Positions 1 through 50,896 of a DNA stretch of 50,896 nt are shown here, one piece after another; the stretch's first letter is position 1, and every line of letters starts with the position of its first letter. Made by a program: the position numbers and the translations under genes. The notes under the pieces were generated by a model. It saw only the letters and a list, made by a program, of their open reading frames with translations. It ran no database searches and was not told where the DNA came from. Source of the DNA: ANME-2 cluster archaeon (GTDB taxonomy: Archaea; Halobacteriota; Methanosarcinia; Methanosarcinales; Methanocomedenaceae); NCBI GenBank assembly GCA_019429385.1, contig JAHYIS010000014.1, forward strand, positions 1 to 50,896. The letters are read 5' to 3'.

Positions 1-80
1 GTGTGGCCGAAGGTACTGGAGAAGAGGCAATAGAGGCCTCTGTTTGCGGGGAAAATGAGGGGAAATATAAGATTTGTTAG
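1..80 (+). CDS. C-terminal end of an upstream gene (partial)
   Basis: Reading from base 3 gives an open frame of 25 codons that enters from the left edge and ends in TAG at 78-80. The peptide is acidic with two cysteines (core VCGENEGKYKIC). It stops 36 nt before the next gene on the same strand. Too little is present to identify the family, and it could also be non-coding. Confidence 0.35.
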   Translation, partial: VAEGTGEEAIEASVCGENEGKYKIC

Positions 81-116
81 AGGAATTAATCAGGAATAAC
101 ATTAGGGGTGAATAGA

Positions 117-506
117 ATGTACACATATAAACGAACAATTGCTAAGGGATATGCGGATACTGTTGCGAAAGTCAGGGAAGCATTGAAAAATGAGGGTTTC
201 GGGGTTCTTACAGAAATCGATGTCAAACAGACTCTCAAAACCAAACTCAATGTAGACTTTGAAGACCACATTATCCTGGGAGCATGTAATCCGCCGTTCG
301 CGTACAGGGCATTGACTGCAGAACGGGATATCGGGGTCCTGCTCCCCTGTAATGTGTCTGTCTACAGGCAGGATGGGAAAACATTTGTCAGCGCAATATT
401 ACCAACGGTCCAGCTTGGAAAAGTAGGTAATCCAGAGCTGATACCAGTTGCCGAGGAGATCGAGACGATGCTCAAGAGAGCGGTTGATGCAGTCGCTGAA
501 GAGTAA
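117..506 (+). CDS. DUF302 family protein
   Basis: A small soluble protein of about 129 residues that matches the DUF302 fold: an N-terminal YKRTIAKGYADTV strand/helix, the EIDVKQTLKTKL segment, and the LGACNPPFAYRAL / IGVLLPCNV core typical of the family. The biochemical role of DUF302 is not established; members often sit near redox or sulfur genes. The start is taken as ATG 117 because AGGGGTG at 104-110 is well spaced for it. A GTG at 108 is in frame but lies inside that ribosome binding site. It converges with the leftward EngB/RNA-ligase/CBS block. Confidence 0.8.
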   Translation: MYTYKRTIAKGYADTVAKVREALKNEGFGVLTEIDVKQTLKTKLNVDFEDHIILGACNPPFAYRALTAERDIGVLLPCNVSVYRQDGKTFVSAILPTVQLGKVGNPELIPVAEEIETMLKRAVDAVAEE

Positions 507-531
507 ATGAACGTACCAGGTTAGTGGATAT

Positions 532-611
532 AAAAAAAACACCTGACTATGTATCCTGACGATAGCGTTTATACATTGGCCGGACAGGTGCCAAAAAAAG
601 AGATTGATCTC
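532..611 (-). terminator. Terminator(s) of the leftward engB transcript
   Basis: Directly after the engB stop, on the minus strand, a short GAGA/TCTC hairpin (600-611) runs into seven T (593-599). About 50 nt further on, an eight-T tract (532-539) follows a widely spaced CACCTG/CAGGTG inverted repeat. T-tracts terminate archaeal RNA polymerase, so this is the likely end of the CBS-RNA ligase-EngB transcript. Confidence 0.5.
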
Positions 612-1247
612 TCATCGTATCCAGGCCAACAGGTCATCCCGGCTCAGGTTATGAATTCTGTTCCGTATCAATCCGGTAAGCGCCCTGACATCTCCTTTCT
701 TCGCGCTGATAGGTGCCAGCACATTCAGCCACTGGCGCCAGGGTGGCAGCATGCCCAACCGTTGTGCTACACCGTCCATAGTGCCATCAATATCCTGTAT
801 CTTATCCATTTTATTGACAGCTACCACGACATCCAGTTCAAGTTCACGGAGGAACTCGAACATTTCAACCTCAACAGGGATCTCCTCCCGCCTCTCCCAG
901 CGGTCTACAACCTCAGCAAAAGATTTGCCATCAACAACAAGCACAGCCATGACAATGCGGTCCTTCTGCTTTTCGATATACCTGACAAATGCTGTCTTAA
1001 CCAGATCCTGTTTGTGTTCCTTAATACCCCGCATAAATCCGAATCCAGGCATATCAGTGACCACCAGGTCCCCGAATTGCAGGTGGGATGGTCTCAGGGT
1101 AACACCCGGCCGTCGCCCGACAGGTACATTCTTACCCGTAAGGGCACGAATGAGCGTTGACTTGCCCACATTTGAGCGTCCAACAAAAATTATTTCATAA
1201 TCAACATCCGGATTATTTTTATATGATACCATTGTCAGGCCATACAT
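612..1247 (-). CDS. engB: EngB/YihA-type GTP-binding protein
   Basis: A TRAFAC-class GTPase with all five G motifs in order: GRSNVGKST (G1), the RPGVT switch (G2), DMPGFGF (G3), NKMD (G4) and SAKKGD (G5). Bacterial EngB helps assemble the large ribosomal subunit; archaeal members are assumed to act similarly. The frame is open up to 1367, but that would overlap the upstream RNA ligase. ATG 1247, preceded by a weak GCAGGTC site and 38 nt after the ligase stop, gives a normal length of 211 residues; ATG 1232 is also possible. It is the last gene of the leftward CBS-ligase group. Confidence 0.88.
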   Translation of the reverse strand: MYGLTMVSYKNNPDVDYEIIFVGRSNVGKSTLIRALTGKNVPVGRRPGVTLRPSHLQFGDLVVTDMPGFGFMRGIKEHKQDLVKTAFVRYIEKQKDRIVMAVLVVDGKSFAEVVDRWERREEIPVEVEMFEFLRELELDVVVAVNKMDKIQDIDGTMDGVAQRLGMLPPWRQWLNVLAPISAKKGDVRALTGLIRNRIHNLSRDDLLAWIR

Positions 1248-1285
1248 GACCTGCAGGTTACATAAACCTATACCTGTCTGAATAC

Positions 1286-2458
1286 CTACCATAACTGGCC
1301 GTTCAGGATAGCTTCTGTACGGTCGTTTGTGCTCTGGTTGAACTTCCTGATACCAATAAGGTACCATCCATCCACCAGGAGCGGATCATCGAAATGGGCA
1401 TCTATACCCATCTGCCTCAGATGTTCCTCAAACCGGTTTGCAGTGTCAAGGTTGCGGACCCTGATTTGCACATCTTCTGTAATGCGTTCACCCTGTTTTC
1501 GCTTTCTAATAGTGCTGACCATGGACTTCAGGATACTTTCACCAAGCCGGCAGCATCTTTCCTTCAAAGTATCCTCATCTTCATTCCATTCAACGGCCTG
1601 GAATCCTTCCCGTACCACCCTGGAGAAGAAAAAATCCTGTCCATAATCATTGTAGAAACCGAACGCATATTTGAGGTCACTATCAGTACTCTGGGAACTG
1701 GTATATTTGATGGCAGGGATTTTCATTCCAGGGTCCTTTATCACCACCCCTTCCCTGCCCTTCTCACCCAGTTCCCTGATAATGCCGGTAATACCCGGGG
1801 CAGCCTTATCAAGGGAATATTTTCCGAAATATGGCACGGTCTTGATGGTATAGTGGCTGCAGAGTTCGTGTTTTTCATCTATTGTCAGGGATTTACCTGA
1901 ATTCTTCTGTTGTATATCGAAAACAAAAAAAGAAATGCTTTCAACTTCGGGATATAGGTCCTTTGGAACATAGGGATTATCGGGCCCCACCATTTCGCCG
2001 CAAAGTACCAGGTCGGGGTGTTCTGTGAAAAATTCTTTCCCTCCGTTTTCCAGTACCCTTTCAGTTGTATACGGGCACACCAGCCCTCCTCTGGTCAGTG
2101 CAATGACCATATCATTAATGCTGGCCACCCGTACATTGTAACCATTCATTTTTTCTTCAACAGCTACTTCCGGTAATCCTTCAAAATGGGTAACAATACC
2201 GGCTTCAAGCATCATAGCACGCTGTATCTTTGGGAATCCTCTTACCGTTTCGATAATCTCACCTGTTTTAAAAAGAGCCGTCCCGGTCTCAAATCCGGCT
2301 GTACCCTTTTCAAAACGGTAATAGTCAGGAAAGAATCGGGACACTTTTTGCAGGACTCTTCTCTTCAGCAAACCAGATACTCTTGATTCCGGTATCTTCA
2401 GAGCAATTGATGAGAGCCTTATAAATTCTTCATCCTGAACTTCCTGACTTCTATTCAT
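1286..2458 (-). CDS. ATP-dependent RNA ligase, archaeal Rnl3 (Pab1020) family
   Basis: A 390-residue nucleotidyltransferase-fold ligase close in length to the characterised Pyrococcus and Methanothermobacter enzymes, which are homodimers that adenylate 5'-phosphate RNA and can circularise it. The adenylated lysine is K103 in EEKMNGYNVRV (motif I, KxxG). Later motifs are visible as LCGEMVG (IIIa-like), EGVVIKDP (IV) and AIKY (V). The C-terminal third is the family's dimerisation region. It starts 14 nt after the stop of a CBS protein and is probably co-transcribed with it and with engB. The RNA substrate in the cell is unknown. Confidence 0.88.
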   Translation of the reverse strand: MNRSQEVQDEEFIRLSSIALKIPESRVSGLLKRRVLQKVSRFFPDYYRFEKGTAGFETGTALFKTGEIIETVRGFPKIQRAMMLEAGIVTHFEGLPEVAVEEKMNGYNVRVASINDMVIALTRGGLVCPYTTERVLENGGKEFFTEHPDLVLCGEMVGPDNPYVPKDLYPEVESISFFVFDIQQKNSGKSLTIDEKHELCSHYTIKTVPYFGKYSLDKAAPGITGIIRELGEKGREGVVIKDPGMKIPAIKYTSSQSTDSDLKYAFGFYNDYGQDFFFSRVVREGFQAVEWNEDEDTLKERCCRLGESILKSMVSTIRKRKQGERITEDVQIRVRNLDTANRFEEHLRQMGIDAHFDDPLLVDGWYLIGIRKFNQSTNDRTEAILNGQLW

Positions 2459-2471
2459 GCGAAGTATCTAT

Positions 2472-3254
2472 CTACATTTTTTTAACAATGGCTTCAAGCA
2501 AGCACCGGCGCGTGATTAATCCAGCTACCGCTTCCTTTTCGTTCAAAACCGGTAGTCCGCCGAGATTTCTATCAAGCATTAAGGCAACCGCTTCTTTCGC
2601 CATCATATTTAATCGGGCAGAAACGACTCCCCTGGTCATAATATCTTCAACCAGAAGGTTCTTTATCCTGTTATCCTGTTTGCTCCCTTCTACAAGGTCC
2701 CGGAAAGCCCGCAAACCGTTAGCGATATCGTGCTCGGTGATAATACCTACAAGTTCCCCGTTCTCGAGTACAGGCAGTCTTCCTATATCGTTATCAAGCA
2801 TTATTCTCCTGGCATGTATCACTCGTTCCTCAGGTCCGATCGTAATTGGGTGGCGCATAATCTCACGCACCATTGAGTTATTAAAAGGATACTTTTCGAT
2901 AACTTCCTGGGGTGTCACCCAGCCCAGCACTTCATCGTTATCAACAACCAGCAATACCCCATCGTTCTTGACCATAAGAACCACACCATCGTTCACCGAT
3001 GTATCAGGCAACACCTTGTTGAACTTATCAGTGGTCGCCGTGGCTACATGCAGGGCCGAAGCAGGAAGGTTTGCCTTTTTTCTTGTTCCCAGTTGTTTGG
3101 TAATGGAACGCATGGTCACTATACCATGTATCTGGTTGTTATGCATTACAAGAAGCCTTCTGGTATGATGTTTATCCATTATGTCAAGTGCGTGCGATAG
3201 CTTGTCCGATTTATCAATAGTAACTGGTTCTGTCATTATATCTTTTACTTGCAT
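2472..3254 (-). CDS. Four-CBS-domain protein (CBS array, gene 5)
   Basis: A stand-alone CBS protein of 260 residues with four CBS motifs, beginning VKDIMTEPVTI, then a degenerate second one around SALHVATATTD, then VREIMRHPITI and VEDIMTRGVVS. Each ends in the usual G-x-[IV]-T-x-x-D/R pattern. Paired CBS motifs form Bateman modules that bind adenine nucleotides or related ligands; no effector domain is attached. ATG 3254 is chosen because AAAGGTGAT lies just upstream; GTG 3263 and ATG 3260 fall within that site. It is the last of five adjacent CBS genes and is followed closely by the RNA ligase. Confidence 0.85.
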   Translation of the reverse strand: MQVKDIMTEPVTIDKSDKLSHALDIMDKHHTRRLLVMHNNQIHGIVTMRSITKQLGTRKKANLPASALHVATATTDKFNKVLPDTSVNDGVVLMVKNDGVLLVVDNDEVLGWVTPQEVIEKYPFNNSMVREIMRHPITIGPEERVIHARRIMLDNDIGRLPVLENGELVGIITEHDIANGLRAFRDLVEGSKQDNRIKNLLVEDIMTRGVVSARLNMMAKEAVALMLDRNLGGLPVLNEKEAVAGLITRRCLLEAIVKKM

Positions 3255-3265
3255 TTTCATCACCT

Positions 3266-4156
3266 TTAGCGTTCAATGATTGCCTGAATAATGTTCTTTG
3301 CATTTACAATCCCTATAATCTCATCATTTACAATAGGTATTCCGTTAATCCGCTCATCATACATAATCCTGGCAGCTTCCACAGCAGTGCTATTCTCACT
3401 GAGGGTAAAAATTGGGCAGGACATTATATCTTCAGCCACCATGGACACTTCTTTTACAGATCTGAATATTTTTTCACCGCCATCCCGGTTCTTGCGTGCC
3501 ATCTTGATATCCTTGGCAGGCAATTCACCTTCTGAATTCAACATCCTGCCGAGGGCCAGGTTCGTTTTCGTAATGACCCCCACAGGATTGTTGTTATCAT
3601 CTACAACAATAACTCTATCAACTTCATTGCTCTTCATCTCATGTATGACATGACTGATAGTATGGTGTCTGTGAACGGTAATGAAATAATCATCCATGAT
3701 ATCTTTCACATTGGCAGTATCTCCACTGTTGGAGTAGTACCGTATCAGATCCAGTTTGGTAACTATCCCTACCATGCTCGGGTCAGATTCACTCTTAATC
3801 ACAGGCATTCCACTGATGTCATTCTCACGTAAAATTTCTGCTGCCTGCTTTAGTGAGGCATCAGGATATATGGTTACCGGGCCCGGTGTCATTACAATAT
3901 TGACAGGAATATTGTCAATAGGTCGCCGGCGCCATGTTGGTTCTGCCTGGTCCAATCGATGGGTCAGGTCGGTCTTGGTTACAACTCCTATGGGTATCAT
4001 TTCAACAGATCTTGACGTTGATACTTCAGGTTGCTGTTTATTTACCACTACGAGCCTGCTGATACTGTGTTTCATCATCAGGTTCCTTGCATGCGATATC
4101 GTTTCATCTGCTCCGATTACATAGACCGATGTGCTCATAATATCCTTCACCTTCAT
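3266..4156 (-). CDS. Four-CBS-domain protein (CBS array, gene 4)
   Basis: A 296-residue protein made only of four CBS motifs, opening with VKDIMSTSVYV, VNIVMTPGPVTI, VKDIMDDYFITV and AEDIMSCPIFTL. Basic linkers separate pairs 1-2 and 3-4, which suggests two Bateman modules. Ligand and partner are unknown; AMP/ATP or S-adenosyl ligands are typical for the fold. The start at ATG 4156 is strongly supported by AGGAGGT seven bases upstream. Only 11 nt separate its stop from the next CBS gene, whose ribosome binding site lies in that gap, so the two are co-transcribed. Confidence 0.87.
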   Translation of the reverse strand: MKVKDIMSTSVYVIGADETISHARNLMMKHSISRLVVVNKQQPEVSTSRSVEMIPIGVVTKTDLTHRLDQAEPTWRRRPIDNIPVNIVMTPGPVTIYPDASLKQAAEILRENDISGMPVIKSESDPSMVGIVTKLDLIRYYSNSGDTANVKDIMDDYFITVHRHHTISHVIHEMKSNEVDRVIVVDDNNNPVGVITKTNLALGRMLNSEGELPAKDIKMARKNRDGGEKIFRSVKEVSMVAEDIMSCPIFTLSENSTAVEAARIMYDERINGIPIVNDEIIGIVNAKNIIQAIIER

Positions 4157-4180
4157 TTTGATACCTCCTCTGGTATTCAA

Positions 4181-5116
4181 TTAATCTGCAAGTGCCCTGA
4201 CAATATCCCGTTCAGTTATGATACCGCATAACTCACCATCATCTATTACAGGAAGTGCCCCAACTTTTTTATCCAGCATTATGCCGGCTATTTTACCAAT
4301 ATCAACATTTGAACTGGTCCACACAATATCGCGCATTATCATCCTTTTTATCGGTACATTAAATGCATCATCTGCATTCTCTGTCATGAGCTTCTGAAAA
4401 ATATCCCCGGAACTAAGGTATCTCATAATATCTGAAGCGGTTATTATACCCAAAAGAACATTTTCTTTCACGACAGGTATCCTCCGGAATCCTTTTTTAA
4501 TCATAGTCCTGGTGGCTTCACGCACAGGCATGTCAGGTCCGGCAGTGACTACCTTTTCACTCATATAGTCTTTAACGAGTTTTAACGTAGTGACATTGGC
4601 AATAGTCTTGACAAAGTCTCTCTCTGAAATAATTGCTACTACGTTATTATCACCATCCACTACGGGAAAGCCGCCAATATTTTTTTCAATCATCGTGACA
4701 AGAGCCTGGGAAATGGAGTCATTAATGTTCATGCTGACCACATCTTCCCTCATGATCTCTCTCACATTTTCATTGATCGCAGCAGCAAGGTTGCCATTAT
4801 GCTTGTTCTTTACCAGGTTATGTCTGAGACCTCCCCCCAAGAAATCTACTATATCCAGACTTGTGACGATACCCACCAGCCGGTTGGTACCTGCATCTGC
4901 TATTGGGACACGTCTGAATCCATGTTTTACCATCGTTTTAGCTGTTGTCATAATGTTGGCCGTAGGAGGAAGGGTAATGACGGTTTTTGAAGCCATGGCC
5001 ATGATGTCGCCTTCATGGTTCGCCAACCTTGATTTGAAATTAACTGCTCCCCGGTCCATAACACCAGAACTGTCCAATCCCCTAACATCAGGTTTGCTGC
5101 TGTTTTGTCTTTTCAT
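4181..5116 (-). CDS. Four-CBS-domain protein (CBS array, gene 3)
   Basis: A 311-residue protein with a polar, probably disordered N-terminus of about 35 residues and then four CBS motifs (GDIMAMASKTVI, VREIMREDVVSM, VKDYMSEKVVTA, KRMIMRDIVWTS). Each closes with an SLDIV / SERDF / ASDIM / TERDIV type segment. No catalytic domain is present. The start at ATG 5116 has GGTGG five bases upstream. The 163-nt AT-rich gap before it suggests its own promoter, making it the first gene of a sub-operon running through the other CBS genes to the RNA ligase and engB. Confidence 0.87.
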   Translation of the reverse strand: MKRQNSSKPDVRGLDSSGVMDRGAVNFKSRLANHEGDIMAMASKTVITLPPTANIMTTAKTMVKHGFRRVPIADAGTNRLVGIVTSLDIVDFLGGGLRHNLVKNKHNGNLAAAINENVREIMREDVVSMNINDSISQALVTMIEKNIGGFPVVDGDNNVVAIISERDFVKTIANVTTLKLVKDYMSEKVVTAGPDMPVREATRTMIKKGFRRIPVVKENVLLGIITASDIMRYLSSGDIFQKLMTENADDAFNVPIKRMIMRDIVWTSSNVDIGKIAGIMLDKKVGALPVIDDGELCGIITERDIVRALAD

Positions 5117-5279
5117 AATTCCACCGAATTGTTAATAACCATATTTTTGAATTTCATTAAAAGAATATTTTCAATAATTATTACTTCATATTTAAAACAT
5201 GCGCTGATTTTTCCTTGGATAACGATTCCGGAACATCAATTCCCTGACGTTTTTATCACTCTGTTATTTTGGTTCAGGT
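5117..5279 (-). promoter_or_regulatory. AT-rich intergenic region, likely promoter for leftward CBS genes
   Basis: This 163-nt gap separates the second and third CBS genes. On the minus strand it contains TTTAAATATGAAG-type and TTAATAATTA-type A/T stretches around 5170-5197 that could be TATA elements for the gene starting at 5116. No open frame worth calling is seen. Confidence 0.35.
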
Positions 5280-6089
5280 TCATTTGAGCTTATCGACATA
5301 TGCCTTTACGACATCATATCTGGTAATTATACCAACCAGTTTATCGCGGTTTGTCACACAGAGGCGCCCCACATCCAGTTTTATCATCATTCCAATGGCG
5401 TCTTTTATCGATGCTTCCGGAGCAATGGTATAAACAGGCGTACTCATGATACGCGAAACTCTGGATGAAGTTCCCATTCTGCTTCCGTGTTCATCTTCCC
5501 TTTCTATCCTTACACCTCCGGATTTGATAATATCATACCTGGTGACCATACCCACTAACTTATTATGATCGTCTAATACAGGGTAACCTGAATATCCCTT
5601 CTCTATCATATTGGTCCAAACCTTTGCTAAATGGTCGTCGCTTGAGCAGGTATGGACCATTGTCGTAAAAAGTTCCTTCACCTGCCTGTCAGGTACATCT
5701 GACGGGGACAGATTTTTGAATATACCAGCTATGGTCAGGGCACCACAAAGTATTCTATCTGCTGCTGATGCAAGTACAGGCGCTAAACTTATCCTTGATT
5801 GTATCATGATAGCTGCAGCCTGTTTGATTACCATATCACCGGTTATGACCGGGATTTGCGTGGTGTATCCACTCACAGTGATATTTGACTTTGTAGAGGT
5901 AATATTGAGTATGTCCTGTTCAGATATTATTCCCTGCACTGTTTTGTTATCATCGACCACAATCAAAGTCATATGATGATCACGCATCAACTGACGGGCA
6001 TGGGTCACATAGTCATCGACATTGATTGAGACAGGATGATTGTCCATTACTTCCAAGACTTTGTGTAAGCTTATAAAAAACACCCCCAT
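5280..6089 (-). CDS. Four-CBS-domain protein (CBS array, gene 2)
   Basis: A 269-residue CBS-only protein. Motifs begin near VLEVMDNHPVSI, a diverged second one near TTQIPVITGD, then VKELFTTMVHTC and VSRIMSTPVYTI; the last closes with GIITRYDVV. The loop between motifs 3 and 4 is charged (REDEHGSR). The start is uncertain: ATG 6089 lies 8 nt after the previous gene with no clear ribosome binding site, so translation may be coupled, and ATG at the VMDNHP segment is an alternative. It shares a promoter with the two-CBS zinc-ribbon gene upstream. Confidence 0.83.
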   Translation of the reverse strand: MGVFFISLHKVLEVMDNHPVSINVDDYVTHARQLMRDHHMTLIVVDDNKTVQGIISEQDILNITSTKSNITVSGYTTQIPVITGDMVIKQAAAIMIQSRISLAPVLASAADRILCGALTIAGIFKNLSPSDVPDRQVKELFTTMVHTCSSDDHLAKVWTNMIEKGYSGYPVLDDHNKLVGMVTRYDIIKSGGVRIEREDEHGSRMGTSSRVSRIMSTPVYTIAPEASIKDAIGMMIKLDVGRLCVTNRDKLVGIITRYDVVKAYVDKLK

Positions 6090-6097
6090 TCAATGGA

Positions 6098-6655
6098 TCA
6101 TTCGGTTTCTCTGCACGATTCGCACATAAGGGCCCCATTTAAGTAGTCAAGGTTATCATAATACCTACCACAGTTTTCGCAGACCCCTCTGCTGATTATT
6201 TCTGGTATTTCACCTTGTGAACCAATGTTTCTTTCCCTGTGCATGTTGATAAGCTCAGACAGAATATTTCCCATCTCGATAGAGACTGAAACAAGGTCTG
6301 TGTCAGTCACCAACCCCACAAGTTTCTTGTTTTTAACAACAGGTATCCTCCGGATGTGCATTTTAAGCATCAGGTCTTTGGCTTTTTGTACATCTTCATC
6401 CGCATCAATCGTTATGAGCGGGGTCGTCATTACGTTTTTCAGGGTAGTTGAATCGGGAATAGTGTTCTTTGAAATGATCTTCTTGACCATATCGTGTTCT
6501 GTCAATATGCCCACTGGATTGTTATCTTCTGTAACGATAAGACTGCCAACATCCAGTCCAACCATCGTTTTTGCGGCGTCTGATATTTTGGTATTTATGT
6601 CCACAGATATCGGATCACTCGTCATAATATCTTTTATTGGCATATCCGTTTCCAT
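6098..6655 (-). CDS. Two-CBS protein with C-terminal zinc ribbon (CBS array, gene 1)
   Basis: A 185-residue protein. Residues 1-125 hold two CBS motifs (IKDIMTSDPISV and LKNVMTTPLITI, closing with LTEHDMV and TDTDLV), then a helical linker, then a treble-clef/zinc-ribbon-like tail with CENC and CESC pairs about 21 residues apart. Similar CBS-plus-Zn-finger proteins occur in archaea, where the ribbon may contact nucleic acid or a partner; this is inference. The start at ATG 6655 is clear: AGGGAGGA lies seven bases upstream. It is the promoter-proximal gene of the CBS array. Confidence 0.87.
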   Translation of the reverse strand: METDMPIKDIMTSDPISVDINTKISDAAKTMVGLDVGSLIVTEDNNPVGILTEHDMVKKIISKNTIPDSTTLKNVMTTPLITIDADEDVQKAKDLMLKMHIRRIPVVKNKKLVGLVTDTDLVSVSIEMGNILSELINMHRERNIGSQGEIPEIISRGVCENCGRYYDNLDYLNGALMCESCRETE

Positions 6656-6704
6656 AATGCTTCCTCCCTTGAATATTTACCATTGAACCGTATCTATTTG
6701 ATGA

Positions 6705-6713
6705 GATATAAAG
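6705..6713 (-). promoter_or_regulatory. TATA box for the leftward CBS array
   Basis: On the minus strand the sequence reads CTTTATATC, about 50 nt upstream of the ATG at 6655, with an AATCC-type flank where a BRE would lie. This predicts a transcription start near 6680 and a leader of about 25 nt carrying the strong ribosome binding site. Confidence 0.5.
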
Positions 6714-6761
6714 GATTGGATGTATCGGTTAATGCTGCCTTTGAACATAAACCGACTGCAT

Positions 6762-6796
6762 ATAGTGATACAGAAATGTATCGTTCTGTACACTAT
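6762..6796. repeat. Long imperfect inverted repeat in the CBS/liv divergent region
   Basis: Left arm 6762-6775 (ATAGTGATACAGAA) and right arm 6784-6796 (TTCTGTACACTAT) pair over 13 bp with one bulged A, leaving an 8-nt loop that itself contains GTATC matching GATAC in the left arm. A CTGTTTTTCAG segment follows on the plus strand. It lies between two divergent promoters, so it is not the terminator of either protein gene. It could be an operator or the end of a small RNA. Confidence 0.55.
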
Positions 6797-6872
6797 CTGT
6801 TTTTCAGTACATTGCGCCCCGATAATTATATCCAACCCGTGAAATATTTCCGGTGTATTAAAACTCGAAAGA

Positions 6873-6880
6873 TTTATATA
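6873..6880 (+). promoter_or_regulatory. TATA box for livK
   Basis: TTTATATA at 6873-6880 is preceded by a purine-rich CGAAAGA that fits a BRE. Transcription would start near 6902-6906, giving a leader of about 45 nt that carries the AGGAGG at 6934-6939. Confidence 0.6.
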
Positions 6881-6949
6881 GTGAATTGTTAACTCTTACC
6901 ATGGCTAATATCCATTATTTTCTATGTTCTGATAGGAGGAATGCTAATA

Positions 6950-8239
6950 ATGAAAGTTGTAAATGGGAAACTAGTAATTGTCACATTGATACTTGCAGCT
7001 TTAATCGCTGCAGGTTGTGCAGGCCCATCTGAAAATGCAACGGTACCAGGGTCAATTAAGATCGGTCTGGTAGCGCCGTTATCGGGTGGTGCTTCAGATG
7101 TCGGCAACGATATGAAACAGGCTGCGATCCTTGCAGTTGAAGAGATTAACGCAGATGGTGGAGTGTTTGTTTCAGAGTACGGTGTAAAGATCCCGCTGGA
7201 ACTGGTGGAAGGAGATACCCTGACGTCTCCGACCGAAGGTGTTACTGCAGTGGAGCGATTGATCACCAACGAGAATGTTGTAGTGCTGGTGGGCGGTTTC
7301 TCCAGCGGAGTTACCCTGGCCAACCAGGTGCCTGCCGCTGGTAAGGTGCCATATATCATTACCGGCGCATCCAGTTCACAGGTTACAAGAAGGACCGAGG
7401 TCGATACCAGTTATTTCTTCCATTATTGCTCGACCACGGATGATTATTCACAACCTATCCTGCAGTTCTTTGTAGATGAACTCAAACCACTGGTAGCAGC
7501 AGACAGGGACCTGAAACTGGCCCTTATATACCGGGACGATGCTTATGGAAAAGGGGTTATTGATTCCAGTGTGGCATATATTGAGGAGAACAACCTGCCT
7601 GTTGAATTAGTAGCCCAGCAAAAGTATCCTGTATCTGAAACTGATTTCCATGCGTACCTCACCAAGATAGCAGATGCCAAACCAGATGCATTGTACACGG
7701 TCGGTTTTGTGAAAGACACAGCCAGTATCTATATCCAGGGACAGAGGGATGTAGGGCTTAATACGGTTTACATGGCAGTGGAATGTAACGAGGACCCTGC
7801 GTTCTATGAACTTCTGGGTAAATGGGGCGACGGTCAGCTGCTTGAGAGCAAGTTCGCACCTTATGCTCCCGAATACACTGAAATGATGGGACCCTATAAG
7901 GAAGCATACCTTGCAAAATGGGGTGTGATGCCTGGAATGATGGGCGCTGATACCTATGACGGTATCTATCTGGTAAAGTCTGCAATTGAGCGTGCAGGTA
8001 CTCTTGACAGGACCGATGTCAAAGATGCTATCAAACAGACCAACGAGTCAGAGATGCTCATTTTGATGGAGGGCGGGAACATTGTATTTGATGAATACAA
8101 TGAAATTTCACCAAAGATATTCATTGAACAGATGTTCTGGAACGAGGAGACTGAAGAACTCATACCGGTCATTGTCCTGCCCGAGAACCTCAAGAGCCAG
8201 GACTTCGTATTGCCTGAGAACTATGAAATAGGTGGATAG
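6950..8239 (+). CDS. livK: Branched-chain amino acid-type ABC transporter, substrate-binding lipoprotein
   Basis: A periplasmic-binding-protein type 1 of the LivJ/LivK/UrtA group, about 429 residues. An N-terminal hydrophobic segment ends in a lipobox (LIAAGC), so the protein is probably lipid-anchored outside the membrane. The mature part starts with the family motif IKIGLVAPLSGGASDVG and continues with the AAILAVEEINADGG helix. The ligand may be a branched-chain amino acid, amide or urea and cannot be fixed from sequence. ATG 6950 is preferred because AGGAGG ends ten bases upstream; ATG 6941 abuts that site. It is the first gene of livKHM. Confidence 0.88.
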   Translation: MKVVNGKLVIVTLILAALIAAGCAGPSENATVPGSIKIGLVAPLSGGASDVGNDMKQAAILAVEEINADGGVFVSEYGVKIPLELVEGDTLTSPTEGVTAVERLITNENVVVLVGGFSSGVTLANQVPAAGKVPYIITGASSSQVTRRTEVDTSYFFHYCSTTDDYSQPILQFFVDELKPLVAADRDLKLALIYRDDAYGKGVIDSSVAYIEENNLPVELVAQQKYPVSETDFHAYLTKIADAKPDALYTVGFVKDTASIYIQGQRDVGLNTVYMAVECNEDPAFYELLGKWGDGQLLESKFAPYAPEYTEMMGPYKEAYLAKWGVMPGMMGADTYDGIYLVKSAIERAGTLDRTDVKDAIKQTNESEMLILMEGGNIVFDEYNEISPKIFIEQMFWNEETEELIPVIVLPENLKSQDFVLPENYEIGG

Positions 8240-8265
8240 ATAATCCACCCACTTTCTTTTTTTTT
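8231..8265 (+). terminator. Hairpin plus T-tract between livK and livH
   Basis: A 7-bp perfect stem (GGTGGAT 8231-8237, ATCCACC 8243-8249, loop of 5) overlaps the livK stop codon and is followed by CTTTCTTTTTTTTT. It lies 12 nt before livH. Partial termination here would yield more binding protein than permease, a common need of such transporters; the function is inferred. Confidence 0.65.
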
Positions 8266-8277
8266 ATATTAGTAAAA

Positions 8278-9150
8278 ATGGCTGATATCACGACATTATT
8301 ACAGATATCCATATGGGGCCTGACCGCTGGATGTATCTATGTGCTCATTGCCGTCGGCCTGAACATGATATTCGGCGTTATGAAAGTGGTGAACTTTGCG
8401 CACGGTGAGATCATGATGCTGGGTGCATTTACCAGTTTCTGGTTATATTACTATACAGGAATTAATCCCTATGTTATTCTGTTACTATCAATGGTAGTTG
8501 TGGGTATTTTTGGGGTTATAATAGAACGTTATGGTTTCAGGAAAGTAATGGGTACGGGAAAACTCAACGAGATATTCTTAAGCCTGGGATTAATATATAT
8601 CCTTCAAAATGCTGCCGTGAAATTATGGACCGATGATATCAGGAAGATCGACAGTCCATTCAGTTCAATGACCCTGGATATGGGAGTGTTGAACATACCA
8701 TACGACAGGCTTATAGCTATTGCTTTTACTGCACTGGTACTCATTTGCCTGTATTTATTCCTTACCAGGACCGATGTGGGCCGGGCACTGAGAGCTACGA
8801 GCCAGAACCATGAAGCAGCCATGTTAATGGGTGTGAATGTCAACCACATGTATATGCTGAGTTTCGGGATCGGTGCCGCCCTTGCCGCAGCAGCGGGCAC
8901 AGTCACCGGTTTTTTATCTCCCTTCAATCCGTATATGGGTACTTTACCCGGTATCATGGCTTTCATTGTGATCATCATTGGCGGTCTCGGCAGCATACCT
9001 GGTGCTATTATTGCAGGACTGATGCTCGGATTGGTGCAGAATTTCACGATCTTCTATTTCGGTGGAGCATGGAAAGAAGCAGTGGCATTTGTCCTCCTGA
9101 TCATCGTGCTGGTAATAAAGCCGACCGGCCTTTTCGGGGGAGAACGCTGA
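8278..9150 (+). CDS. livH: Branched-chain amino acid-type ABC transporter permease, LivH family
   Basis: A 290-residue polytopic membrane protein with about eight hydrophobic spans. Family signatures include GLNMIFGVMKVVNFAHGEIMM near the N-terminus and the coupling-helix region GRALRATSQNHEAAMLMGVN. The C-terminal GGLGSIPGAIIAGL segment is also typical. It forms the inner-membrane channel with LivM. ATG 8278 lacks a clear ribosome binding site and sits 12 nt after a T-tract, so expression may depend on read-through from livK. The stop is one base before livM. Confidence 0.9.
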   Translation: MADITTLLQISIWGLTAGCIYVLIAVGLNMIFGVMKVVNFAHGEIMMLGAFTSFWLYYYTGINPYVILLLSMVVVGIFGVIIERYGFRKVMGTGKLNEIFLSLGLIYILQNAAVKLWTDDIRKIDSPFSSMTLDMGVLNIPYDRLIAIAFTALVLICLYLFLTRTDVGRALRATSQNHEAAMLMGVNVNHMYMLSFGIGAALAAAAGTVTGFLSPFNPYMGTLPGIMAFIVIIIGGLGSIPGAIIAGLMLGLVQNFTIFYFGGAWKEAVAFVLLIIVLVIKPTGLFGGER

Positions 9151-9151
9151 G

Positions 9152-10180
9152 ATGACTGTCACAGAACGCGTTCGTAAATATGCAATGTCCATCTACCCGA
9201 CCTACCTGTTACTGGTAGTTATAGGGCTGGCACTGCCGATGGTGATTACTGATGATTTCTTAAACAGGATCATGGTTCTCACGTTTTTCTTCATCATGTT
9301 CTCAACAAGCTGGAACCTGCTGGCATATTCCGGTCAGGCATCCCTGGGACATGCGGCTTTTCTTGGAATTGGAGGCTTTACTTCTACGATCCTTATCATA
9401 CACGGCGTCTCATCCGTAGTTGGCGTGTTGATTGGCGCACTGGCTTCATCCCTGGTGGGTTTGTTCCTGGGGATAATATGTGTCAGGTTAAAAGAATGGT
9501 TCCTGGGACTTGTCACATTTGGATTTGCTATAATAATGGCTGCAGTGGTTAATGAATCGTCGGTCTTTATTGAGGGTATGAACGGTTTGCTTGGTGCTTT
9601 AGGACTATCCGTCAACCTGGATCCGCACATGCTCGGCGGCAGCCTGGGAATCTATTCACCGAACATTGTATCGAGAGCTCACTATTATTACCTGTTCTTC
9701 TTTGCAATGGTGGGAACAATATTGGCATCCCATATAATAATCAGGTCAAAGATAGGCTTTGCGTTTGCAGCCATACGGGAGAACCAGGCAGAGGCCGGCA
9801 TGATGGGAGTGGATATCACACGCTATAAACTGATAGCGTTCATGATAAGTACCTTTATGGCAGGATTTGCCGGAGCATTGTTCGCTCCGTATAACTATTT
9901 CATCAATCCGGAAATATTCAGTATACACAATTCATTTATGCCGATCATTATGACAATAAGCGGAGGGATCGGGACTATCGGAGGCCCGATAATAGGAGCC
10001 CTGGTCATAAACCTGGTATGGGAACAGATGGGACTATGGGGTATGAGTATTGACCGCCTGCTTGTCCTGGGATTCATTCTGGTAATTGAGATACTGTTCC
10101 TACCCCGAGGCCTGATGCCATTGATGAAAAAATTGATGAATAAAGTTTCAGGTATTACATCCCGAGATATGCCTCTTTGA
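9152..10180 (+). CDS. livM: Branched-chain amino acid-type ABC transporter permease, LivM family
   Basis: A 342-residue integral membrane protein, the LivM partner of the permease. Typical segments are SLGHAAFLGIGGF, the FAAIRENQAEAGMMGVDITRYK coupling loop and SGGIGTIGGPIIGA. The start ATG 9152 is one base after the livH stop, with GGGGGAG upstream, so translation is coupled. The last 26 nt overlap the 3' end of the convergent livF gene, so the permease and ATPase transcripts are antisense at their ends. Confidence 0.9.
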   Translation: MTVTERVRKYAMSIYPTYLLLVVIGLALPMVITDDFLNRIMVLTFFFIMFSTSWNLLAYSGQASLGHAAFLGIGGFTSTILIIHGVSSVVGVLIGALASSLVGLFLGIICVRLKEWFLGLVTFGFAIIMAAVVNESSVFIEGMNGLLGALGLSVNLDPHMLGGSLGIYSPNIVSRAHYYYLFFFAMVGTILASHIIIRSKIGFAFAAIRENQAEAGMMGVDITRYKLIAFMISTFMAGFAGALFAPYNYFINPEIFSIHNSFMPIIMTISGGIGTIGGPIIGALVINLVWEQMGLWGMSIDRLLVLGFILVIEILFLPRGLMPLMKKLMNKVSGITSRDMPL

Positions 10181-10850
10181 CATGGTTATTGTCAAGCAGT
10201 TCACAGCTTGCCCCTTCAAGGGTGATGCGTCCCGTTTCAAGTACATATCCCCGGTTTGAAGCTTCCAGAGCATGATGGATGTTCTGTTCCACCAGCAGTA
10301 CGGTCACACCCTGACTGTTCAGGGTCTTGACGATCTCGAACACCTTTTTGACCATTATCGGTGCCAGCCCCAGGGACGGTTCATCCAGTATAAGCAATTT
10401 AGGACGCGACATCAGGCCCCTTGCAATGGCCAGCATCTGTTGCTCGCCGCCACTCATGGTACCGGCTGATTGTTTCTGCCGTTCTTCTAACCTTGGGAAC
10501 AGGTCGAACACCCATTTCAGGGTATCTTCTCTGTAATCTGATGTATACGCTCCCATCTGCAGGTTTTCCAGGATGGTCATTCTGGGGAACAGTTCCCTTC
10601 CTTCCGGTACCAGGGCGATCCCGTCTTTAACAATGTGATGTGTGGGTGCCTGGTGGATAGGGTTTCCATTGAATACGATTGATCCTGATGTGGGTTTGAG
10701 CAGTCCCATCAATGTCTTGACAATGGTGGTTTTGCCTGCACCGTTTGGACCGATAATGGTAATTATCTCTCCTTTGTTGATGTGGAAATTCACATCCCAC
10801 AGGATTTTAACCGAACCGTAGAATACATTGATATTTTCAACGTTGAGCAT
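10155..10850 (-). CDS. livF: Branched-chain amino acid-type ABC transporter ATPase, LivF family
   Basis: A 231-residue ABC ATPase with Walker A GPNGAGKTT, Q-loop region, signature MSGGEQQML, Walker B LLILDEPSLGLAP and H-loop LLVEQN. The EPSLGLAPI and LVEQNIHHAL forms are typical of LivF rather than LivG. ATG 10850 is chosen because AGAGGTC lies six bases upstream and the livG stop is 10 nt before it; upstream in-frame codons overlap livG. It energises LivHM. It is convergent with livM, unlike the common same-strand KHMGF order. Confidence 0.9.
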   Translation of the reverse strand: MLNVENINVFYGSVKILWDVNFHINKGEIITIIGPNGAGKTTIVKTLMGLLKPTSGSIVFNGNPIHQAPTHHIVKDGIALVPEGRELFPRMTILENLQMGAYTSDYREDTLKWVFDLFPRLEERQKQSAGTMSGGEQQMLAIARGLMSRPKLLILDEPSLGLAPIMVKKVFEIVKTLNSQGVTVLLVEQNIHHALEASNRGYVLETGRITLEGASCELLDNNHVKEAYLGM

Positions 10851-10860
10851 TCTTTGACCT

Positions 10861-11598
10861 CTAAAAAATGTACTTCTCACCCAGATATGATTCAATTACG
10901 GTCTCGTTATTTGCAATTTCCTCAGGTGTACCATCGGCTATCTTTTTCCCGTAATCCAGCACGACTATGCGGTCAGATACTCCCATGATTACGCGCATTA
11001 TATGTTCAACCATCAGGACGGATGTGCCATTGTCGCGCATCTTTTTTATCAGTTCTATAGCCTGGAGGCTCTCTGTCGGGTTGAGACCCGTGGTCACTTC
11101 ATCCAGCAGGATAAGTTTTGGGTTGGTGGACAGGGCACGGGCCAGTTGGATATACTTGAGTTCCATAAGGTTGAGGTTCTTGACGGGCAGGTGTATCTTA
11201 TCGCTGGAAAATCCTATGAACCTGAGCAGTTCGATGGCTTTGTTGCGTGCATCTTTCATGTTACCGGTGTCCTCATCGCCAAACAGTGCCCCTACCATTA
11301 CATTTTCCAGAGCCGTCATCTCAGGGAATGAATGTATCAGCTGGAAAGTCTTGGTGATGCCCAGTTTGCACACCTTGAACGGAGGCATTCTGGTAATGTC
11401 TTTACCGTTGAAAATGATGGAACCCGAGTCAGGCCGGTATATTCCGCTTATCAGGTTAAGGAGTGTTGATTTGCCTGCGCCGTTGGGTCCTACCAGACCT
11501 ACTATCTCCCCTTCGTCTACATGGATGTCCACACCGGATACAGCCACGAGGCCGCCAAATTGTTTTGTCAGGTTTTTTGCATCCAGCAGAATAATCAC
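10861..11598 (-). CDS. livG: Branched-chain amino acid-type ABC transporter ATPase, LivG family
   Basis: An ABC ATPase of about 245 residues. It shows Walker A GPNGAGKST, the LivG-type TKTFQLIHSFPEMTALENV region, Walker B LILLDEVTTGLNP and H-loop LMVEHIM. The signature is degenerate (NLMELKYIQLARAL in place of LSGGQ), as I recall for many archaeal LivG proteins. The frame is open to an ATG at 11640, but homologues begin at about the ILLDAKNLTKQFGG segment. GTG 11598 lies about 30 nt after a CATAAAATC TATA-like element and may be leaderless. It is the first gene of the livGF transcript. Confidence 0.86.
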   Translation of the reverse strand: MIILLDAKNLTKQFGGLVAVSGVDIHVDEGEIVGLVGPNGAGKSTLLNLISGIYRPDSGSIIFNGKDITRMPPFKVCKLGITKTFQLIHSFPEMTALENVMVGALFGDEDTGNMKDARNKAIELLRFIGFSSDKIHLPVKNLNLMELKYIQLARALSTNPKLILLDEVTTGLNPTESLQAIELIKKMRDNGTSVLMVEHIMRVIMGVSDRIVVLDYGKKIADGTPEEIANNETVIESYLGEKYIF

Positions 11599-11743
11599 CC
11601 AGTATGATTTTATGGTCTTTGATTTTATGGTATGATGCAATATAGACTTTTCCGAAATGAAAAAGTCAACAGTTTCATGACTATACAGGATTTTACAGAA
11701 ATGCTAACGTCATGATTTAATTTGAATGAAGGAATGTTAACCA

Positions 11744-11753
11744 AATATTTATA
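11744..11753 (+). promoter_or_regulatory. TATA box for moaD-moeA
   Basis: AATATTTATA lies 27-36 nt before the ATG at 11780, and no ribosome binding site precedes that ATG. The spacing predicts a leaderless or nearly leaderless mRNA. Confidence 0.5.
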
Positions 11754-11779
11754 ACTACAGCAACAATTTGTAAAGTCAT

Positions 11780-12052
11780 ATGGCAACGGTCACAGTAAAA
11801 CTGTTCGCAAACTTACGAGAGCAAGCCGGTAAGGCAAAGATCGAGGCAGAAGGTCATGACCTCGTGGAAGTGCTCAACCGGCTCATTGAAAAACATGAAG
11901 GTCTGGGAGCACTCATATTTGACAGTAAGGGACTCCATCCTTTCATCCACGTGATGGTCAATGGTATCAGTGTCAAGGATAAAGACGGACTGGAAACCAT
12001 ACTCAATGATGGGGATGAAATAGCTTTATTCCCGCCGGTATCTGGCGGGTGA
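11780..12052 (+). CDS. moaD: MoaD/ThiS-family sulfur carrier protein
   Basis: A 90-residue beta-grasp protein starting with VTVKLFANLREQAGKAKIE and ending in the required GG tail (PPVSGG). After adenylation and thiocarboxylation of the last glycine, such proteins donate sulfur to molybdopterin precursor (MoaD) or other acceptors (SAMP-like roles in archaea). The neighbouring moeA favours molybdenum/tungsten cofactor synthesis. Its stop is 8 nt before the moeA ATG, so the two form an operon. The mRNA is probably leaderless. Confidence 0.87.
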   Translation: MATVTVKLFANLREQAGKAKIEAEGHDLVEVLNRLIEKHEGLGALIFDSKGLHPFIHVMVNGISVKDKDGLETILNDGDEIALFPPVSGG

Positions 12053-12060
12053 GGAGACTT

Positions 12061-13245
12061 ATGGGCAAGCTGTTCAGGTCACGAATGGATGTGGATACGG
12101 CAAAGAAGCGATTTTTAGAAGCCATCCGCCCAATAGAGCGCAAAGAGAGTGTACCTCTTGAAGCTGCCAACGGTCGAGTGCTTTCATCAGACATTGAAGC
12201 CGAACACAACGTACCGCATTACAGGCGTGCAGCTATGGACGGGTATGCCCTCAAGGCTGATGATACGCTTGGAGCAGCCGCATCGTCCCCTGTAATGCTC
12301 ACGCTGACCGAAGGCGATGTCGAGCCGGGCACCTTCCACCGGGTGCATACAGGCTCTGCAATCCCCAAGGGTGCTGATGCTGTGGTGATGCTTGAGGATA
12401 CCAGGGTTTCAGGTTCGATGGTGGAGATATTGTCGCAGTTGCATCCTGGAAAGCATGTGGGCGACATTGGTGAAGATGTCAAAGCCGGTGAATTATTACT
12501 CCCCTCGGGACACCTGCTGCGCCCCGCCGACCTCGCAGTGCTTGCCTCTGCCGGTATCAGTGATGTGGAGATATACCACAGGCCGCTGGTGTCTATCATC
12601 CCCACGGGTGAGGAAGTAGTACCCAGGGGCAAACCCCTGGAAGCCGGACAGGTCTGGGAGACCAATAGCCTGATGACCGCGAGTTATGTTAATAATGCCG
12701 GCGGATTTCCCAGGATCAATGACATCGTGACCGATGACCCCGAACTCATACGCCATGCTATACAGGACAATTCGGATGCTGATATGATAGTGATAAGCGG
12801 AGGTACGTCAGTGGGGGAGCGTGACCATGTACCTGCTGCTGTAGCGGCTCTGGGTGAGGTTCTGGTACACGGTGTGGCCATCAGTCCGGGTAAGCCCACG
12901 GCCCTTGGTATAGTGAGTGGTAAACCGGTACTGTGCATGCCAGGCTATCCTGTTGCAGGCCTGGTGGCATTACTGGTATTTGGCATCCCTGCAATGCAAA
13001 AGCTGGGTCACATCCCTTCCAGACCCGAAACCGTTGTTCGGTTACCGCTTCACGAAAAGATAACATCCCGCCAGGGTTACCAGACCTATGTGCGAGTGCG
13101 CATCAAAGACGGAGGTGTGGAACCTGTAATGGCTTCGGGTGCAGGGATACTGAGTTCCGTGGCCCAATCAGATGGGTATGTGGTAGTGCCGGCCAACATT
13201 GAGGGATACGGGGCAGGTACTGTGGTTGAAGTTATATTGTTCTGA
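12061..13245 (+). CDS. moeA: Molybdopterin molybdenumtransferase MoeA
   Basis: A 394-residue MoeA, the enzyme that inserts molybdate (or tungstate) into adenylated molybdopterin. Characteristic segments are PHYRRAAMDGYALKADD, HTGSAIPKGADAVV, the MoCF/MogA-like domain with SGGTSVGERDHVPAAV and the SPGKPTALGIV loop, and the C-terminal barrel. Length is normal. ATG 12061 has GAGGAGA immediately upstream; an in-frame GTG at 12049 overlaps the end of moaD. It is co-transcribed with moaD and would serve molybdo- or tungsto-enzymes encoded elsewhere. Confidence 0.92.
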   Translation: MGKLFRSRMDVDTAKKRFLEAIRPIERKESVPLEAANGRVLSSDIEAEHNVPHYRRAAMDGYALKADDTLGAAASSPVMLTLTEGDVEPGTFHRVHTGSAIPKGADAVVMLEDTRVSGSMVEILSQLHPGKHVGDIGEDVKAGELLLPSGHLLRPADLAVLASAGISDVEIYHRPLVSIIPTGEEVVPRGKPLEAGQVWETNSLMTASYVNNAGGFPRINDIVTDDPELIRHAIQDNSDADMIVISGGTSVGERDHVPAAVAALGEVLVHGVAISPGKPTALGIVSGKPVLCMPGYPVAGLVALLVFGIPAMQKLGHIPSRPETVVRLPLHEKITSRQGYQTYVRVRIKDGGVEPVMASGAGILSSVAQSDGYVVVPANIEGYGAGTVVEVILF

Positions 13246-13271
13246 ATACGAATTGTTTACAGGTCCGCTGC

Positions 13272-13406
13272 ATGAACATTAAGCTTGTTGCCGCGCCTAT
13301 GCAGGCGGAACCGGTCTGCAATATGGGCAGATGTTCGGTTACATGGGATGAATTGCTCAAAGATAAACTATTAATCCAATGCAAAGATGTTATTGTATTC
13401 ATTTAG
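13272..13406 (+). CDS. Possible small protein, unrecognised
   Basis: A 44-residue open frame with ATG at 13272 and an AGGTCC site seven bases upstream. It holds three cysteines, two in a CNMGRC pattern, then WDELLKDKLLIQCKD. I do not recognise it. It fills most of the 219-nt gap between moeA and cgi121 on the same strand. It could be a real small metal-binding protein or chance. Confidence 0.3.
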   Translation: MNIKLVAAPMQAEPVCNMGRCSVTWDELLKDKLLIQCKDVIVFI

Positions 13407-13464
13407 CGAGTCTTGCAGTAAAGTATCGCATACCATTTGTATTTGAAAGGTCACTATCAACATT

Positions 13465-13977
13465 ATGAACATCCAGATAATCAGCGGCACCATCAATATC
13501 ACCAACCTGCCCGGGTTCCTCAGACAACTGGCAGATATCGGTGAGGGCCATAACATCACGGTCCAGGCAGTGAACGCAGACCTGTTAACGGGTAGCAGGC
13601 ACCTTATGTTCGCTGTTGAAAAAGCTATAAGGTCTTTTGATTCCGGCAGGAATATCGCCAACAATTTAGGAATGGAGATAATGCTGTATGCAGCAGGCAC
13701 ACGCCAGATAGAACGGGCATTAGGGCTGGGTGTGAGGATGGGGGAGAACAGGATTGCGATGGTGCTTGTGGGAGAGAACGGTATAGATGATGCCCTGGTT
13801 CATGTATCAGAACGGCTGGATACTGTTGACCCGATTGTGCTGGATTATTCTCGTGAGAAGGAGAGCGAGGTTATGGAATTTTTCAGCATCACCCCTGATG
13901 AACTGGATGCTGTGGATGAAGGAAATATACTTGAACTGGTGCTGGAGAGGGTGGCACTGGTGGATGTTATTAAATAA
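13465..13977 (+). CDS. cgi121: KEOPS complex subunit Cgi121
   Basis: A 170-residue protein matching Cgi121/TPRKB, the KEOPS subunit that recruits tRNA by its 3' CCA end for N6-threonylcarbamoyladenosine formation by Kae1. Diagnostic segments are VNADLLTGSRHLMFAVEKA and NNLGMEIMLYAAGTRQIERALGLGVR. Length is normal for archaea. No close ribosome binding site precedes ATG 13465, and the mRNA may be leaderless. No other KEOPS subunit lies in the window, so the complex is encoded at scattered loci. Confidence 0.87.
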   Translation: MNIQIISGTINITNLPGFLRQLADIGEGHNITVQAVNADLLTGSRHLMFAVEKAIRSFDSGRNIANNLGMEIMLYAAGTRQIERALGLGVRMGENRIAMVLVGENGIDDALVHVSERLDTVDPIVLDYSREKESEVMEFFSITPDELDAVDEGNILELVLERVALVDVIK

Positions 13978-14057
13978 GGCAGGTGCCTATAGAAGACTTT
14001 TTTTACTACAATTATTATACTCTCAAGAAAAGGATAAACGAAACAAGAGGCATTAAC

Positions 14058-14258
14058 ATGGCAAGTCCACTATTGGCAGCAATATTCTCAGTAATAATAC
14101 CCGGTCTGGGACAATTCTACGCAGGTCACCTGTTAAGAGGCATAGGAGTATTTATTTTGGCAGTTATTGTTGGTATCATAACCGGATTGACGGGGAGCCC
14201 GGTAATTGCCATAGTGGCAGCAATTGATGCATATTACCTTGCATCAAAAGATACCTGA
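14058..14258 (+). CDS. Small membrane protein with PGLGQFYAG motif (TM2/DUF5683-like)
   Basis: A 66-residue protein made almost entirely of two hydrophobic helices. The first begins with the motif IPGLGQFYAGHLLRG, seen in TM2-like and DUF5683-like small membrane proteins of unknown function. The second carries a DAYYLASKDT tail. ATG 14058 has AAGAGG seven bases upstream; the open frame extends to 13983 but that part has no start signal. It lies 80 nt after cgi121 and may be co-transcribed. Confidence 0.7.
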   Translation: MASPLLAAIFSVIIPGLGQFYAGHLLRGIGVFILAVIVGIITGLTGSPVIAIVAAIDAYYLASKDT

Positions 14259-14291
14259 ACTATCAGGTCCAATCGATAAACCAAATTTTAT

Positions 14292-16217
14292 TTAACCATG
14301 CATCATCTTCGTATAATTCAGCAGCCCGCCCGCCAGTAAAATCTCCCGCTGCCTGTCTGATGCATCCAGGGTGCACTCAAAGGTATTCGACCCAACCTGC
14401 ACAGGTATGCTGGTGGCACCTTCCTTTACCAATTCCCTGACACCGCTAAACCTTAGGACATCCCCTTGCTCTATTGCATCATACCCGGCAGCGTTGGCGA
14501 ATTCCAATGGCAGTATGCCGAAGTTTATAAGATTGGCCTTATGTATCCTGGCAAATGATTTGGTAATGACCGCCTTCACACCCAGGTACATAGGTGCCAG
14601 GGCAGCATGTTCCCGGCTGGAACCCTGGCCGTAGTTCTCACCGCCTACGATAAATCCGCCCTGCATTTCCTTAGCCCGGGCTGGAAAATCCGCGTCTACC
14701 TGTGAGAACACGAATTTACAGATTGCTGGGATGTTACTGCGCAGGGGTAGTATCTTCGGACCTGCAGGCATGATACAATCCGTGCTGATGCCATCCTCCA
14801 GCTTGATCAACACCTTCCCTTCAAGGTCTGAGGTCAGCGGTTTTGCTTTTGGCAGGGCTTTGATATTCGGACCCCGTATCACTTCAACAGAACCGGGGTC
14901 ATTTGATGGACCAATCACCATGGAATCGTCTGCCACAAAAGTATCAGGCCACACAACCTCGGGGTATGCACCCAGTTTGCGCGGGTCGATTATTTTCCCG
15001 GTCAGGGCCGCAGCCACACAAACTTCGGGGCTGGCCAGGTAGACATTATCATCCATGGTGCCGGAGCGCCCGGCCCAGTTGCGGTTAAAGGACCTGATTG
15101 ATACCGAATCCGAAGGAGGGGATGAACCCAGCCCGATGCAGCCATCACAGGTGGTCTCCATGATACGCGCACCCGCAGAAACCATATCAGCCAGTGCTCC
15201 GTTGCGGATTATGGTCTCCAAAACCTGTCTTGACCCTGGTGTGATGTGAAGGCTCACATCCGGGTTGACCTTCTTTCCTTTCATTGCATGAGCAACCGTC
15301 ATCAGGTCCTTGTAACTGGAATTGGTACATGAACCGATTATAACTTGCTGCACTGGTGTGCCTTCTACTTCTGATACCTTTACCACGGCATCAGGAGAAC
15401 CTGGTTTTGCCATCATGGGTTCCAGTTCGTCCAGGTTAATCTCGATATGTTCGCTATATTCTGCATCATCATCCGCAGATATCTCACGCCAATCCTCAAG
15501 CCTGCCCTGCATCCTGAAGAACTCTTTTGTTACTTCATCCGAGGGGAAGATGGAACTTGTAGCTCCCAGTTCTGCCCCCATGTTCGTGATAGTCGCCCGC
15601 TCGGGTACTGATAAGGTGCCGACTCCCGGCCCGTAGTATTCAAAGACCTTGCCAACGCCCCCCTTTACGGTAAGCCGGCGCAACAGCTCCAGGATGACAT
15701 CCTTGGCACTTACCCAGGGATTGAGCTTGCCGCTCAGTTTAACGCGGACCACCTCAGGCATTTTCACATAATAGGGTGCGCCGCCCATGACCACTGCCAC
15801 GTCCAGGCCACCAACACCGATAGCCAGCATGCCTGCCCCGCCCCCGGTAGGTGTATGGCTGTCCGAGCCTATCATGGTGTTCCCCGGTTTTGAGAAACGT
15901 TCAAGGTTCACCTGGTGGCATATGCCGTTCCCCGGTTTTGAGTAATAGATACCATACTTGTGGGCAAAAGTCTGCAGGAAACGATGGTCATCGGCATTTT
16001 CAAACCCTGCCTGCAGCATGTTGTGGTCCACATAACTGACTGCCAGGGGCACCTTCACGCGGGGAATATCCAGTGCCTCGAACTGCAGGTATGCCATGGT
16101 GCCGGTGGCATCCTGGGTCAGGGTCTGGTCGATTGTTATTGCTATCTCTTCTCCGGCTACCATTTCACCTTCGACGAGATGGGACGAGATTATCTTCTGG
16201 GTAATATTCATGCTCAT
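14292..16217 (-). CDS. acnA: Aconitate hydratase (aconitase)
   Basis: A 641-residue single-chain aconitase of the short archaeal/bacterial type, which interconverts citrate and isocitrate. The [4Fe-4S] ligands are visible as GSCTNSS and CDGCIGLGSS. Other conserved regions are IGSDSHTPTGGGAGMLAIGVGG, SFNRNWAGRSGT and, in the swivel domain, GGENYGQGSSREHAALAP. The start at ATG 16217 has AGGTGA upstream; ATG 16211 is six bases further in. No citrate synthase or isocitrate dehydrogenase lies in the window. It would support a partial oxidative branch making 2-oxoglutarate. Confidence 0.9.
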   Translation of the reverse strand: MSMNITQKIISSHLVEGEMVAGEEIAITIDQTLTQDATGTMAYLQFEALDIPRVKVPLAVSYVDHNMLQAGFENADDHRFLQTFAHKYGIYYSKPGNGICHQVNLERFSKPGNTMIGSDSHTPTGGGAGMLAIGVGGLDVAVVMGGAPYYVKMPEVVRVKLSGKLNPWVSAKDVILELLRRLTVKGGVGKVFEYYGPGVGTLSVPERATITNMGAELGATSSIFPSDEVTKEFFRMQGRLEDWREISADDDAEYSEHIEINLDELEPMMAKPGSPDAVVKVSEVEGTPVQQVIIGSCTNSSYKDLMTVAHAMKGKKVNPDVSLHITPGSRQVLETIIRNGALADMVSAGARIMETTCDGCIGLGSSPPSDSVSIRSFNRNWAGRSGTMDDNVYLASPEVCVAAALTGKIIDPRKLGAYPEVVWPDTFVADDSMVIGPSNDPGSVEVIRGPNIKALPKAKPLTSDLEGKVLIKLEDGISTDCIMPAGPKILPLRSNIPAICKFVFSQVDADFPARAKEMQGGFIVGGENYGQGSSREHAALAPMYLGVKAVITKSFARIHKANLINFGILPLEFANAAGYDAIEQGDVLRFSGVRELVKEGATSIPVQVGSNTFECTLDASDRQREILLAGGLLNYTKMMHG

Positions 16218-16369
16218 TGAGTTCACCTGATAAAACTGGCAGCTCTGATGCAGAGTCAGCTAATATCCTTTCTGTTGCTCGATGCCTTATTCAACACCAA
16301 ACATAAAAAAAGTATCGTGCAGACAATATCCACACAATACTTACCCAATACCTAATTCAAACTACGACG

Positions 16370-18034
16370 TCACAAACCCAATGACATCCTGATGAGTACG
16401 AACAGAGCTAGCAACAGGTCAAGGAATATCACGCCACAGAATACACCCAGTCCCAGCTTAATCATTTTAGCATTTTTATTGAAAAACGACACTGCACCCT
16501 GTGCACTGTCCAATGAATCATTTATCTTGGTAAGGGTTTCCTTTGACTCAACCAGATTGCCATTGAGTGTATCCAGGACCGTATCCACCCTGGGCTGTTC
16601 TTCTGTCCTGAAACGTTCAAGTATATCCTTTGATTCTTCAAGATTGCTGTTGAGGGTATCAAGTACAGTATCAATCCTAGGCTGTTCTTCAGTTTTGAAA
16701 GTTTCCAGAATTTCCTTTAACTCATCCAGTGTTTGTGGTATTACTCCCGGTTCATCTTCCCATCGATATTTTAGCCTGTCAATCTTCTTGGCATTCTTAA
16801 GTAATTCCCTATCATAAAATGCAGTCTTAGCCCTTGCAAAAGCGTAAGTTCTCTCGTAACCTTCAACCTTGGTATTCATGATCGCAGATAATTTCGCACC
16901 CTGCGGCTGAACATTGCTTAATGAATACTTCGGGCTTTTGGCAAGAGCCATTGTCAAATTGCTAATATTCTGGATGTCACGATTTGCCAGGGCGGAACTT
17001 GTTCCTGAAATGCTTTTATCCGAAATATTTGTCCTGAACTCTGATGTGTCCCGCTTCTTCATGTCACTACCAATAGTCTTCATGGTAGCGGATTCGTCAG
17101 ATTTTTTTAATTTTTTAGTGGAATCTCCGGATACATTCTTTTCAACTTCCACTATACTGCCAGTATCTCTATGTTCAGCCTTAAAAACAGGATTTGCATT
17201 GTCAAATATCGTACCAATTACACCAGCGACTTTTACCCCCTTTTCACTGATATCAAATTTGGTTACAGGTATTTTTTCAATTGCACTGGCTAACTGGGTG
17301 CTTATTGTTCCAGTCCTGCCTATCAGGTCCCTGTAATATTTCTTATCAAGCTCAAGTATTCTCAGTTTATCTTTCATCTCCGGGCTTATCTCAACCTCAA
17401 GCAAGGGTACCTTTTTCTTTATCACAAACAGTTTTTTTACCTCTTTTATGACTTCTTCGGACACCTCCAGATTATCATCCAGTGAATCCAATATATCTTC
17501 GATCTTCGGTTGTTCGATGGTGTTAAACCGTTCCAGAGCCTCTTTGGCATTATATATGCCCATAGTGACAACACCCGGTTCCTGGTATAGTATTTCATGT
17601 ATTTCTTTCCCAATAGCAACCAGTGCACTGATAAGCTGTAATTTTTTCAATGTCTCTGCAGGATTAGTTAAAAAGTCCCAAAAATCGAAACTAAAATCAC
17701 CTGGCTGGTCCACACCAAGTTTTTTTAACTGGTTCTCTAGCTCTGCCTTTTTCTGTTTAAGGTCGTCCAGGCGTTCCTTCTCTTCTTCCCATAGGTCGGA
17801 TTCATCCCTGGGTGTCAATCGCTTTATCGTAATTAACTCCTCAACTTCCTCCAACACCGAATTCAGCTGTTTACCCAGACTCTCAATAGTCGTACCAATA
17901 ACAGCCAGGGCGATGCCTGCCTGTTCTGCTGCATCGCCTGCTGAATCAACTGCTTCTCCGGCTTTATATGCTGTCTTCCCAATGTTATACAGTCCTCCGG
18001 TGAGGACTCCAAATACTATATCATCCCATGCCAT
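16370..18034 (-). CDS. Large coiled-coil protein with internal repeats and C-terminal membrane anchor, unknown function
   Basis: A 554-residue protein I do not recognise. The N-terminus is glycine/alanine-rich (FGVLTGGLYNIGKTAYKAG), followed by heptad-rich segments around residues 40-105. A unit of about 33 residues with the core EQPRIDTVLDTLNSNLEESK occurs three times: once near residue 175 in a diverged form (EQPKIEDILDSLDDNLEVSE), then twice in tandem near 455-515. Both the first copy and the tandem pair follow an EPGV segment. A single hydrophobic helix ends the protein. Repeats and anchor resemble chemoreceptor- or tether-like scaffolds, but that is inference. AGGAGGT gives a firm start. 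Confidence 0.7.
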   Translation of the reverse strand: MAWDDIVFGVLTGGLYNIGKTAYKAGEAVDSAGDAAEQAGIALAVIGTTIESLGKQLNSVLEEVEELITIKRLTPRDESDLWEEEKERLDDLKQKKAELENQLKKLGVDQPGDFSFDFWDFLTNPAETLKKLQLISALVAIGKEIHEILYQEPGVVTMGIYNAKEALERFNTIEQPKIEDILDSLDDNLEVSEEVIKEVKKLFVIKKKVPLLEVEISPEMKDKLRILELDKKYYRDLIGRTGTISTQLASAIEKIPVTKFDISEKGVKVAGVIGTIFDNANPVFKAEHRDTGSIVEVEKNVSGDSTKKLKKSDESATMKTIGSDMKKRDTSEFRTNISDKSISGTSSALANRDIQNISNLTMALAKSPKYSLSNVQPQGAKLSAIMNTKVEGYERTYAFARAKTAFYDRELLKNAKKIDRLKYRWEDEPGVIPQTLDELKEILETFKTEEQPRIDTVLDTLNSNLEESKDILERFRTEEQPRVDTVLDTLNGNLVESKETLTKINDSLDSAQGAVSFFNKNAKMIKLGLGVFCGVIFLDLLLALFVLIRMSLGL

Positions 18035-18178
18035 TTTGCAAACCTCCTAAAGCTACGACTCAACGGAATTAAAATTATAACGATCATTGCTTGAAAGTTA
18101 CCTATTCCCCAACTATTAATCGTAACAAATATAATTCGAGCTCATTGTATAAATATGAATAGGGCGATTCAACCCGAT

Positions 18179-19552
18179 TTATTGTCGTACACGCCCTCTA
18201 GCAATCGATGCAAAAATCCCTATAAAACACAGAACCGAAAATATCATGAAAGCAGCCTTTACGCTCTCAACAAAAGGAGCATAATATTCGGGTGTTATCT
18301 GGGCCCTGCCGATAAAGAGGGCAAATAATACCATGGCAATCCCCATACTCAGCATTTGCCCGACCAGCCGCATCGTGCCCATCGTTCCTGAAGCAATGCC
18401 ATAATATCTTTTTTCCACACTGGTCATGATGGCATTGGTGTTGGGAGATGAGAACAGGGCATACCCAAAGCCCAGTAATAGCAGGTTGAGTATAATAAAT
18501 GTCAGGGTCGTTCCAGTGTCCAGTAATGAGAACAGGAACAGCCCTATCGTCATCACTACCATACCTGATGAAGCCACTACCCGCGGCTCGACCCTGTCTG
18601 AGAGTTTCCCAGCCATGGGTGAGAGGACCGTCATCACAAAAGGCTGTGCCACCAGCACCAGACCTGCACTTTGAGGGGGGAGTCCTTTAATATATTGCAG
18701 ATAAAGGCTCAACAGGAACGAGACCGCAAAAGTGGCAGAATAGTGGATAAGTGCTGCCAGGTTGGAGAAGGTAAAGGTCCTGTTATTGCTGAAAATGGTC
18801 ATATTCACAACAGGATATTCCACGTTCTTTTCCCAGGAGATGAACAGCACTATCCCTGCAATACCAAAGAATATCAGCCAGCCACCCAGGATATTGGGCA
18901 GCATGGACAGACCGTACATTATAGATACCAGGGTAATCCCGTAGATAATCGAACCGCTCAGGTCAAAATGCTCACCCCTTGCATCTGCCCATTCTCCTTT
19001 CATTTTCCAGATGGTGAAGAAGAGAACGATTATGCCGAGAGGGACATTAACCAGGAAGATACTCCTCCACCCGAAATGCTGGGTTAAAAAGCCGCCCAGG
19101 AATGGTCCCAGGGTAAGTCCCAGATAGACTGCCGCCACATTGATACCGAGGGCCCGTCCACGCTCTCCAACCGGGAATACTGAAGTGACTATAGCTACTG
19201 CGGTCCCGAATATCATTGCACTTCCCATTCCCTGCACTATCCTGAAAATGATAAGGACCATGACCGAAGGCGAGAGTGCACAGAGGAAGGACGAGATGGT
19301 GAATATCACTATCCCATATATGAATATTTTTCTCCTTCCATAGATATCTGCAATTCTCCCGAATGGGACCAGGAACACTGCTGCGGCCAGTAAATACGAG
19401 GTTGCTATCCAGCTCAGCAGCACAGCATCGACCGTAAAATCGATGTCTATGTACTTGAGGGCTATGACTACGGATGAGCCCATGAACGGGGTCAGGAAGG
19501 ATGCCAGTGTGGCGGCTATGAGGGTTGATGTCTTTGTCTGGTTTTCATCCAT
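18179..19552 (-). CDS. MFS transporter, DHA2 (EmrB/QacA) drug-efflux family
   Basis: A protein of about 457 residues with roughly 14 membrane helices. Motif A is seen as GRIADIYGRRKIF after helix 2, and the DHA2-type segment LTLGPFLGGFLTQHFGWRSIFLVNVPLGI follows. It probably exports small hydrophobic compounds by proton antiport; the substrate is unknown. ATG 19552 has GGGAGGC upstream and lies inside the last codons of the NADAR gene (8-nt overlap), so the two are translationally coupled. The upstream in-frame ATG at 19573 lies within NADAR and is less likely. Confidence 0.88.
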   Translation of the reverse strand: MDENQTKTSTLIAATLASFLTPFMGSSVVIALKYIDIDFTVDAVLLSWIATSYLLAAAVFLVPFGRIADIYGRRKIFIYGIVIFTISSFLCALSPSVMVLIIFRIVQGMGSAMIFGTAVAIVTSVFPVGERGRALGINVAAVYLGLTLGPFLGGFLTQHFGWRSIFLVNVPLGIIVLFFTIWKMKGEWADARGEHFDLSGSIIYGITLVSIMYGLSMLPNILGGWLIFFGIAGIVLFISWEKNVEYPVVNMTIFSNNRTFTFSNLAALIHYSATFAVSFLLSLYLQYIKGLPPQSAGLVLVAQPFVMTVLSPMAGKLSDRVEPRVVASSGMVVMTIGLFLFSLLDTGTTLTFIILNLLLLGFGYALFSSPNTNAIMTSVEKRYYGIASGTMGTMRLVGQMLSMGIAMVLFALFIGRAQITPEYYAPFVESVKAAFMIFSVLCFIGIFASIARGRVRQ

Positions 19553-19994
19553 TGTTTGCCTCCCGTAGTTCATCCCTCACCTGCATGAGCAGTATACCCA
19601 TCCTGTCCTTCCCCTTTATGCCCCAGTACCGATCTGTGGGCGAATCCTCGTGCAGGTGGGCATCCCCGGTGTTTAGCAGTTTTCTGGCACGTTCCGGGTG
19701 CTGGCCGAACTTGGCCCGGAGTGCCAGCAGCATGATGCGTTCCGTTATGCCGTCCCAGTTGGGAGGTAGCGGCCTGGTCCATGCAAGTTCTTTGGCATCC
19801 ATGGGTTTGGGGGCCAGCCGTATCTTCATTTCAAGGTCGGTACTGCTAAGCTTCATAGACTGGAAATAGTGTTCCGCAGTTGCGTATTCCTTTTTGTGTA
19901 TGACCATCCTGGCATTGTAGAAGTTAGACAGGAACCTGTACTTCCCGTCAATCCTGCCCTTTGTCTCCTCATAGTAATAGATATTTTCTGCCAT
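19545..19994 (-). CDS. NADAR (YbiA-like) family N-glycosidase
   Basis: A 149-residue protein with the NADAR/DUF1768 pattern: FLSNFYNARMVIHKKEYATAEHYFQ near the N-terminus, the KFGQHPERARKLLNTGD segment, and the EDSPTDRYWGIKGKDRMG tail containing the conserved D-W-G. Characterised members cleave N-glycosidic bonds in riboflavin-pathway intermediates or remove ADP-ribose from guanine, and some belong to phage-defence or toxin-antitoxin loci. Here it shares an operon with an MFS exporter and lies 277 nt from a type I restriction island, which leaves both housekeeping and defence roles open. Confidence 0.88.
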   Translation of the reverse strand: MAENIYYYEETKGRIDGKYRFLSNFYNARMVIHKKEYATAEHYFQSMKLSSTDLEMKIRLAPKPMDAKELAWTRPLPPNWDGITERIMLLALRAKFGQHPERARKLLNTGDAHLHEDSPTDRYWGIKGKDRMGILLMQVRDELREANNG

Positions 19995-20193
19995 GAAGTT
20001 CAGCCCGCATTTATGGAGGTCAGTTCATTTTTATCCGGGGGAGTGTTTAGATTTAAGGTATTTAAGGTTGGATGGTGGGATTGCATGGTTGTTTTTCTGT
20101 TATATGAACTTTACCATAACATTTTTAATGTATGTACTGCAAAATGTCAAAGGAATTATGGGGAATTAACACTTCAATAACGATTGTGATGAA

Positions 20194-20218
20194 ACGATAT
20201 AATCAACGTGTTTACACG
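20194..20218 (+). promoter_or_regulatory. Putative promoter/operator of the restriction island
   Basis: In the 277-nt gap before hsdM, an ACGATATAATC TATA-like stretch (20194-20204) is followed at once by the palindrome CGTGTTTACACG (20207-20218, 5-bp arms). The hsdM ATG at 20272 has an AGAGGGA site upstream. A palindrome placed between TATA and start fits a repressor site, but none is identified. The rest of the gap shows no gene. Confidence 0.35.
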
Positions 20219-20271
20219 ATACGCACATAATCCCGAATGAACATCAATGAAAATAAAGAGGGATTGATACA

Positions 20272-20682
20272 ATGGTACAGAAAAATAATAACAATCAAGA
20301 AGAACCTCTTGAAAAACAACTTTGGAAAGCAGCGGACAAACTCAGAAAGAACATTGACGCTGCTGAATACAAACATATAGTTCTTGGCTTGATATTTTTA
20401 AAATATATCTCTGATGCTTTCGAGGAGATGTATAACAGACTGCAACAAGGCGAAGGCGATTATACCGGTGCTGATCCTGAAGACAGGGACGAATACAAAG
20501 CGGAAAATATCTTTTTTGTCCCTGCAATTGCCCGCTGGTCATATCTGCAATCAAAAGCTAAACAGCCGGATATCGGGAAAGAAGTTGATAACGCGATGGA
20601 TGTCATTGAAAAAGAGAATCCTTTGCTCAAAGGTGTGCTGCAAAGGTCTTTGCACGGGGCAATCTCGACCCGACAAGTCTAG
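20272..20682 (+). pseudogene. hsdM: Type I restriction-modification M subunit, N-terminal part (frameshifted hsdM)
   Basis: The first 123 codons match the HsdM N-terminal helical domain ([37 protein letters not shown], then [18 protein letters not shown]). After GVL the frame is lost: it reads QRSLHGAIS and stops at 20682. The +1 frame from 20643 gives the expected [19 protein letters not shown]. One base is missing at about 20640-20642 (CTGCAAAGG where CTGCCAAAGG would restore VLPKVFARGN). The site is not a long homopolymer. This may be a true null mutation, an assembly error or, less likely, a recoding site. Confidence 0.85.
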
Positions 20683-20687
20683 GCGGT

Positions 20688-21815
20688 TTGATCGACCTTG
20701 TTGGCAACATTGCTCTTGGCGATGCCAAAGCCCGGAGTGCTGATGTTCTCGGTCATGTGTTCGAGTATTTCCTTGGTGAGTTCGCCCTGGCAGAAGGCAA
20801 AAAGGGAGGACAGTTCTACACGCCAAGAAGTGTTGTTCAATTACTGGTGGAAATGCTGGAACCCTACAAGGGAAGAGTTTTTGACCCCTGCTGCGGTTCA
20901 GGCGGTATGTTTGTGCAGTCTGAGAAGTTTGTAGCCGACCATCAGGGAAAAGTGAACGACATATCGATCTACGGGCAGGAGAGCAACCAGACCACCTGGC
21001 GGCTGGCAAAAATGAACCTCGCTATCAGAAGCATAGATAGTTCACAGGTCAAATGGAACAATGAAGGCTCCTTTTTAAACGATACCCATAAAGATCTGAA
21101 AGCGGATTATGTCATAGCCAATCCTCCGTTCAACGACAGCGACTGGAGCGGTGATATGCTGCGCAAGGACGGGAGATGGAAATATGGTGTTCCGCCCGCC
21201 GGAAACGCCAATTATGCCTGGATACAGCACTTTCTCTATCATTTAAATCCAGAGGGTCAGGCAGGTTTTGTGCTGGCCAAGGGATCGTTGACCTCCAAAT
21301 CGTCTGGTGAGGGAGATATCAGAAAAGGACTTGTGGAGGACCGACTGGTCGACTGCATCGTGAACCTGCCGCCAAAATTGTTCCTGAATACCCAGATACC
21401 CGCTTGCCTGTGGTTCTTGAGCAGGAATAAGACCAATGGGAAGTATCGGGACAGGACAGATGAGATACTGTTCATCGATGCCCGGAACCTGGGGCATTTG
21501 ATAAACCGCAGAACCCTTGAATTCTCACCTGAAGATATACAGACGATTGCGGACACCTACCATAACTGGCGCAATCCGGATGGAAATTATGAAGATGTGA
21601 AGGGATTTTGCAATACGACCTCAATTGAGCGGGTGCGCGAGCTGGATTATGTGGTGACACCGGGGCGGTATGTGGGTTTGCCTGATGAGGAAGATGATTT
21701 TGATTTTAATGAGCGGTTTACCAGACTGAAAGCGGAATTTGAGGAGCAGTTAAAAGAGGAAGAGAAGCTTAATGTGCTGATTGCTGAGAATTTGAAACGG
21801 GTGAAGCTGGTATGA
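20688..21815 (+). CDS. hsdM: Type I restriction-modification M subunit, catalytic part (frameshifted hsdM)
   Basis: This open frame carries the N6-adenine methyltransferase core: [21 protein letters not shown]-binding motif [11 protein letters not shown] and catalytic motif IV NPPF, then the usual HsdM C-terminal region. Family sequence is recognisable from 20643, so the gene was one frame with the 20272-20682 segment (about 512 residues in total, normal for HsdM). TTG 20688 is only the first start-like codon and has no good ribosome binding site. If the frameshift is real, no complete M subunit is made and methylation is probably lost. It overlaps the next gene by ATGA. Confidence 0.85.
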
Positions 21816-22063
21816 GTGAAAAAGAAGAATTCCATTCCACAGTCGGCCAGTTAGTTGACTTATTAAAGACCCTGCCTCAGGAGATGCCGGTATTGACCAG
21901 CGGGTATGAGGGGGGGTTTGAGAATTTTTATGAACCTGTTGTTGTTAAGGTGAAGCATGAGCCTGAAAATCCGTACTATGATGGTGAATTTCAGGTTGCT
22001 GAGGAGGGGGAGGAGGGTGCGTTTGATGCGGTGGCAATCAGGCGGGTGGTTCGGGATGTGTGA
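21812..22063 (+). CDS. Small type I RM-associated protein, unknown function
   Basis: An 83-residue acidic protein beginning [18 protein letters not shown], with a [15 protein letters not shown] core and an [14 protein letters not shown] end. I recall similar small ORFs between hsdM and hsdS in type I loci but no assigned function. It overlaps hsdM by ATGA at its start, and its stop overlaps the next start in ATGTGTGA. A second copy of its last codons (AVVIRRVVRDE then stop) lies directly before hsdS at about 22712-22746, showing that this junction has been duplicated. Confidence 0.7.
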
Positions 22064-22487
22064 GTGGAAGGAGTGTATGTTGTCAGATAATATGGAACCG
22101 CAGATAAACGCAGATGAACGCAGATTAAATGCATTGTCTGAACAGATAATAGGCGCTGCTTTTGAAGTAAGTAATGTTCTGGGAAATGGTTTTCTGGAAA
22201 AAGTTTATGAAAATGCTCTGAATGCTGAGCTAAATTTCAGAGGATTGAAAACATTTCAACAGGCGCCATTGAAAGTATTCTACAAGGATAAATTGGTTGG
22301 TGATTACATAGCAGATATTCTGGTTGAAGATGAGATAATAATTGAAGTAAAAGCAGTAAAAGAAATCGATACAGTTCATTTTGCACAATGTTTGAACTAT
22401 CTTAGAATCACAGATTTGAAACTCTGCCTTTTGCTGAATTTCAGTAAACCAAGAGTGGAAATAAAAAGAATCGTTAATAATATCTGA
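22056..22487 (+). CDS. GxxExxY protein (PD-(D/E)XK_3 family) fused to an hsdS start
   Basis: Residues from MEPQINADERRLN onward are a full GxxExxY protein (GNGFLEKVYENAL motif) with a PD-(D/E)XK-type core DYIADILVEDEIIIEVKA. The first 12 residues from ATG 22056 ([12 protein letters not shown]) instead match an HsdS N-terminus, like the genuine MSEWKEFKLGD at 22739. The gene thus appears to use a captured hsdS start, translationally coupled to the preceding small ORF. Starts at 22077 or 22092 would give the protein without that leader. The left terminal inverted repeat encodes the PQINADER part. Cellular function is unknown. Confidence 0.75.
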   Translation: MCEWKECMLSDNMEPQINADERRLNALSEQIIGAAFEVSNVLGNGFLEKVYENALNAELNFRGLKTFQQAPLKVFYKDKLVGDYIADILVEDEIIIEVKAVKEIDTVHFAQCLNYLRITDLKLCLLLNFSKPRVEIKRIVNNI

Positions 22488-22531
22488 TACCCATGAAACA
22501 AATCTGCGTTTATCTGCGTTCATCCGCGGTT
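22079..22531 (+). mobile_element. Inverted-repeat-bounded cassette carrying the GxxExxY gene
   Basis: Left repeat 22096-22126 and right repeat 22501-22531 are inverted copies matching at about 28 of 31 positions, built of the unit CGCAGATAAACGCAGATGAA. They enclose the GxxExxY gene. The left end plus some 17 nt of upstream sequence (GTTGTCAGAT...ATGG) recurs at 22617. The element is 436-453 bp and encodes no transposase, so mobility would need help in trans or recombination between repeats. Confidence 0.6.
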
Positions 22532-22590
22532 AAAATTATAAATATGGAATTCGGCCTTTTCAAAGGAAAAGAGTATTGTAGGGGTGCTAA

Positions 22591-22746
22591 ATGTTGAATT
22601 GGTGGGAAGAATGTAAGTTGTCAGATGAGATGGAACCGCAGATAAACGCAGATGAACGCAGATGTGAGTTCATGCATTTGTGTTCATCCGCGGTTTTTTT
22701 ATTGTTCGAGGCGGTTGTGATCAGGAGGGTGGTTCGGGATGAGTGA
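22591..22746 (+). pseudogene. Chimeric remnant: hsdS start / inverted-repeat hairpin / end of small RM ORF
   Basis: A 51-codon frame from ATG 22591 (GGGGTG site upstream) begins like HsdS (NWWEECKLSDEM). It then runs through a second copy of the inverted-repeat unit (EPQINADERR) and ends as a copy of the small RM ORF's C-terminus (AVVIRRVVRDE). The stop overlaps the true hsdS ATG at 22739. It therefore joins pieces of three sequences and is best read as recombination debris, although it may still provide translational coupling to hsdS. Confidence 0.6.
22634..22695. repeat. Solo hairpin copy of the GxxExxY terminal repeat
   Basis: AACCGCAGATAAACGCAGAT begins at 22634 and GTTCATCCGCGGTT ends at 22695, giving the two ends of the GxxExxY cassette with nearly all of the interior missing. 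A T7 tract follows (22694-22700), so transcribed RNA would form a terminator-like hairpin just before hsdS. Confidence 0.65.
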
Positions 22747-23854
22747 GTGGAAGGAATTTAAATTGGGGGATGTGGTAGTTTTAAATTATGGAAAAGGTTT
22801 GCCTGAACAAAAAAGAATTGAAGGTAATGTTCCTGTTTATAGCTCTGCTGGTCTAACAGGTTATCATAATAAACCATTAGTCAATTCTGAAGGGTTAATT
22901 ATTGGGCGAAAAGGAACTGTTGGTAAGATTTACTATTCAAAGAATCCTTTCTTTTGCATTGATACTGCTTATTATATTTTGCCAGATAAAGAAAAATATA
23001 GTTTAAATTTCATATATTATCTATTAAAAACTATTGGACTTGCAGAACTTAATGAGGATAGTGCAGTCCCTGGATTAAATCGCAATACTGCTTATTCACA
23101 GGAAATCTTGCTTCCCCCTCTCCCCGAACAGCGCGCCATCGCCTCAGTCCTATCCAGCCTCGATGACAAGATCGACCTGCTGCACCGCCAGAACAGGACC
23201 CTGGAGGGCATGGCTGAGGCGCTGTTCCGGCAGTGGTTTGTGGAGGAGGCGGATGAGGGGTGGAATTCTGTTAGAGTTGGCGACTTTGTTCATACAAATG
23301 TTTCAAGCATTAACAAAGACAATGCTCTCAAAACAATTAGATATTTGGACACGGGTTCACTTACAGAAGGCAAAATTGACGGGTATCAAATATTGGATAT
23401 TGCCGATGCACCCAGCAGAGCACGCCGGATTGTTAAAAATAATGATATTTTAATATCAACAGTGAGACCAAATCAAAAGCATTATGGAATATTAAAAAAT
23501 CCAGCAGAAAATGTAATTGTTTCTACTGGATTTTGTGTCATAACCTGTGATAAAATCAATCCTCACTTTATCTACATTCTTTTAACCACAGATGAAATGA
23601 CCGAATATCTGCATTCAATCGCGGAAGGTTCTACCTCAACATACCCGTCTTTAAAGCCATCTGATATTGAGGGCTTGGAATTTCAATTGCCTTCTAAGGA
23701 AAAGTTGGATGCTTTTTCTGAATATGCTGATGACGCATGGAATAAGATTGAATACAATCATACTCAAATCCGCACCCTCGAAAAACTGCGGGATACACTG
23801 TTACCTAAACTTATTTCTGGACAAATAAGACTTGATTATATTGAATACTTTTGA
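22739..23854 (+). CDS. hsdS: Type I restriction-modification specificity subunit HsdS
   Basis: A 371-residue HsdS with two target recognition domains. TRD1 (about 1-125) ends in the conserved LPPLPEQRAIASVLSSLDDKIDLLHRQN coiled coil; TRD2 (about 180-325) ends in HTQIRTLEKLRDTLLPKLISGQIR. The protein would set the bipartite recognition site for HsdM and HsdR. ATG 22739 overlaps the stop of the preceding chimeric frame. The TRDs are AT-rich while the conserved helices are GC-richer, as expected for swapped TRDs. Degenerate copies of its two ends recur in the island. Whether it still works depends on hsdM. Confidence 0.92.
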   Translation: MSEWKEFKLGDVVVLNYGKGLPEQKRIEGNVPVYSSAGLTGYHNKPLVNSEGLIIGRKGTVGKIYYSKNPFFCIDTAYYILPDKEKYSLNFIYYLLKTIGLAELNEDSAVPGLNRNTAYSQEILLPPLPEQRAIASVLSSLDDKIDLLHRQNRTLEGMAEALFRQWFVEEADEGWNSVRVGDFVHTNVSSINKDNALKTIRYLDTGSLTEGKIDGYQILDIADAPSRARRIVKNNDILISTVRPNQKHYGILKNPAENVIVSTGFCVITCDKINPHFIYILLTTDEMTEYLHSIAEGSTSTYPSLKPSDIEGLEFQLPSKEKLDAFSEYADDAWNKIEYNHTQIRTLEKLRDTLLPKLISGQIRLDYIEYF

Positions 23855-23866
23855 TGGGGTGATTAA

Positions 23867-25852
23867 TTGACCAAATATTTAAAAACTGATCTTGCTGGAA
23901 AAATAAATAACCTAAAACATTTCAAAACTGAAGCTCTCTTGCCTTTATTTGAAGCTATAGCAAATTCCATTGAAGCTATTGAAGAAAGAGGTAACATGTC
24001 TGAGGGAAAAATAACGGTACGTGTAATACGAGATAAACAACAAGCACTTACTGGAATGGAGGTTGATGAAGTTCAAAAACAGATAACTGGTTTCGAGATA
24101 GAAGACAATGGTATTGGTTTCAATGATAATAATTACGAATCATTCCAAACAGCTGACACTACATATAAAATGGAAAGAGGGGGTAAAGGTGTAGGACGAT
24201 TTACGTGGTTGAAAGCCTTTGAAAAAGTGGCTATAGAAAGTGTTTATACAAAAGGAAATGAAAGATATCTCCGTAAAATAGAATTTACTTTGAAAAATGG
24301 CATAGATCATAAAGAAAATTTTCGAACTGAAAGAGAACAGAAAACTGTTGTCAAGTTAATTGGATTCAAAAAAGAATACAGGGAACTACAGAGTGCTTAC
24401 AAAAAAGGTGATACCATCGCCCAGCGCATTCTTGAGCATTGCATTTCTTACTTTATTGGAGGAACAAAATTAAAAATAAATTTAGTTGATGTGGGGGCAA
24501 ATTATTCAATCAATAAAAAATTTGACGATATAAACCAGGGCATTATTACAGAAATAATCTCAAAAAATGGTCAAGATTTTTTAATATCACACCTCAAACT
24601 ATATTTAACTCATTCAAAAATGCATAAAATTGTATTGACTGCTAAAAATAGAGAGGTAAAATCATTTGAAATAGCAAAACTTTTAGGGACATCATTGCAA
24701 TTCGATGAAGATGGTAATAAATTTGTATACTGTGTTTACGTTTCTAGTTCATACCTCGATAAACATGTAGATAGCAGCAGAATGGAATTTGAGATACCTG
24801 AAACCCCTGGTACATTATTTGCCGATGATTTTCCAATTTCAATAGAAGAAATTAAGACGGAAGTAACTGAAAAATCAAGAATGTATTTATCGAGATACCT
24901 AGAAATCATTAATGAGCAAAAAAAGGAAAACGTTCATAGATTTATATCACAAGAAAATCCTTCTCTAAGAGCTATCCCCATATATTGTCCAGAACTTTAT
25001 GAAGACATCGAACCTAATTCATCGGATGAAAAAGTAAATGAAGTACTTTTTAAGTACAAAGGAAAAACAGAATATCAAATTAAGGAGCAGAGCCATAAAT
25101 TATTAAAAACTCAGGTAGACTCTATTTCGGAAATCGAAGATAAATATGAAGAAATTGTAGAAAAATTGGAGGCTTTCCAAAAAGATCAACTTGCGGGATA
25201 TATTGTTTTTAGGAAAATGATTATTGAATTGCTTGACAAAAAACTTCAATTTAACGATGAAGGTAAATATCCAAATGAAGATATCATACATGATATTATT
25301 ATACCTAGAAAAACAACGACAGATACATTACGATACGAAGACCACAATTTATGGCTTATTGATGAACGGTTGACGTTTCATGAACTTGCTGCTTCTGACA
25401 TACCAATAAACAATCTAACAACTTCTGGGAGCACAGATCGGCCAGATGTGGTTATTTTTTCGGAGATGGATGATGATAGAATTGCAAAAGCCGTTTCAAT
25501 ACTTGAACTAAAAAAACCACAGCGAGAATCATTTAATGATAATCCAACGGAAAAAGTGTTCGATCATGTAAGGTCGATTCGTGGTAATAAGGTAAAATTA
25601 AAAAATGGACGACCATTAGAGGTAAATGATACAACTCGATTTTATTGTTATGTTGTTTGTGATATTACTGATAAAATAAAAAGATTTGTTGAAAACGGTG
25701 ATTATGCAACTTTGAATGGGGAGAGAGGATACTACCGTTATAATCAGACATTAAACACACACATCGAAATTATTGCCTTTGATAAGATAATTATTGATGT
25801 GAAACAACGCCATAAGGCATTTTTCGAGAAGCTTGGGATGGATTTTAAGTGA
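23867..25852 (+). CDS. GHKL (Hsp90/MORC-like) ATPase with C-terminal PD-(D/E)XK-like domain, candidate defence protein
   Basis: A 661-residue protein. The N-terminal GHKL ATPase fold shows N box EAIANSIEAIEE (N33), DNGIGF (80-85) and GGKGVGRFTW (105-114). The middle (about 340-480) is helical and charged. The C-terminal part has RPDVVIF (about 525) and SILELKKP (about 547), spaced like the PD and ExK of a restriction-type nuclease. The start is TTG 23867 with GGGGTGA upstream. Coding is markedly AT-rich. Its place between hsdS and hsdR suggests phage defence; I cannot match it with certainty to a named system. Confidence 0.72.
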   Translation: MTKYLKTDLAGKINNLKHFKTEALLPLFEAIANSIEAIEERGNMSEGKITVRVIRDKQQALTGMEVDEVQKQITGFEIEDNGIGFNDNNYESFQTADTTYKMERGGKGVGRFTWLKAFEKVAIESVYTKGNERYLRKIEFTLKNGIDHKENFRTEREQKTVVKLIGFKKEYRELQSAYKKGDTIAQRILEHCISYFIGGTKLKINLVDVGANYSINKKFDDINQGIITEIISKNGQDFLISHLKLYLTHSKMHKIVLTAKNREVKSFEIAKLLGTSLQFDEDGNKFVYCVYVSSSYLDKHVDSSRMEFEIPETPGTLFADDFPISIEEIKTEVTEKSRMYLSRYLEIINEQKKENVHRFISQENPSLRAIPIYCPELYEDIEPNSSDEKVNEVLFKYKGKTEYQIKEQSHKLLKTQVDSISEIEDKYEEIVEKLEAFQKDQLAGYIVFRKMIIELLDKKLQFNDEGKYPNEDIIHDIIIPRKTTTDTLRYEDHNLWLIDERLTFHELAASDIPINNLTTSGSTDRPDVVIFSEMDDDRIAKAVSILELKKPQRESFNDNPTEKVFDHVRSIRGNKVKLKNGRPLEVNDTTRFYCYVVCDITDKIKRFVENGDYATLNGERGYYRYNQTLNTHIEIIAFDKIIIDVKQRHKAFFEKLGMDFK

Positions 25853-25854
25853 AC

Positions 25855-25942
25855 CACATATCAAAATCCGCACCCTCGAAAAACTACGGGATACGCTTGT
25901 TGCCCAAATAGATTAGCTGTAAAGTTAGAGTAGATAATGAGA
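25855..25942 (+). pseudogene. Degenerate copy of the hsdS 3' end (scar 1)
   Basis: Directly after the ATPase/nuclease gene the sequence matches the hsdS terminus. ATCCGCACCCTCGAAAAACT recurs from 23768, and 34 of 38 nt match across the block. The translation reads IKIRTLEKLRDTL; after a one-base shift it continues LPK-stop-ISCKVRV. It has a frameshift and a stop and no start, so it is non-coding debris. Confidence 0.7.
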
Positions 25943-25965
25943 ATAAATAAAGGAGATATGATTTC

Positions 25966-27756
25966 ATGGAAGAACCATTTAAACCTCTGAGCTTGTCGAT
26001 ACGGGAATTGTTTGGAAACGCAGATGCGCTATATAAGATTCCCCAATACCAGCGGCCTTACAAATGGGAAGATGAACAGATTGATCAACTGTGGGATGAC
26101 GTATACGAGGCTTTTCAAAATGAAGAAGCAAATTATTTTCTTGGCTCAATCATTACCGCAAAACCAAGAGATGACGAAAAATCTGCTTATGTGGATGTGG
26201 TAGATGGACAGCAAAGATTAACAACCCTAATGATTATGTTTTGTGTTGTTCGTGATTTATGCCCAGACATAAATGCTAAAAACATCGAAGAAAATCCTTT
26301 TGCAGTGGATATCGATACTATTTACGCTTCAATAGCTTTGCATGGCAAGACAAATCGTTTAAAACTTTATACTCATAGACAGTACCAGAGCGATTTTGAA
26401 GAGCTGATATTAAAAGGAAATACCTTAGAAGTAAAAAAACCCTTTAAATATCAGATAAGAAGTGATGAAGAGCCAAAGTATAAGTTTATCAACACAGCAT
26501 GTATTTTCCGCGAAAAATTAAAAGAACTTGGTGAGGGTGGTTCTGAAGAATTTATTAATTACCTTTTCAATCAGGTAAAAATCATTAGGATTGATTGTAA
26601 GAATAGGGATTTTGCAATCAGACTATTTCAAGTATTAAATGCTCGTGGAATGGATCTAACCGCGGCAGATTTGATCAAGAGTTTTTTGCTTGAAAAACTA
26701 TATAGCAAATGTCGAGATGATAAGGAAACTTCAAAAATGAAAGAAGAACAATTCATTTCTGATTGGCGGGATATGGAGCAAAGCGTCAAAGCGTGTGATA
26801 TTTCACTCAATGATTTATTCATCATATATGAATATCATATTCTTGGCCAAAATCCAAAGAAATCACTATACGACGAATTACAGAATGCTTTTACTGATAA
26901 AGAACCTAACGAAGTAATTAGTGATATTAAACAAATAGCAGATACCTATTTCAAAGAAATCTACGAGAAAGAGGATAAAATGTTGTTTTCGTTTTGGTAC
27001 ATACGCTGGAATATGTACTGGAAGAGTATTCTCTTAACCGCATTGCATATGGAGTATCCAGATTATGATAAATTGAAAAAACAATTGCGCAGATTTTATT
27101 ACTTGTATTGGATTGCTGGAAAAACATTATCACAAATAAAACAGACATCATTCAATTTAATCAAATGGGTGAAGGAAAATAAGCCCATTTCTGATATTGA
27201 AGATGAACTGAACAATAAGCTCAAAAATGATGGAATAGAAAGTATAGCAATTAGAAATCTCACATCAGCAAACATAACAACAGAGCCATGGATTAAACCT
27301 TTGTTGCTAATGATGGAATACAATGTAACTGACAATAGCAAGTTGGCTTTCATTGAATTAAACAAGGATTTGCATCTGGAACACGTTCTACCAATAAAAT
27401 ATAAAAACTTTTCAGAATGGGACCATATAACCAATGAAATAGCTTCAAAGTGGCTTAACAGCGCAGGTAATATCACGTTATTGAGTGGAGCAAAAAACAT
27501 TGAAGCGAGTAATAATCCTTTCAATGTGAAGATGGAAGTTTATAAAGGGAAAGGAAAATACGATAACAAAAACGATAAAATTACTTCTTTCCTAATCACC
27601 CAATCCATAGTAAGAGATTATGAAGCTGATAAAAATGATGGATTGTGGACGTTGGAAGCTATGGCCGAGCGTTGGGAATGGTTCTTTAATGAAATTGAAG
27701 AAATATTGGAAATAGATGTAACTCAAACCATAGAACAAGAACCAGAATTGGTATGA
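25966..27756 (+). CDS. DUF262-DUF1524 protein (GmrSD-like restriction factor)
   Basis: A 596-residue protein. DUF262 (about 1-240) shows IPQYQRPYKWEDEQIDQLW and the DGQQRLTTL motif (about 80), a ParB-like NTPase fold. DUF1524 near 465-530 shows the His-Me finger pattern LEHVLPIK with N and SN..F downstream (GNITLLSG, SNNPFNVK). Single-chain GmrSD enzymes are nucleotide-dependent type IV nucleases that cut modified phage DNA; related proteins occur in other defence systems. ATG 25966 has AAGGAGAT upstream. Coding is AT-rich like its left neighbour. Position inside the type I locus supports a defence role. Confidence 0.87.
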   Translation: MEEPFKPLSLSIRELFGNADALYKIPQYQRPYKWEDEQIDQLWDDVYEAFQNEEANYFLGSIITAKPRDDEKSAYVDVVDGQQRLTTLMIMFCVVRDLCPDINAKNIEENPFAVDIDTIYASIALHGKTNRLKLYTHRQYQSDFEELILKGNTLEVKKPFKYQIRSDEEPKYKFINTACIFREKLKELGEGGSEEFINYLFNQVKIIRIDCKNRDFAIRLFQVLNARGMDLTAADLIKSFLLEKLYSKCRDDKETSKMKEEQFISDWRDMEQSVKACDISLNDLFIIYEYHILGQNPKKSLYDELQNAFTDKEPNEVISDIKQIADTYFKEIYEKEDKMLFSFWYIRWNMYWKSILLTALHMEYPDYDKLKKQLRRFYYLYWIAGKTLSQIKQTSFNLIKWVKENKPISDIEDELNNKLKNDGIESIAIRNLTSANITTEPWIKPLLLMMEYNVTDNSKLAFIELNKDLHLEHVLPIKYKNFSEWDHITNEIASKWLNSAGNITLLSGAKNIEASNNPFNVKMEVYKGKGKYDNKNDKITSFLITQSIVRDYEADKNDGLWTLEAMAERWEWFFNEIEEILEIDVTQTIEQEPELV

Positions 27757-27871
27757 CTAGAATAACCGAATCCTCCATCGAACTCCTCGAAAAATTGCGC
27801 GACCCCCCCTTTCCCAAAACTCATGAGCGGTGAAGTCAGAATACAATTAACTCAAGGGGAGGCAGCCACAT
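27753..27871 (+). pseudogene. Chimeric scar of hsdR start and hsdS 3' end (scar 2)
   Basis: From ATG 27753 the frame reads MTRITESSIE, an HsdR-type start, then LLEKLRDP, the HsdS C-terminal helix. Past a run of seven C the match moves to another frame as KLMSGEVRIQL, the classic end of an HsdS. The HsdR-like and HsdS-like parts join at ATCGAACTCCTCGAAAAA, which both genes share. It has a frameshift and no function is expected. Its distal part carries the GGGGAGG site used by the next gene. Confidence 0.65.
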
Positions 27872-28904
27872 GAGCAAAGATGAAATTGCAAAGCAACAAT
27901 CCGATTTTATCCTCTATACCGGAAACGACGGAAAAGTAAATATCGATGTTTTTGTGCAGGATGAAAACGTCTGGCTGACACAAAAGGCTATGGGCTTACT
28001 TTTCGGCGTTGAAAGTCACACGATTACCTATCATTTAAAAGAGATATTCAAGTCAGGTGAACTTGATGAAAAAGCAACCACTCGAAAAATTCGAGTAGTT
28101 CAAAATGAAGGCGAAAGGCAGGTAACAAGAAAACTGGACTTCTACAACCTCGACGCCATCATCTCAGTAGGCTACCGCGTAAACTCCTACCAGGCCACCC
28201 AGTTCCGTATCTGGGCAACCAGAACCCTGAAAGAATACATCATCAAAGGATTTGTGCTGGATGATGAAAGACTCAAGCAGGGAAATAAAGTTTTCGGCAA
28301 GGACTATTTCGAAGAACTCCTTGAGCGCATCCGTGAGATCCGCGCAAGTGAGCGGCGGTTTTATCAAAAGATCACAGACATCTACGCCCTTTCTGCGGAT
28401 TATGACAAAAATGCGCCCGCAACAAAGGATTTTTTCGCAACCGTCCAGAACAAGCTCCACTGGGCAATCACCGGAAAAACCGCAGCAGAGATAATTTACG
28501 ATTCGGCAGATGCAACAAAGATACACATGGGTTTGACAAACTGGAAGCAGGCACCGGACGGGAAGATCATGAAATCCGATGTTTCTATTGCTAAAAATTA
28601 CCTGGGTAAAACTCACATCAAGGAATTGAATCAAATCGTTTCCGCATATCTCGATCTGGCGGAAAACCGGGCACATCGGCAGATTCTTATGAAAATGCAG
28701 GACTGGGGGCAATTTCTCCATAGTTTCCTGGAATTATCCAGCTATCCCGTATTGCAGGATAAAGGTAAAGTCAGCGCACTGCAAGCGAAGCTAAAAGCCG
28801 AGCAGGAATATGACGAATATCGGGTAATACAGGATGAAAATTATATTTCCGATTTTGACAAAGAGGTGTGGCGTATCAGGGAGGGTAAAGATGACTACAA
28901 ATAA
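27870..28904 (+). CDS. rhuM: RhuM family protein
   Basis: A 344-residue member of the RhuM family (virulence-associated in Salmonella), widespread in or near type I RM loci and of unsettled function. Conserved parts are VWLTQKAMGLLFGVESHTITYHLKEIF, a helix-turn-helix-like N-terminus, LDFYNLDAIISVGYRVNSYQATQFRIWAT, and a helical C-terminal half. ATG 27870 has GGGGAGG eight bases upstream and lies at the end of an hsdS scar. Base composition is closer to hsdM and hsdR than to the two AT-rich cargo genes. The stop is overlapped by a rhuM/hsdS remnant. Confidence 0.88.
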   Translation: MSKDEIAKQQSDFILYTGNDGKVNIDVFVQDENVWLTQKAMGLLFGVESHTITYHLKEIFKSGELDEKATTRKIRVVQNEGERQVTRKLDFYNLDAIISVGYRVNSYQATQFRIWATRTLKEYIIKGFVLDDERLKQGNKVFGKDYFEELLERIREIRASERRFYQKITDIYALSADYDKNAPATKDFFATVQNKLHWAITGKTAAEIIYDSADATKIHMGLTNWKQAPDGKIMKSDVSIAKNYLGKTHIKELNQIVSAYLDLAENRAHRQILMKMQDWGQFLHSFLELSSYPVLQDKGKVSALQAKLKAEQEYDEYRVIQDENYISDFDKEVWRIREGKDDYK

Positions 28905-29074
28905 TCTCTATTTGCACCTTAAAAACATCTACAAGAAGAAGGAACTCGATGAATTGGCAACTGCCGAGGATTTCTCGACAGTTCAGAATGAGAATAATTC
29001 AGTACGTGCAAGTTTTGCACATACTGCCGAAATTAATGAGCGATAAAGTCAGAGTAAAGTATTTGGGGTTATGA
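28891..29074 (+). pseudogene. Remnant of a second rhuM plus hsdS 3' end (scar 3)
   Basis: A 51-codon frame from ATG 28891 overlaps the rhuM stop and contains HLKNIYKKKELDELAT and EDFSTVQNE, which match residues HLKEIFKSGELDEKAT and VQNEGE of RhuM: a short piece of a divergent rhuM. It is followed, in another frame, by KLMSDKVRVKYL (29030-29074), an HsdS-type terminus. The remaining bases to 29122 hold the likely promoter and ribosome binding site of the next gene. It is probably non-functional. Confidence 0.55.
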
Positions 29075-29122
29075 CATTTATGATATACTTGTACAATATG
29101 ACTGATAAACAGGAGGTGCAAA

Positions 29123-29353
29123 ATGCTTTCAGTTAAAGGCGTTTATAAGGACGGAATAGTGATTATTCGGGAGAAGATAAAAACAGAAAAGCCGGTTAAT
29201 GTGATAATAACATTTTTGGAAGACGTAAAGGTACCGGTTGAAGAAAAACTTGATATGAGCAAATTCTCGTTTAAAAAAGCCAGGAAGCTGTTGGAAAGCT
29301 ATGAGGGGTCGTTAAGCGATGCGATTATTGAAGAGCGCAGGAGCGCTGTATGA
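29123..29353 (+). CDS. AF2212-like (DUF104) antitoxin
   Basis: A 76-residue protein starting with the DUF104 strand MLSVKGVYKDGIVIIREKI and followed by a basic helical tail (SKFSFKKARKLLES). Such proteins are antitoxins of PIN toxins in archaea and cyanobacteria. AGGAGGT lies six bases before ATG 29123. The stop overlaps the toxin start (ATGA), the normal arrangement of a VapBC-type pair. A TATGATATAC stretch about 50 nt upstream may be its promoter. Position between rhuM and hsdR makes it a possible stabiliser of the island. Confidence 0.8.
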   Translation: MLSVKGVYKDGIVIIREKIKTEKPVNVIITFLEDVKVPVEEKLDMSKFSFKKARKLLESYEGSLSDAIIEERRSAV

Positions 29354-29775
29354 AAGCATTTCTTGATACCTCTTCTCTCATTAAGCTCTACCACACGGAG
29401 GTAGGGTCTGATTTTGTAATGAATGCTCTTTCCCACGATATCAGAGAAATTTTCCTTTCAGAGCTTGCAATTTTGGAATTCCGTTCTGCCTTATGGAAGA
29501 AAATGAGAGAAAAGGAGATAATGGAAAATACCGCCATCGAAGTTATCAAATGTTTTCAAAATGACGGTGATAATTTCCATTGGATAATGCTGCAATCTGA
29601 TATTGTCGAATCAGCTTCATACTTGTTGATGAAATATGGCAATCGTGGTTTGAGAACCCTGGATTCACTTCAATTAGCAGCAGCCTTAACTTTGAGGGAT
29701 GAGAAATGTATTTTTTTTACCTCAGATAAGTTATTGCAGACTTTTTTTAAAGAGGAACAGCTTAACATTTTGTAA
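29350..29775 (+). CDS. vapC: PIN-domain toxin (VapC family)
   Basis: A 141-residue PIN ribonuclease. The acidic metal-binding residues are visible in KAFLDTSSLIKLY (D6), SELAILEFRSALW (E43), LRTLDSLQLA and FFTSDKLL. Toxins of this family cleave tRNA or rRNA and are held inactive by the antitoxin encoded immediately upstream, with which it shares a 4-nt overlap. It ends 2 nt before hsdR, so hsdR may depend on this transcript. The RNA target is unknown. Confidence 0.85.
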   Translation: MKAFLDTSSLIKLYHTEVGSDFVMNALSHDIREIFLSELAILEFRSALWKKMREKEIMENTAIEVIKCFQNDGDNFHWIMLQSDIVESASYLLMKYGNRGLRTLDSLQLAAALTLRDEKCIFFTSDKLLQTFFKEEQLNIL

Positions 29776-29777
29776 CA

Positions 29778-32700
29778 ATGAATCTAATCACCGAATCAGA
29801 AATAGAAAAATTCGCCATCGAACTCCTTGAACATAAGGGATACCAGTACATCTATGCTCCCGACATTGCCCCGGATAGCAACATACCGGAACGGAACCGA
29901 TTTGAAGATGTTCTCCTTTTTGATCGCCTGCGCACAGCCCTCAGCCGGATCAACCCAAATATTCCACCAGATTCGAGAGAAGATGCCATCAAGCAGATAC
30001 AGCGCCTCAATCCGCCCGAACTTATCGCCAACAACGAAGCATTCCACAGGATGCTTACCGAAGGCATAAAGGTAAGCTACCAGAAGGATGGAGCCGACAG
30101 GGGCGACCTGGTCTGGCTCATAGATTTTAACGATCCTGAAAACAACGAATTTCTTGTCGCCAATCAATTCACTGTTGTAGAAAATAACGTGAACAAACGC
30201 CCAGACATCATCCTTTTTGTTAACGGCCTGCCCCTGGTCGTTATCGAGCTGAAAAACCCTGCCGATGAGAACGCAACCGTAAGGTCTGCATTCAGACAGT
30301 TCCAGACCTACAAACAGGCAATCCCGTCTTTATTTGCTTATAATGGTTTTATAATCATCTCCGACGGCCTGGAAGCAAAAGCAGGTTCCCTATCAGCAGG
30401 TTTTAGCCGTTTTATGGCATGGAAAAGCTCAGACGGCAAGGTTGAGGCTTCACCTTTAGTTGGTCAGCTGGAAACGCTCATTAATGGGATGCTGAATAAA
30501 ACAACGCTCTTAGACCTTATCCGCCACTTCATAGTATTTGAAAAATCGAAAAAAGAAGACAAAGACACTGGCATTATAACTATTCAAACCGTAAAGAAGC
30601 TCGCAACCTATCATCAGTACTATGCTGTTAACCGGGCAGTAGAATCCACACTCAGGGCATCGGGTTATGCTGCAACTGAAGACTGGCAGGATACCGTTTC
30701 GATTGTTGAGGACCCTAAAAGTTATGACCTGCCCGGGGTGAAGCAACAGCCTGTCGGAGACAGAAAAGGCGGTGTGGTCTGGCACACGCAGGGAAGCGGG
30801 AAGTCCCTTTCCATGGTTTTTTACACAGGTAAAATTGTCCTGGTAATGGATAATCCCACCATAGTGATGATAACGGACCGCAACGATTTAGACGACCAGC
30901 TTTTTGATACCTTTGCTGCTTCAAAACAACTGCTCAGGCAGGAACCTGTGCAGGCAGAAAACAGGGGGCATTTGAAAGAACTGCTAAACGTCGCATCGGG
31001 TGGCGTAGTATTTACCACCATCCAGAAGTTCCAGCCCGAAGAAGGAAACGTTTACCCGAAACTATCAGACCGGAAAAACATCATTGTGATAGCTGACGAA
31101 GCTCACCGGACACAATACGGCTTCAAGGCCAAAACCATTGATGTAAAAGATGAAAAGGGAAACGTAATCGGTCAAAAGATCGTGTACGGTTTTGCGAAAT
31201 ACACTCGCGACGCCCTGCCCAATGCAACGTATCTGGGATTCACCGGTACGCCGATAGAAAAAACAGACGTGAACACGCCTGCTGTTTTTGGCAATTATGT
31301 TGACATTTACGACATATCACAGGCTGTTGAGGACGGCGCCACAGTAAAGATCTATTACGAGAGCAGGCTGGCAAAGATCACTCTTAGCAAGGAAGGTAAA
31401 AAACTGGTCGCAGAATTAGATGAAGAACTGGAAAAAGAAGACCTTGCAGAAACCCAGAAAGCCAAAACGAAATGGACACAACTGGAAGCCTTGATCGGCA
31501 GCGAAGACCGGACAAGGCAGATTGCACAGGATATTGTAACTCATTTCGGCCAAAGACAGGAAGTGTTTGAAGGCAAGGGAATCATTGTCGCAATGTCACG
31601 AAGGATAGCGGCCAACCTGTACGATGAGATTGTTAAGATCAAACCGCAATGGCATAATGATGACCGTAAAAAAGGTGATATCAAGATTGTGATGACCTCT
31701 GCATCCTCTGACGGACCCAAAATATCAAACCATCATACGACAAAAGAGCAGAGGAGAGCTCTTGCAGAGCGAATGAAAGACCCGCAAGATGAATTGAAAC
31801 TGGTCATCGTTCGGGATATGTGGCTTACAGGTTTTGATGTCCCCTGTCTGCATACGATGTACATTGACAAGCCAATGAAAGGGCATACCCTTATGCAGGC
31901 AATTGCGCGGGTGAACAGAGTCTATAAAGACAAACCGGGTGGTCTGGTTGTTGATTACCTTGGAATAGCTTCCGACCTGAAAGAAGCCTTATCGTTCTAT
32001 TCTGACAGCGGCGGGAAAGGCGACCCCGCTGTCCTTCAGGAGCAGGCAGTTCAATTTATGCTCGAAAAACTGGAGATCGTATCCCAGATGTTTTATGGAT
32101 TTTCCTACGAACATTACTGTACAGCGGATACTTCTGCGAAGCTGTCAATAATACTTGCAGCAGAAGACCATATTCTGGGTCTCGAAAATGGTAAAAAAAG
32201 ATACATCGATGAAGTAACTGCATTATCAAGAGCTTTTTCCATAGCCATTCCACACGAGCAGGCAATGGATGTAAAGGACGAAATCTCGTTCTACCAGGCG
32301 ATAAAAGCCAGACTAGTTAAATTTGACAGCACGGGAACAGGAAAAACAGACGAAGAGATTGAAACCGCAATCAGGCAAGTCATCGATCAAGCCCTTGTTA
32401 CTGAACAGGTGATAGATGTGTTTGGTGCCGCTGGAATCAAAAAACCTGACATTTCCATATTGTCAGAAGATTTTCTGTTAGAAGTCCAGAATATGGAGCA
32501 CAAAAATATCGCTCTGGAAGTCCTGAAAAAGTTGCTCAACGATGAAATAAAAGCCCGGGTAAAGAAAAACCTGGTTCAAAGCAGATCATTAATGGAACTG
32601 CTGGAAGATTCTATCAGGAAATATCATAATAAAGTTATCACTGCAGCTGAAGTTATTGAAGAATTGATAGACCTCAGTAAAGAGATAACGCGAATGGACA

Positions 32701-33011
32701 AAGAGCCTCAGGATATGGGATTGTCTGAATTTGAATATGCGTTTTACACTGCAATTGCAGAGAATGACAGTGCAAGAGAATTGATGCAAAAAGAGAAGCT
32801 ACGGGAATTAGCTGTCGTCTTATTCGAAAAAGTCAAACAAAATGCATCGATAGACTGGACGATTAAAGAAAGTGTCAGGGCCAAATTGAAGGTGATTGTA
32901 AAACGGACATTAAGACACTATGGTTATCCTCCGGATATGGAGGCACTTGCTACAGAAACTGTGCTCAAACAGGCGGAATTGATTGCTGATGAAATAACAA
33001 AGAGGGGATGA
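29778..33011 (+). CDS. hsdR: Type I restriction enzyme R subunit HsdR
   Basis: A 1077-residue HsdR of normal length. The N-terminal nuclease shows RPDIILFVNGLPLVVIELKNP (PD-ExK), followed by the SF2 translocase with Walker A GSGKS (about 340), DEAH-type motif II IADEAHRTQYG (about 440), motif III GFTGTPIEK and motif VI-like MQAIARVNR. The helical C-terminal third contacts HsdM/HsdS. With HsdM and HsdS it would translocate and cut unmodified DNA. Since hsdM is frameshifted, an active R subunit without methylation would be harmful, so the complex may be inactive or M supplied otherwise. Confidence 0.93.
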   Translation: MNLITESEIEKFAIELLEHKGYQYIYAPDIAPDSNIPERNRFEDVLLFDRLRTALSRINPNIPPDSREDAIKQIQRLNPPELIANNEAFHRMLTEGIKVSYQKDGADRGDLVWLIDFNDPENNEFLVANQFTVVENNVNKRPDIILFVNGLPLVVIELKNPADENATVRSAFRQFQTYKQAIPSLFAYNGFIIISDGLEAKAGSLSAGFSRFMAWKSSDGKVEASPLVGQLETLINGMLNKTTLLDLIRHFIVFEKSKKEDKDTGIITIQTVKKLATYHQYYAVNRAVESTLRASGYAATEDWQDTVSIVEDPKSYDLPGVKQQPVGDRKGGVVWHTQGSGKSLSMVFYTGKIVLVMDNPTIVMITDRNDLDDQLFDTFAASKQLLRQEPVQAENRGHLKELLNVASGGVVFTTIQKFQPEEGNVYPKLSDRKNIIVIADEAHRTQYGFKAKTIDVKDEKGNVIGQKIVYGFAKYTRDALPNATYLGFTGTPIEKTDVNTPAVFGNYVDIYDISQAVEDGATVKIYYESRLAKITLSKEGKKLVAELDEELEKEDLAETQKAKTKWTQLEALIGSEDRTRQIAQDIVTHFGQRQEVFEGKGIIVAMSRRIAANLYDEIVKIKPQWHNDDRKKGDIKIVMTSASSDGPKISNHHTTKEQRRALAERMKDPQDELKLVIVRDMWLTGFDVPCLHTMYIDKPMKGHTLMQAIARVNRVYKDKPGGLVVDYLGIASDLKEALSFYSDSGGKGDPAVLQEQAVQFMLEKLEIVSQMFYGFSYEHYCTADTSAKLSIILAAEDHILGLENGKKRYIDEVTALSRAFSIAIPHEQAMDVKDEISFYQAIKARLVKFDSTGTGKTDEEIETAIRQVIDQALVTEQVIDVFGAAGIKKPDISILSEDFLLEVQNMEHKNIALEVLKKLLNDEIKARVKKNLVQSRSLMELLEDSIRKYHNKVITAAEVIEELIDLSKEITRMDKEPQDMGLSEFEYAFYTAIAENDSARELMQKEKLRELAVVLFEKVKQNASIDWTIKESVRAKLKVIVKRTLRHYGYPPDMEALATETVLKQAELIADEITKRG

Positions 33012-33062
33012 TCGATAAATGACAGTACATCCTATTTTTTCAATCAGAGTCTCATTTACAGA

Positions 33063-33071
33063 AAAATATAA
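33063..33071 (+). promoter_or_regulatory. TATA box for a small membrane protein gene
   Basis: AAATATAAA lies 28-36 nt before ATG 33099, with no ribosome binding site between, which predicts a leaderless transcript. Confidence 0.45.
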
Positions 33072-33098
33072 ATGTCCATCTCACTGTATCTATATTGT

Positions 33099-33290
33099 AT
33101 GAAAAAAAAATCACTGGACAACCTGGCCATTGTACTGGCGCTTGCAGGTGTATCATTCGTACTTGACTATTCAGTCAACAGGATGCCATATCAGATCCTG
33201 GGCGGGAATAACTTCGGGGACGTTGGTGTTTATCTCGCTGTAATTGCTATTGTAGTGGCAGTTGTCAATGTACTTATGGACAATAAATAA
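33099..33290 (+). CDS. Small two-helix membrane protein, unknown
   Basis: A 63-residue protein with a lysine-rich start, a first hydrophobic helix (LAIVLALAGVSFVLDY), a polar loop with GGNNFGD, and a second helix (VYLAVIAIVVAVVNVL). I do not recognise a family. ATG 33099 follows a TATA box at leaderless spacing; the longer frame from 33072 has no start signal. It separates the restriction island from the leftward redox block and converges with cooS. Confidence 0.6.
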   Translation: MKKKSLDNLAIVLALAGVSFVLDYSVNRMPYQILGGNNFGDVGVYLAVIAIVVAVVNVLMDNK

Positions 33291-33335
33291 GTCTGCACAG
33301 AGATATATAATACAAATTAAACTCCTCTATCCCCC

Positions 33336-33363
33336 AAAAAAAAGAGCAGGGAAATCCCTGCTC
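33336..33363 (-). terminator. Terminator of cooS
   Basis: On the minus strand, right after the cooS stop, a perfect 9-bp stem (GAGCAGGGA/TCCCTGCTC, 33344-33352 with 33355-33363) is followed by eight T (33336-33343). This is the strongest intrinsic-type terminator in the window and marks the left end of the redox block. Confidence 0.8.
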
Positions 33364-33364
33364 C

Positions 33365-35236
33365 TTAAATCCCCAAAGCCTTTCGCTTTTTCATTATATG
33401 TGCTTCCATACCGTCCACCGCTTCCACAGGGTCAGCCTCAACAGCCAGCTTTCCGCCTGTGAGCCCCTCGAGGTCCTGTGTGAGCAGTTTGACCAGATTT
33501 GGAGCTCCTGCCACGGGCGGCAGGGGTGCTACATGGGTATACCAACCGTTCGCCAGGGCAAATATGGCATCGATAGTAGCTTTCTGTTCCATATATTCAG
33601 GCGCGGTCACCACAATCGGCAGGGCAGACGGGTCAATGCCCAATGCATCTGCAATGGCATTGGCCAGCATTGTCAGCCGACCGGTATCGGTGCAGGTGCC
33701 AAAGCTCAATACCGGGGGGATACCCAGTGACTGGCACACGGCCTTCAGGCCCGGACCGGCAAGTTCCTGCGCCTCGATAGTGGTCAGTCCTGCCACCTGC
33801 AGGGCTGCATTACCGCATCCGGCACTTAACACCAAAATGTCCCTCTTGATGAGTTCCTTAGCAACTGCAACAGTATTGACATCCTGCCCGCCGCCGTTCA
33901 ATGTGGTACAACTTACCAGGGCCGCACAACCTTTGATACTGCCCGCTTTCACTGCATCCAGGAACGGGTCCAGGGTGCCGCCGAGTGCCGCCAGGATGGC
34001 CTCGGTCGAAAAACCGGTAATGGTCTTCTGTGTGGGCAGGTCGTGCCTGACGAACCCGGCAGCCTTTCGCGTTTTGAAATTATCAATTGCAAGGTCAACG
34101 AGCTCCTGTGCCTGGGCTTCAACCTTTTCAGGTTTGTACACTATCTGCCTGTCAACACCCGGCATGGATACGAGCTTGGACACCGAGACCAGGGTCACAT
34201 GATACTTGTCCTGGAAATCTGCAAGAGCAGGTGGTGAGCAGTTCATATCCATGGCAAACACATCGATACCGCCTGTTGCCAGTGCGGCTTCAATACTGAG
34301 CCAGTTGCCGGTAAGTCCTACGAACACCTCGTCCTTTTCAAAGCGCTGCAGCAGTTCCTGTCCGGTTTCAATGGAACCTATGACCCGCAGGCCCTTTGCT
34401 CCGGCAGTCTTTGCTATTTTCTGGTTCTCTGGCTTGTGTGCAACCCCTATCAATGCAGCGCCGATAAACGGCTCATGTCCGTTTACCACCACATTGATAT
34501 ATTCCGGGTCAATGATCCCCAGGTCCACATCATGTTCATGCGGCGTTGGTGTGCCGAACAGGATATCCTGCCCCAGTTCAAGAGGTACCTGTGAACCGTA
34601 GATCGTGGAAATACCCAGCCGCATTGCTTTGACAGCCAGGGATACATAATTCCCGTCAATATTGGTCATGCTGGAGGTATGCATGTCCATTGACTCGTCC
34701 AGTGGCCCTCCCGGCAGGATTCCCAGCCCTTTCCATACCTTAATCCTTGATTCCGGGGCAAAAAGTTCGACCATGTTGAGCACTCCATCAGAATCGCTGT
34801 GGATGCTATCAAGTATGGCCTTGCCCACACTCACGGCCATTGTATTGACATCCTGCTCCTGTATACCCAGTTTCCCTGCAAGCATGAGCAGTTTTCCTTC
34901 ATCCTTGATGGTAAATGGCGTCTGGCCTTTTCCCGTGGCTATCAGGGTATTTGCCAGTTCCTTGGCATGGTACGTGTATGCCGTAGTCCCCATCACGTTC
35001 AGATGGAGGAGGTTGCGCATTGCCATGGCATCCGCATCAATACCGCAAGCTCCCAGAGGTGCTTTCTCTGACAAGCGGCAGGGTCCGTTGCTGCACAGCT
35101 GGCAGCTCACTCCTGTGCTGCAAAAAGTACAGCGTTTCCCTTGCGCTTCAAAACGATCGAAGGTATTTCCCACGCCGTCTGCCTGCATAACGTTATGCAT
35201 TTTTCGAATAGATTCATGTACACTTACCGTTTCCAT
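33365..35236 (-). CDS. cooS: CooS-type carbon monoxide dehydrogenase homologue with altered active-site cluster
   Basis: A 623-residue homologue of monofunctional Ni-CODH. The D-cluster motif is CX2C (C36, C39), which I recall from [2Fe-2S] D-cluster enzymes. The B-cluster ligands are C45, C48, C53 and C64. At the C-cluster, H254 (NGHEP), C333, C437, C474, C515 and K552 (APEYMEQK) align with canonical residues. The GICCTGNE motif, which carries the iron-ligating Cys295 of the Carboxydothermus enzyme, reads GSIETGQE, so that cysteine is E290. CO oxidation is therefore doubtful. No CooF-like ferredoxin is adjacent; neighbours are flavodiiron and rubrerythrin-type genes. ATG 35236 has GGTGAT upstream. 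Confidence 0.87.
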   Translation of the reverse strand: METVSVHESIRKMHNVMQADGVGNTFDRFEAQGKRCTFCSTGVSCQLCSNGPCRLSEKAPLGACGIDADAMAMRNLLHLNVMGTTAYTYHAKELANTLIATGKGQTPFTIKDEGKLLMLAGKLGIQEQDVNTMAVSVGKAILDSIHSDSDGVLNMVELFAPESRIKVWKGLGILPGGPLDESMDMHTSSMTNIDGNYVSLAVKAMRLGISTIYGSQVPLELGQDILFGTPTPHEHDVDLGIIDPEYINVVVNGHEPFIGAALIGVAHKPENQKIAKTAGAKGLRVIGSIETGQELLQRFEKDEVFVGLTGNWLSIEAALATGGIDVFAMDMNCSPPALADFQDKYHVTLVSVSKLVSMPGVDRQIVYKPEKVEAQAQELVDLAIDNFKTRKAAGFVRHDLPTQKTITGFSTEAILAALGGTLDPFLDAVKAGSIKGCAALVSCTTLNGGGQDVNTVAVAKELIKRDILVLSAGCGNAALQVAGLTTIEAQELAGPGLKAVCQSLGIPPVLSFGTCTDTGRLTMLANAIADALGIDPSALPIVVTAPEYMEQKATIDAIFALANGWYTHVAPLPPVAGAPNLVKLLTQDLEGLTGGKLAVEADPVEAVDGMEAHIMKKRKALGI

Positions 35237-35403
35237 TAAATCACCACTCCCTAGTTTATTCAAAATTAATATAAGGATTCCCGAATATTATCAACATAAC
35301 AATGATAAATGACTGCATTGACACTATCCTGAAATCCCGATACTTTGTAGTATTTAATATTCTCTATGTGCCATTCGTATCGGATTTTTGTGGATTGTAA
35401 TTG

Positions 35404-35679
35404 CTATCTAACGAACAAGGCACATTTACAGGCCCCCCGCTGTTCTAATTCCCTGGAACGATATACACACGGACAGATGATCTTCCGGTCAGTCTCTTTA
35501 TTCCGCGTTATCTCCCGGCAGCTGCAATACTGTTCACCGTATTTTTTCTTGTTATTGGCTATCCCTTTTATCGCCATTGCAACAATGTCATAATCCGGGT
35601 TCAGTTTACAGCCGGTCTTTTCAGCATTCTGCTTTGCGAATTCATATATTTGGGTTTCAATATCATCGAATTGTGCCAT
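35404..35679 (-). CDS. ftrB: Ferredoxin:thioredoxin reductase catalytic-chain-like protein
   Basis: A 91-residue protein with the FTR catalytic signature: C24 (GCKLNPD), then YCSCR, CPC and CKC with family spacing, enough for the [4Fe-4S] cluster and its redox disulfide. In this family electrons from ferredoxin reduce thioredoxin-like partners; archaeal forms often lack the plant-type variable subunit, and none is seen here. AGGAGG lies upstream of ATG 35679. It sits between FprA (38 nt before) and cooS (about 167 nt after), so it may pass electrons within the oxygen-defence block. Confidence 0.86.
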   Translation of the reverse strand: MAQFDDIETQIYEFAKQNAEKTGCKLNPDYDIVAMAIKGIANNKKKYGEQYCSCREITRNKETDRKIICPCVYRSRELEQRGACKCALFVR

Positions 35680-35716
35680 TTTTCTCCTCCTCGATTATTC
35701 TTTCTTTTGATTCAAT

Positions 35717-36913
35717 TTAAACTTTACCTGCTATCCGTTCACCCAGCTGCCGGCATTTTTCAAGTCCTTCTTTATCAGGCCGGTACCGTATCTGCAGCCC
35801 CGGCTCTACAAGTTCAAATCCTGTGGCCTCAAGTTCTTTCTCAACAGCCTTCACAGCACCGCCTCCCCAGCCGAATGACCCGAACACAGCGGCTTTTTTA
35901 CCACCGGGTCGCAGTCCCTTCAGGTAGGTCAGGAATCCCCCCACGGAGGGGAACATGCCGTTGTTCAGTGTGGGTGAGCCTATCACTATCACAGGTGCAT
36001 CCAGTAATTCCTTGATGATCTTGCTCAGCTCATTCTTCCTGATAGCCATCAGTTTCACATCGACTCCGGCTGACGTCACCCCTTCAACGATTGCCTTTGC
36101 CATCATATAGGTGCTACCCCACATGGTATCATAGATGACAAGCACCTTCTTTGCGTTCTCACCCTGTGCCCAGCGCCCGTATGCCTGGATTATCTGACCC
36201 GGGTCCCGCCGCCATATGACACCATGACAGGGTGCAATCATATCGACTTCGATACCCAGTTCCCCGACAGTCCCGACATAATTCAATATCTGTTTCCCGA
36301 ACGGCATCAGGATATTGGCATAATATTCGGCGGCATCTTCCATCACATCGTCCACCTCATCGTTGAACCGCTTCGACGTTGCCACGTGCTGTCCGAAAGC
36401 GTCGTTTGATAGCAGAATTTTATCTTCCTTGATGTAGGTGTGCATGCTGTCAGGCCAGTGCAGCATCGCTGCTTCGATGAACATCAATGTTTTGGTACCA
36501 AGGTTCAGTTCAGTCCCGGTCTCAACAATTTCAAAGTCCCATTTGTCACATCCCTGTGCATGATAATATTGTGACAGGCCGTTCTTACACTGCCGTGTGC
36601 CGTATATCTTTGCATTGGGTATTGCTTCCATGACAGCGGGCAGGGAACCTGAATGGTCCATTTCCACGTGGTTCGCTACCACATAATCTATCCTGGCAGG
36701 GTCTATGATATCACGTATACGTTCTAACATTTCACCTGCAAACTCTGCCTTGACAGTATCCACAAGTGCGACCTTCTCATCCACAATGAGATATGCGTTG
36801 TATGTAGTACCCATTGGAGTTACATATCCGTGGAAGTCACGGATGTTCCAGTCAATGGCACCTACCCAGTACACTCCTTTTGTGAGTGTTACCGGCCCCC
36901 TTTCTTTCCCCAT
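35717..36913 (-). CDS. fprA: A-type flavoprotein (flavodiiron protein) FprA
   Basis: A 398-residue flavodiiron protein. The N-terminal metallo-beta-lactamase-like domain has the diiron ligands HVEMDHSG (residues about 81-88), an IEAAMLHWPDSMHTY segment and LSNDAFGQH, with CHGVIWR closing the domain. The C-terminal flavodoxin domain begins KKVLVIYDTMWGST. In methanogens FprA reduces O2 to water with F420H2. GAGGTGA five bases before ATG 36913 supports the start. It follows the ferritin-like gene by 14 nt. Confidence 0.93.
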   Translation of the reverse strand: MGKERGPVTLTKGVYWVGAIDWNIRDFHGYVTPMGTTYNAYLIVDEKVALVDTVKAEFAGEMLERIRDIIDPARIDYVVANHVEMDHSGSLPAVMEAIPNAKIYGTRQCKNGLSQYYHAQGCDKWDFEIVETGTELNLGTKTLMFIEAAMLHWPDSMHTYIKEDKILLSNDAFGQHVATSKRFNDEVDDVMEDAAEYYANILMPFGKQILNYVGTVGELGIEVDMIAPCHGVIWRRDPGQIIQAYGRWAQGENAKKVLVIYDTMWGSTYMMAKAIVEGVTSAGVDVKLMAIRKNELSKIIKELLDAPVIVIGSPTLNNGMFPSVGGFLTYLKGLRPGGKKAAVFGSFGWGGGAVKAVEKELEATGFELVEPGLQIRYRPDKEGLEKCRQLGERIAGKV

Positions 36914-36927
36914 TTATTCACCTCACA

Positions 36928-37422
36928 TTATGTCTGCATCCGGAACTGTGATGCATCATCGATAAATCCGTCTATGAGTTCCATGTGCCCGTGTTCAAAA
37001 ACTGCCAGTCTTTCAAAGAATGCTTTTTGTCCAGGTTCATCTGCCCATACTGCCAGTTCCTTGTAGAATTTCTCGTTCTTCTGTTCAAACCGTAGCGCAC
37101 TCATCAACACATCCATTTCACCTGGATTGTCACTTGAATATTCACTGGCAAAAGCCTGTGAAAAATCAGGTGGTACATTCTCATTTGTCTCAGATGCCTG
37201 ACCTGTGTTCATGAAATCATTGAGGTATTCAATATGCTTATCCTCCTGTGCTGCCAGGTACACGAACAGGTCCTTAGCTGATATACTGGTCGAAGTCTCA
37301 ATTTTTCCAAGATAGAAATTGCGTCCCTGCTTTTCAATTGACAATGCTACACGGAAAGCATCATCAATGGTCTTTAAGTCCCCGATTAATTTATCAATAT
37401 CCTGCATTATATCTTCAACCAT
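36928..37422 (-). CDS. Ferritin-like diiron protein (rubrerythrin-related, no rubredoxin domain)
   Basis: A 164-residue four-helix protein with two ExxH half-sites. IEKQGRNFY with QEDKHIEYL forms the first, and RFEQKNEKFYKEL with FEHGHMELIDGF the second, giving E/E-x-x-H pairs that bind two irons. It lacks the rubredoxin tail of classic rubrerythrin. Likely roles are peroxide reduction or iron handling. ATG 37422 is chosen because AAGGTGGT lies five bases upstream; the longer frame to 37449 has no such site. It lies between YHS and fprA in one transcript. Confidence 0.85.
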   Translation of the reverse strand: MVEDIMQDIDKLIGDLKTIDDAFRVALSIEKQGRNFYLGKIETSTSISAKDLFVYLAAQEDKHIEYLNDFMNTGQASETNENVPPDFSQAFASEYSSDNPGEMDVLMSALRFEQKNEKFYKELAVWADEPGQKAFFERLAVFEHGHMELIDGFIDDASQFRMQT

Positions 37423-37451
37423 TATTACCACCTTTTTTCCTTTGATCATTG

Positions 37452-37592
37452 TTACACATATTTGTCTGGGTTTTTATCAAATTCTTTCTTGCAACCTGGA
37501 GCACAGAAAAAGAACTTCCTGCCTTTATGTTCAGATTTGAATTTTGCAGTTGCCTCGTCGACTTCCATCTTGCATATCGGATCTATTGCCAT
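37452..37592 (-). CDS. YHS-domain protein
   Basis: A 46-residue single YHS domain: AIDPICKMEVDEATAKF, then FFFCAPGCKKEFDKNPDKY, with the metal-binding C...CxxxC set. YHS domains bind heavy-metal ions or metal centres and are found in copper and mercury handling and monooxygenases. GAGGTGAT five bases before ATG 37592 marks the start; the longer open frame has no start signal. It is the first gene of the leftward group ending at cooS and lies 29 nt before the ferritin-like gene. Confidence 0.83.
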   Translation of the reverse strand: MAIDPICKMEVDEATAKFKSEHKGRKFFFCAPGCKKEFDKNPDKYV

Positions 37593-37913
37593 GTATATCA
37601 CCTCTGAATTCAATACCGTTGCTGACCTCCAGCCCCCTTCCTTAAAATATATCTTCCCTATAACAAATAAATTTTCCCCATTCAGGTACATTCACATGCA
37701 ATACGGGAAAACTGCAATGGGCATTGATACCGATTCGTAATCCAGGTACACTGTTCATTATATTCTCAGGTTTTTGGTTCATCGTCAACAGGGGACCAGG
37801 AAAAAATGGAACGAATCCAGTTCGCGTATTTCATCATCGTTCCATTATCCTTTCCATTATTTCATTACCGGTTCCATAAATACTATCACGATTCAGTTCT
37901 ACCGCTTTCACGA
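37593..37913 (-). promoter_or_regulatory. Intergenic region with promoter for the YHS-ferritin-FprA-FTR-CooS group
   Basis: The 321-nt gap holds no convincing gene. On the minus strand, GATATATTTTAAGG (around 37645-37658) and AAATTTATTTG (around 37665-37675) are TATA-like elements at workable distance from the YHS ATG. The part near 37840-37880 has several TTCCATTA-like repeats of unknown meaning. Confidence 0.4.
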
Positions 37914-38132
37914 TTATGGTTTAACCTTGCAGGTACTGAACTTAAATATTGTATAGAGCGGGCAGAACCCAATGATACCGGTAACCAGGAGCAATAGTCC
38001 TAACAGTACAACGATGTAGGACACTATTCCGGTCAGTCCCATGTATACAGCTCCAATATATAACAATACAATTCCCAGGATTACCCGGATGACCCGGTCA
38101 GCTGTACATTTGTTCAATTCCCTGTATTTCAC
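37914..38132 (-). CDS. DUF2892 (YgaP-type) small membrane protein
   Basis: A 72-residue protein with the DUF2892 pattern: TADRVIRVILGIVLL in the first hydrophobic helix, a second helix LLGLLLLVTGIIG, and the typical FCPLYTIFKFSTC end with two cysteines. Members often sit beside rhodanese or sulfur-transfer genes. GTG 38132 overlaps an AGGGAGGTG site; TTG 38117, better spaced from that site, is an alternative start. It lies 17 nt after the nitroreductase gene and is co-transcribed with it. Confidence 0.8.
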   Translation of the reverse strand: MKYRELNKCTADRVIRVILGIVLLYIGAVYMGLTGIVSYIVVLLGLLLLVTGIIGFCPLYTIFKFSTCKVKP

Positions 38133-38149
38133 CTCCCTTCGACCAATTA

Positions 38150-38650
38150 TTAAAACCTGTTAATGTGTATTTTACGTTCAACAGGGACCCTGACAGGTTT
38201 TTCAGGTTCTTCGTCAGGATATCCGATTGGCATTATGGCAGCAACATCATATCCTTCGGGTATGTTCAACAGTTCCTTGATCTTACCGCCCCTTGATGTT
38301 AATGTGACCGACCCCAATCCTTCTGCTGTAGCAGCCAGCAGGATATTCTCGATACATGTGTACGCTGAAGCCATACCATCCACCCCAAGTTCATTCTCGT
38401 AACATACGACCAGTATCAGGGGTGCAGTCTCAAGAGCAATTCTCTGGGGTGGTATCCTGGCCCTTGTTTGTGCAATAGCATTCTGCAATGCCCTGTCTGT
38501 TATCAGGATGAATTCCCATTGCTCCTTATTGAAGGCATTGGGTGCCTGTGTGCCTGCCCGAAGGATTTTTGTTATAGTTTCATCAGGCACAGGCTCTGAC
38601 CTGAATTTCCTGATGCTTTTCCTTTTCTGGATAGCTTCATATACTTCCAT
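38150..38650 (-). CDS. Nitroreductase-family FMN protein
   Basis: A 166-residue nitroreductase-fold protein with N-terminal RKSIRKFRSEPVPDETI, the FMN-contacting RAGTQAPNAFNKEQWEF segment, and C-terminal AIMPIGYPDEEPEKP. The usual activity is NAD(P)H- or F420H2-dependent reduction of quinones, nitro compounds or flavins; the substrate is unknown. Length is on the short side but complete. It starts the small transcript ending in DUF2892 and lies within the redox block. Confidence 0.87.
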   Translation of the reverse strand: MEVYEAIQKRKSIRKFRSEPVPDETITKILRAGTQAPNAFNKEQWEFILITDRALQNAIAQTRARIPPQRIALETAPLILVVCYENELGVDGMASAYTCIENILLAATAEGLGSVTLTSRGGKIKELLNIPEGYDVAAIMPIGYPDEEPEKPVRVPVERKIHINRF

Positions 38651-38789
38651 GCAATACCCCCTGCATAACCGGTCTTCAAAATTATTGACCCACTTCCCTA
38701 TAATTTTAAGTTGACCAATGGTTAAATACTTACCTGCAATTCACTCTTATGGCCATTAAATCCATTATCGGATGCGTACTGAATGAAAT

Positions 38790-38888
38790 ATGGCCTCCCA
38801 GGTGTCGAACCTCTACCAGGGACGTTGTCCGGGGATACTGGAAGTACACAAAGACCTGTACGACCACATACCCGCGTTCAACGACTAA
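38790..38888 (+). other. Possible short ORF or gene remnant
   Basis: In the 259-nt gap between the nitroreductase and flavodoxin genes, a 32-codon plus-strand frame reads protein-like (NLYQGRCPGILEVHKDLYDH, ending PAFND), but it has no ribosome binding site. I do not recognise it. It may be the tail of a decayed gene or chance. The rest of the gap holds the nitroreductase promoter on the minus strand. Confidence 0.2.
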
Positions 38889-38909
38889 ACGTACCCGAGT
38901 AGCTCATCG

Positions 38910-39338
38910 TCACTTCAGTTTTCCGGCTATCTGTACCCCAAGCTGCCGGCACTCTTCCAGTCCTGCATCTGCCGGCCGGCGTTTAATGCGCAGTGGCGGT
39001 TCCATGACATCCATGCCATACCCCTTGAGCATCCCGGTGATAACCTTTGATGCCTCCCCGCTCCAACCATAGGAACCAAACGCAGTACCAACCTTTCCTT
39101 TCAGTGACAGGCCTGCCATCCCTTTCACGAACTCAATAACTGCAGGCATGGCTTCACCTTTATATGTGGCAGAACCAATGGCTATAGCATCAGCTCCTTC
39201 CACATCAGCAATGCCCGACTCTTTCACGTTCTTAATGATAACTTCAACACCTGCACTTTTAGCCCCCTCTTCAATGGCCTGGGCCATCAGCCCGGTATTC
39301 CCAAATCCTGTCCCGTATATTATTGCCAGTCGTGCCAT
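38910..39338 (-). CDS. Flavodoxin
   Basis: A 142-residue flavodoxin with phosphate-loop-like YGTGFGNTGLMAQAI, the GSATYKGEAMP loop and GSYGWSGEA. It resembles the C-terminal domain of the FprA protein at 35717 (shared SFGWGG/SYGWSG, RRP.D..L.EC..LG..IAGK), so the two are probably related by descent. It likely carries electrons for rubrerythrin or the superoxide reductase. GAGGT before ATG 39338 supports the start. It lies 10 nt after the rubrerythrin gene. Confidence 0.88.
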   Translation of the reverse strand: MARLAIIYGTGFGNTGLMAQAIEEGAKSAGVEVIIKNVKESGIADVEGADAIAIGSATYKGEAMPAVIEFVKGMAGLSLKGKVGTAFGSYGWSGEASKVITGMLKGYGMDVMEPPLRIKRRPADAGLEECRQLGVQIAGKLK

Positions 39339-39348
39339 TTCCCATACC

Positions 39349-39843
39349 TCAATCTATCTTATTGAACATTTCTTTTGGTGCATTGCAGATCGGGCATCTG
39401 TCAGGCGGATGCTTCTCCACCGTATTGCCGCATATCTGGCACACGTAATAGTCAACTTCCTTATTGCTGCCAAGGTCCTTCAAAGCTTTTTGGAACAGGC
39501 CGGCATGGATCTCTTCCACCTTGTTTGCAATTTCAAAGCTCAGGACTGCAGAATCCTGAAGCAACTCACCTTTTGCCTCCTTGATAAAAGCAGGATACAT
39601 GTTCCTGAATTCCTCGATCTCTCCTTCAATAGCCGCCTTCAGGTTCTCTTCAGTATTACCAACGGCTTCCAGTGCTTCCAGATGGTTCAGGGCGTGCACG
39701 GTTTCAGCTTCAGCAGCAGCCCTGAAGAGTTTTGCTACCTGGTGGTACCCTTTCTGGTCAGCTCTCCTGGCAAAGGCCGTGTATTTCCGGTTAGCCTGCG
39801 ATTCTCCGGCAAATGCCGCTTTAAGATTATTTTCTGTTGTCAT
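39349..39843 (-). CDS. rbr: Rubrerythrin
   Basis: A 164-residue rubrerythrin. The N-terminal diiron four-helix domain shows LKAAFAGESQANRKYTAFA and AAAEAETVHALNHL, then EGEIEEFRNMYPAF and ANKVEEIHAGLF. The C-terminal rubredoxin-type iron site is YVCQICGN with CPICNAPKEMF. Rubrerythrins reduce hydrogen peroxide to water in anaerobes. It has a GAGG site upstream and is followed by flavodoxin 10 nt later, a natural electron-donor pairing. Confidence 0.93.
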   Translation of the reverse strand: MTTENNLKAAFAGESQANRKYTAFARRADQKGYHQVAKLFRAAAEAETVHALNHLEALEAVGNTEENLKAAIEGEIEEFRNMYPAFIKEAKGELLQDSAVLSFEIANKVEEIHAGLFQKALKDLGSNKEVDYYVCQICGNTVEKHPPDRCPICNAPKEMFNKID

Positions 39844-39895
39844 TTCTCAGCCTCATGTTCACATTTTTCTGCAATATATCCATTACAATAACTTG

Positions 39896-41218
39896 TTATG
39901 TCCTCAACCGTTTATAAGCATCACGCTCCACAATCGCCCCCTGAGCCTCGGCCACAACCAGCAAATCGATCTCTGATGCCACATTCCCAATAGCATACAC
40001 ACCATCCAGGTTAGTCCGCTGGTACTTATCAGTCTTTACAAATCCTGATTCATCCATCTCAACACCCAGCTTCTCCATAAGACCAACATTCGGCACCATC
40101 TCGGTAGCCAGCACCACAGCATCCACGACAATCTCCAGCTTCTCGCCTTCTGTCTGGTCTTCCATTATTGCTTTCTCAACTTTTGTACCGCCCTTGACCT
40201 CAATAAGGGTGGTCGAAGTCAGCATCTTGAGCCCCTCGATGCACTTCACTTTATCCATCTCCCGCTCCGGGACCATGAACGACGCCTCATCTGTCACCAA
40301 TGTAATACTGTCAGCAATCCCGCCAATACAGCCGGCCGTAGACAGAGCATTATACCCCCTGCCATACACCAGCACCCGCTTACCAGTCAGTTTTGAAGGG
40401 TCTGCAGTCAGGTAATAAATACCTCCTTCGTTCGATACAAACTTCTCAACGCCTTCTATATCGGATTTGGCAGGCGAACTGCCTGAAGCCAGCACCAGCA
40501 CCCTGGCCTTATATGTCCCCGAATCCGTTTTCAAAGACTTGGAATCACCATCAATCTCAATATCATTCACGTATTCATTGACCATCTTTGCGTCCTGTGC
40601 GCTTACATCATCCATCAGTGACCGGGTCACCTCACGGGTGGTCATAGTATCGGTCATACCCGGATAATTCTCTATCAATTTATCAGGACAGAGCTTGTTG
40701 AGCAAGCCACCCCACTGCCCGCCATCGAATATCACAGTCTTAAGACCAACATACGAAGACATGGTAGCAGCTGCCAGTCCGGCTGCACCACCGCCGATTA
40801 TCGCCACTTCATACTCGTTCTCGCCCAATTTCGCAATACCCTTCTCCTGCTTATCCATGTAATCTTTAATGGCAGCATGAAGCGCATCCGCAGCCAGGTT
40901 CGAGCAGTGCATTTTAATCGGCGGCAGGCCTTCCAGTTCATCTGCCACATCCTGTCTGGTAATCTCAAGAGCCGCTTCAAGGGTCTTGCCCATCGCGATT
41001 TCTGTGACCATGCTACTGGTCGCGATAGCAGAAGCGCACCCGAAGGTCTTGAACTTGATATCCTTGATGATATTGTTCTCAACCTTAAGCTGTATCTCCA
41101 TCATGTCGCCGCAAACCGGATTTCCTACCCGGCCAATGGCATCCGCATCCTTGATAGTTCCCACGTTCCTGGGATTCCTGAAATGGTCCTTTACTTTTTC
41201 CGAATATTCTATTGTCAT
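39896..41218 (-). CDS. NifU/IscU scaffold fused to a thioredoxin-reductase-like flavoprotein lacking CxxC
   Basis: A 440-residue fusion. Residues 1-125 are an IscU/NifU N-terminal scaffold with all three cluster cysteines (C36 in GNPVCGD, C61 in FGCASAIA, C105 in KMHCSNLA). Residues 136-440 are a thioredoxin-reductase-type flavoprotein with FAD motif GGGAAG (142-147) and ENYPG. Where the redox CATC normally lies, the sequence reads LTAD (270-273). The NAD(P) motif is GRGYNA, and the FAD end motif is IGNV rather than GDV. The domain may feed electrons to cluster assembly or bind another cofactor. ATG 41218 has GGGAGA upstream; nifS ends 5 nt before it. Confidence 0.87.
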   Translation of the reverse strand: MTIEYSEKVKDHFRNPRNVGTIKDADAIGRVGNPVCGDMMEIQLKVENNIIKDIKFKTFGCASAIATSSMVTEIAMGKTLEAALEITRQDVADELEGLPPIKMHCSNLAADALHAAIKDYMDKQEKGIAKLGENEYEVAIIGGGAAGLAAATMSSYVGLKTVIFDGGQWGGLLNKLCPDKLIENYPGMTDTMTTREVTRSLMDDVSAQDAKMVNEYVNDIEIDGDSKSLKTDSGTYKARVLVLASGSSPAKSDIEGVEKFVSNEGGIYYLTADPSKLTGKRVLVYGRGYNALSTAGCIGGIADSITLVTDEASFMVPEREMDKVKCIEGLKMLTSTTLIEVKGGTKVEKAIMEDQTEGEKLEIVVDAVVLATEMVPNVGLMEKLGVEMDESGFVKTDKYQRTNLDGVYAIGNVASEIDLLVVAEAQGAIVERDAYKRLRT

Positions 41219-41223
41219 GATGA

Positions 41224-42387
41224 TCAATCTCCCTGATAGAGTGGTGACAAAGCACGCAACCGTTCCACAACCTGAGGTAAACTCTCAAGCACATGGTTAA
41301 CCTCTTCCTGGGTGTTCCACTTGTTAAGGGACAGCAACAGCGACCCGTGAGCTTCTTCATGCCTCAGTCCGATGGCAATAAGCACATGGGACGGCTCCAG
41401 GGTCTTGACAGAACAGGCAGAGCCGGTGGATGCCTCCACCCCAAGGTCGCTGAGGCTCATGATAATACTCTCGCCCTCAATGAAACTGAACCGGAACGTG
41501 GCGATATGGGGAAGCCGCTTTGTCCTGTGACCGGTAAGATATGAATACTTTATCTTTCCAAGTATTTCTTCGATCAATTTCTCCCTGAGTGCTTTCATCT
41601 GTCTGGCATCAAGTTCCATTTCCTCTTTTGCCAGTTCGCATGCCTTGCCCATTCCAACAATACCGGAAATATTCTCAGAACCAGAGCGCAATCCGCGTTC
41701 CTGGCCCCCGCCTGTCATGACAGGCCGCAGCGCCACACCCGACCGTATGTACAATGCACCGACACCTTTTGGACCGTACAGGTCATTGGAAGCGAGGGAC
41801 AGCAGGTCAATAGTGTCTTTTTGCACATCAATGGGTATCTTACCGGCAGCTGCCACAGCATCCACATGAAATATAATATTCTTCTCCCTGGCCATAGCAC
41901 CGATTTCCGGTACAGGCTGGATTGTCCCTATCTCACCATTAGCGTACATGCATGATATCAGGATAGTCTGGTCAGTAACCTCCTGTGCAATGCGGGTGGG
42001 GTCAACCACTCCATCTTTATCCACAGGTACCGTGGTCACCTCAAACCCTTCACGCTGCAGGTCTTTACAGGTATTGACCACTGACATGTGCTCGATGGCC
42101 GAGATTATGATATGGTTTCCTTTTTTCTTCAGACGTTGTACAGCGCCCCTTATGGCAATATTGTTCGATTCAGTACCGCCAGACGTGAAGATGATTTCCT
42201 TACTTTGGGCCCCGATAAGAGCGGCTACTGACTCCCTGGCACCTTCTAATGCCTTTCTGGCCTCAGCACCGGATTCATGAAGTGAAGCGGGATTGCCCAC
42301 ACTGTACTCAAAATAGGGAAGCATAGCTTCAACCACGCGTTTGTCCACTGGCGCACCAGAGGCATTATCCATATATACTCTGTCCAA
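41224..42387 (-). CDS. NifS/IscS-family protein lacking the PLP-binding lysine
   Basis: A 387-residue cysteine-desulfurase homologue. It keeps MDNASGAP, FTSGGTESNN, H100 (AIEHMSV), D176 (HVDAV), RSGSEN and the sulfur-accepting C325 (TGSACS). The Schiff-base lysine of the SxHKxYGPKG motif is replaced: SNDLYGPKG puts D202 at that position and N at the histidine. The PLP-contacting Gln in DAVQAA is Ala179. I recall an Archaeoglobus IscS with the same Lys-to-Asp change that lacks PLP. Desulfurase activity is therefore unlikely; it may relay sulfur on C325 to the adjacent NifU domain. TTG 42387 has AAAGGTGG upstream. Confidence 0.87.
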   Translation of the reverse strand: MDRVYMDNASGAPVDKRVVEAMLPYFEYSVGNPASLHESGAEARKALEGARESVAALIGAQSKEIIFTSGGTESNNIAIRGAVQRLKKKGNHIIISAIEHMSVVNTCKDLQREGFEVTTVPVDKDGVVDPTRIAQEVTDQTILISCMYANGEIGTIQPVPEIGAMAREKNIIFHVDAVAAAGKIPIDVQKDTIDLLSLASNDLYGPKGVGALYIRSGVALRPVMTGGGQERGLRSGSENISGIVGMGKACELAKEEMELDARQMKALREKLIEEILGKIKYSYLTGHRTKRLPHIATFRFSFIEGESIIMSLSDLGVEASTGSACSVKTLEPSHVLIAIGLRHEEAHGSLLLSLNKWNTQEEVNHVLESLPQVVERLRALSPLYQGD

Positions 42388-42401
42388 TCCGAGCCACCTT
42401 T

Positions 42402-42767
42402 CTAAAACCACATTGTCCCATCAGCTTCCAATACCAGGTCGTTAAGGGTTGCCGCCCCAACGATTTCAACTTCAGGTATGAACTCGCCTCTATCAAGACC
42501 TATCAACTGGGTGCTGGCTTCGCAGACATATAGCTTAACCCCGGCAGCTGCGGTCTGGTCAAGCACCTGTTTTAGGTCAGGAAAAATCCCGACCTGCACT
42601 TTTTCGGCTTCTCCTTTCTTAACCACGGTGATACCCATACCCAAAAAATACACGGTAGCATCAATACCCATAGCTTTGGCAGTCTGAGCAAGCACTAGAG
42701 GGGAATACAATCTTTCTGGTGTGTTCACTCCGCTGGTCTGGACATATAATAATTTTTCGTCAGCCAT
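42402..42767 (-). CDS. DsrE-family sulfur-transfer protein
   Basis: A protein of about 121 residues with the DsrE/DsrF fold: EKLLYVQTSGVNTPERLYSPL, ATVYFLGMGITVVKKG and a conserved cysteine in VKLYVCEAS. DsrE-like proteins bind persulfide sulfur and hand it on, often from TusA. ATG 42767 has GGAGATAGGAAAG upstream; ATG 42788 overlaps the tusA stop and is an alternative that would add seven residues. It lies between tusA and nifS with minimal spacing. Confidence 0.85.
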   Translation of the reverse strand: MADEKLLYVQTSGVNTPERLYSPLVLAQTAKAMGIDATVYFLGMGITVVKKGEAEKVQVGIFPDLKQVLDQTAAAGVKLYVCEASTQLIGLDRGEFIPEVEIVGAATLNDLVLEADGTMWF

Positions 42768-42784
42768 CTTTCCTATCTCCTTGT

Positions 42785-43033
42785 TCATTTAGTTCTCTCG
42801 ATAAGGAACCGGAAATTGTCTCCCTGGTCCTCGAATTTCAGCAATTTATGTCCGGTCCGTTTAGCCCATCTGGGAATATCCTGGGTCGAGGCCGGGTCGT
42901 CGGTAAGCACTTCCAGTACCTCGCCAACCTCAATAGTATTAATGGCCTCTGTAGTGTTGAACACAGGAATAGGACAGAACAGACCTATGCAGTCCAGTGT
43001 CTTATATGGATGTGTTTCTGGTGTGTGGTTCAC
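42785..43033 (-). CDS. tusA: TusA/SirA-family sulfur carrier
   Basis: An 82-residue TusA-like protein with the defining CPxP motif (LDCIGLFCPIPVF) and the EVLEVLTDDPAS strand. The active cysteine carries persulfide sulfur. An extra cysteine precedes it (DCIG). The start is GTG 43033, overlapping the stop of the cytochrome gene in AAGTGA, with AAGGGA upstream. With dsrE it forms a sulfur-relay pair directly upstream of the NifS-like and NifU-like genes. Confidence 0.88.
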   Translation of the reverse strand: MNHTPETHPYKTLDCIGLFCPIPVFNTTEAINTIEVGEVLEVLTDDPASTQDIPRWAKRTGHKLLKFEDQGDNFRFLIERTK

Positions 43034-44406
43034 TTTTTATTCCCTTTCATTATGTATACTAATAGCATGAACCCCAATGTCATCGGAATTGTTATCTGGA
43101 ACCCGGGCATGCTTGTATCGTTATCCCCAAGTGTTTCCGAATCCTGTGTCATATCGACTACAGGCACCACGAACTCTTCTCCCAATAAATCATTGATGAA
43201 TTCCTGGGGAGCAGAGCGATATTTTAGTACTGCAGTGATAGAAACGGGTAAGGTCACATCCTCAGGCATTGTAAATCCATGGGTTTCGGTATCTTCACCT
43301 TTTGGTGGTATCCTGTGGTCTGACAGGATGCTCTCGGCTTCCCATATCTTATGAGTAGGATTGCCATTTGCATCGCCTACTATAGTATGGTACACAATTG
43401 CCTCAGGGTCAATATTGCCATGGTCGTCCAGGGCACCCGAGCGATAAATTTCATTCCCTTGCCCATCGATCATAGTTATATCCAGCCACATTTCCCTTGA
43501 TTCGGTCAGGCCGGTTGGCAGATAATGCCCGGCTCCGATATTCTTTATGGTAACCTCGAACTCATAAGACTCACCCGGCACCACTGAGCCACCAGGTATC
43601 ACTTTTACCTGTGCCGCTCTTTGCAATCTTTCCACTGACATGTCTGCATGGGTCTTGGAACCCAGGAATTCGGTCATGAATACATTCCCACCTACACCGA
43701 AATGGGTCCATATATGTTCCCGACTCGCACTTAATCCGGATGCTGGACCGGGATTAGCCTGGTATTTTGTAATACCCGGAGTCATGTGACAATCCTGGCA
43801 CTGGATACCTTCGGTTGCATAGGGGCCGTTCTTCCATTCTGTATAAGTGGCTTCAAGAGGGAGCCCGTTTATAGGATGGTTAACATCATGACACATACCG
43901 CAGAATTCGGCCTTTGTATGGAGTTCGGAGTATTCCGTTTCGTGGGCTGGCGACCTTGAGTCAGCGAAAGGACCCCGCTTTATACCATCTGGTGATACGG
44001 TAAATTTCGCGTTTGCTGTGCCGTCGCTCTCAGATACCGTGTGACAGAAATCGCACTGTACACCCTTTTTGGCTATTTCACTCAGGTTGGAGCCGTCCGC
44101 TGGCGGCACTTCCCCTGAGACGACCCCGATAGGTGTGTGACATCTTGCACAGTATGTATCGGTAAGCCCGTCGGTTTCTTTACTTGCCATTTTTGACAGT
44201 GCCAGGTAGTATGGGTCTATAACGGCCTTTGAATGCATGGAACCATCCCACTGTTTGTATATTTCAGCATGGCATGACTGGCACTTTTTCAAAGGGTCCG
44301 CAAACTGGTCTGAACTGAATTCTCCTGGTGCAGTTTCGGCCAAACCCTGGATTTGGATTGCTAATATCAAAGATAAAACTAGTATCACCATTCTTCTTAA
44401 CTTCAT
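43030..44406 (-). CDS. Five-heme cytochrome c with signal peptide and C-terminal anchor
   Basis: A 458-residue exported protein. A signal peptide (about residues 1-24) precedes five CxxCH heme sites: CQSCH (42-46), CARCH (86-90), CDFCH (118-122), CGMCH (169-173) and CQDCH (203-207). The arrangement resembles cytochrome c554-type domains. A beta-rich region follows (about 255-420), and a single hydrophobic helix with a KGNKK tail ends the protein, so it is membrane-anchored facing outward. It may be an electron outlet for detoxification or respiration. ATG 44406 has AGGAGAG seven bases upstream. Its stop overlaps the tusA start. Confidence 0.88.
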   Translation of the reverse strand: MKLRRMVILVLSLILAIQIQGLAETAPGEFSSDQFADPLKKCQSCHAEIYKQWDGSMHSKAVIDPYYLALSKMASKETDGLTDTYCARCHTPIGVVSGEVPPADGSNLSEIAKKGVQCDFCHTVSESDGTANAKFTVSPDGIKRGPFADSRSPAHETEYSELHTKAEFCGMCHDVNHPINGLPLEATYTEWKNGPYATEGIQCQDCHMTPGITKYQANPGPASGLSASREHIWTHFGVGGNVFMTEFLGSKTHADMSVERLQRAAQVKVIPGGSVVPGESYEFEVTIKNIGAGHYLPTGLTESREMWLDITMIDGQGNEIYRSGALDDHGNIDPEAIVYHTIVGDANGNPTHKIWEAESILSDHRIPPKGEDTETHGFTMPEDVTLPVSITAVLKYRSAPQEFINDLLGEEFVVPVVDMTQDSETLGDNDTSMPGFQITIPMTLGFMLLVYIMKGNKK

Positions 44407-44481
44407 TGAACAACTCTCCTTTTCCGAATTATTGCCTCTAGAGGGTTTGATCCTTAATACACTCAAATCAATTCAAATGTA

Positions 44482-44850
44482 TTAACCTACAGTAATATCT
44501 CTGGTACTCTCCCACAATCCGTGAATATTACATCGCTCTATAACTCTCAATGTTGCCCTTCCTGCCGCTTCCAACACAACAGTCAAAGTAATACTGGCTT
44601 TCGTAAAACCAGGGGTAAACGCAATCCTGGCCAGGAAATCCTCTCCTGCATAAAGTTCCACCCACTGGATGTGATGTGCCGGTTCCATTACATGAGGTAT
44701 GCTCCCCACGGTAACACTCACTTCAAATGGTTCGCCTGGCTTTACACTGCCGGGAGATACGATCACAGGGACATGTTTCTTTTCCGCTTCGGTCAGATCT
44801 GCCGCATCAACTGGTCGGTTCATTCCATTAAAAAAATTCTTTTCTGTCAT
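44482..44850 (-). CDS. Superoxide reductase, neelaredoxin type
   Basis: A 122-residue one-iron superoxide reductase. The iron ligands appear as KHVPVI (with E23-K-K-H), HHIQWVELY (His pair) and CNIHGLWE (Cys and His). It lacks the N-terminal desulforedoxin domain of 2Fe-SOR. It reduces superoxide to hydrogen peroxide, which rubrerythrin could then remove. AGGTGA lies upstream of ATG 44850. A separate desulforedoxin-like ORF two genes upstream could be its electron donor. The 75-nt gap to the cytochrome gene contains the palindrome CCTCTAGAGG. Confidence 0.9.
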   Translation of the reverse strand: MTEKNFFNGMNRPVDAADLTEAEKKHVPVIVSPGSVKPGEPFEVSVTVGSIPHVMEPAHHIQWVELYAGEDFLARIAFTPGFTKASITLTVVLEAAGRATLRVIERCNIHGLWESTRDITVG

Positions 44851-44871
44851 AATTTCACCTACTTTATTCAG

Positions 44872-45219
44872 TTATTTCACCAATTTCAGCGCTTCTCTAC
44901 ATGAAGCCACGCCTGGAGCGCCTGATGTGAGGAAGACCACTTCCATAGTTTCCATGATCTCTTCTTTTGTTGCACCCTGTTTCAGGGCACTTCTCATCTG
45001 TGCGACGGTACAGGATTCACAACGCTGGGACGCTACTACCGCCAGTGCCATCAACACTTTTGCCTTTGCTGTAAGGGCACCGTCTGAGAGAAGTTTCTTA
45101 TCACATTTATGGTATGCTTGAAGGAAATCCGGGTCAAGATCACCGATAGTGTGCAATACTTGAGGTTCAAAACCCAATTTATTTTCGATATCCTTGATAA
45201 TCTTCTTTTGTTCGGTCAT
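44872..45219 (-). CDS. Carboxymuconolactone decarboxylase / AhpD-like protein
   Basis: A 115-residue all-helical AhpD-like protein. The redox motif is CESC in SQRCESCTVAQM followed by the family ALKQGATKEEIMETM helix. The CxxC with the neighbouring acidic and histidine-type network is used for alkylhydroperoxidase or disulfide reductase activity. It lies 31 nt after the desulforedoxin gene and 21 nt before superoxide reductase in the same direction. A peroxide or disulfide stress role fits its operon. Confidence 0.87.
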   Translation of the reverse strand: MTEQKKIIKDIENKLGFEPQVLHTIGDLDPDFLQAYHKCDKKLLSDGALTAKAKVLMALAVVASQRCESCTVAQMRSALKQGATKEEIMETMEVVFLTSGAPGVASCREALKLVK

Positions 45220-45250
45220 TCTGGCAATTCTCCAATCAGGTTGATATAGT

Positions 45251-45373
45251 TCATTTCAGGAGTTCCATATCCTCGCCACAGCAGACCAGGGTCCCGCCAC
45301 CGACTTTAGTCACCGTCACTTCATTACCACAGATATTGCATCGATACTTTTCGCCTTTCTCCATTACTGCCAT
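45251..45373 (-). CDS. Desulforedoxin-like small iron protein
   Basis: A 40-residue protein, complete from ATG 45373 (GGAGGT eight bases upstream) to TGA at 45251-45253. It contains [13 protein letters not shown], then LVCCGEDM: the CxxC...CC iron site of desulforedoxin and of the N-terminal domain of desulfoferrodoxin. It would hold one Fe(S-Cys)4. It is the first gene of the large leftward oxygen-defence and sulfur operon, and a plausible electron carrier for the superoxide reductase. Confidence 0.85.
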
Positions 45374-45491
45374 TTTCAATAACCTCCACTACTTGTTAAC
45401 AGGGATTTTGTCAATCAGATTATATAATCGTGTTGGTATCCAATTTGACTACTTCCCTGGTATTGTACATGAACAAAAAAGGATATATACT

Positions 45492-45525
45492 TAACTATTA
45501 ATTATATACGTAACCATTAATTATC
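45492..45525. promoter_or_regulatory. Direct-repeat operator-like sites between the redox operon and its regulator
   Basis: TAACTATTAATTAT at 45492-45505 and TAACCATTAATTAT at 45511-45524 differ at one base and are 19 nt apart centre to centre. They lie immediately upstream of the TrmB-family gene, whose ATG at 45535 has no ribosome binding site. ATTATATA overlaps the first copy and may be its TATA element. Binding by the regulator would give autoregulation, and perhaps control of the divergent operon. Confidence 0.5.
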
Positions 45526-45534
45526 AACATAATA

Positions 45535-46368
45535 ATGATAAAAAATTCACGCCACCAGGTGGACAAGCAATTATTGAGTGCATTCCTTGTTCTTGCCCTG
45601 ACCCATAAGGAAGCCCAGGCCTATTATGCACTGGTGATCAGGGGAGTAATGACTGCTGAAGATATCAGTAAAGTCATACAGGTGCAGCACGCTATAGTGT
45701 ACAGGACATTAGAGAGTTTGAGAAATAAGGGATGGATAGATTCCACTACTGACCGTCCTAAGAAGTACCGGGCAAAACAGCCGAAAACTGCGGCCGAGTC
45801 TGCAGGAAATGCGCTTATCTCAAAGGTAAATGAATCGGTGGGGCTGGTCAGCGAATTGCTGGAACCGGTGTATGATGATAACCAGGAAATGTTGCGCCAG
45901 GAGTTGTGGACCGTACGCGGGCTGGACAATGTTATCCGCAAGCTGCAGGAGATGGGTGAGAGAACGAAACAGGGGATATTCGGGAAGATAACCGGTCCTA
46001 TCGATGATACTACCTTCAACCGTTTGTTCAAATGTACACCTTTAAATGTTCCGGTGAGTGTACAGATAATGGGGCCGCCTATTGTGGATATGGATCCTGG
46101 TCTTAAAAAGCGCATACTGGTAAAACGTCCGAATTTTGAAGCCCGGTGCAAGAACTTCCCTATGACCACACCCACTGCCAAGTCAAAGGAAGATTTCCTA
46201 AAAGATGTTCACGGTAACAGGTTCATAGCTATTCACCTGTTATTTGACGAGAGGGAGGCTATGTGGATAAATATACCTTACCGGGACAACGTGGTCATTG
46301 AAGAAAAGGTGTGGGCTAACTGGATAATCGACCCTGAATATATCGCAATCATCAAAGCTGAGGTATGA
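45535..46368 (+). CDS. TrmB-family transcriptional regulator
   Basis: A 277-residue regulator. Residues 10-85 form the TrmB winged helix (LALTHKEAQAYYALVIRGVMTAEDISKVIQVQHAIVYRTLESLRNKGWI). The C-terminal part (about 110-277) is a phospholipase-D-like/TrmB sensor fold with a well-conserved LRQELWTVRGLDNVIRKL region and two cysteines (FKCTP, EARCKNFP) that might sense redox state; that last point is inference. It is divergent from the oxygen-defence operon and its promoter carries near-identical repeats. The stop is one base before the DUF166 start. Confidence 0.85.
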   Translation: MIKNSRHQVDKQLLSAFLVLALTHKEAQAYYALVIRGVMTAEDISKVIQVQHAIVYRTLESLRNKGWIDSTTDRPKKYRAKQPKTAAESAGNALISKVNESVGLVSELLEPVYDDNQEMLRQELWTVRGLDNVIRKLQEMGERTKQGIFGKITGPIDDTTFNRLFKCTPLNVPVSVQIMGPPIVDMDPGLKKRILVKRPNFEARCKNFPMTTPTAKSKEDFLKDVHGNRFIAIHLLFDEREAMWINIPYRDNVVIEEKVWANWIIDPEYIAIIKAEV

Positions 46369-46369
46369 G

Positions 46370-47113
46370 ATGCGGATTTGCATCCTGTATACGGGTGAGT
46401 TCGGAGCTAAAGTGGTGGGTAACCTGGTGAATCCGGGCAGTTTTTGCACATCCTGTGGTGACCTGTGTGATAAGTGCAGGGGTGGCAGGTTGTCTTTCGG
46501 GGATATGGTGTATGAGATACATGAACTGCCTGCCGGATTGCCTGAATTTATCGAAGATGCGGGTGAGTTCCTTCCAGAGATGGGTGCGTGTGACCTGATA
46601 TTGGCCATGGGAATTCACCCTGACCTGCTGGCGGCCCTGCCTGTGGTGGTGAATTCCACGGGAGCGAAAGCAGTGATAGTGCCGGTGGAAGAGCCGGGAT
46701 GGGCACCGCTGGGATTGCAGAAGCAACTGCGTGGAAAGCTGGAATCTATGGGTGTGGAATGCGAATTTCCCAAGCCGTTCTGTGCCCTTACGAAGACTGG
46801 CAAGCCTGTTATTGATGAGTTTGTGGAAATGGGATTCGGCAGGCCTGAACTGGAAATATGTCTCGGCGACGATGGGCAGACCTTTACGCATGTACGGGTG
46901 TTGCGGGATGCCCCCTGTGGTTGCACATGGTATGTTGCAAAGAAGTTGAAGTGGTCTGATGTTGCAGGTTATAAGGAGACGGTGTCAGAGGCTCACCATG
47001 CTTACCCGTGCACGGGAAGTATGGAGCGGGACACTGAGCTTGGGGATACTATTCTGCATGAGGCGGGGTATATTATCAGGGATGCTGTGGAGCGGGGGAT
47101 GGAAGCCGACTGA
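46370..47113 (+). CDS. DUF166 family protein
   Basis: A 247-residue archaeal DUF166 protein (annotated in databases as thymidylate synthase-like without experimental support that I know of). It carries an N-terminal cysteine cluster CTSCGDLCDKC suited to a metal or Fe-S site, the LAMGIHPDLLAALP core, and APCGCTWYVAKKL near the C-terminus, with further paired cysteines. It starts one base after the TrmB stop, so the two are co-transcribed and functionally linked in this genome. The reaction is unknown. Confidence 0.85.
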   Translation: MRICILYTGEFGAKVVGNLVNPGSFCTSCGDLCDKCRGGRLSFGDMVYEIHELPAGLPEFIEDAGEFLPEMGACDLILAMGIHPDLLAALPVVVNSTGAKAVIVPVEEPGWAPLGLQKQLRGKLESMGVECEFPKPFCALTKTGKPVIDEFVEMGFGRPELEICLGDDGQTFTHVRVLRDAPCGCTWYVAKKLKWSDVAGYKETVSEAHHAYPCTGSMERDTELGDTILHEAGYIIRDAVERGMEAD

Positions 47114-47208
47114 AAAATAATCTCTGTCAAGTATTATTTCTCTTACAAAAAACACTCAAATCCAAAATTACTAAATACCCTGTAACACATATCATACAAT
47201 GGTGACAT

Positions 47209-47445
47209 ATGAACATAACCATCCGTAACATTGACACCCAGCTATACCGTGAAATAAAAGCCGAAGCCACTCGTGAAGGCATCAACATAGGCACAGCCAT
47301 AAACAGCGCAATCAGGTTGTGGTTGAACCGCAAACGTGCACAGGTAAGACCAGGGCGTTCTTTCCTTGAACTTGAGTCAATGGATTTCGGACCCGGGACC
47401 GAGAATCTCAGTGAAGAGCACGATAAGTATCTGTATGGTGAATAA
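47209..47445 (+). CDS. vapB: VapB-type antitoxin
   Basis: A 78-residue protein with a ribbon-helix-helix N-terminus (MNITIRNIDTQLYREIKAEATREGINIGTAIN) that binds DNA, and an acidic/aromatic tail for toxin capture. It is immediately followed by a PIN toxin start, with only the stop between them. No strong ribosome binding site is seen, and a GGTGACAT stretch precedes ATG 47209. This is the second toxin-antitoxin pair of the window and is unrelated in antitoxin type to the one at 29123. Confidence 0.83.
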   Translation: MNITIRNIDTQLYREIKAEATREGINIGTAINSAIRLWLNRKRAQVRPGRSFLELESMDFGPGTENLSEEHDKYLYGE

Positions 47446-47847
47446 ATGGCAGTCCTGCTCGACACCAGTTACTTTGTAGCATATATCAACAGCCGCGACA
47501 GGAACCACCAGCGTTCAAGGGAACTATCACCTGACATTTTCGCGGGTAAATACGGCCCGACAGTGGTTACCGACCATATTTTCGATGAGACCATAACCAC
47601 CTGCATGCACCGGGTCAATAATACACCTGAGATTGAAAGATTAGGTGACTACATACTGGATTCTGAAATTGAATTATTCCAGGTAAATGATGCACTTTTC
47701 AGGGAAACATGGGACCTGTTCAAGAAGTACCATTACAGTTTTACTGACTGCACTTCGGCAGTCTTTTCTAAAAAAAATGGGATTCAATACATTGTTACAT
47801 TTGACCATCATTTTGATACATTTAAGTGGTTGAATAGAATATGTTGA
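47446..47847 (+). CDS. vapC: VapC-type PIN-domain toxin
   Basis: A 133-residue PIN nuclease with the acidic residues in VLLDTSYFVAY (D6), HIFDETITT, FTDCTSAV and TFDHHFD. It begins directly after the VapB stop and would be neutralised by VapB. The RNA target is unknown. It ends 29 nt before the PAC2 gene and may share its transcript. Confidence 0.87.
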   Translation: MAVLLDTSYFVAYINSRDRNHQRSRELSPDIFAGKYGPTVVTDHIFDETITTCMHRVNNTPEIERLGDYILDSEIELFQVNDALFRETWDLFKKYHYSFTDCTSAVFSKKNGIQYIVTFDHHFDTFKWLNRIC

Positions 47848-47876
47848 TAACAATACATAAAAAAAAGGTGAAATAA

Positions 47877-48590
47877 ATGGAAATAACTATGCATAAGTAC
47901 AAGGACATGGACCTGAAAGGTGCGACGCTCATCAATGGTTTCCCTTCCAGCAGTTTGATGAACTCTATCGTAGCCAGTTACCTGGTAAATGCTATGGACC
48001 TGGACCAGATATGTGGTCTTGATGCTGATGAGTTCCCGCCGATTGCTATGATATATGATTCAAAACCCAAATTCCCTGCCCGGATATATGCTAATGAGGA
48101 GGCAAAACTGGTTGTATTCCTTTCAGAGTTCACACCACTTCCTGAGATGGCCAGGGATATTGCCAGGTTTATGTTGTCTTTTGCCGAGGATAAGGGGTGC
48201 AGCCGGATACTATCTCCTGAGACCCAGATAATTGAGAATGACGGATTCAAACTTCTTGGTGTAGGGAGTACCGATGCTTCCCGGAAAGAGTTGGCAGATA
48301 TGAAAATGGATCAACTGGTGCATAGTATGATCGCAGGTATCTCGGGTGTTTTGCTTAATGAAGGAAGGCTACGCAACTTAAATGTGATAGTACCCGTTGC
48401 ACAGCGGGGACCTGATACTTCAGATGCCAGGACTGCTGCAAGGGTAGTTGAAATAATTGATAAGATGATACCTACCATCAAGATAGACCTCAAGCCATTG
48501 TATCAGGAAGCTGAAGGTGTGGAAAAATACCTGAAAAGCCTCAGGGAGCAGGCTGCTAAACCCGCAGACCATTACGATATGTACAGTTAA
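47877..48590 (+). CDS. PAC2-family proteasome assembly chaperone homologue
   Basis: A 237-residue PAC2 protein with LKGATLINGFPSSSLMNSIVASYLV at the start, the LVVFLSEFTP strand and LNEGRLRNLNVIVPVA. The C-terminal helix ends in a tail DHYDMYS. Archaeal PAC2 proteins (PbaA/PbaB) act as proteasome-linked chaperones; many lack a proved role. AAAGGTGAA five bases before ATG 47877 gives a clear start. Confidence 0.87.
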   Translation: MEITMHKYKDMDLKGATLINGFPSSSLMNSIVASYLVNAMDLDQICGLDADEFPPIAMIYDSKPKFPARIYANEEAKLVVFLSEFTPLPEMARDIARFMLSFAEDKGCSRILSPETQIIENDGFKLLGVGSTDASRKELADMKMDQLVHSMIAGISGVLLNEGRLRNLNVIVPVAQRGPDTSDARTAARVVEIIDKMIPTIKIDLKPLYQEAEGVEKYLKSLREQAAKPADHYDMYS

Positions 48591-48681
48591 CGGGTGCACA
48601 TCCGGTGCATTCAAATCATAAGAATAGACAACATGTTTTTACGTTTCCAAGATAAAATAACTTTAGTCCAGGTGCAGGAAA

Positions 48682-49086
48682 ATGACCGATATTGCTACAA
48701 ATGTTCTGAAAAATGTCCTTTTACAGCACGATGAAATTGTAGCAGCATATTTATTCGGTTCCCATGCGAGAGGATATGCCAGAAACGACAGCGATATAGA
48801 TGTTGGGATATTACTTTCAGATGACCGGTCGGGTAGTGGAATGTATCCCATGCAGATCGCAAGAGAATTAAGAGATGCCTGTAAGACGAAACGGGACATA
48901 GATGTTAGAATACTGAATAATGGGACCTTGAGGTTTCTTCATCAGGTTTTAAAAGGCAAACTGTTGTTCTGCAGGGATGAAAAGAAAAGGATCGAGTTTG
49001 AAACTTCTGTGATCAGCAGGTATCTTGATTTTAAACCTATTTTTCAAGAGTATGATAGGATGCGTAAATTGAGGGTACTGCAATGA
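48682..49086 (+). CDS. MNT-type nucleotidyltransferase (MntA-like), without adjacent HEPN partner
   Basis: A 134-residue minimal nucleotidyltransferase with GSHARGYARNDSDIDVGI, the GSxxRG...DxD motif that binds Mg-ATP, and a third acidic residue in RDIDVRIL. MntA proteins AMPylate and silence HepT RNase toxins encoded next to them. No HEPN gene is seen on either side: PAC2 lies upstream and TrpRS downstream. It may be an orphan antitoxin, or its partner is elsewhere. The C-terminal part (EYDRMRKLRVLQ) is intact in length. Confidence 0.83.
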   Translation: MTDIATNVLKNVLLQHDEIVAAYLFGSHARGYARNDSDIDVGILLSDDRSGSGMYPMQIARELRDACKTKRDIDVRILNNGTLRFLHQVLKGKLLFCRDEKKRIEFETSVISRYLDFKPIFQEYDRMRKLRVLQ

Positions 49087-49155
49087 TAAGAGTCATGATA
49101 CTAATCCGGTAACAGAAACAATTATCTATCAACCGACTATTAATTCCCTCCAGAC

Positions 49156-50460
49156 ATGAATGAACTAAACCCCTGGAAATCCACCTCCATTGACGACTAC
49201 CAGAAACTGTTCGAAGAATTCGGGATATCCCGGTTTGACGAGCTGCTGCCCCTAATCAAGAATCCCCACCGCTTCATGCGCCGGGGTATCATCTTCGGGC
49301 ACCGCAGTTACGATTCTATAGTGGATGCCATGAACTCAGGGAAACCCTTTAGCGCCATGAGCGGATTCATGCCTTCGGGCCGCGTCCACCTGGGCCATAA
49401 GATGGTGATGGAGGAGATCATCTGGCACCAGCAGCAGGGCGGGACCGTGTTCATGGCCGTGGCTGATATGGAGGCACACAGTGTCAGGGGTATTTCGTGG
49501 GAAGATTGCAAACGTATCGGGGTAGAGGAATACATTCTCAGCCTCATCGCCCTGGGATTCGAGCCAGAAGGCGGTCGTATCTATTCCCAGTCCACCAGTC
49601 ATGAGGTCCGTGACCTGGCCTTTGAACTGGGTGTGAAGGCGAACTTTTCTGAGCTGAGTGCCATCTACGGATTCAATGGCGAGACCAATATCGCACACAT
49701 GGTCTCAGCCACCGTGCAGAGTGCTGATATCCTGCACCCTCAACTTCAGGAGTTCGGAGGACCGCGCCCGGTAGTTATTCCGGTAGGTGCGGACCAGGAC
49801 CCCCATATCAGGCTGACCAGGGGTCTGGCCGATAAGGTGAACATGTTCCATGTGTTCCAAAAGGACGGGTTGGTTAAGATATATTCCAAATCGGCACCAG
49901 AGAAGGCATTTAAGACCCTTGCAAAACGTCTTAGCGTAGATTTTGATGACAGTGGTATAACAATGTTCCAGGGACATATCGATGTGAAAGGCGATATCGG
50001 CCATGTCCGGGATGCGGTCAGGGATGTGGAACTGCTGGTTGGAGGTTATGCATTCTTACCCCCTGCCTCAACGTACCACAAGTTCATGACCGGGTTGCAG
50101 GGGGGAAAGATGAGCAGCAGCATACCTGACAGTATCATTGCCCTGGCCGAGGAGCCTAAGGCTGCTGGCAAGAAGGTAATGCGTGCCAAGACCGGCGGGC
50201 GCATGACGCTGGAAGAGCAAAAAGAGCAGGGTGGCGAACCTGATAAGTGTACCGTGTATGAATTGATGCTCTACCATCTGGTGGAGGACGATAACGAGGT
50301 GCTGGAGGTCAAACAGCAGTGCCTTGCCGGGGATTTGATGTGCGGTACCTGCAAGAAGCGGGCAGCAGGGCTTATGGAAGAGTTCCTGGTCGACCACCAG
50401 AAGAAGCGTGAGGCTGCAAAGAAGCGGTTGCCCGAGTTCGGGATCGACTACAGGTTCTGA
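49156..50460 (+). CDS. trpS: Tryptophanyl-tRNA synthetase
   Basis: A 434-residue archaeal/eukaryal-type class Ic synthetase. The HIGH-like motif is PSGRVHLGH (about residues 74-82) and the KMSKS motif is GGKMSSSIP (about 314-322). The [24 protein letters not shown] segment lies between them. The C-terminal region has a CxxC ([10 protein letters not shown]). It charges tRNA-Trp. No ribosome binding site is obvious before ATG 49156, so leaderless translation is possible. Its last 13 nt overlap the convergent gene. Confidence 0.95.
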
Positions 50461-50753
50461 TACTCTTTTTCATGTATCTTTTTCATCAGGCCGTTCAGGG
50501 TATTGAACGAGCGGGTGGTTACCATCATCTCTTTGCCGAACAGGTCTTGGAGTACTGCCTGGATGCGCAGTCCGACTTCAGCATAGTGGATGCCTGTCTT
50601 CACGAAGATGATGTTGTCAGGTTTGTACAGGTCAATGATGCGCAGGCTGTCGTCCTCGATATCCATCAGCCGGGTTTGCATCTCTTCTACGGTTATGCGG
50701 TTGCGACCGAACATGTTCAGCCCTCTGATAAATGCCACTCCGAGTTGTGCCAT
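50448..50753 (-). CDS. DUF1697-like protein, short
   Basis: A 101-residue protein with the DUF1697 N-terminal pattern ([20 protein letters not shown], then [18 protein letters not shown]). Usual family members are about 170-180 residues, so this has roughly the first half and ends cleanly at TAG 50448. Function is unknown. It has no ribosome binding site, but CATATATAC lies at leaderless spacing upstream of ATG 50753. It overlaps the 3' end of trpS by 13 nt in antisense. Nothing further is seen in 50754-50896 except A/T-rich sequence. Confidence 0.7.
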
Positions 50754-50896
50754 AGAAGTGTGTCTTATTCTGCCGGTATATATGAATATTGAAGGAGTGC
50801 GAGTGCAACAGTGTCGATCACTCTGTCCATTTCTCAGATAAGAATCATAAATTTTAAATATCTTAGCCCAATCCCCTAGCCCTTAGAACAGGTGAT

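Follow-up and report, generated by a model that had tools for sequence, protein, structure and literature searches.

Inoue et al. (PMC6344411) defined structural group D-1 of the carbon monoxide dehydrogenase (CODH) family by four features: Glu at the position of the first C-cluster Cys, Tyr at that of the acid-base His, a D-cluster of type III, and Glu two positions ahead of the Lys. Enzymes of the CooS-V type occur in both archaea and bacteria and are annotated as CO dehydrogenases. Biochemical evidence came from a study of CooS-V from Carboxydothermus hydrogenoformans (ChCODH-V), in which Jeoung et al. (PMC9311411) described a nickel-free Fe/S/O hybrid cluster that restructures with redox state, with Glu295 ligating Fe3 in the oxidized crystals. 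The enzyme neither oxidized CO nor reduced CO2; its turnover of hydroxylamine was slow, with a kcat of 0.13 per s, and no reduction of NO was detected (PMC9311411). Its potentials lie ~300 mV below those of the E. coli hybrid cluster protein (HCP), leading its authors to infer a role different from that of HCP.

Additional evidence came from ChCODH-II, where a C295E mutation lowered Ni binding and CO activity (PMC6344411). The likeness to the Glu ligand of Hcp, drawn in an earlier note on the DNA described here, is disputed: the residue sets of D-1 and HCP have been called identical (PMC6344411), whereas Glu295 has been stated not to align with the HCP Glu ligand (PMC10502027). A role in CO oxidation has also been considered. 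A genetic study of M. acetivorans, as cited in PMC6344411, suggested some such role for D-1 proteins, and CO oxidation has been suggested for Methanoperedens CooS proteins in PMC13079737, where CO oxidation by marine ANME-2b is cited as well. For clade D, a redox-sensing or regulatory role has been proposed, and a 2026 survey of gene context reported no clear pattern (PMC13056359).

The window analyzed here is a stretch of 50,896 nucleotides from an ANME-2 cluster archaeon (contig JAHYIS010000014.1 of assembly GCA_019429385.1); the closest named relatives of its genome show 89-95% identity. It carries a CooS gene, the last in a series of recognizable genes between 45379 and 33365, desulforedoxin-like protein through CooS, all on the minus strand:

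33365..35236, minus strand: CooS, structural group D-1 (CooS-V/CODH-V type), 623 aa, assigned by homology, profile and tree
34367..34369, minus strand: codon of Glu290 (Glu295 of ChCODH-V; Cys295 in canonical CODH), placed by alignment
35288..35308, minus strand: 21-nt operator TTATCATTGTTATGTTGATAA of the CooS promoter, with TTATAT 13 nt further on; invariant in seven genomes of the genus
35404..35679, minus strand: ferredoxin:thioredoxin reductase catalytic subunit (FTR; PF02943)
35717..36913, minus strand: FprA-type flavodiiron protein (ODP and flavodoxin domains)
36928..37449, minus strand: ferritin-like/rubrerythrin-like protein (FerL; PF02915)
37452..37691, minus strand: YHS-domain protein (PF04945)
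37914..38132, minus strand: YgaP-like transmembrane protein (PF11127)
38150..38650, minus strand: nitroreductase-family protein
38910..39338, minus strand: flavodoxin
39349..39843, minus strand: rubrerythrin
39896..41227, minus strand: NifU-type scaffold fused to a thioredoxin-reductase-like domain
41224..42411, minus strand: cysteine desulfurase NifS/IscS
42402..42788, minus strand: DsrE-family protein
43030..44466, minus strand: multiheme cytochrome c (cytochrome c554 domain)
44482..44850, minus strand: desulfoferrodoxin/superoxide reductase iron domain
44872..45219, minus strand: carboxymuconolactone decarboxylase (AhpD-like) family protein
45251..45379, minus strand: desulforedoxin-like small protein (desulfoferrodoxin N-terminal domain)
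45521..45541, minus strand: second copy of the operator, TTATCATTATTATGTTGATAA; it precedes the TATA box of the minus-strand genes and overlaps the start of the regulator gene
45535..46368, plus strand: TrmB-family transcription regulator, the proposed operator binder

The CooS reading frame runs from an ATG at 35236 to a stop at 33365-33367 and scores 785.7 bits with TIGR01702 (NCBIfam; cut-off 478), which upholds the gene call of the earlier note, where the strand was left unstated. Its best solved relative, full-length and without large insertions, is 7B7Q (E 4.8e-232), an entry labeled just "carbon monoxide dehydrogenase" in the PDB table; given its 629 residues and its motif, we take it to be ChCODH-V (PDB 7B7Q/7B7T/7B95/7B97/7B9A). 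The window protein is a clear relative of CODH-V, to which the earlier note had pointed, and the unusual Fe cluster and lack of CO oxidation that the note ascribed to that enzyme agree with the published work (PMC9311411). Comparison with six close relatives gave dN/dS values of 0.05-0.10, showing that the gene is under purifying selection. The genome has just one other prismane-family gene, an 803-residue CdhA-sized ORF on a different contig. Beyond the 3' end of CooS, on the opposite strand, positions 29350-33011 hold a type I restriction HsdR gene and a short ORF that, judged by eye, resembles a PIN-domain protein.

The motif GSIETGQE (residues 287-294, with GAA as the Glu290 codon) aligns without gaps to GSIESGQE of 7B7Q and places Glu290, not an intact Cys, at position 295. 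His254, Cys333, Cys443, Cys474, Cys515 and Lys552 are kept. Three more departures are common to the D-1 group: Tyr87 for the acid-base His93, Cys39 for a D-cluster Gly, and Glu550, two residues ahead of Lys552. Cys36 and Cys39 form the type III D-cluster (CX2C), where sequences outside D-1 have Gly at the second position. The protein thus lacks the complete five-Cys, one-His C-cluster motif of a catalytic Ni-CODH, with Glu at the Cys295 position, and has the D-1 pattern of Glu for the first C-cluster Cys and Tyr for the acid-base His, with the Lys, the His and four Cys retained. It shares Glu295, the His, the four Cys, the Lys and the type III D-cluster with ChCODH-V, from which it is set apart by its archaeal host, the 21-nt operator, the superoxide-reductase regulon and the FprA-FTR neighborhood described below. 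With canonical CooS Ni-CODHs (ChCODH-II, clades E/F) it shares the B-cluster Cys, the C-cluster His, four C-cluster Cys and the catalytic Lys, but differs in Cys295 to Glu, His93 to Tyr and D-cluster Gly to Cys. Every D-1 protein scored carries Glu at position 295, with Tyr87 and Cys39 also fixed, while the sister group of D-1 keeps the Cys (GSMCTGQE). An assembly error at Glu290 was ruled out: the Glu is fixed in every relative covering the position, and its codon changes from GAA to GAG among close relatives. The Cys-to-Glu change is already known and defines group D-1 (PMC6344411), so that the central observation of the earlier note was correct but describes a group-wide trait of a type already explained by the D-1 definition and CooS-V biochemistry, rather than a peculiarity of this gene.

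A CODH tree of 70 sequences, of which 55 were D-1 and ChCODH-V itself was not one, placed all 55 D-1 sequences, the window CooS and every other Glu sequence included, in one clade with support of 100. The window CooS is a further member of the known D-1 group. The Methanoperedens sequences nearest to D-1 keep the Cys (GSMCTGQE) and share Tyr87. CooS of ANME-3 (L010-L012, Methanosarcinaceae) groups with the ANME sequences, apart from D-1 CooS of the remaining Methanosarcinaceae, a placement that indicates horizontal transfer.

Evidence for a physiological setting comes from the operator. TTATCATTGTTATGTTGATAA is a palindrome, TTATCA-N9-TGATAA, in the spacer between FTR and CooS, where CooS has a promoter of its own. 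Across seven genomes of the genus, 21 of its 21 columns are invariant, against 53 of 155 in the rest of the spacer (p 2e-9), and the ANME-3 genomes have it at the same place before CooS with 0-1 mismatch. With up to three mismatches allowed, the 2.4-Mb genome has three sites, and none for the reversed control: before CooS, between the superoxide-reductase operon and the TrmB-family gene (45521-45541), and, on contig 23, before genes for a CGGC-domain protein and for a 4Fe-4S ferredoxin, the latter at L240:4951-5319 on the minus strand. Relatives and ANME-3 have the operator at these three targets as well. All three sites lie 12-13 nt upstream of a TATA-like box, and one also spans the start of the regulator gene, as expected for a self-repressing activator. 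We infer from this arrangement that the TrmB-family protein would activate the three targets and repress itself. An orthologue of the regulator is found in 18 of 186 genomes, and the operator, at no more than one mismatch, in all 18 of these but in only three of the other 168 (Fisher p 3e-22, kinship ignored). The pairing extends over ANME-2a-type genera, ANME-3 and a single other genome of the Methanosarcinaceae (G147); in ANME-3 the regulator is not encoded next to the superoxide-reductase genes. In some genomes (G184, G015) the regulon is present and CooS is absent. The operator was not found in the promoters of other D-1 genes (Methanoperedens, bacteria, Methanosarcina). A sharing of the operator by CooS and the superoxide-reductase operon lends independent support to the suggestion of the earlier note that CooS serves in oxygen stress.

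In a sister genus without the regulator, a D-1 CooS broken by a stop or frameshift (L091; G009:C39:91-1730) follows a degenerate operator with three mismatches at the same distance and seems to be in decay. Two genomes of a sister genus (L280:3052, L282:3034), in which no D-1 CooS was found, have the operator before a gene of the siroheme nitrite/sulfite-reductase type. The window regulator is followed by a DUF166 protein gene (46370-47113). Several relatives retain this pair, among them G147, in which the superoxide-reductase genes do not adjoin it.

The contig-23 ferredoxin is a candidate electron donor of CooS. Its cluster domain is 61-69% identical to a ferredoxin-domain protein encoded 53-380 bp ahead of D-1 CooS in bacteria of the Armatimonadota group, and it is 60% identical to a ferredoxin-domain protein in a Methanoperedens CooS island. 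Two kinds of link thus tie the ferredoxin to D-1 CooS: gene adjacency in some phyla and, here, the shared operator.

HCP itself offers a second point of comparison. The window CooS belongs to the same Prismane Pfam family, and ChCODH-V, a close relative, has a hybrid cluster. It scored 41.3 and 46.3 bits against the HCP models (TIGR01703/NF003658), far under the curated cut-offs of 360.8 and 367, and was therefore rejected as a true HCP; it differs further in its CODH-type B and D cluster motifs and its above-cut-off match to a CODH family. HCP scored above cut-off in 88 of 186 genomes; among the matches listed, all are Methanosarcinaceae, and none comes from the family of the window, Methanoperedens or ANME-3. 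A prismane-family search found no true HCP in the window genome, in contrast to C. hydrogenoformans, which has one in addition to ChCODH-V. HCP loci adjoin a cupin gene in 8 of 20 cases and have FTR nearby in 3 of 20; in some genomes such neighbors also occur with D-1 CooS, against none of 21 Cys-type CODH loci, counts that are small and include related genomes. On inspection, the cupins fell into two subfamilies, and the idea of one family beside both HCP and D-1 CooS was rejected; the HCP-type cupin stands at only three D-1 loci, two in one genus and one in Desulfurobacterium.

Taken as a whole, these data are best explained by an HCP-like, nickel-free enzyme of an oxidative/nitrosative-stress regulon that does not interconvert CO and CO2, a reading that we consider probable. 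CooS would be a homodimeric enzyme of the CODH fold and D-1 type with an Fe/S/O hybrid cluster, the cluster and its activities being carried over from ChCODH-V, the one source for both. In ANME-2a-type archaea and part of ANME-3, the TrmB-family regulator would bind the 21-nt palindrome and switch on CooS, the superoxide-reductase operon and the CGGC-ferredoxin operon. Electrons from that ferredoxin, and possibly from the neighboring FTR system, would reduce the cluster, which may then reduce reactive nitrogen or oxygen species in place of the missing HCP. The parallel with HCP suggests hydroxylamine or NO as substrate, though ChCODH-V was slow with hydroxylamine and its reduction of NO was not seen.

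The slow turnover and redox-dependent restructuring of ChCODH-V are also consistent with a redox or gas sensor or an electron sink, in which the morphing cluster reports redox state rather than catalyzing a reaction, in line with the role proposed for clade D (PMC13056359). This is improbable here: the window CooS is a target of the regulon and has no output domain, and joint control with superoxide reductase and a ferredoxin is more in keeping with an enzyme.

The setting also has to be weighed against a coincidental neighborhood, with CooS of unrelated function inserted behind a housekeeping oxygen-defense cassette. Profile matches confirm the FTR, FprA, ferritin-like and YHS genes that the earlier note had placed on the CooS strand. 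The order FerL-FprA-FTR-CooS is found in the genus of the window and in ANME-3; FTR-CooS is kept in the window, six relatives of its genus and three ANME-3 genomes, and in a fourth ANME-3 genome (G179) the operator stands right behind FTR, where the contig ends. Coincidence would fit several observations. The FerL/FprA/FTR cassette is widespread without CooS, being present in other genera of the family, ANME-3 genomes and Methanosarcinaceae, and is older than its linkage to CooS; CooS has its own promoter; and most D-1 genes stand elsewhere without such context (see also PMC13056359). Adjacency alone therefore proves little and was downgraded as the main argument. Within ANME-3, cassettes with CooS seem to resemble that of the window no more than cassettes without CooS do, and CooS thus seems to have been put behind the same cassette twice, or delivered by recombination. 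Given this repeated placement in two lineages with cassettes of seemingly vertical descent, and an operator that ties CooS to superoxide reductase and ferredoxin independently of adjacency, coincidence is quite unlikely. The NifU-TrxR fusion (39896-41227), which is unusual, adjoins NifS and rubrerythrin and has homologues in relatives.

A working Ni-CODH that oxidizes CO in a methanotroph despite the Glu, as the TIGR01702 annotation and the reports on Methanoperedens CooS and marine ANME-2b (PMC13079737) might suggest, is very unlikely and was rejected on the residues and the published biochemistry: Cys295 is a cluster ligand, and its change to Glu lowered both Ni binding and CO activity of ChCODH-II (PMC6344411); ChCODH-V lacks Ni as well as CO activity; the acid-base His is a Tyr; and CooC and CooF, as the earlier note had remarked, are not among the neighbors examined. 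D-1 CooS genes should not be counted as evidence of CO metabolism in ANME genomes.

The proposed stress-regulon enzyme might substitute for HCP in organisms that may be exposed to oxygen and NO where they live at sediment interfaces. A concrete lead to CooS-V function comes from three findings: an operator common to the targets, a regulator that co-occurs with it, and a ferredoxin that is co-regulated here and adjacent elsewhere. What appears to be new is this setting, that is, the regulon, the regulator-operator pair and the ferredoxin link; the open-access literature searched yielded nothing on it, or on a TrmB/desulfoferrodoxin regulon or superoxide reductase and rubrerythrin in ANME. A broader and more speculative proposal, which we regard as possible but short of probable, is that a CODH-derived hybrid-cluster enzyme took over the role of HCP in marine methane-oxidizing archaea and passed, with its operator, between ANME-2 and ANME-3. 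It would reduce NO or hydroxylamine with electrons from ferredoxin, as part of a TrmB-controlled stress regulon that also includes superoxide reductase and, in some genomes, octaheme cytochromes or a siroheme reductase. An octaheme cytochrome (PF13447) follows D-1 CooS in four loci, and a relative of it stands elsewhere in one genome (G017) behind an operator copy with one mismatch; the window genome has no close copy. In Methanoperedens, one island (L174:5324-12747) combines a Cys-type sister CooS, DUF2114, a ferredoxin-domain protein, an Lrp/AsnC-like regulator and a divergent D-1 CooS, and an octaheme cytochrome comes next.
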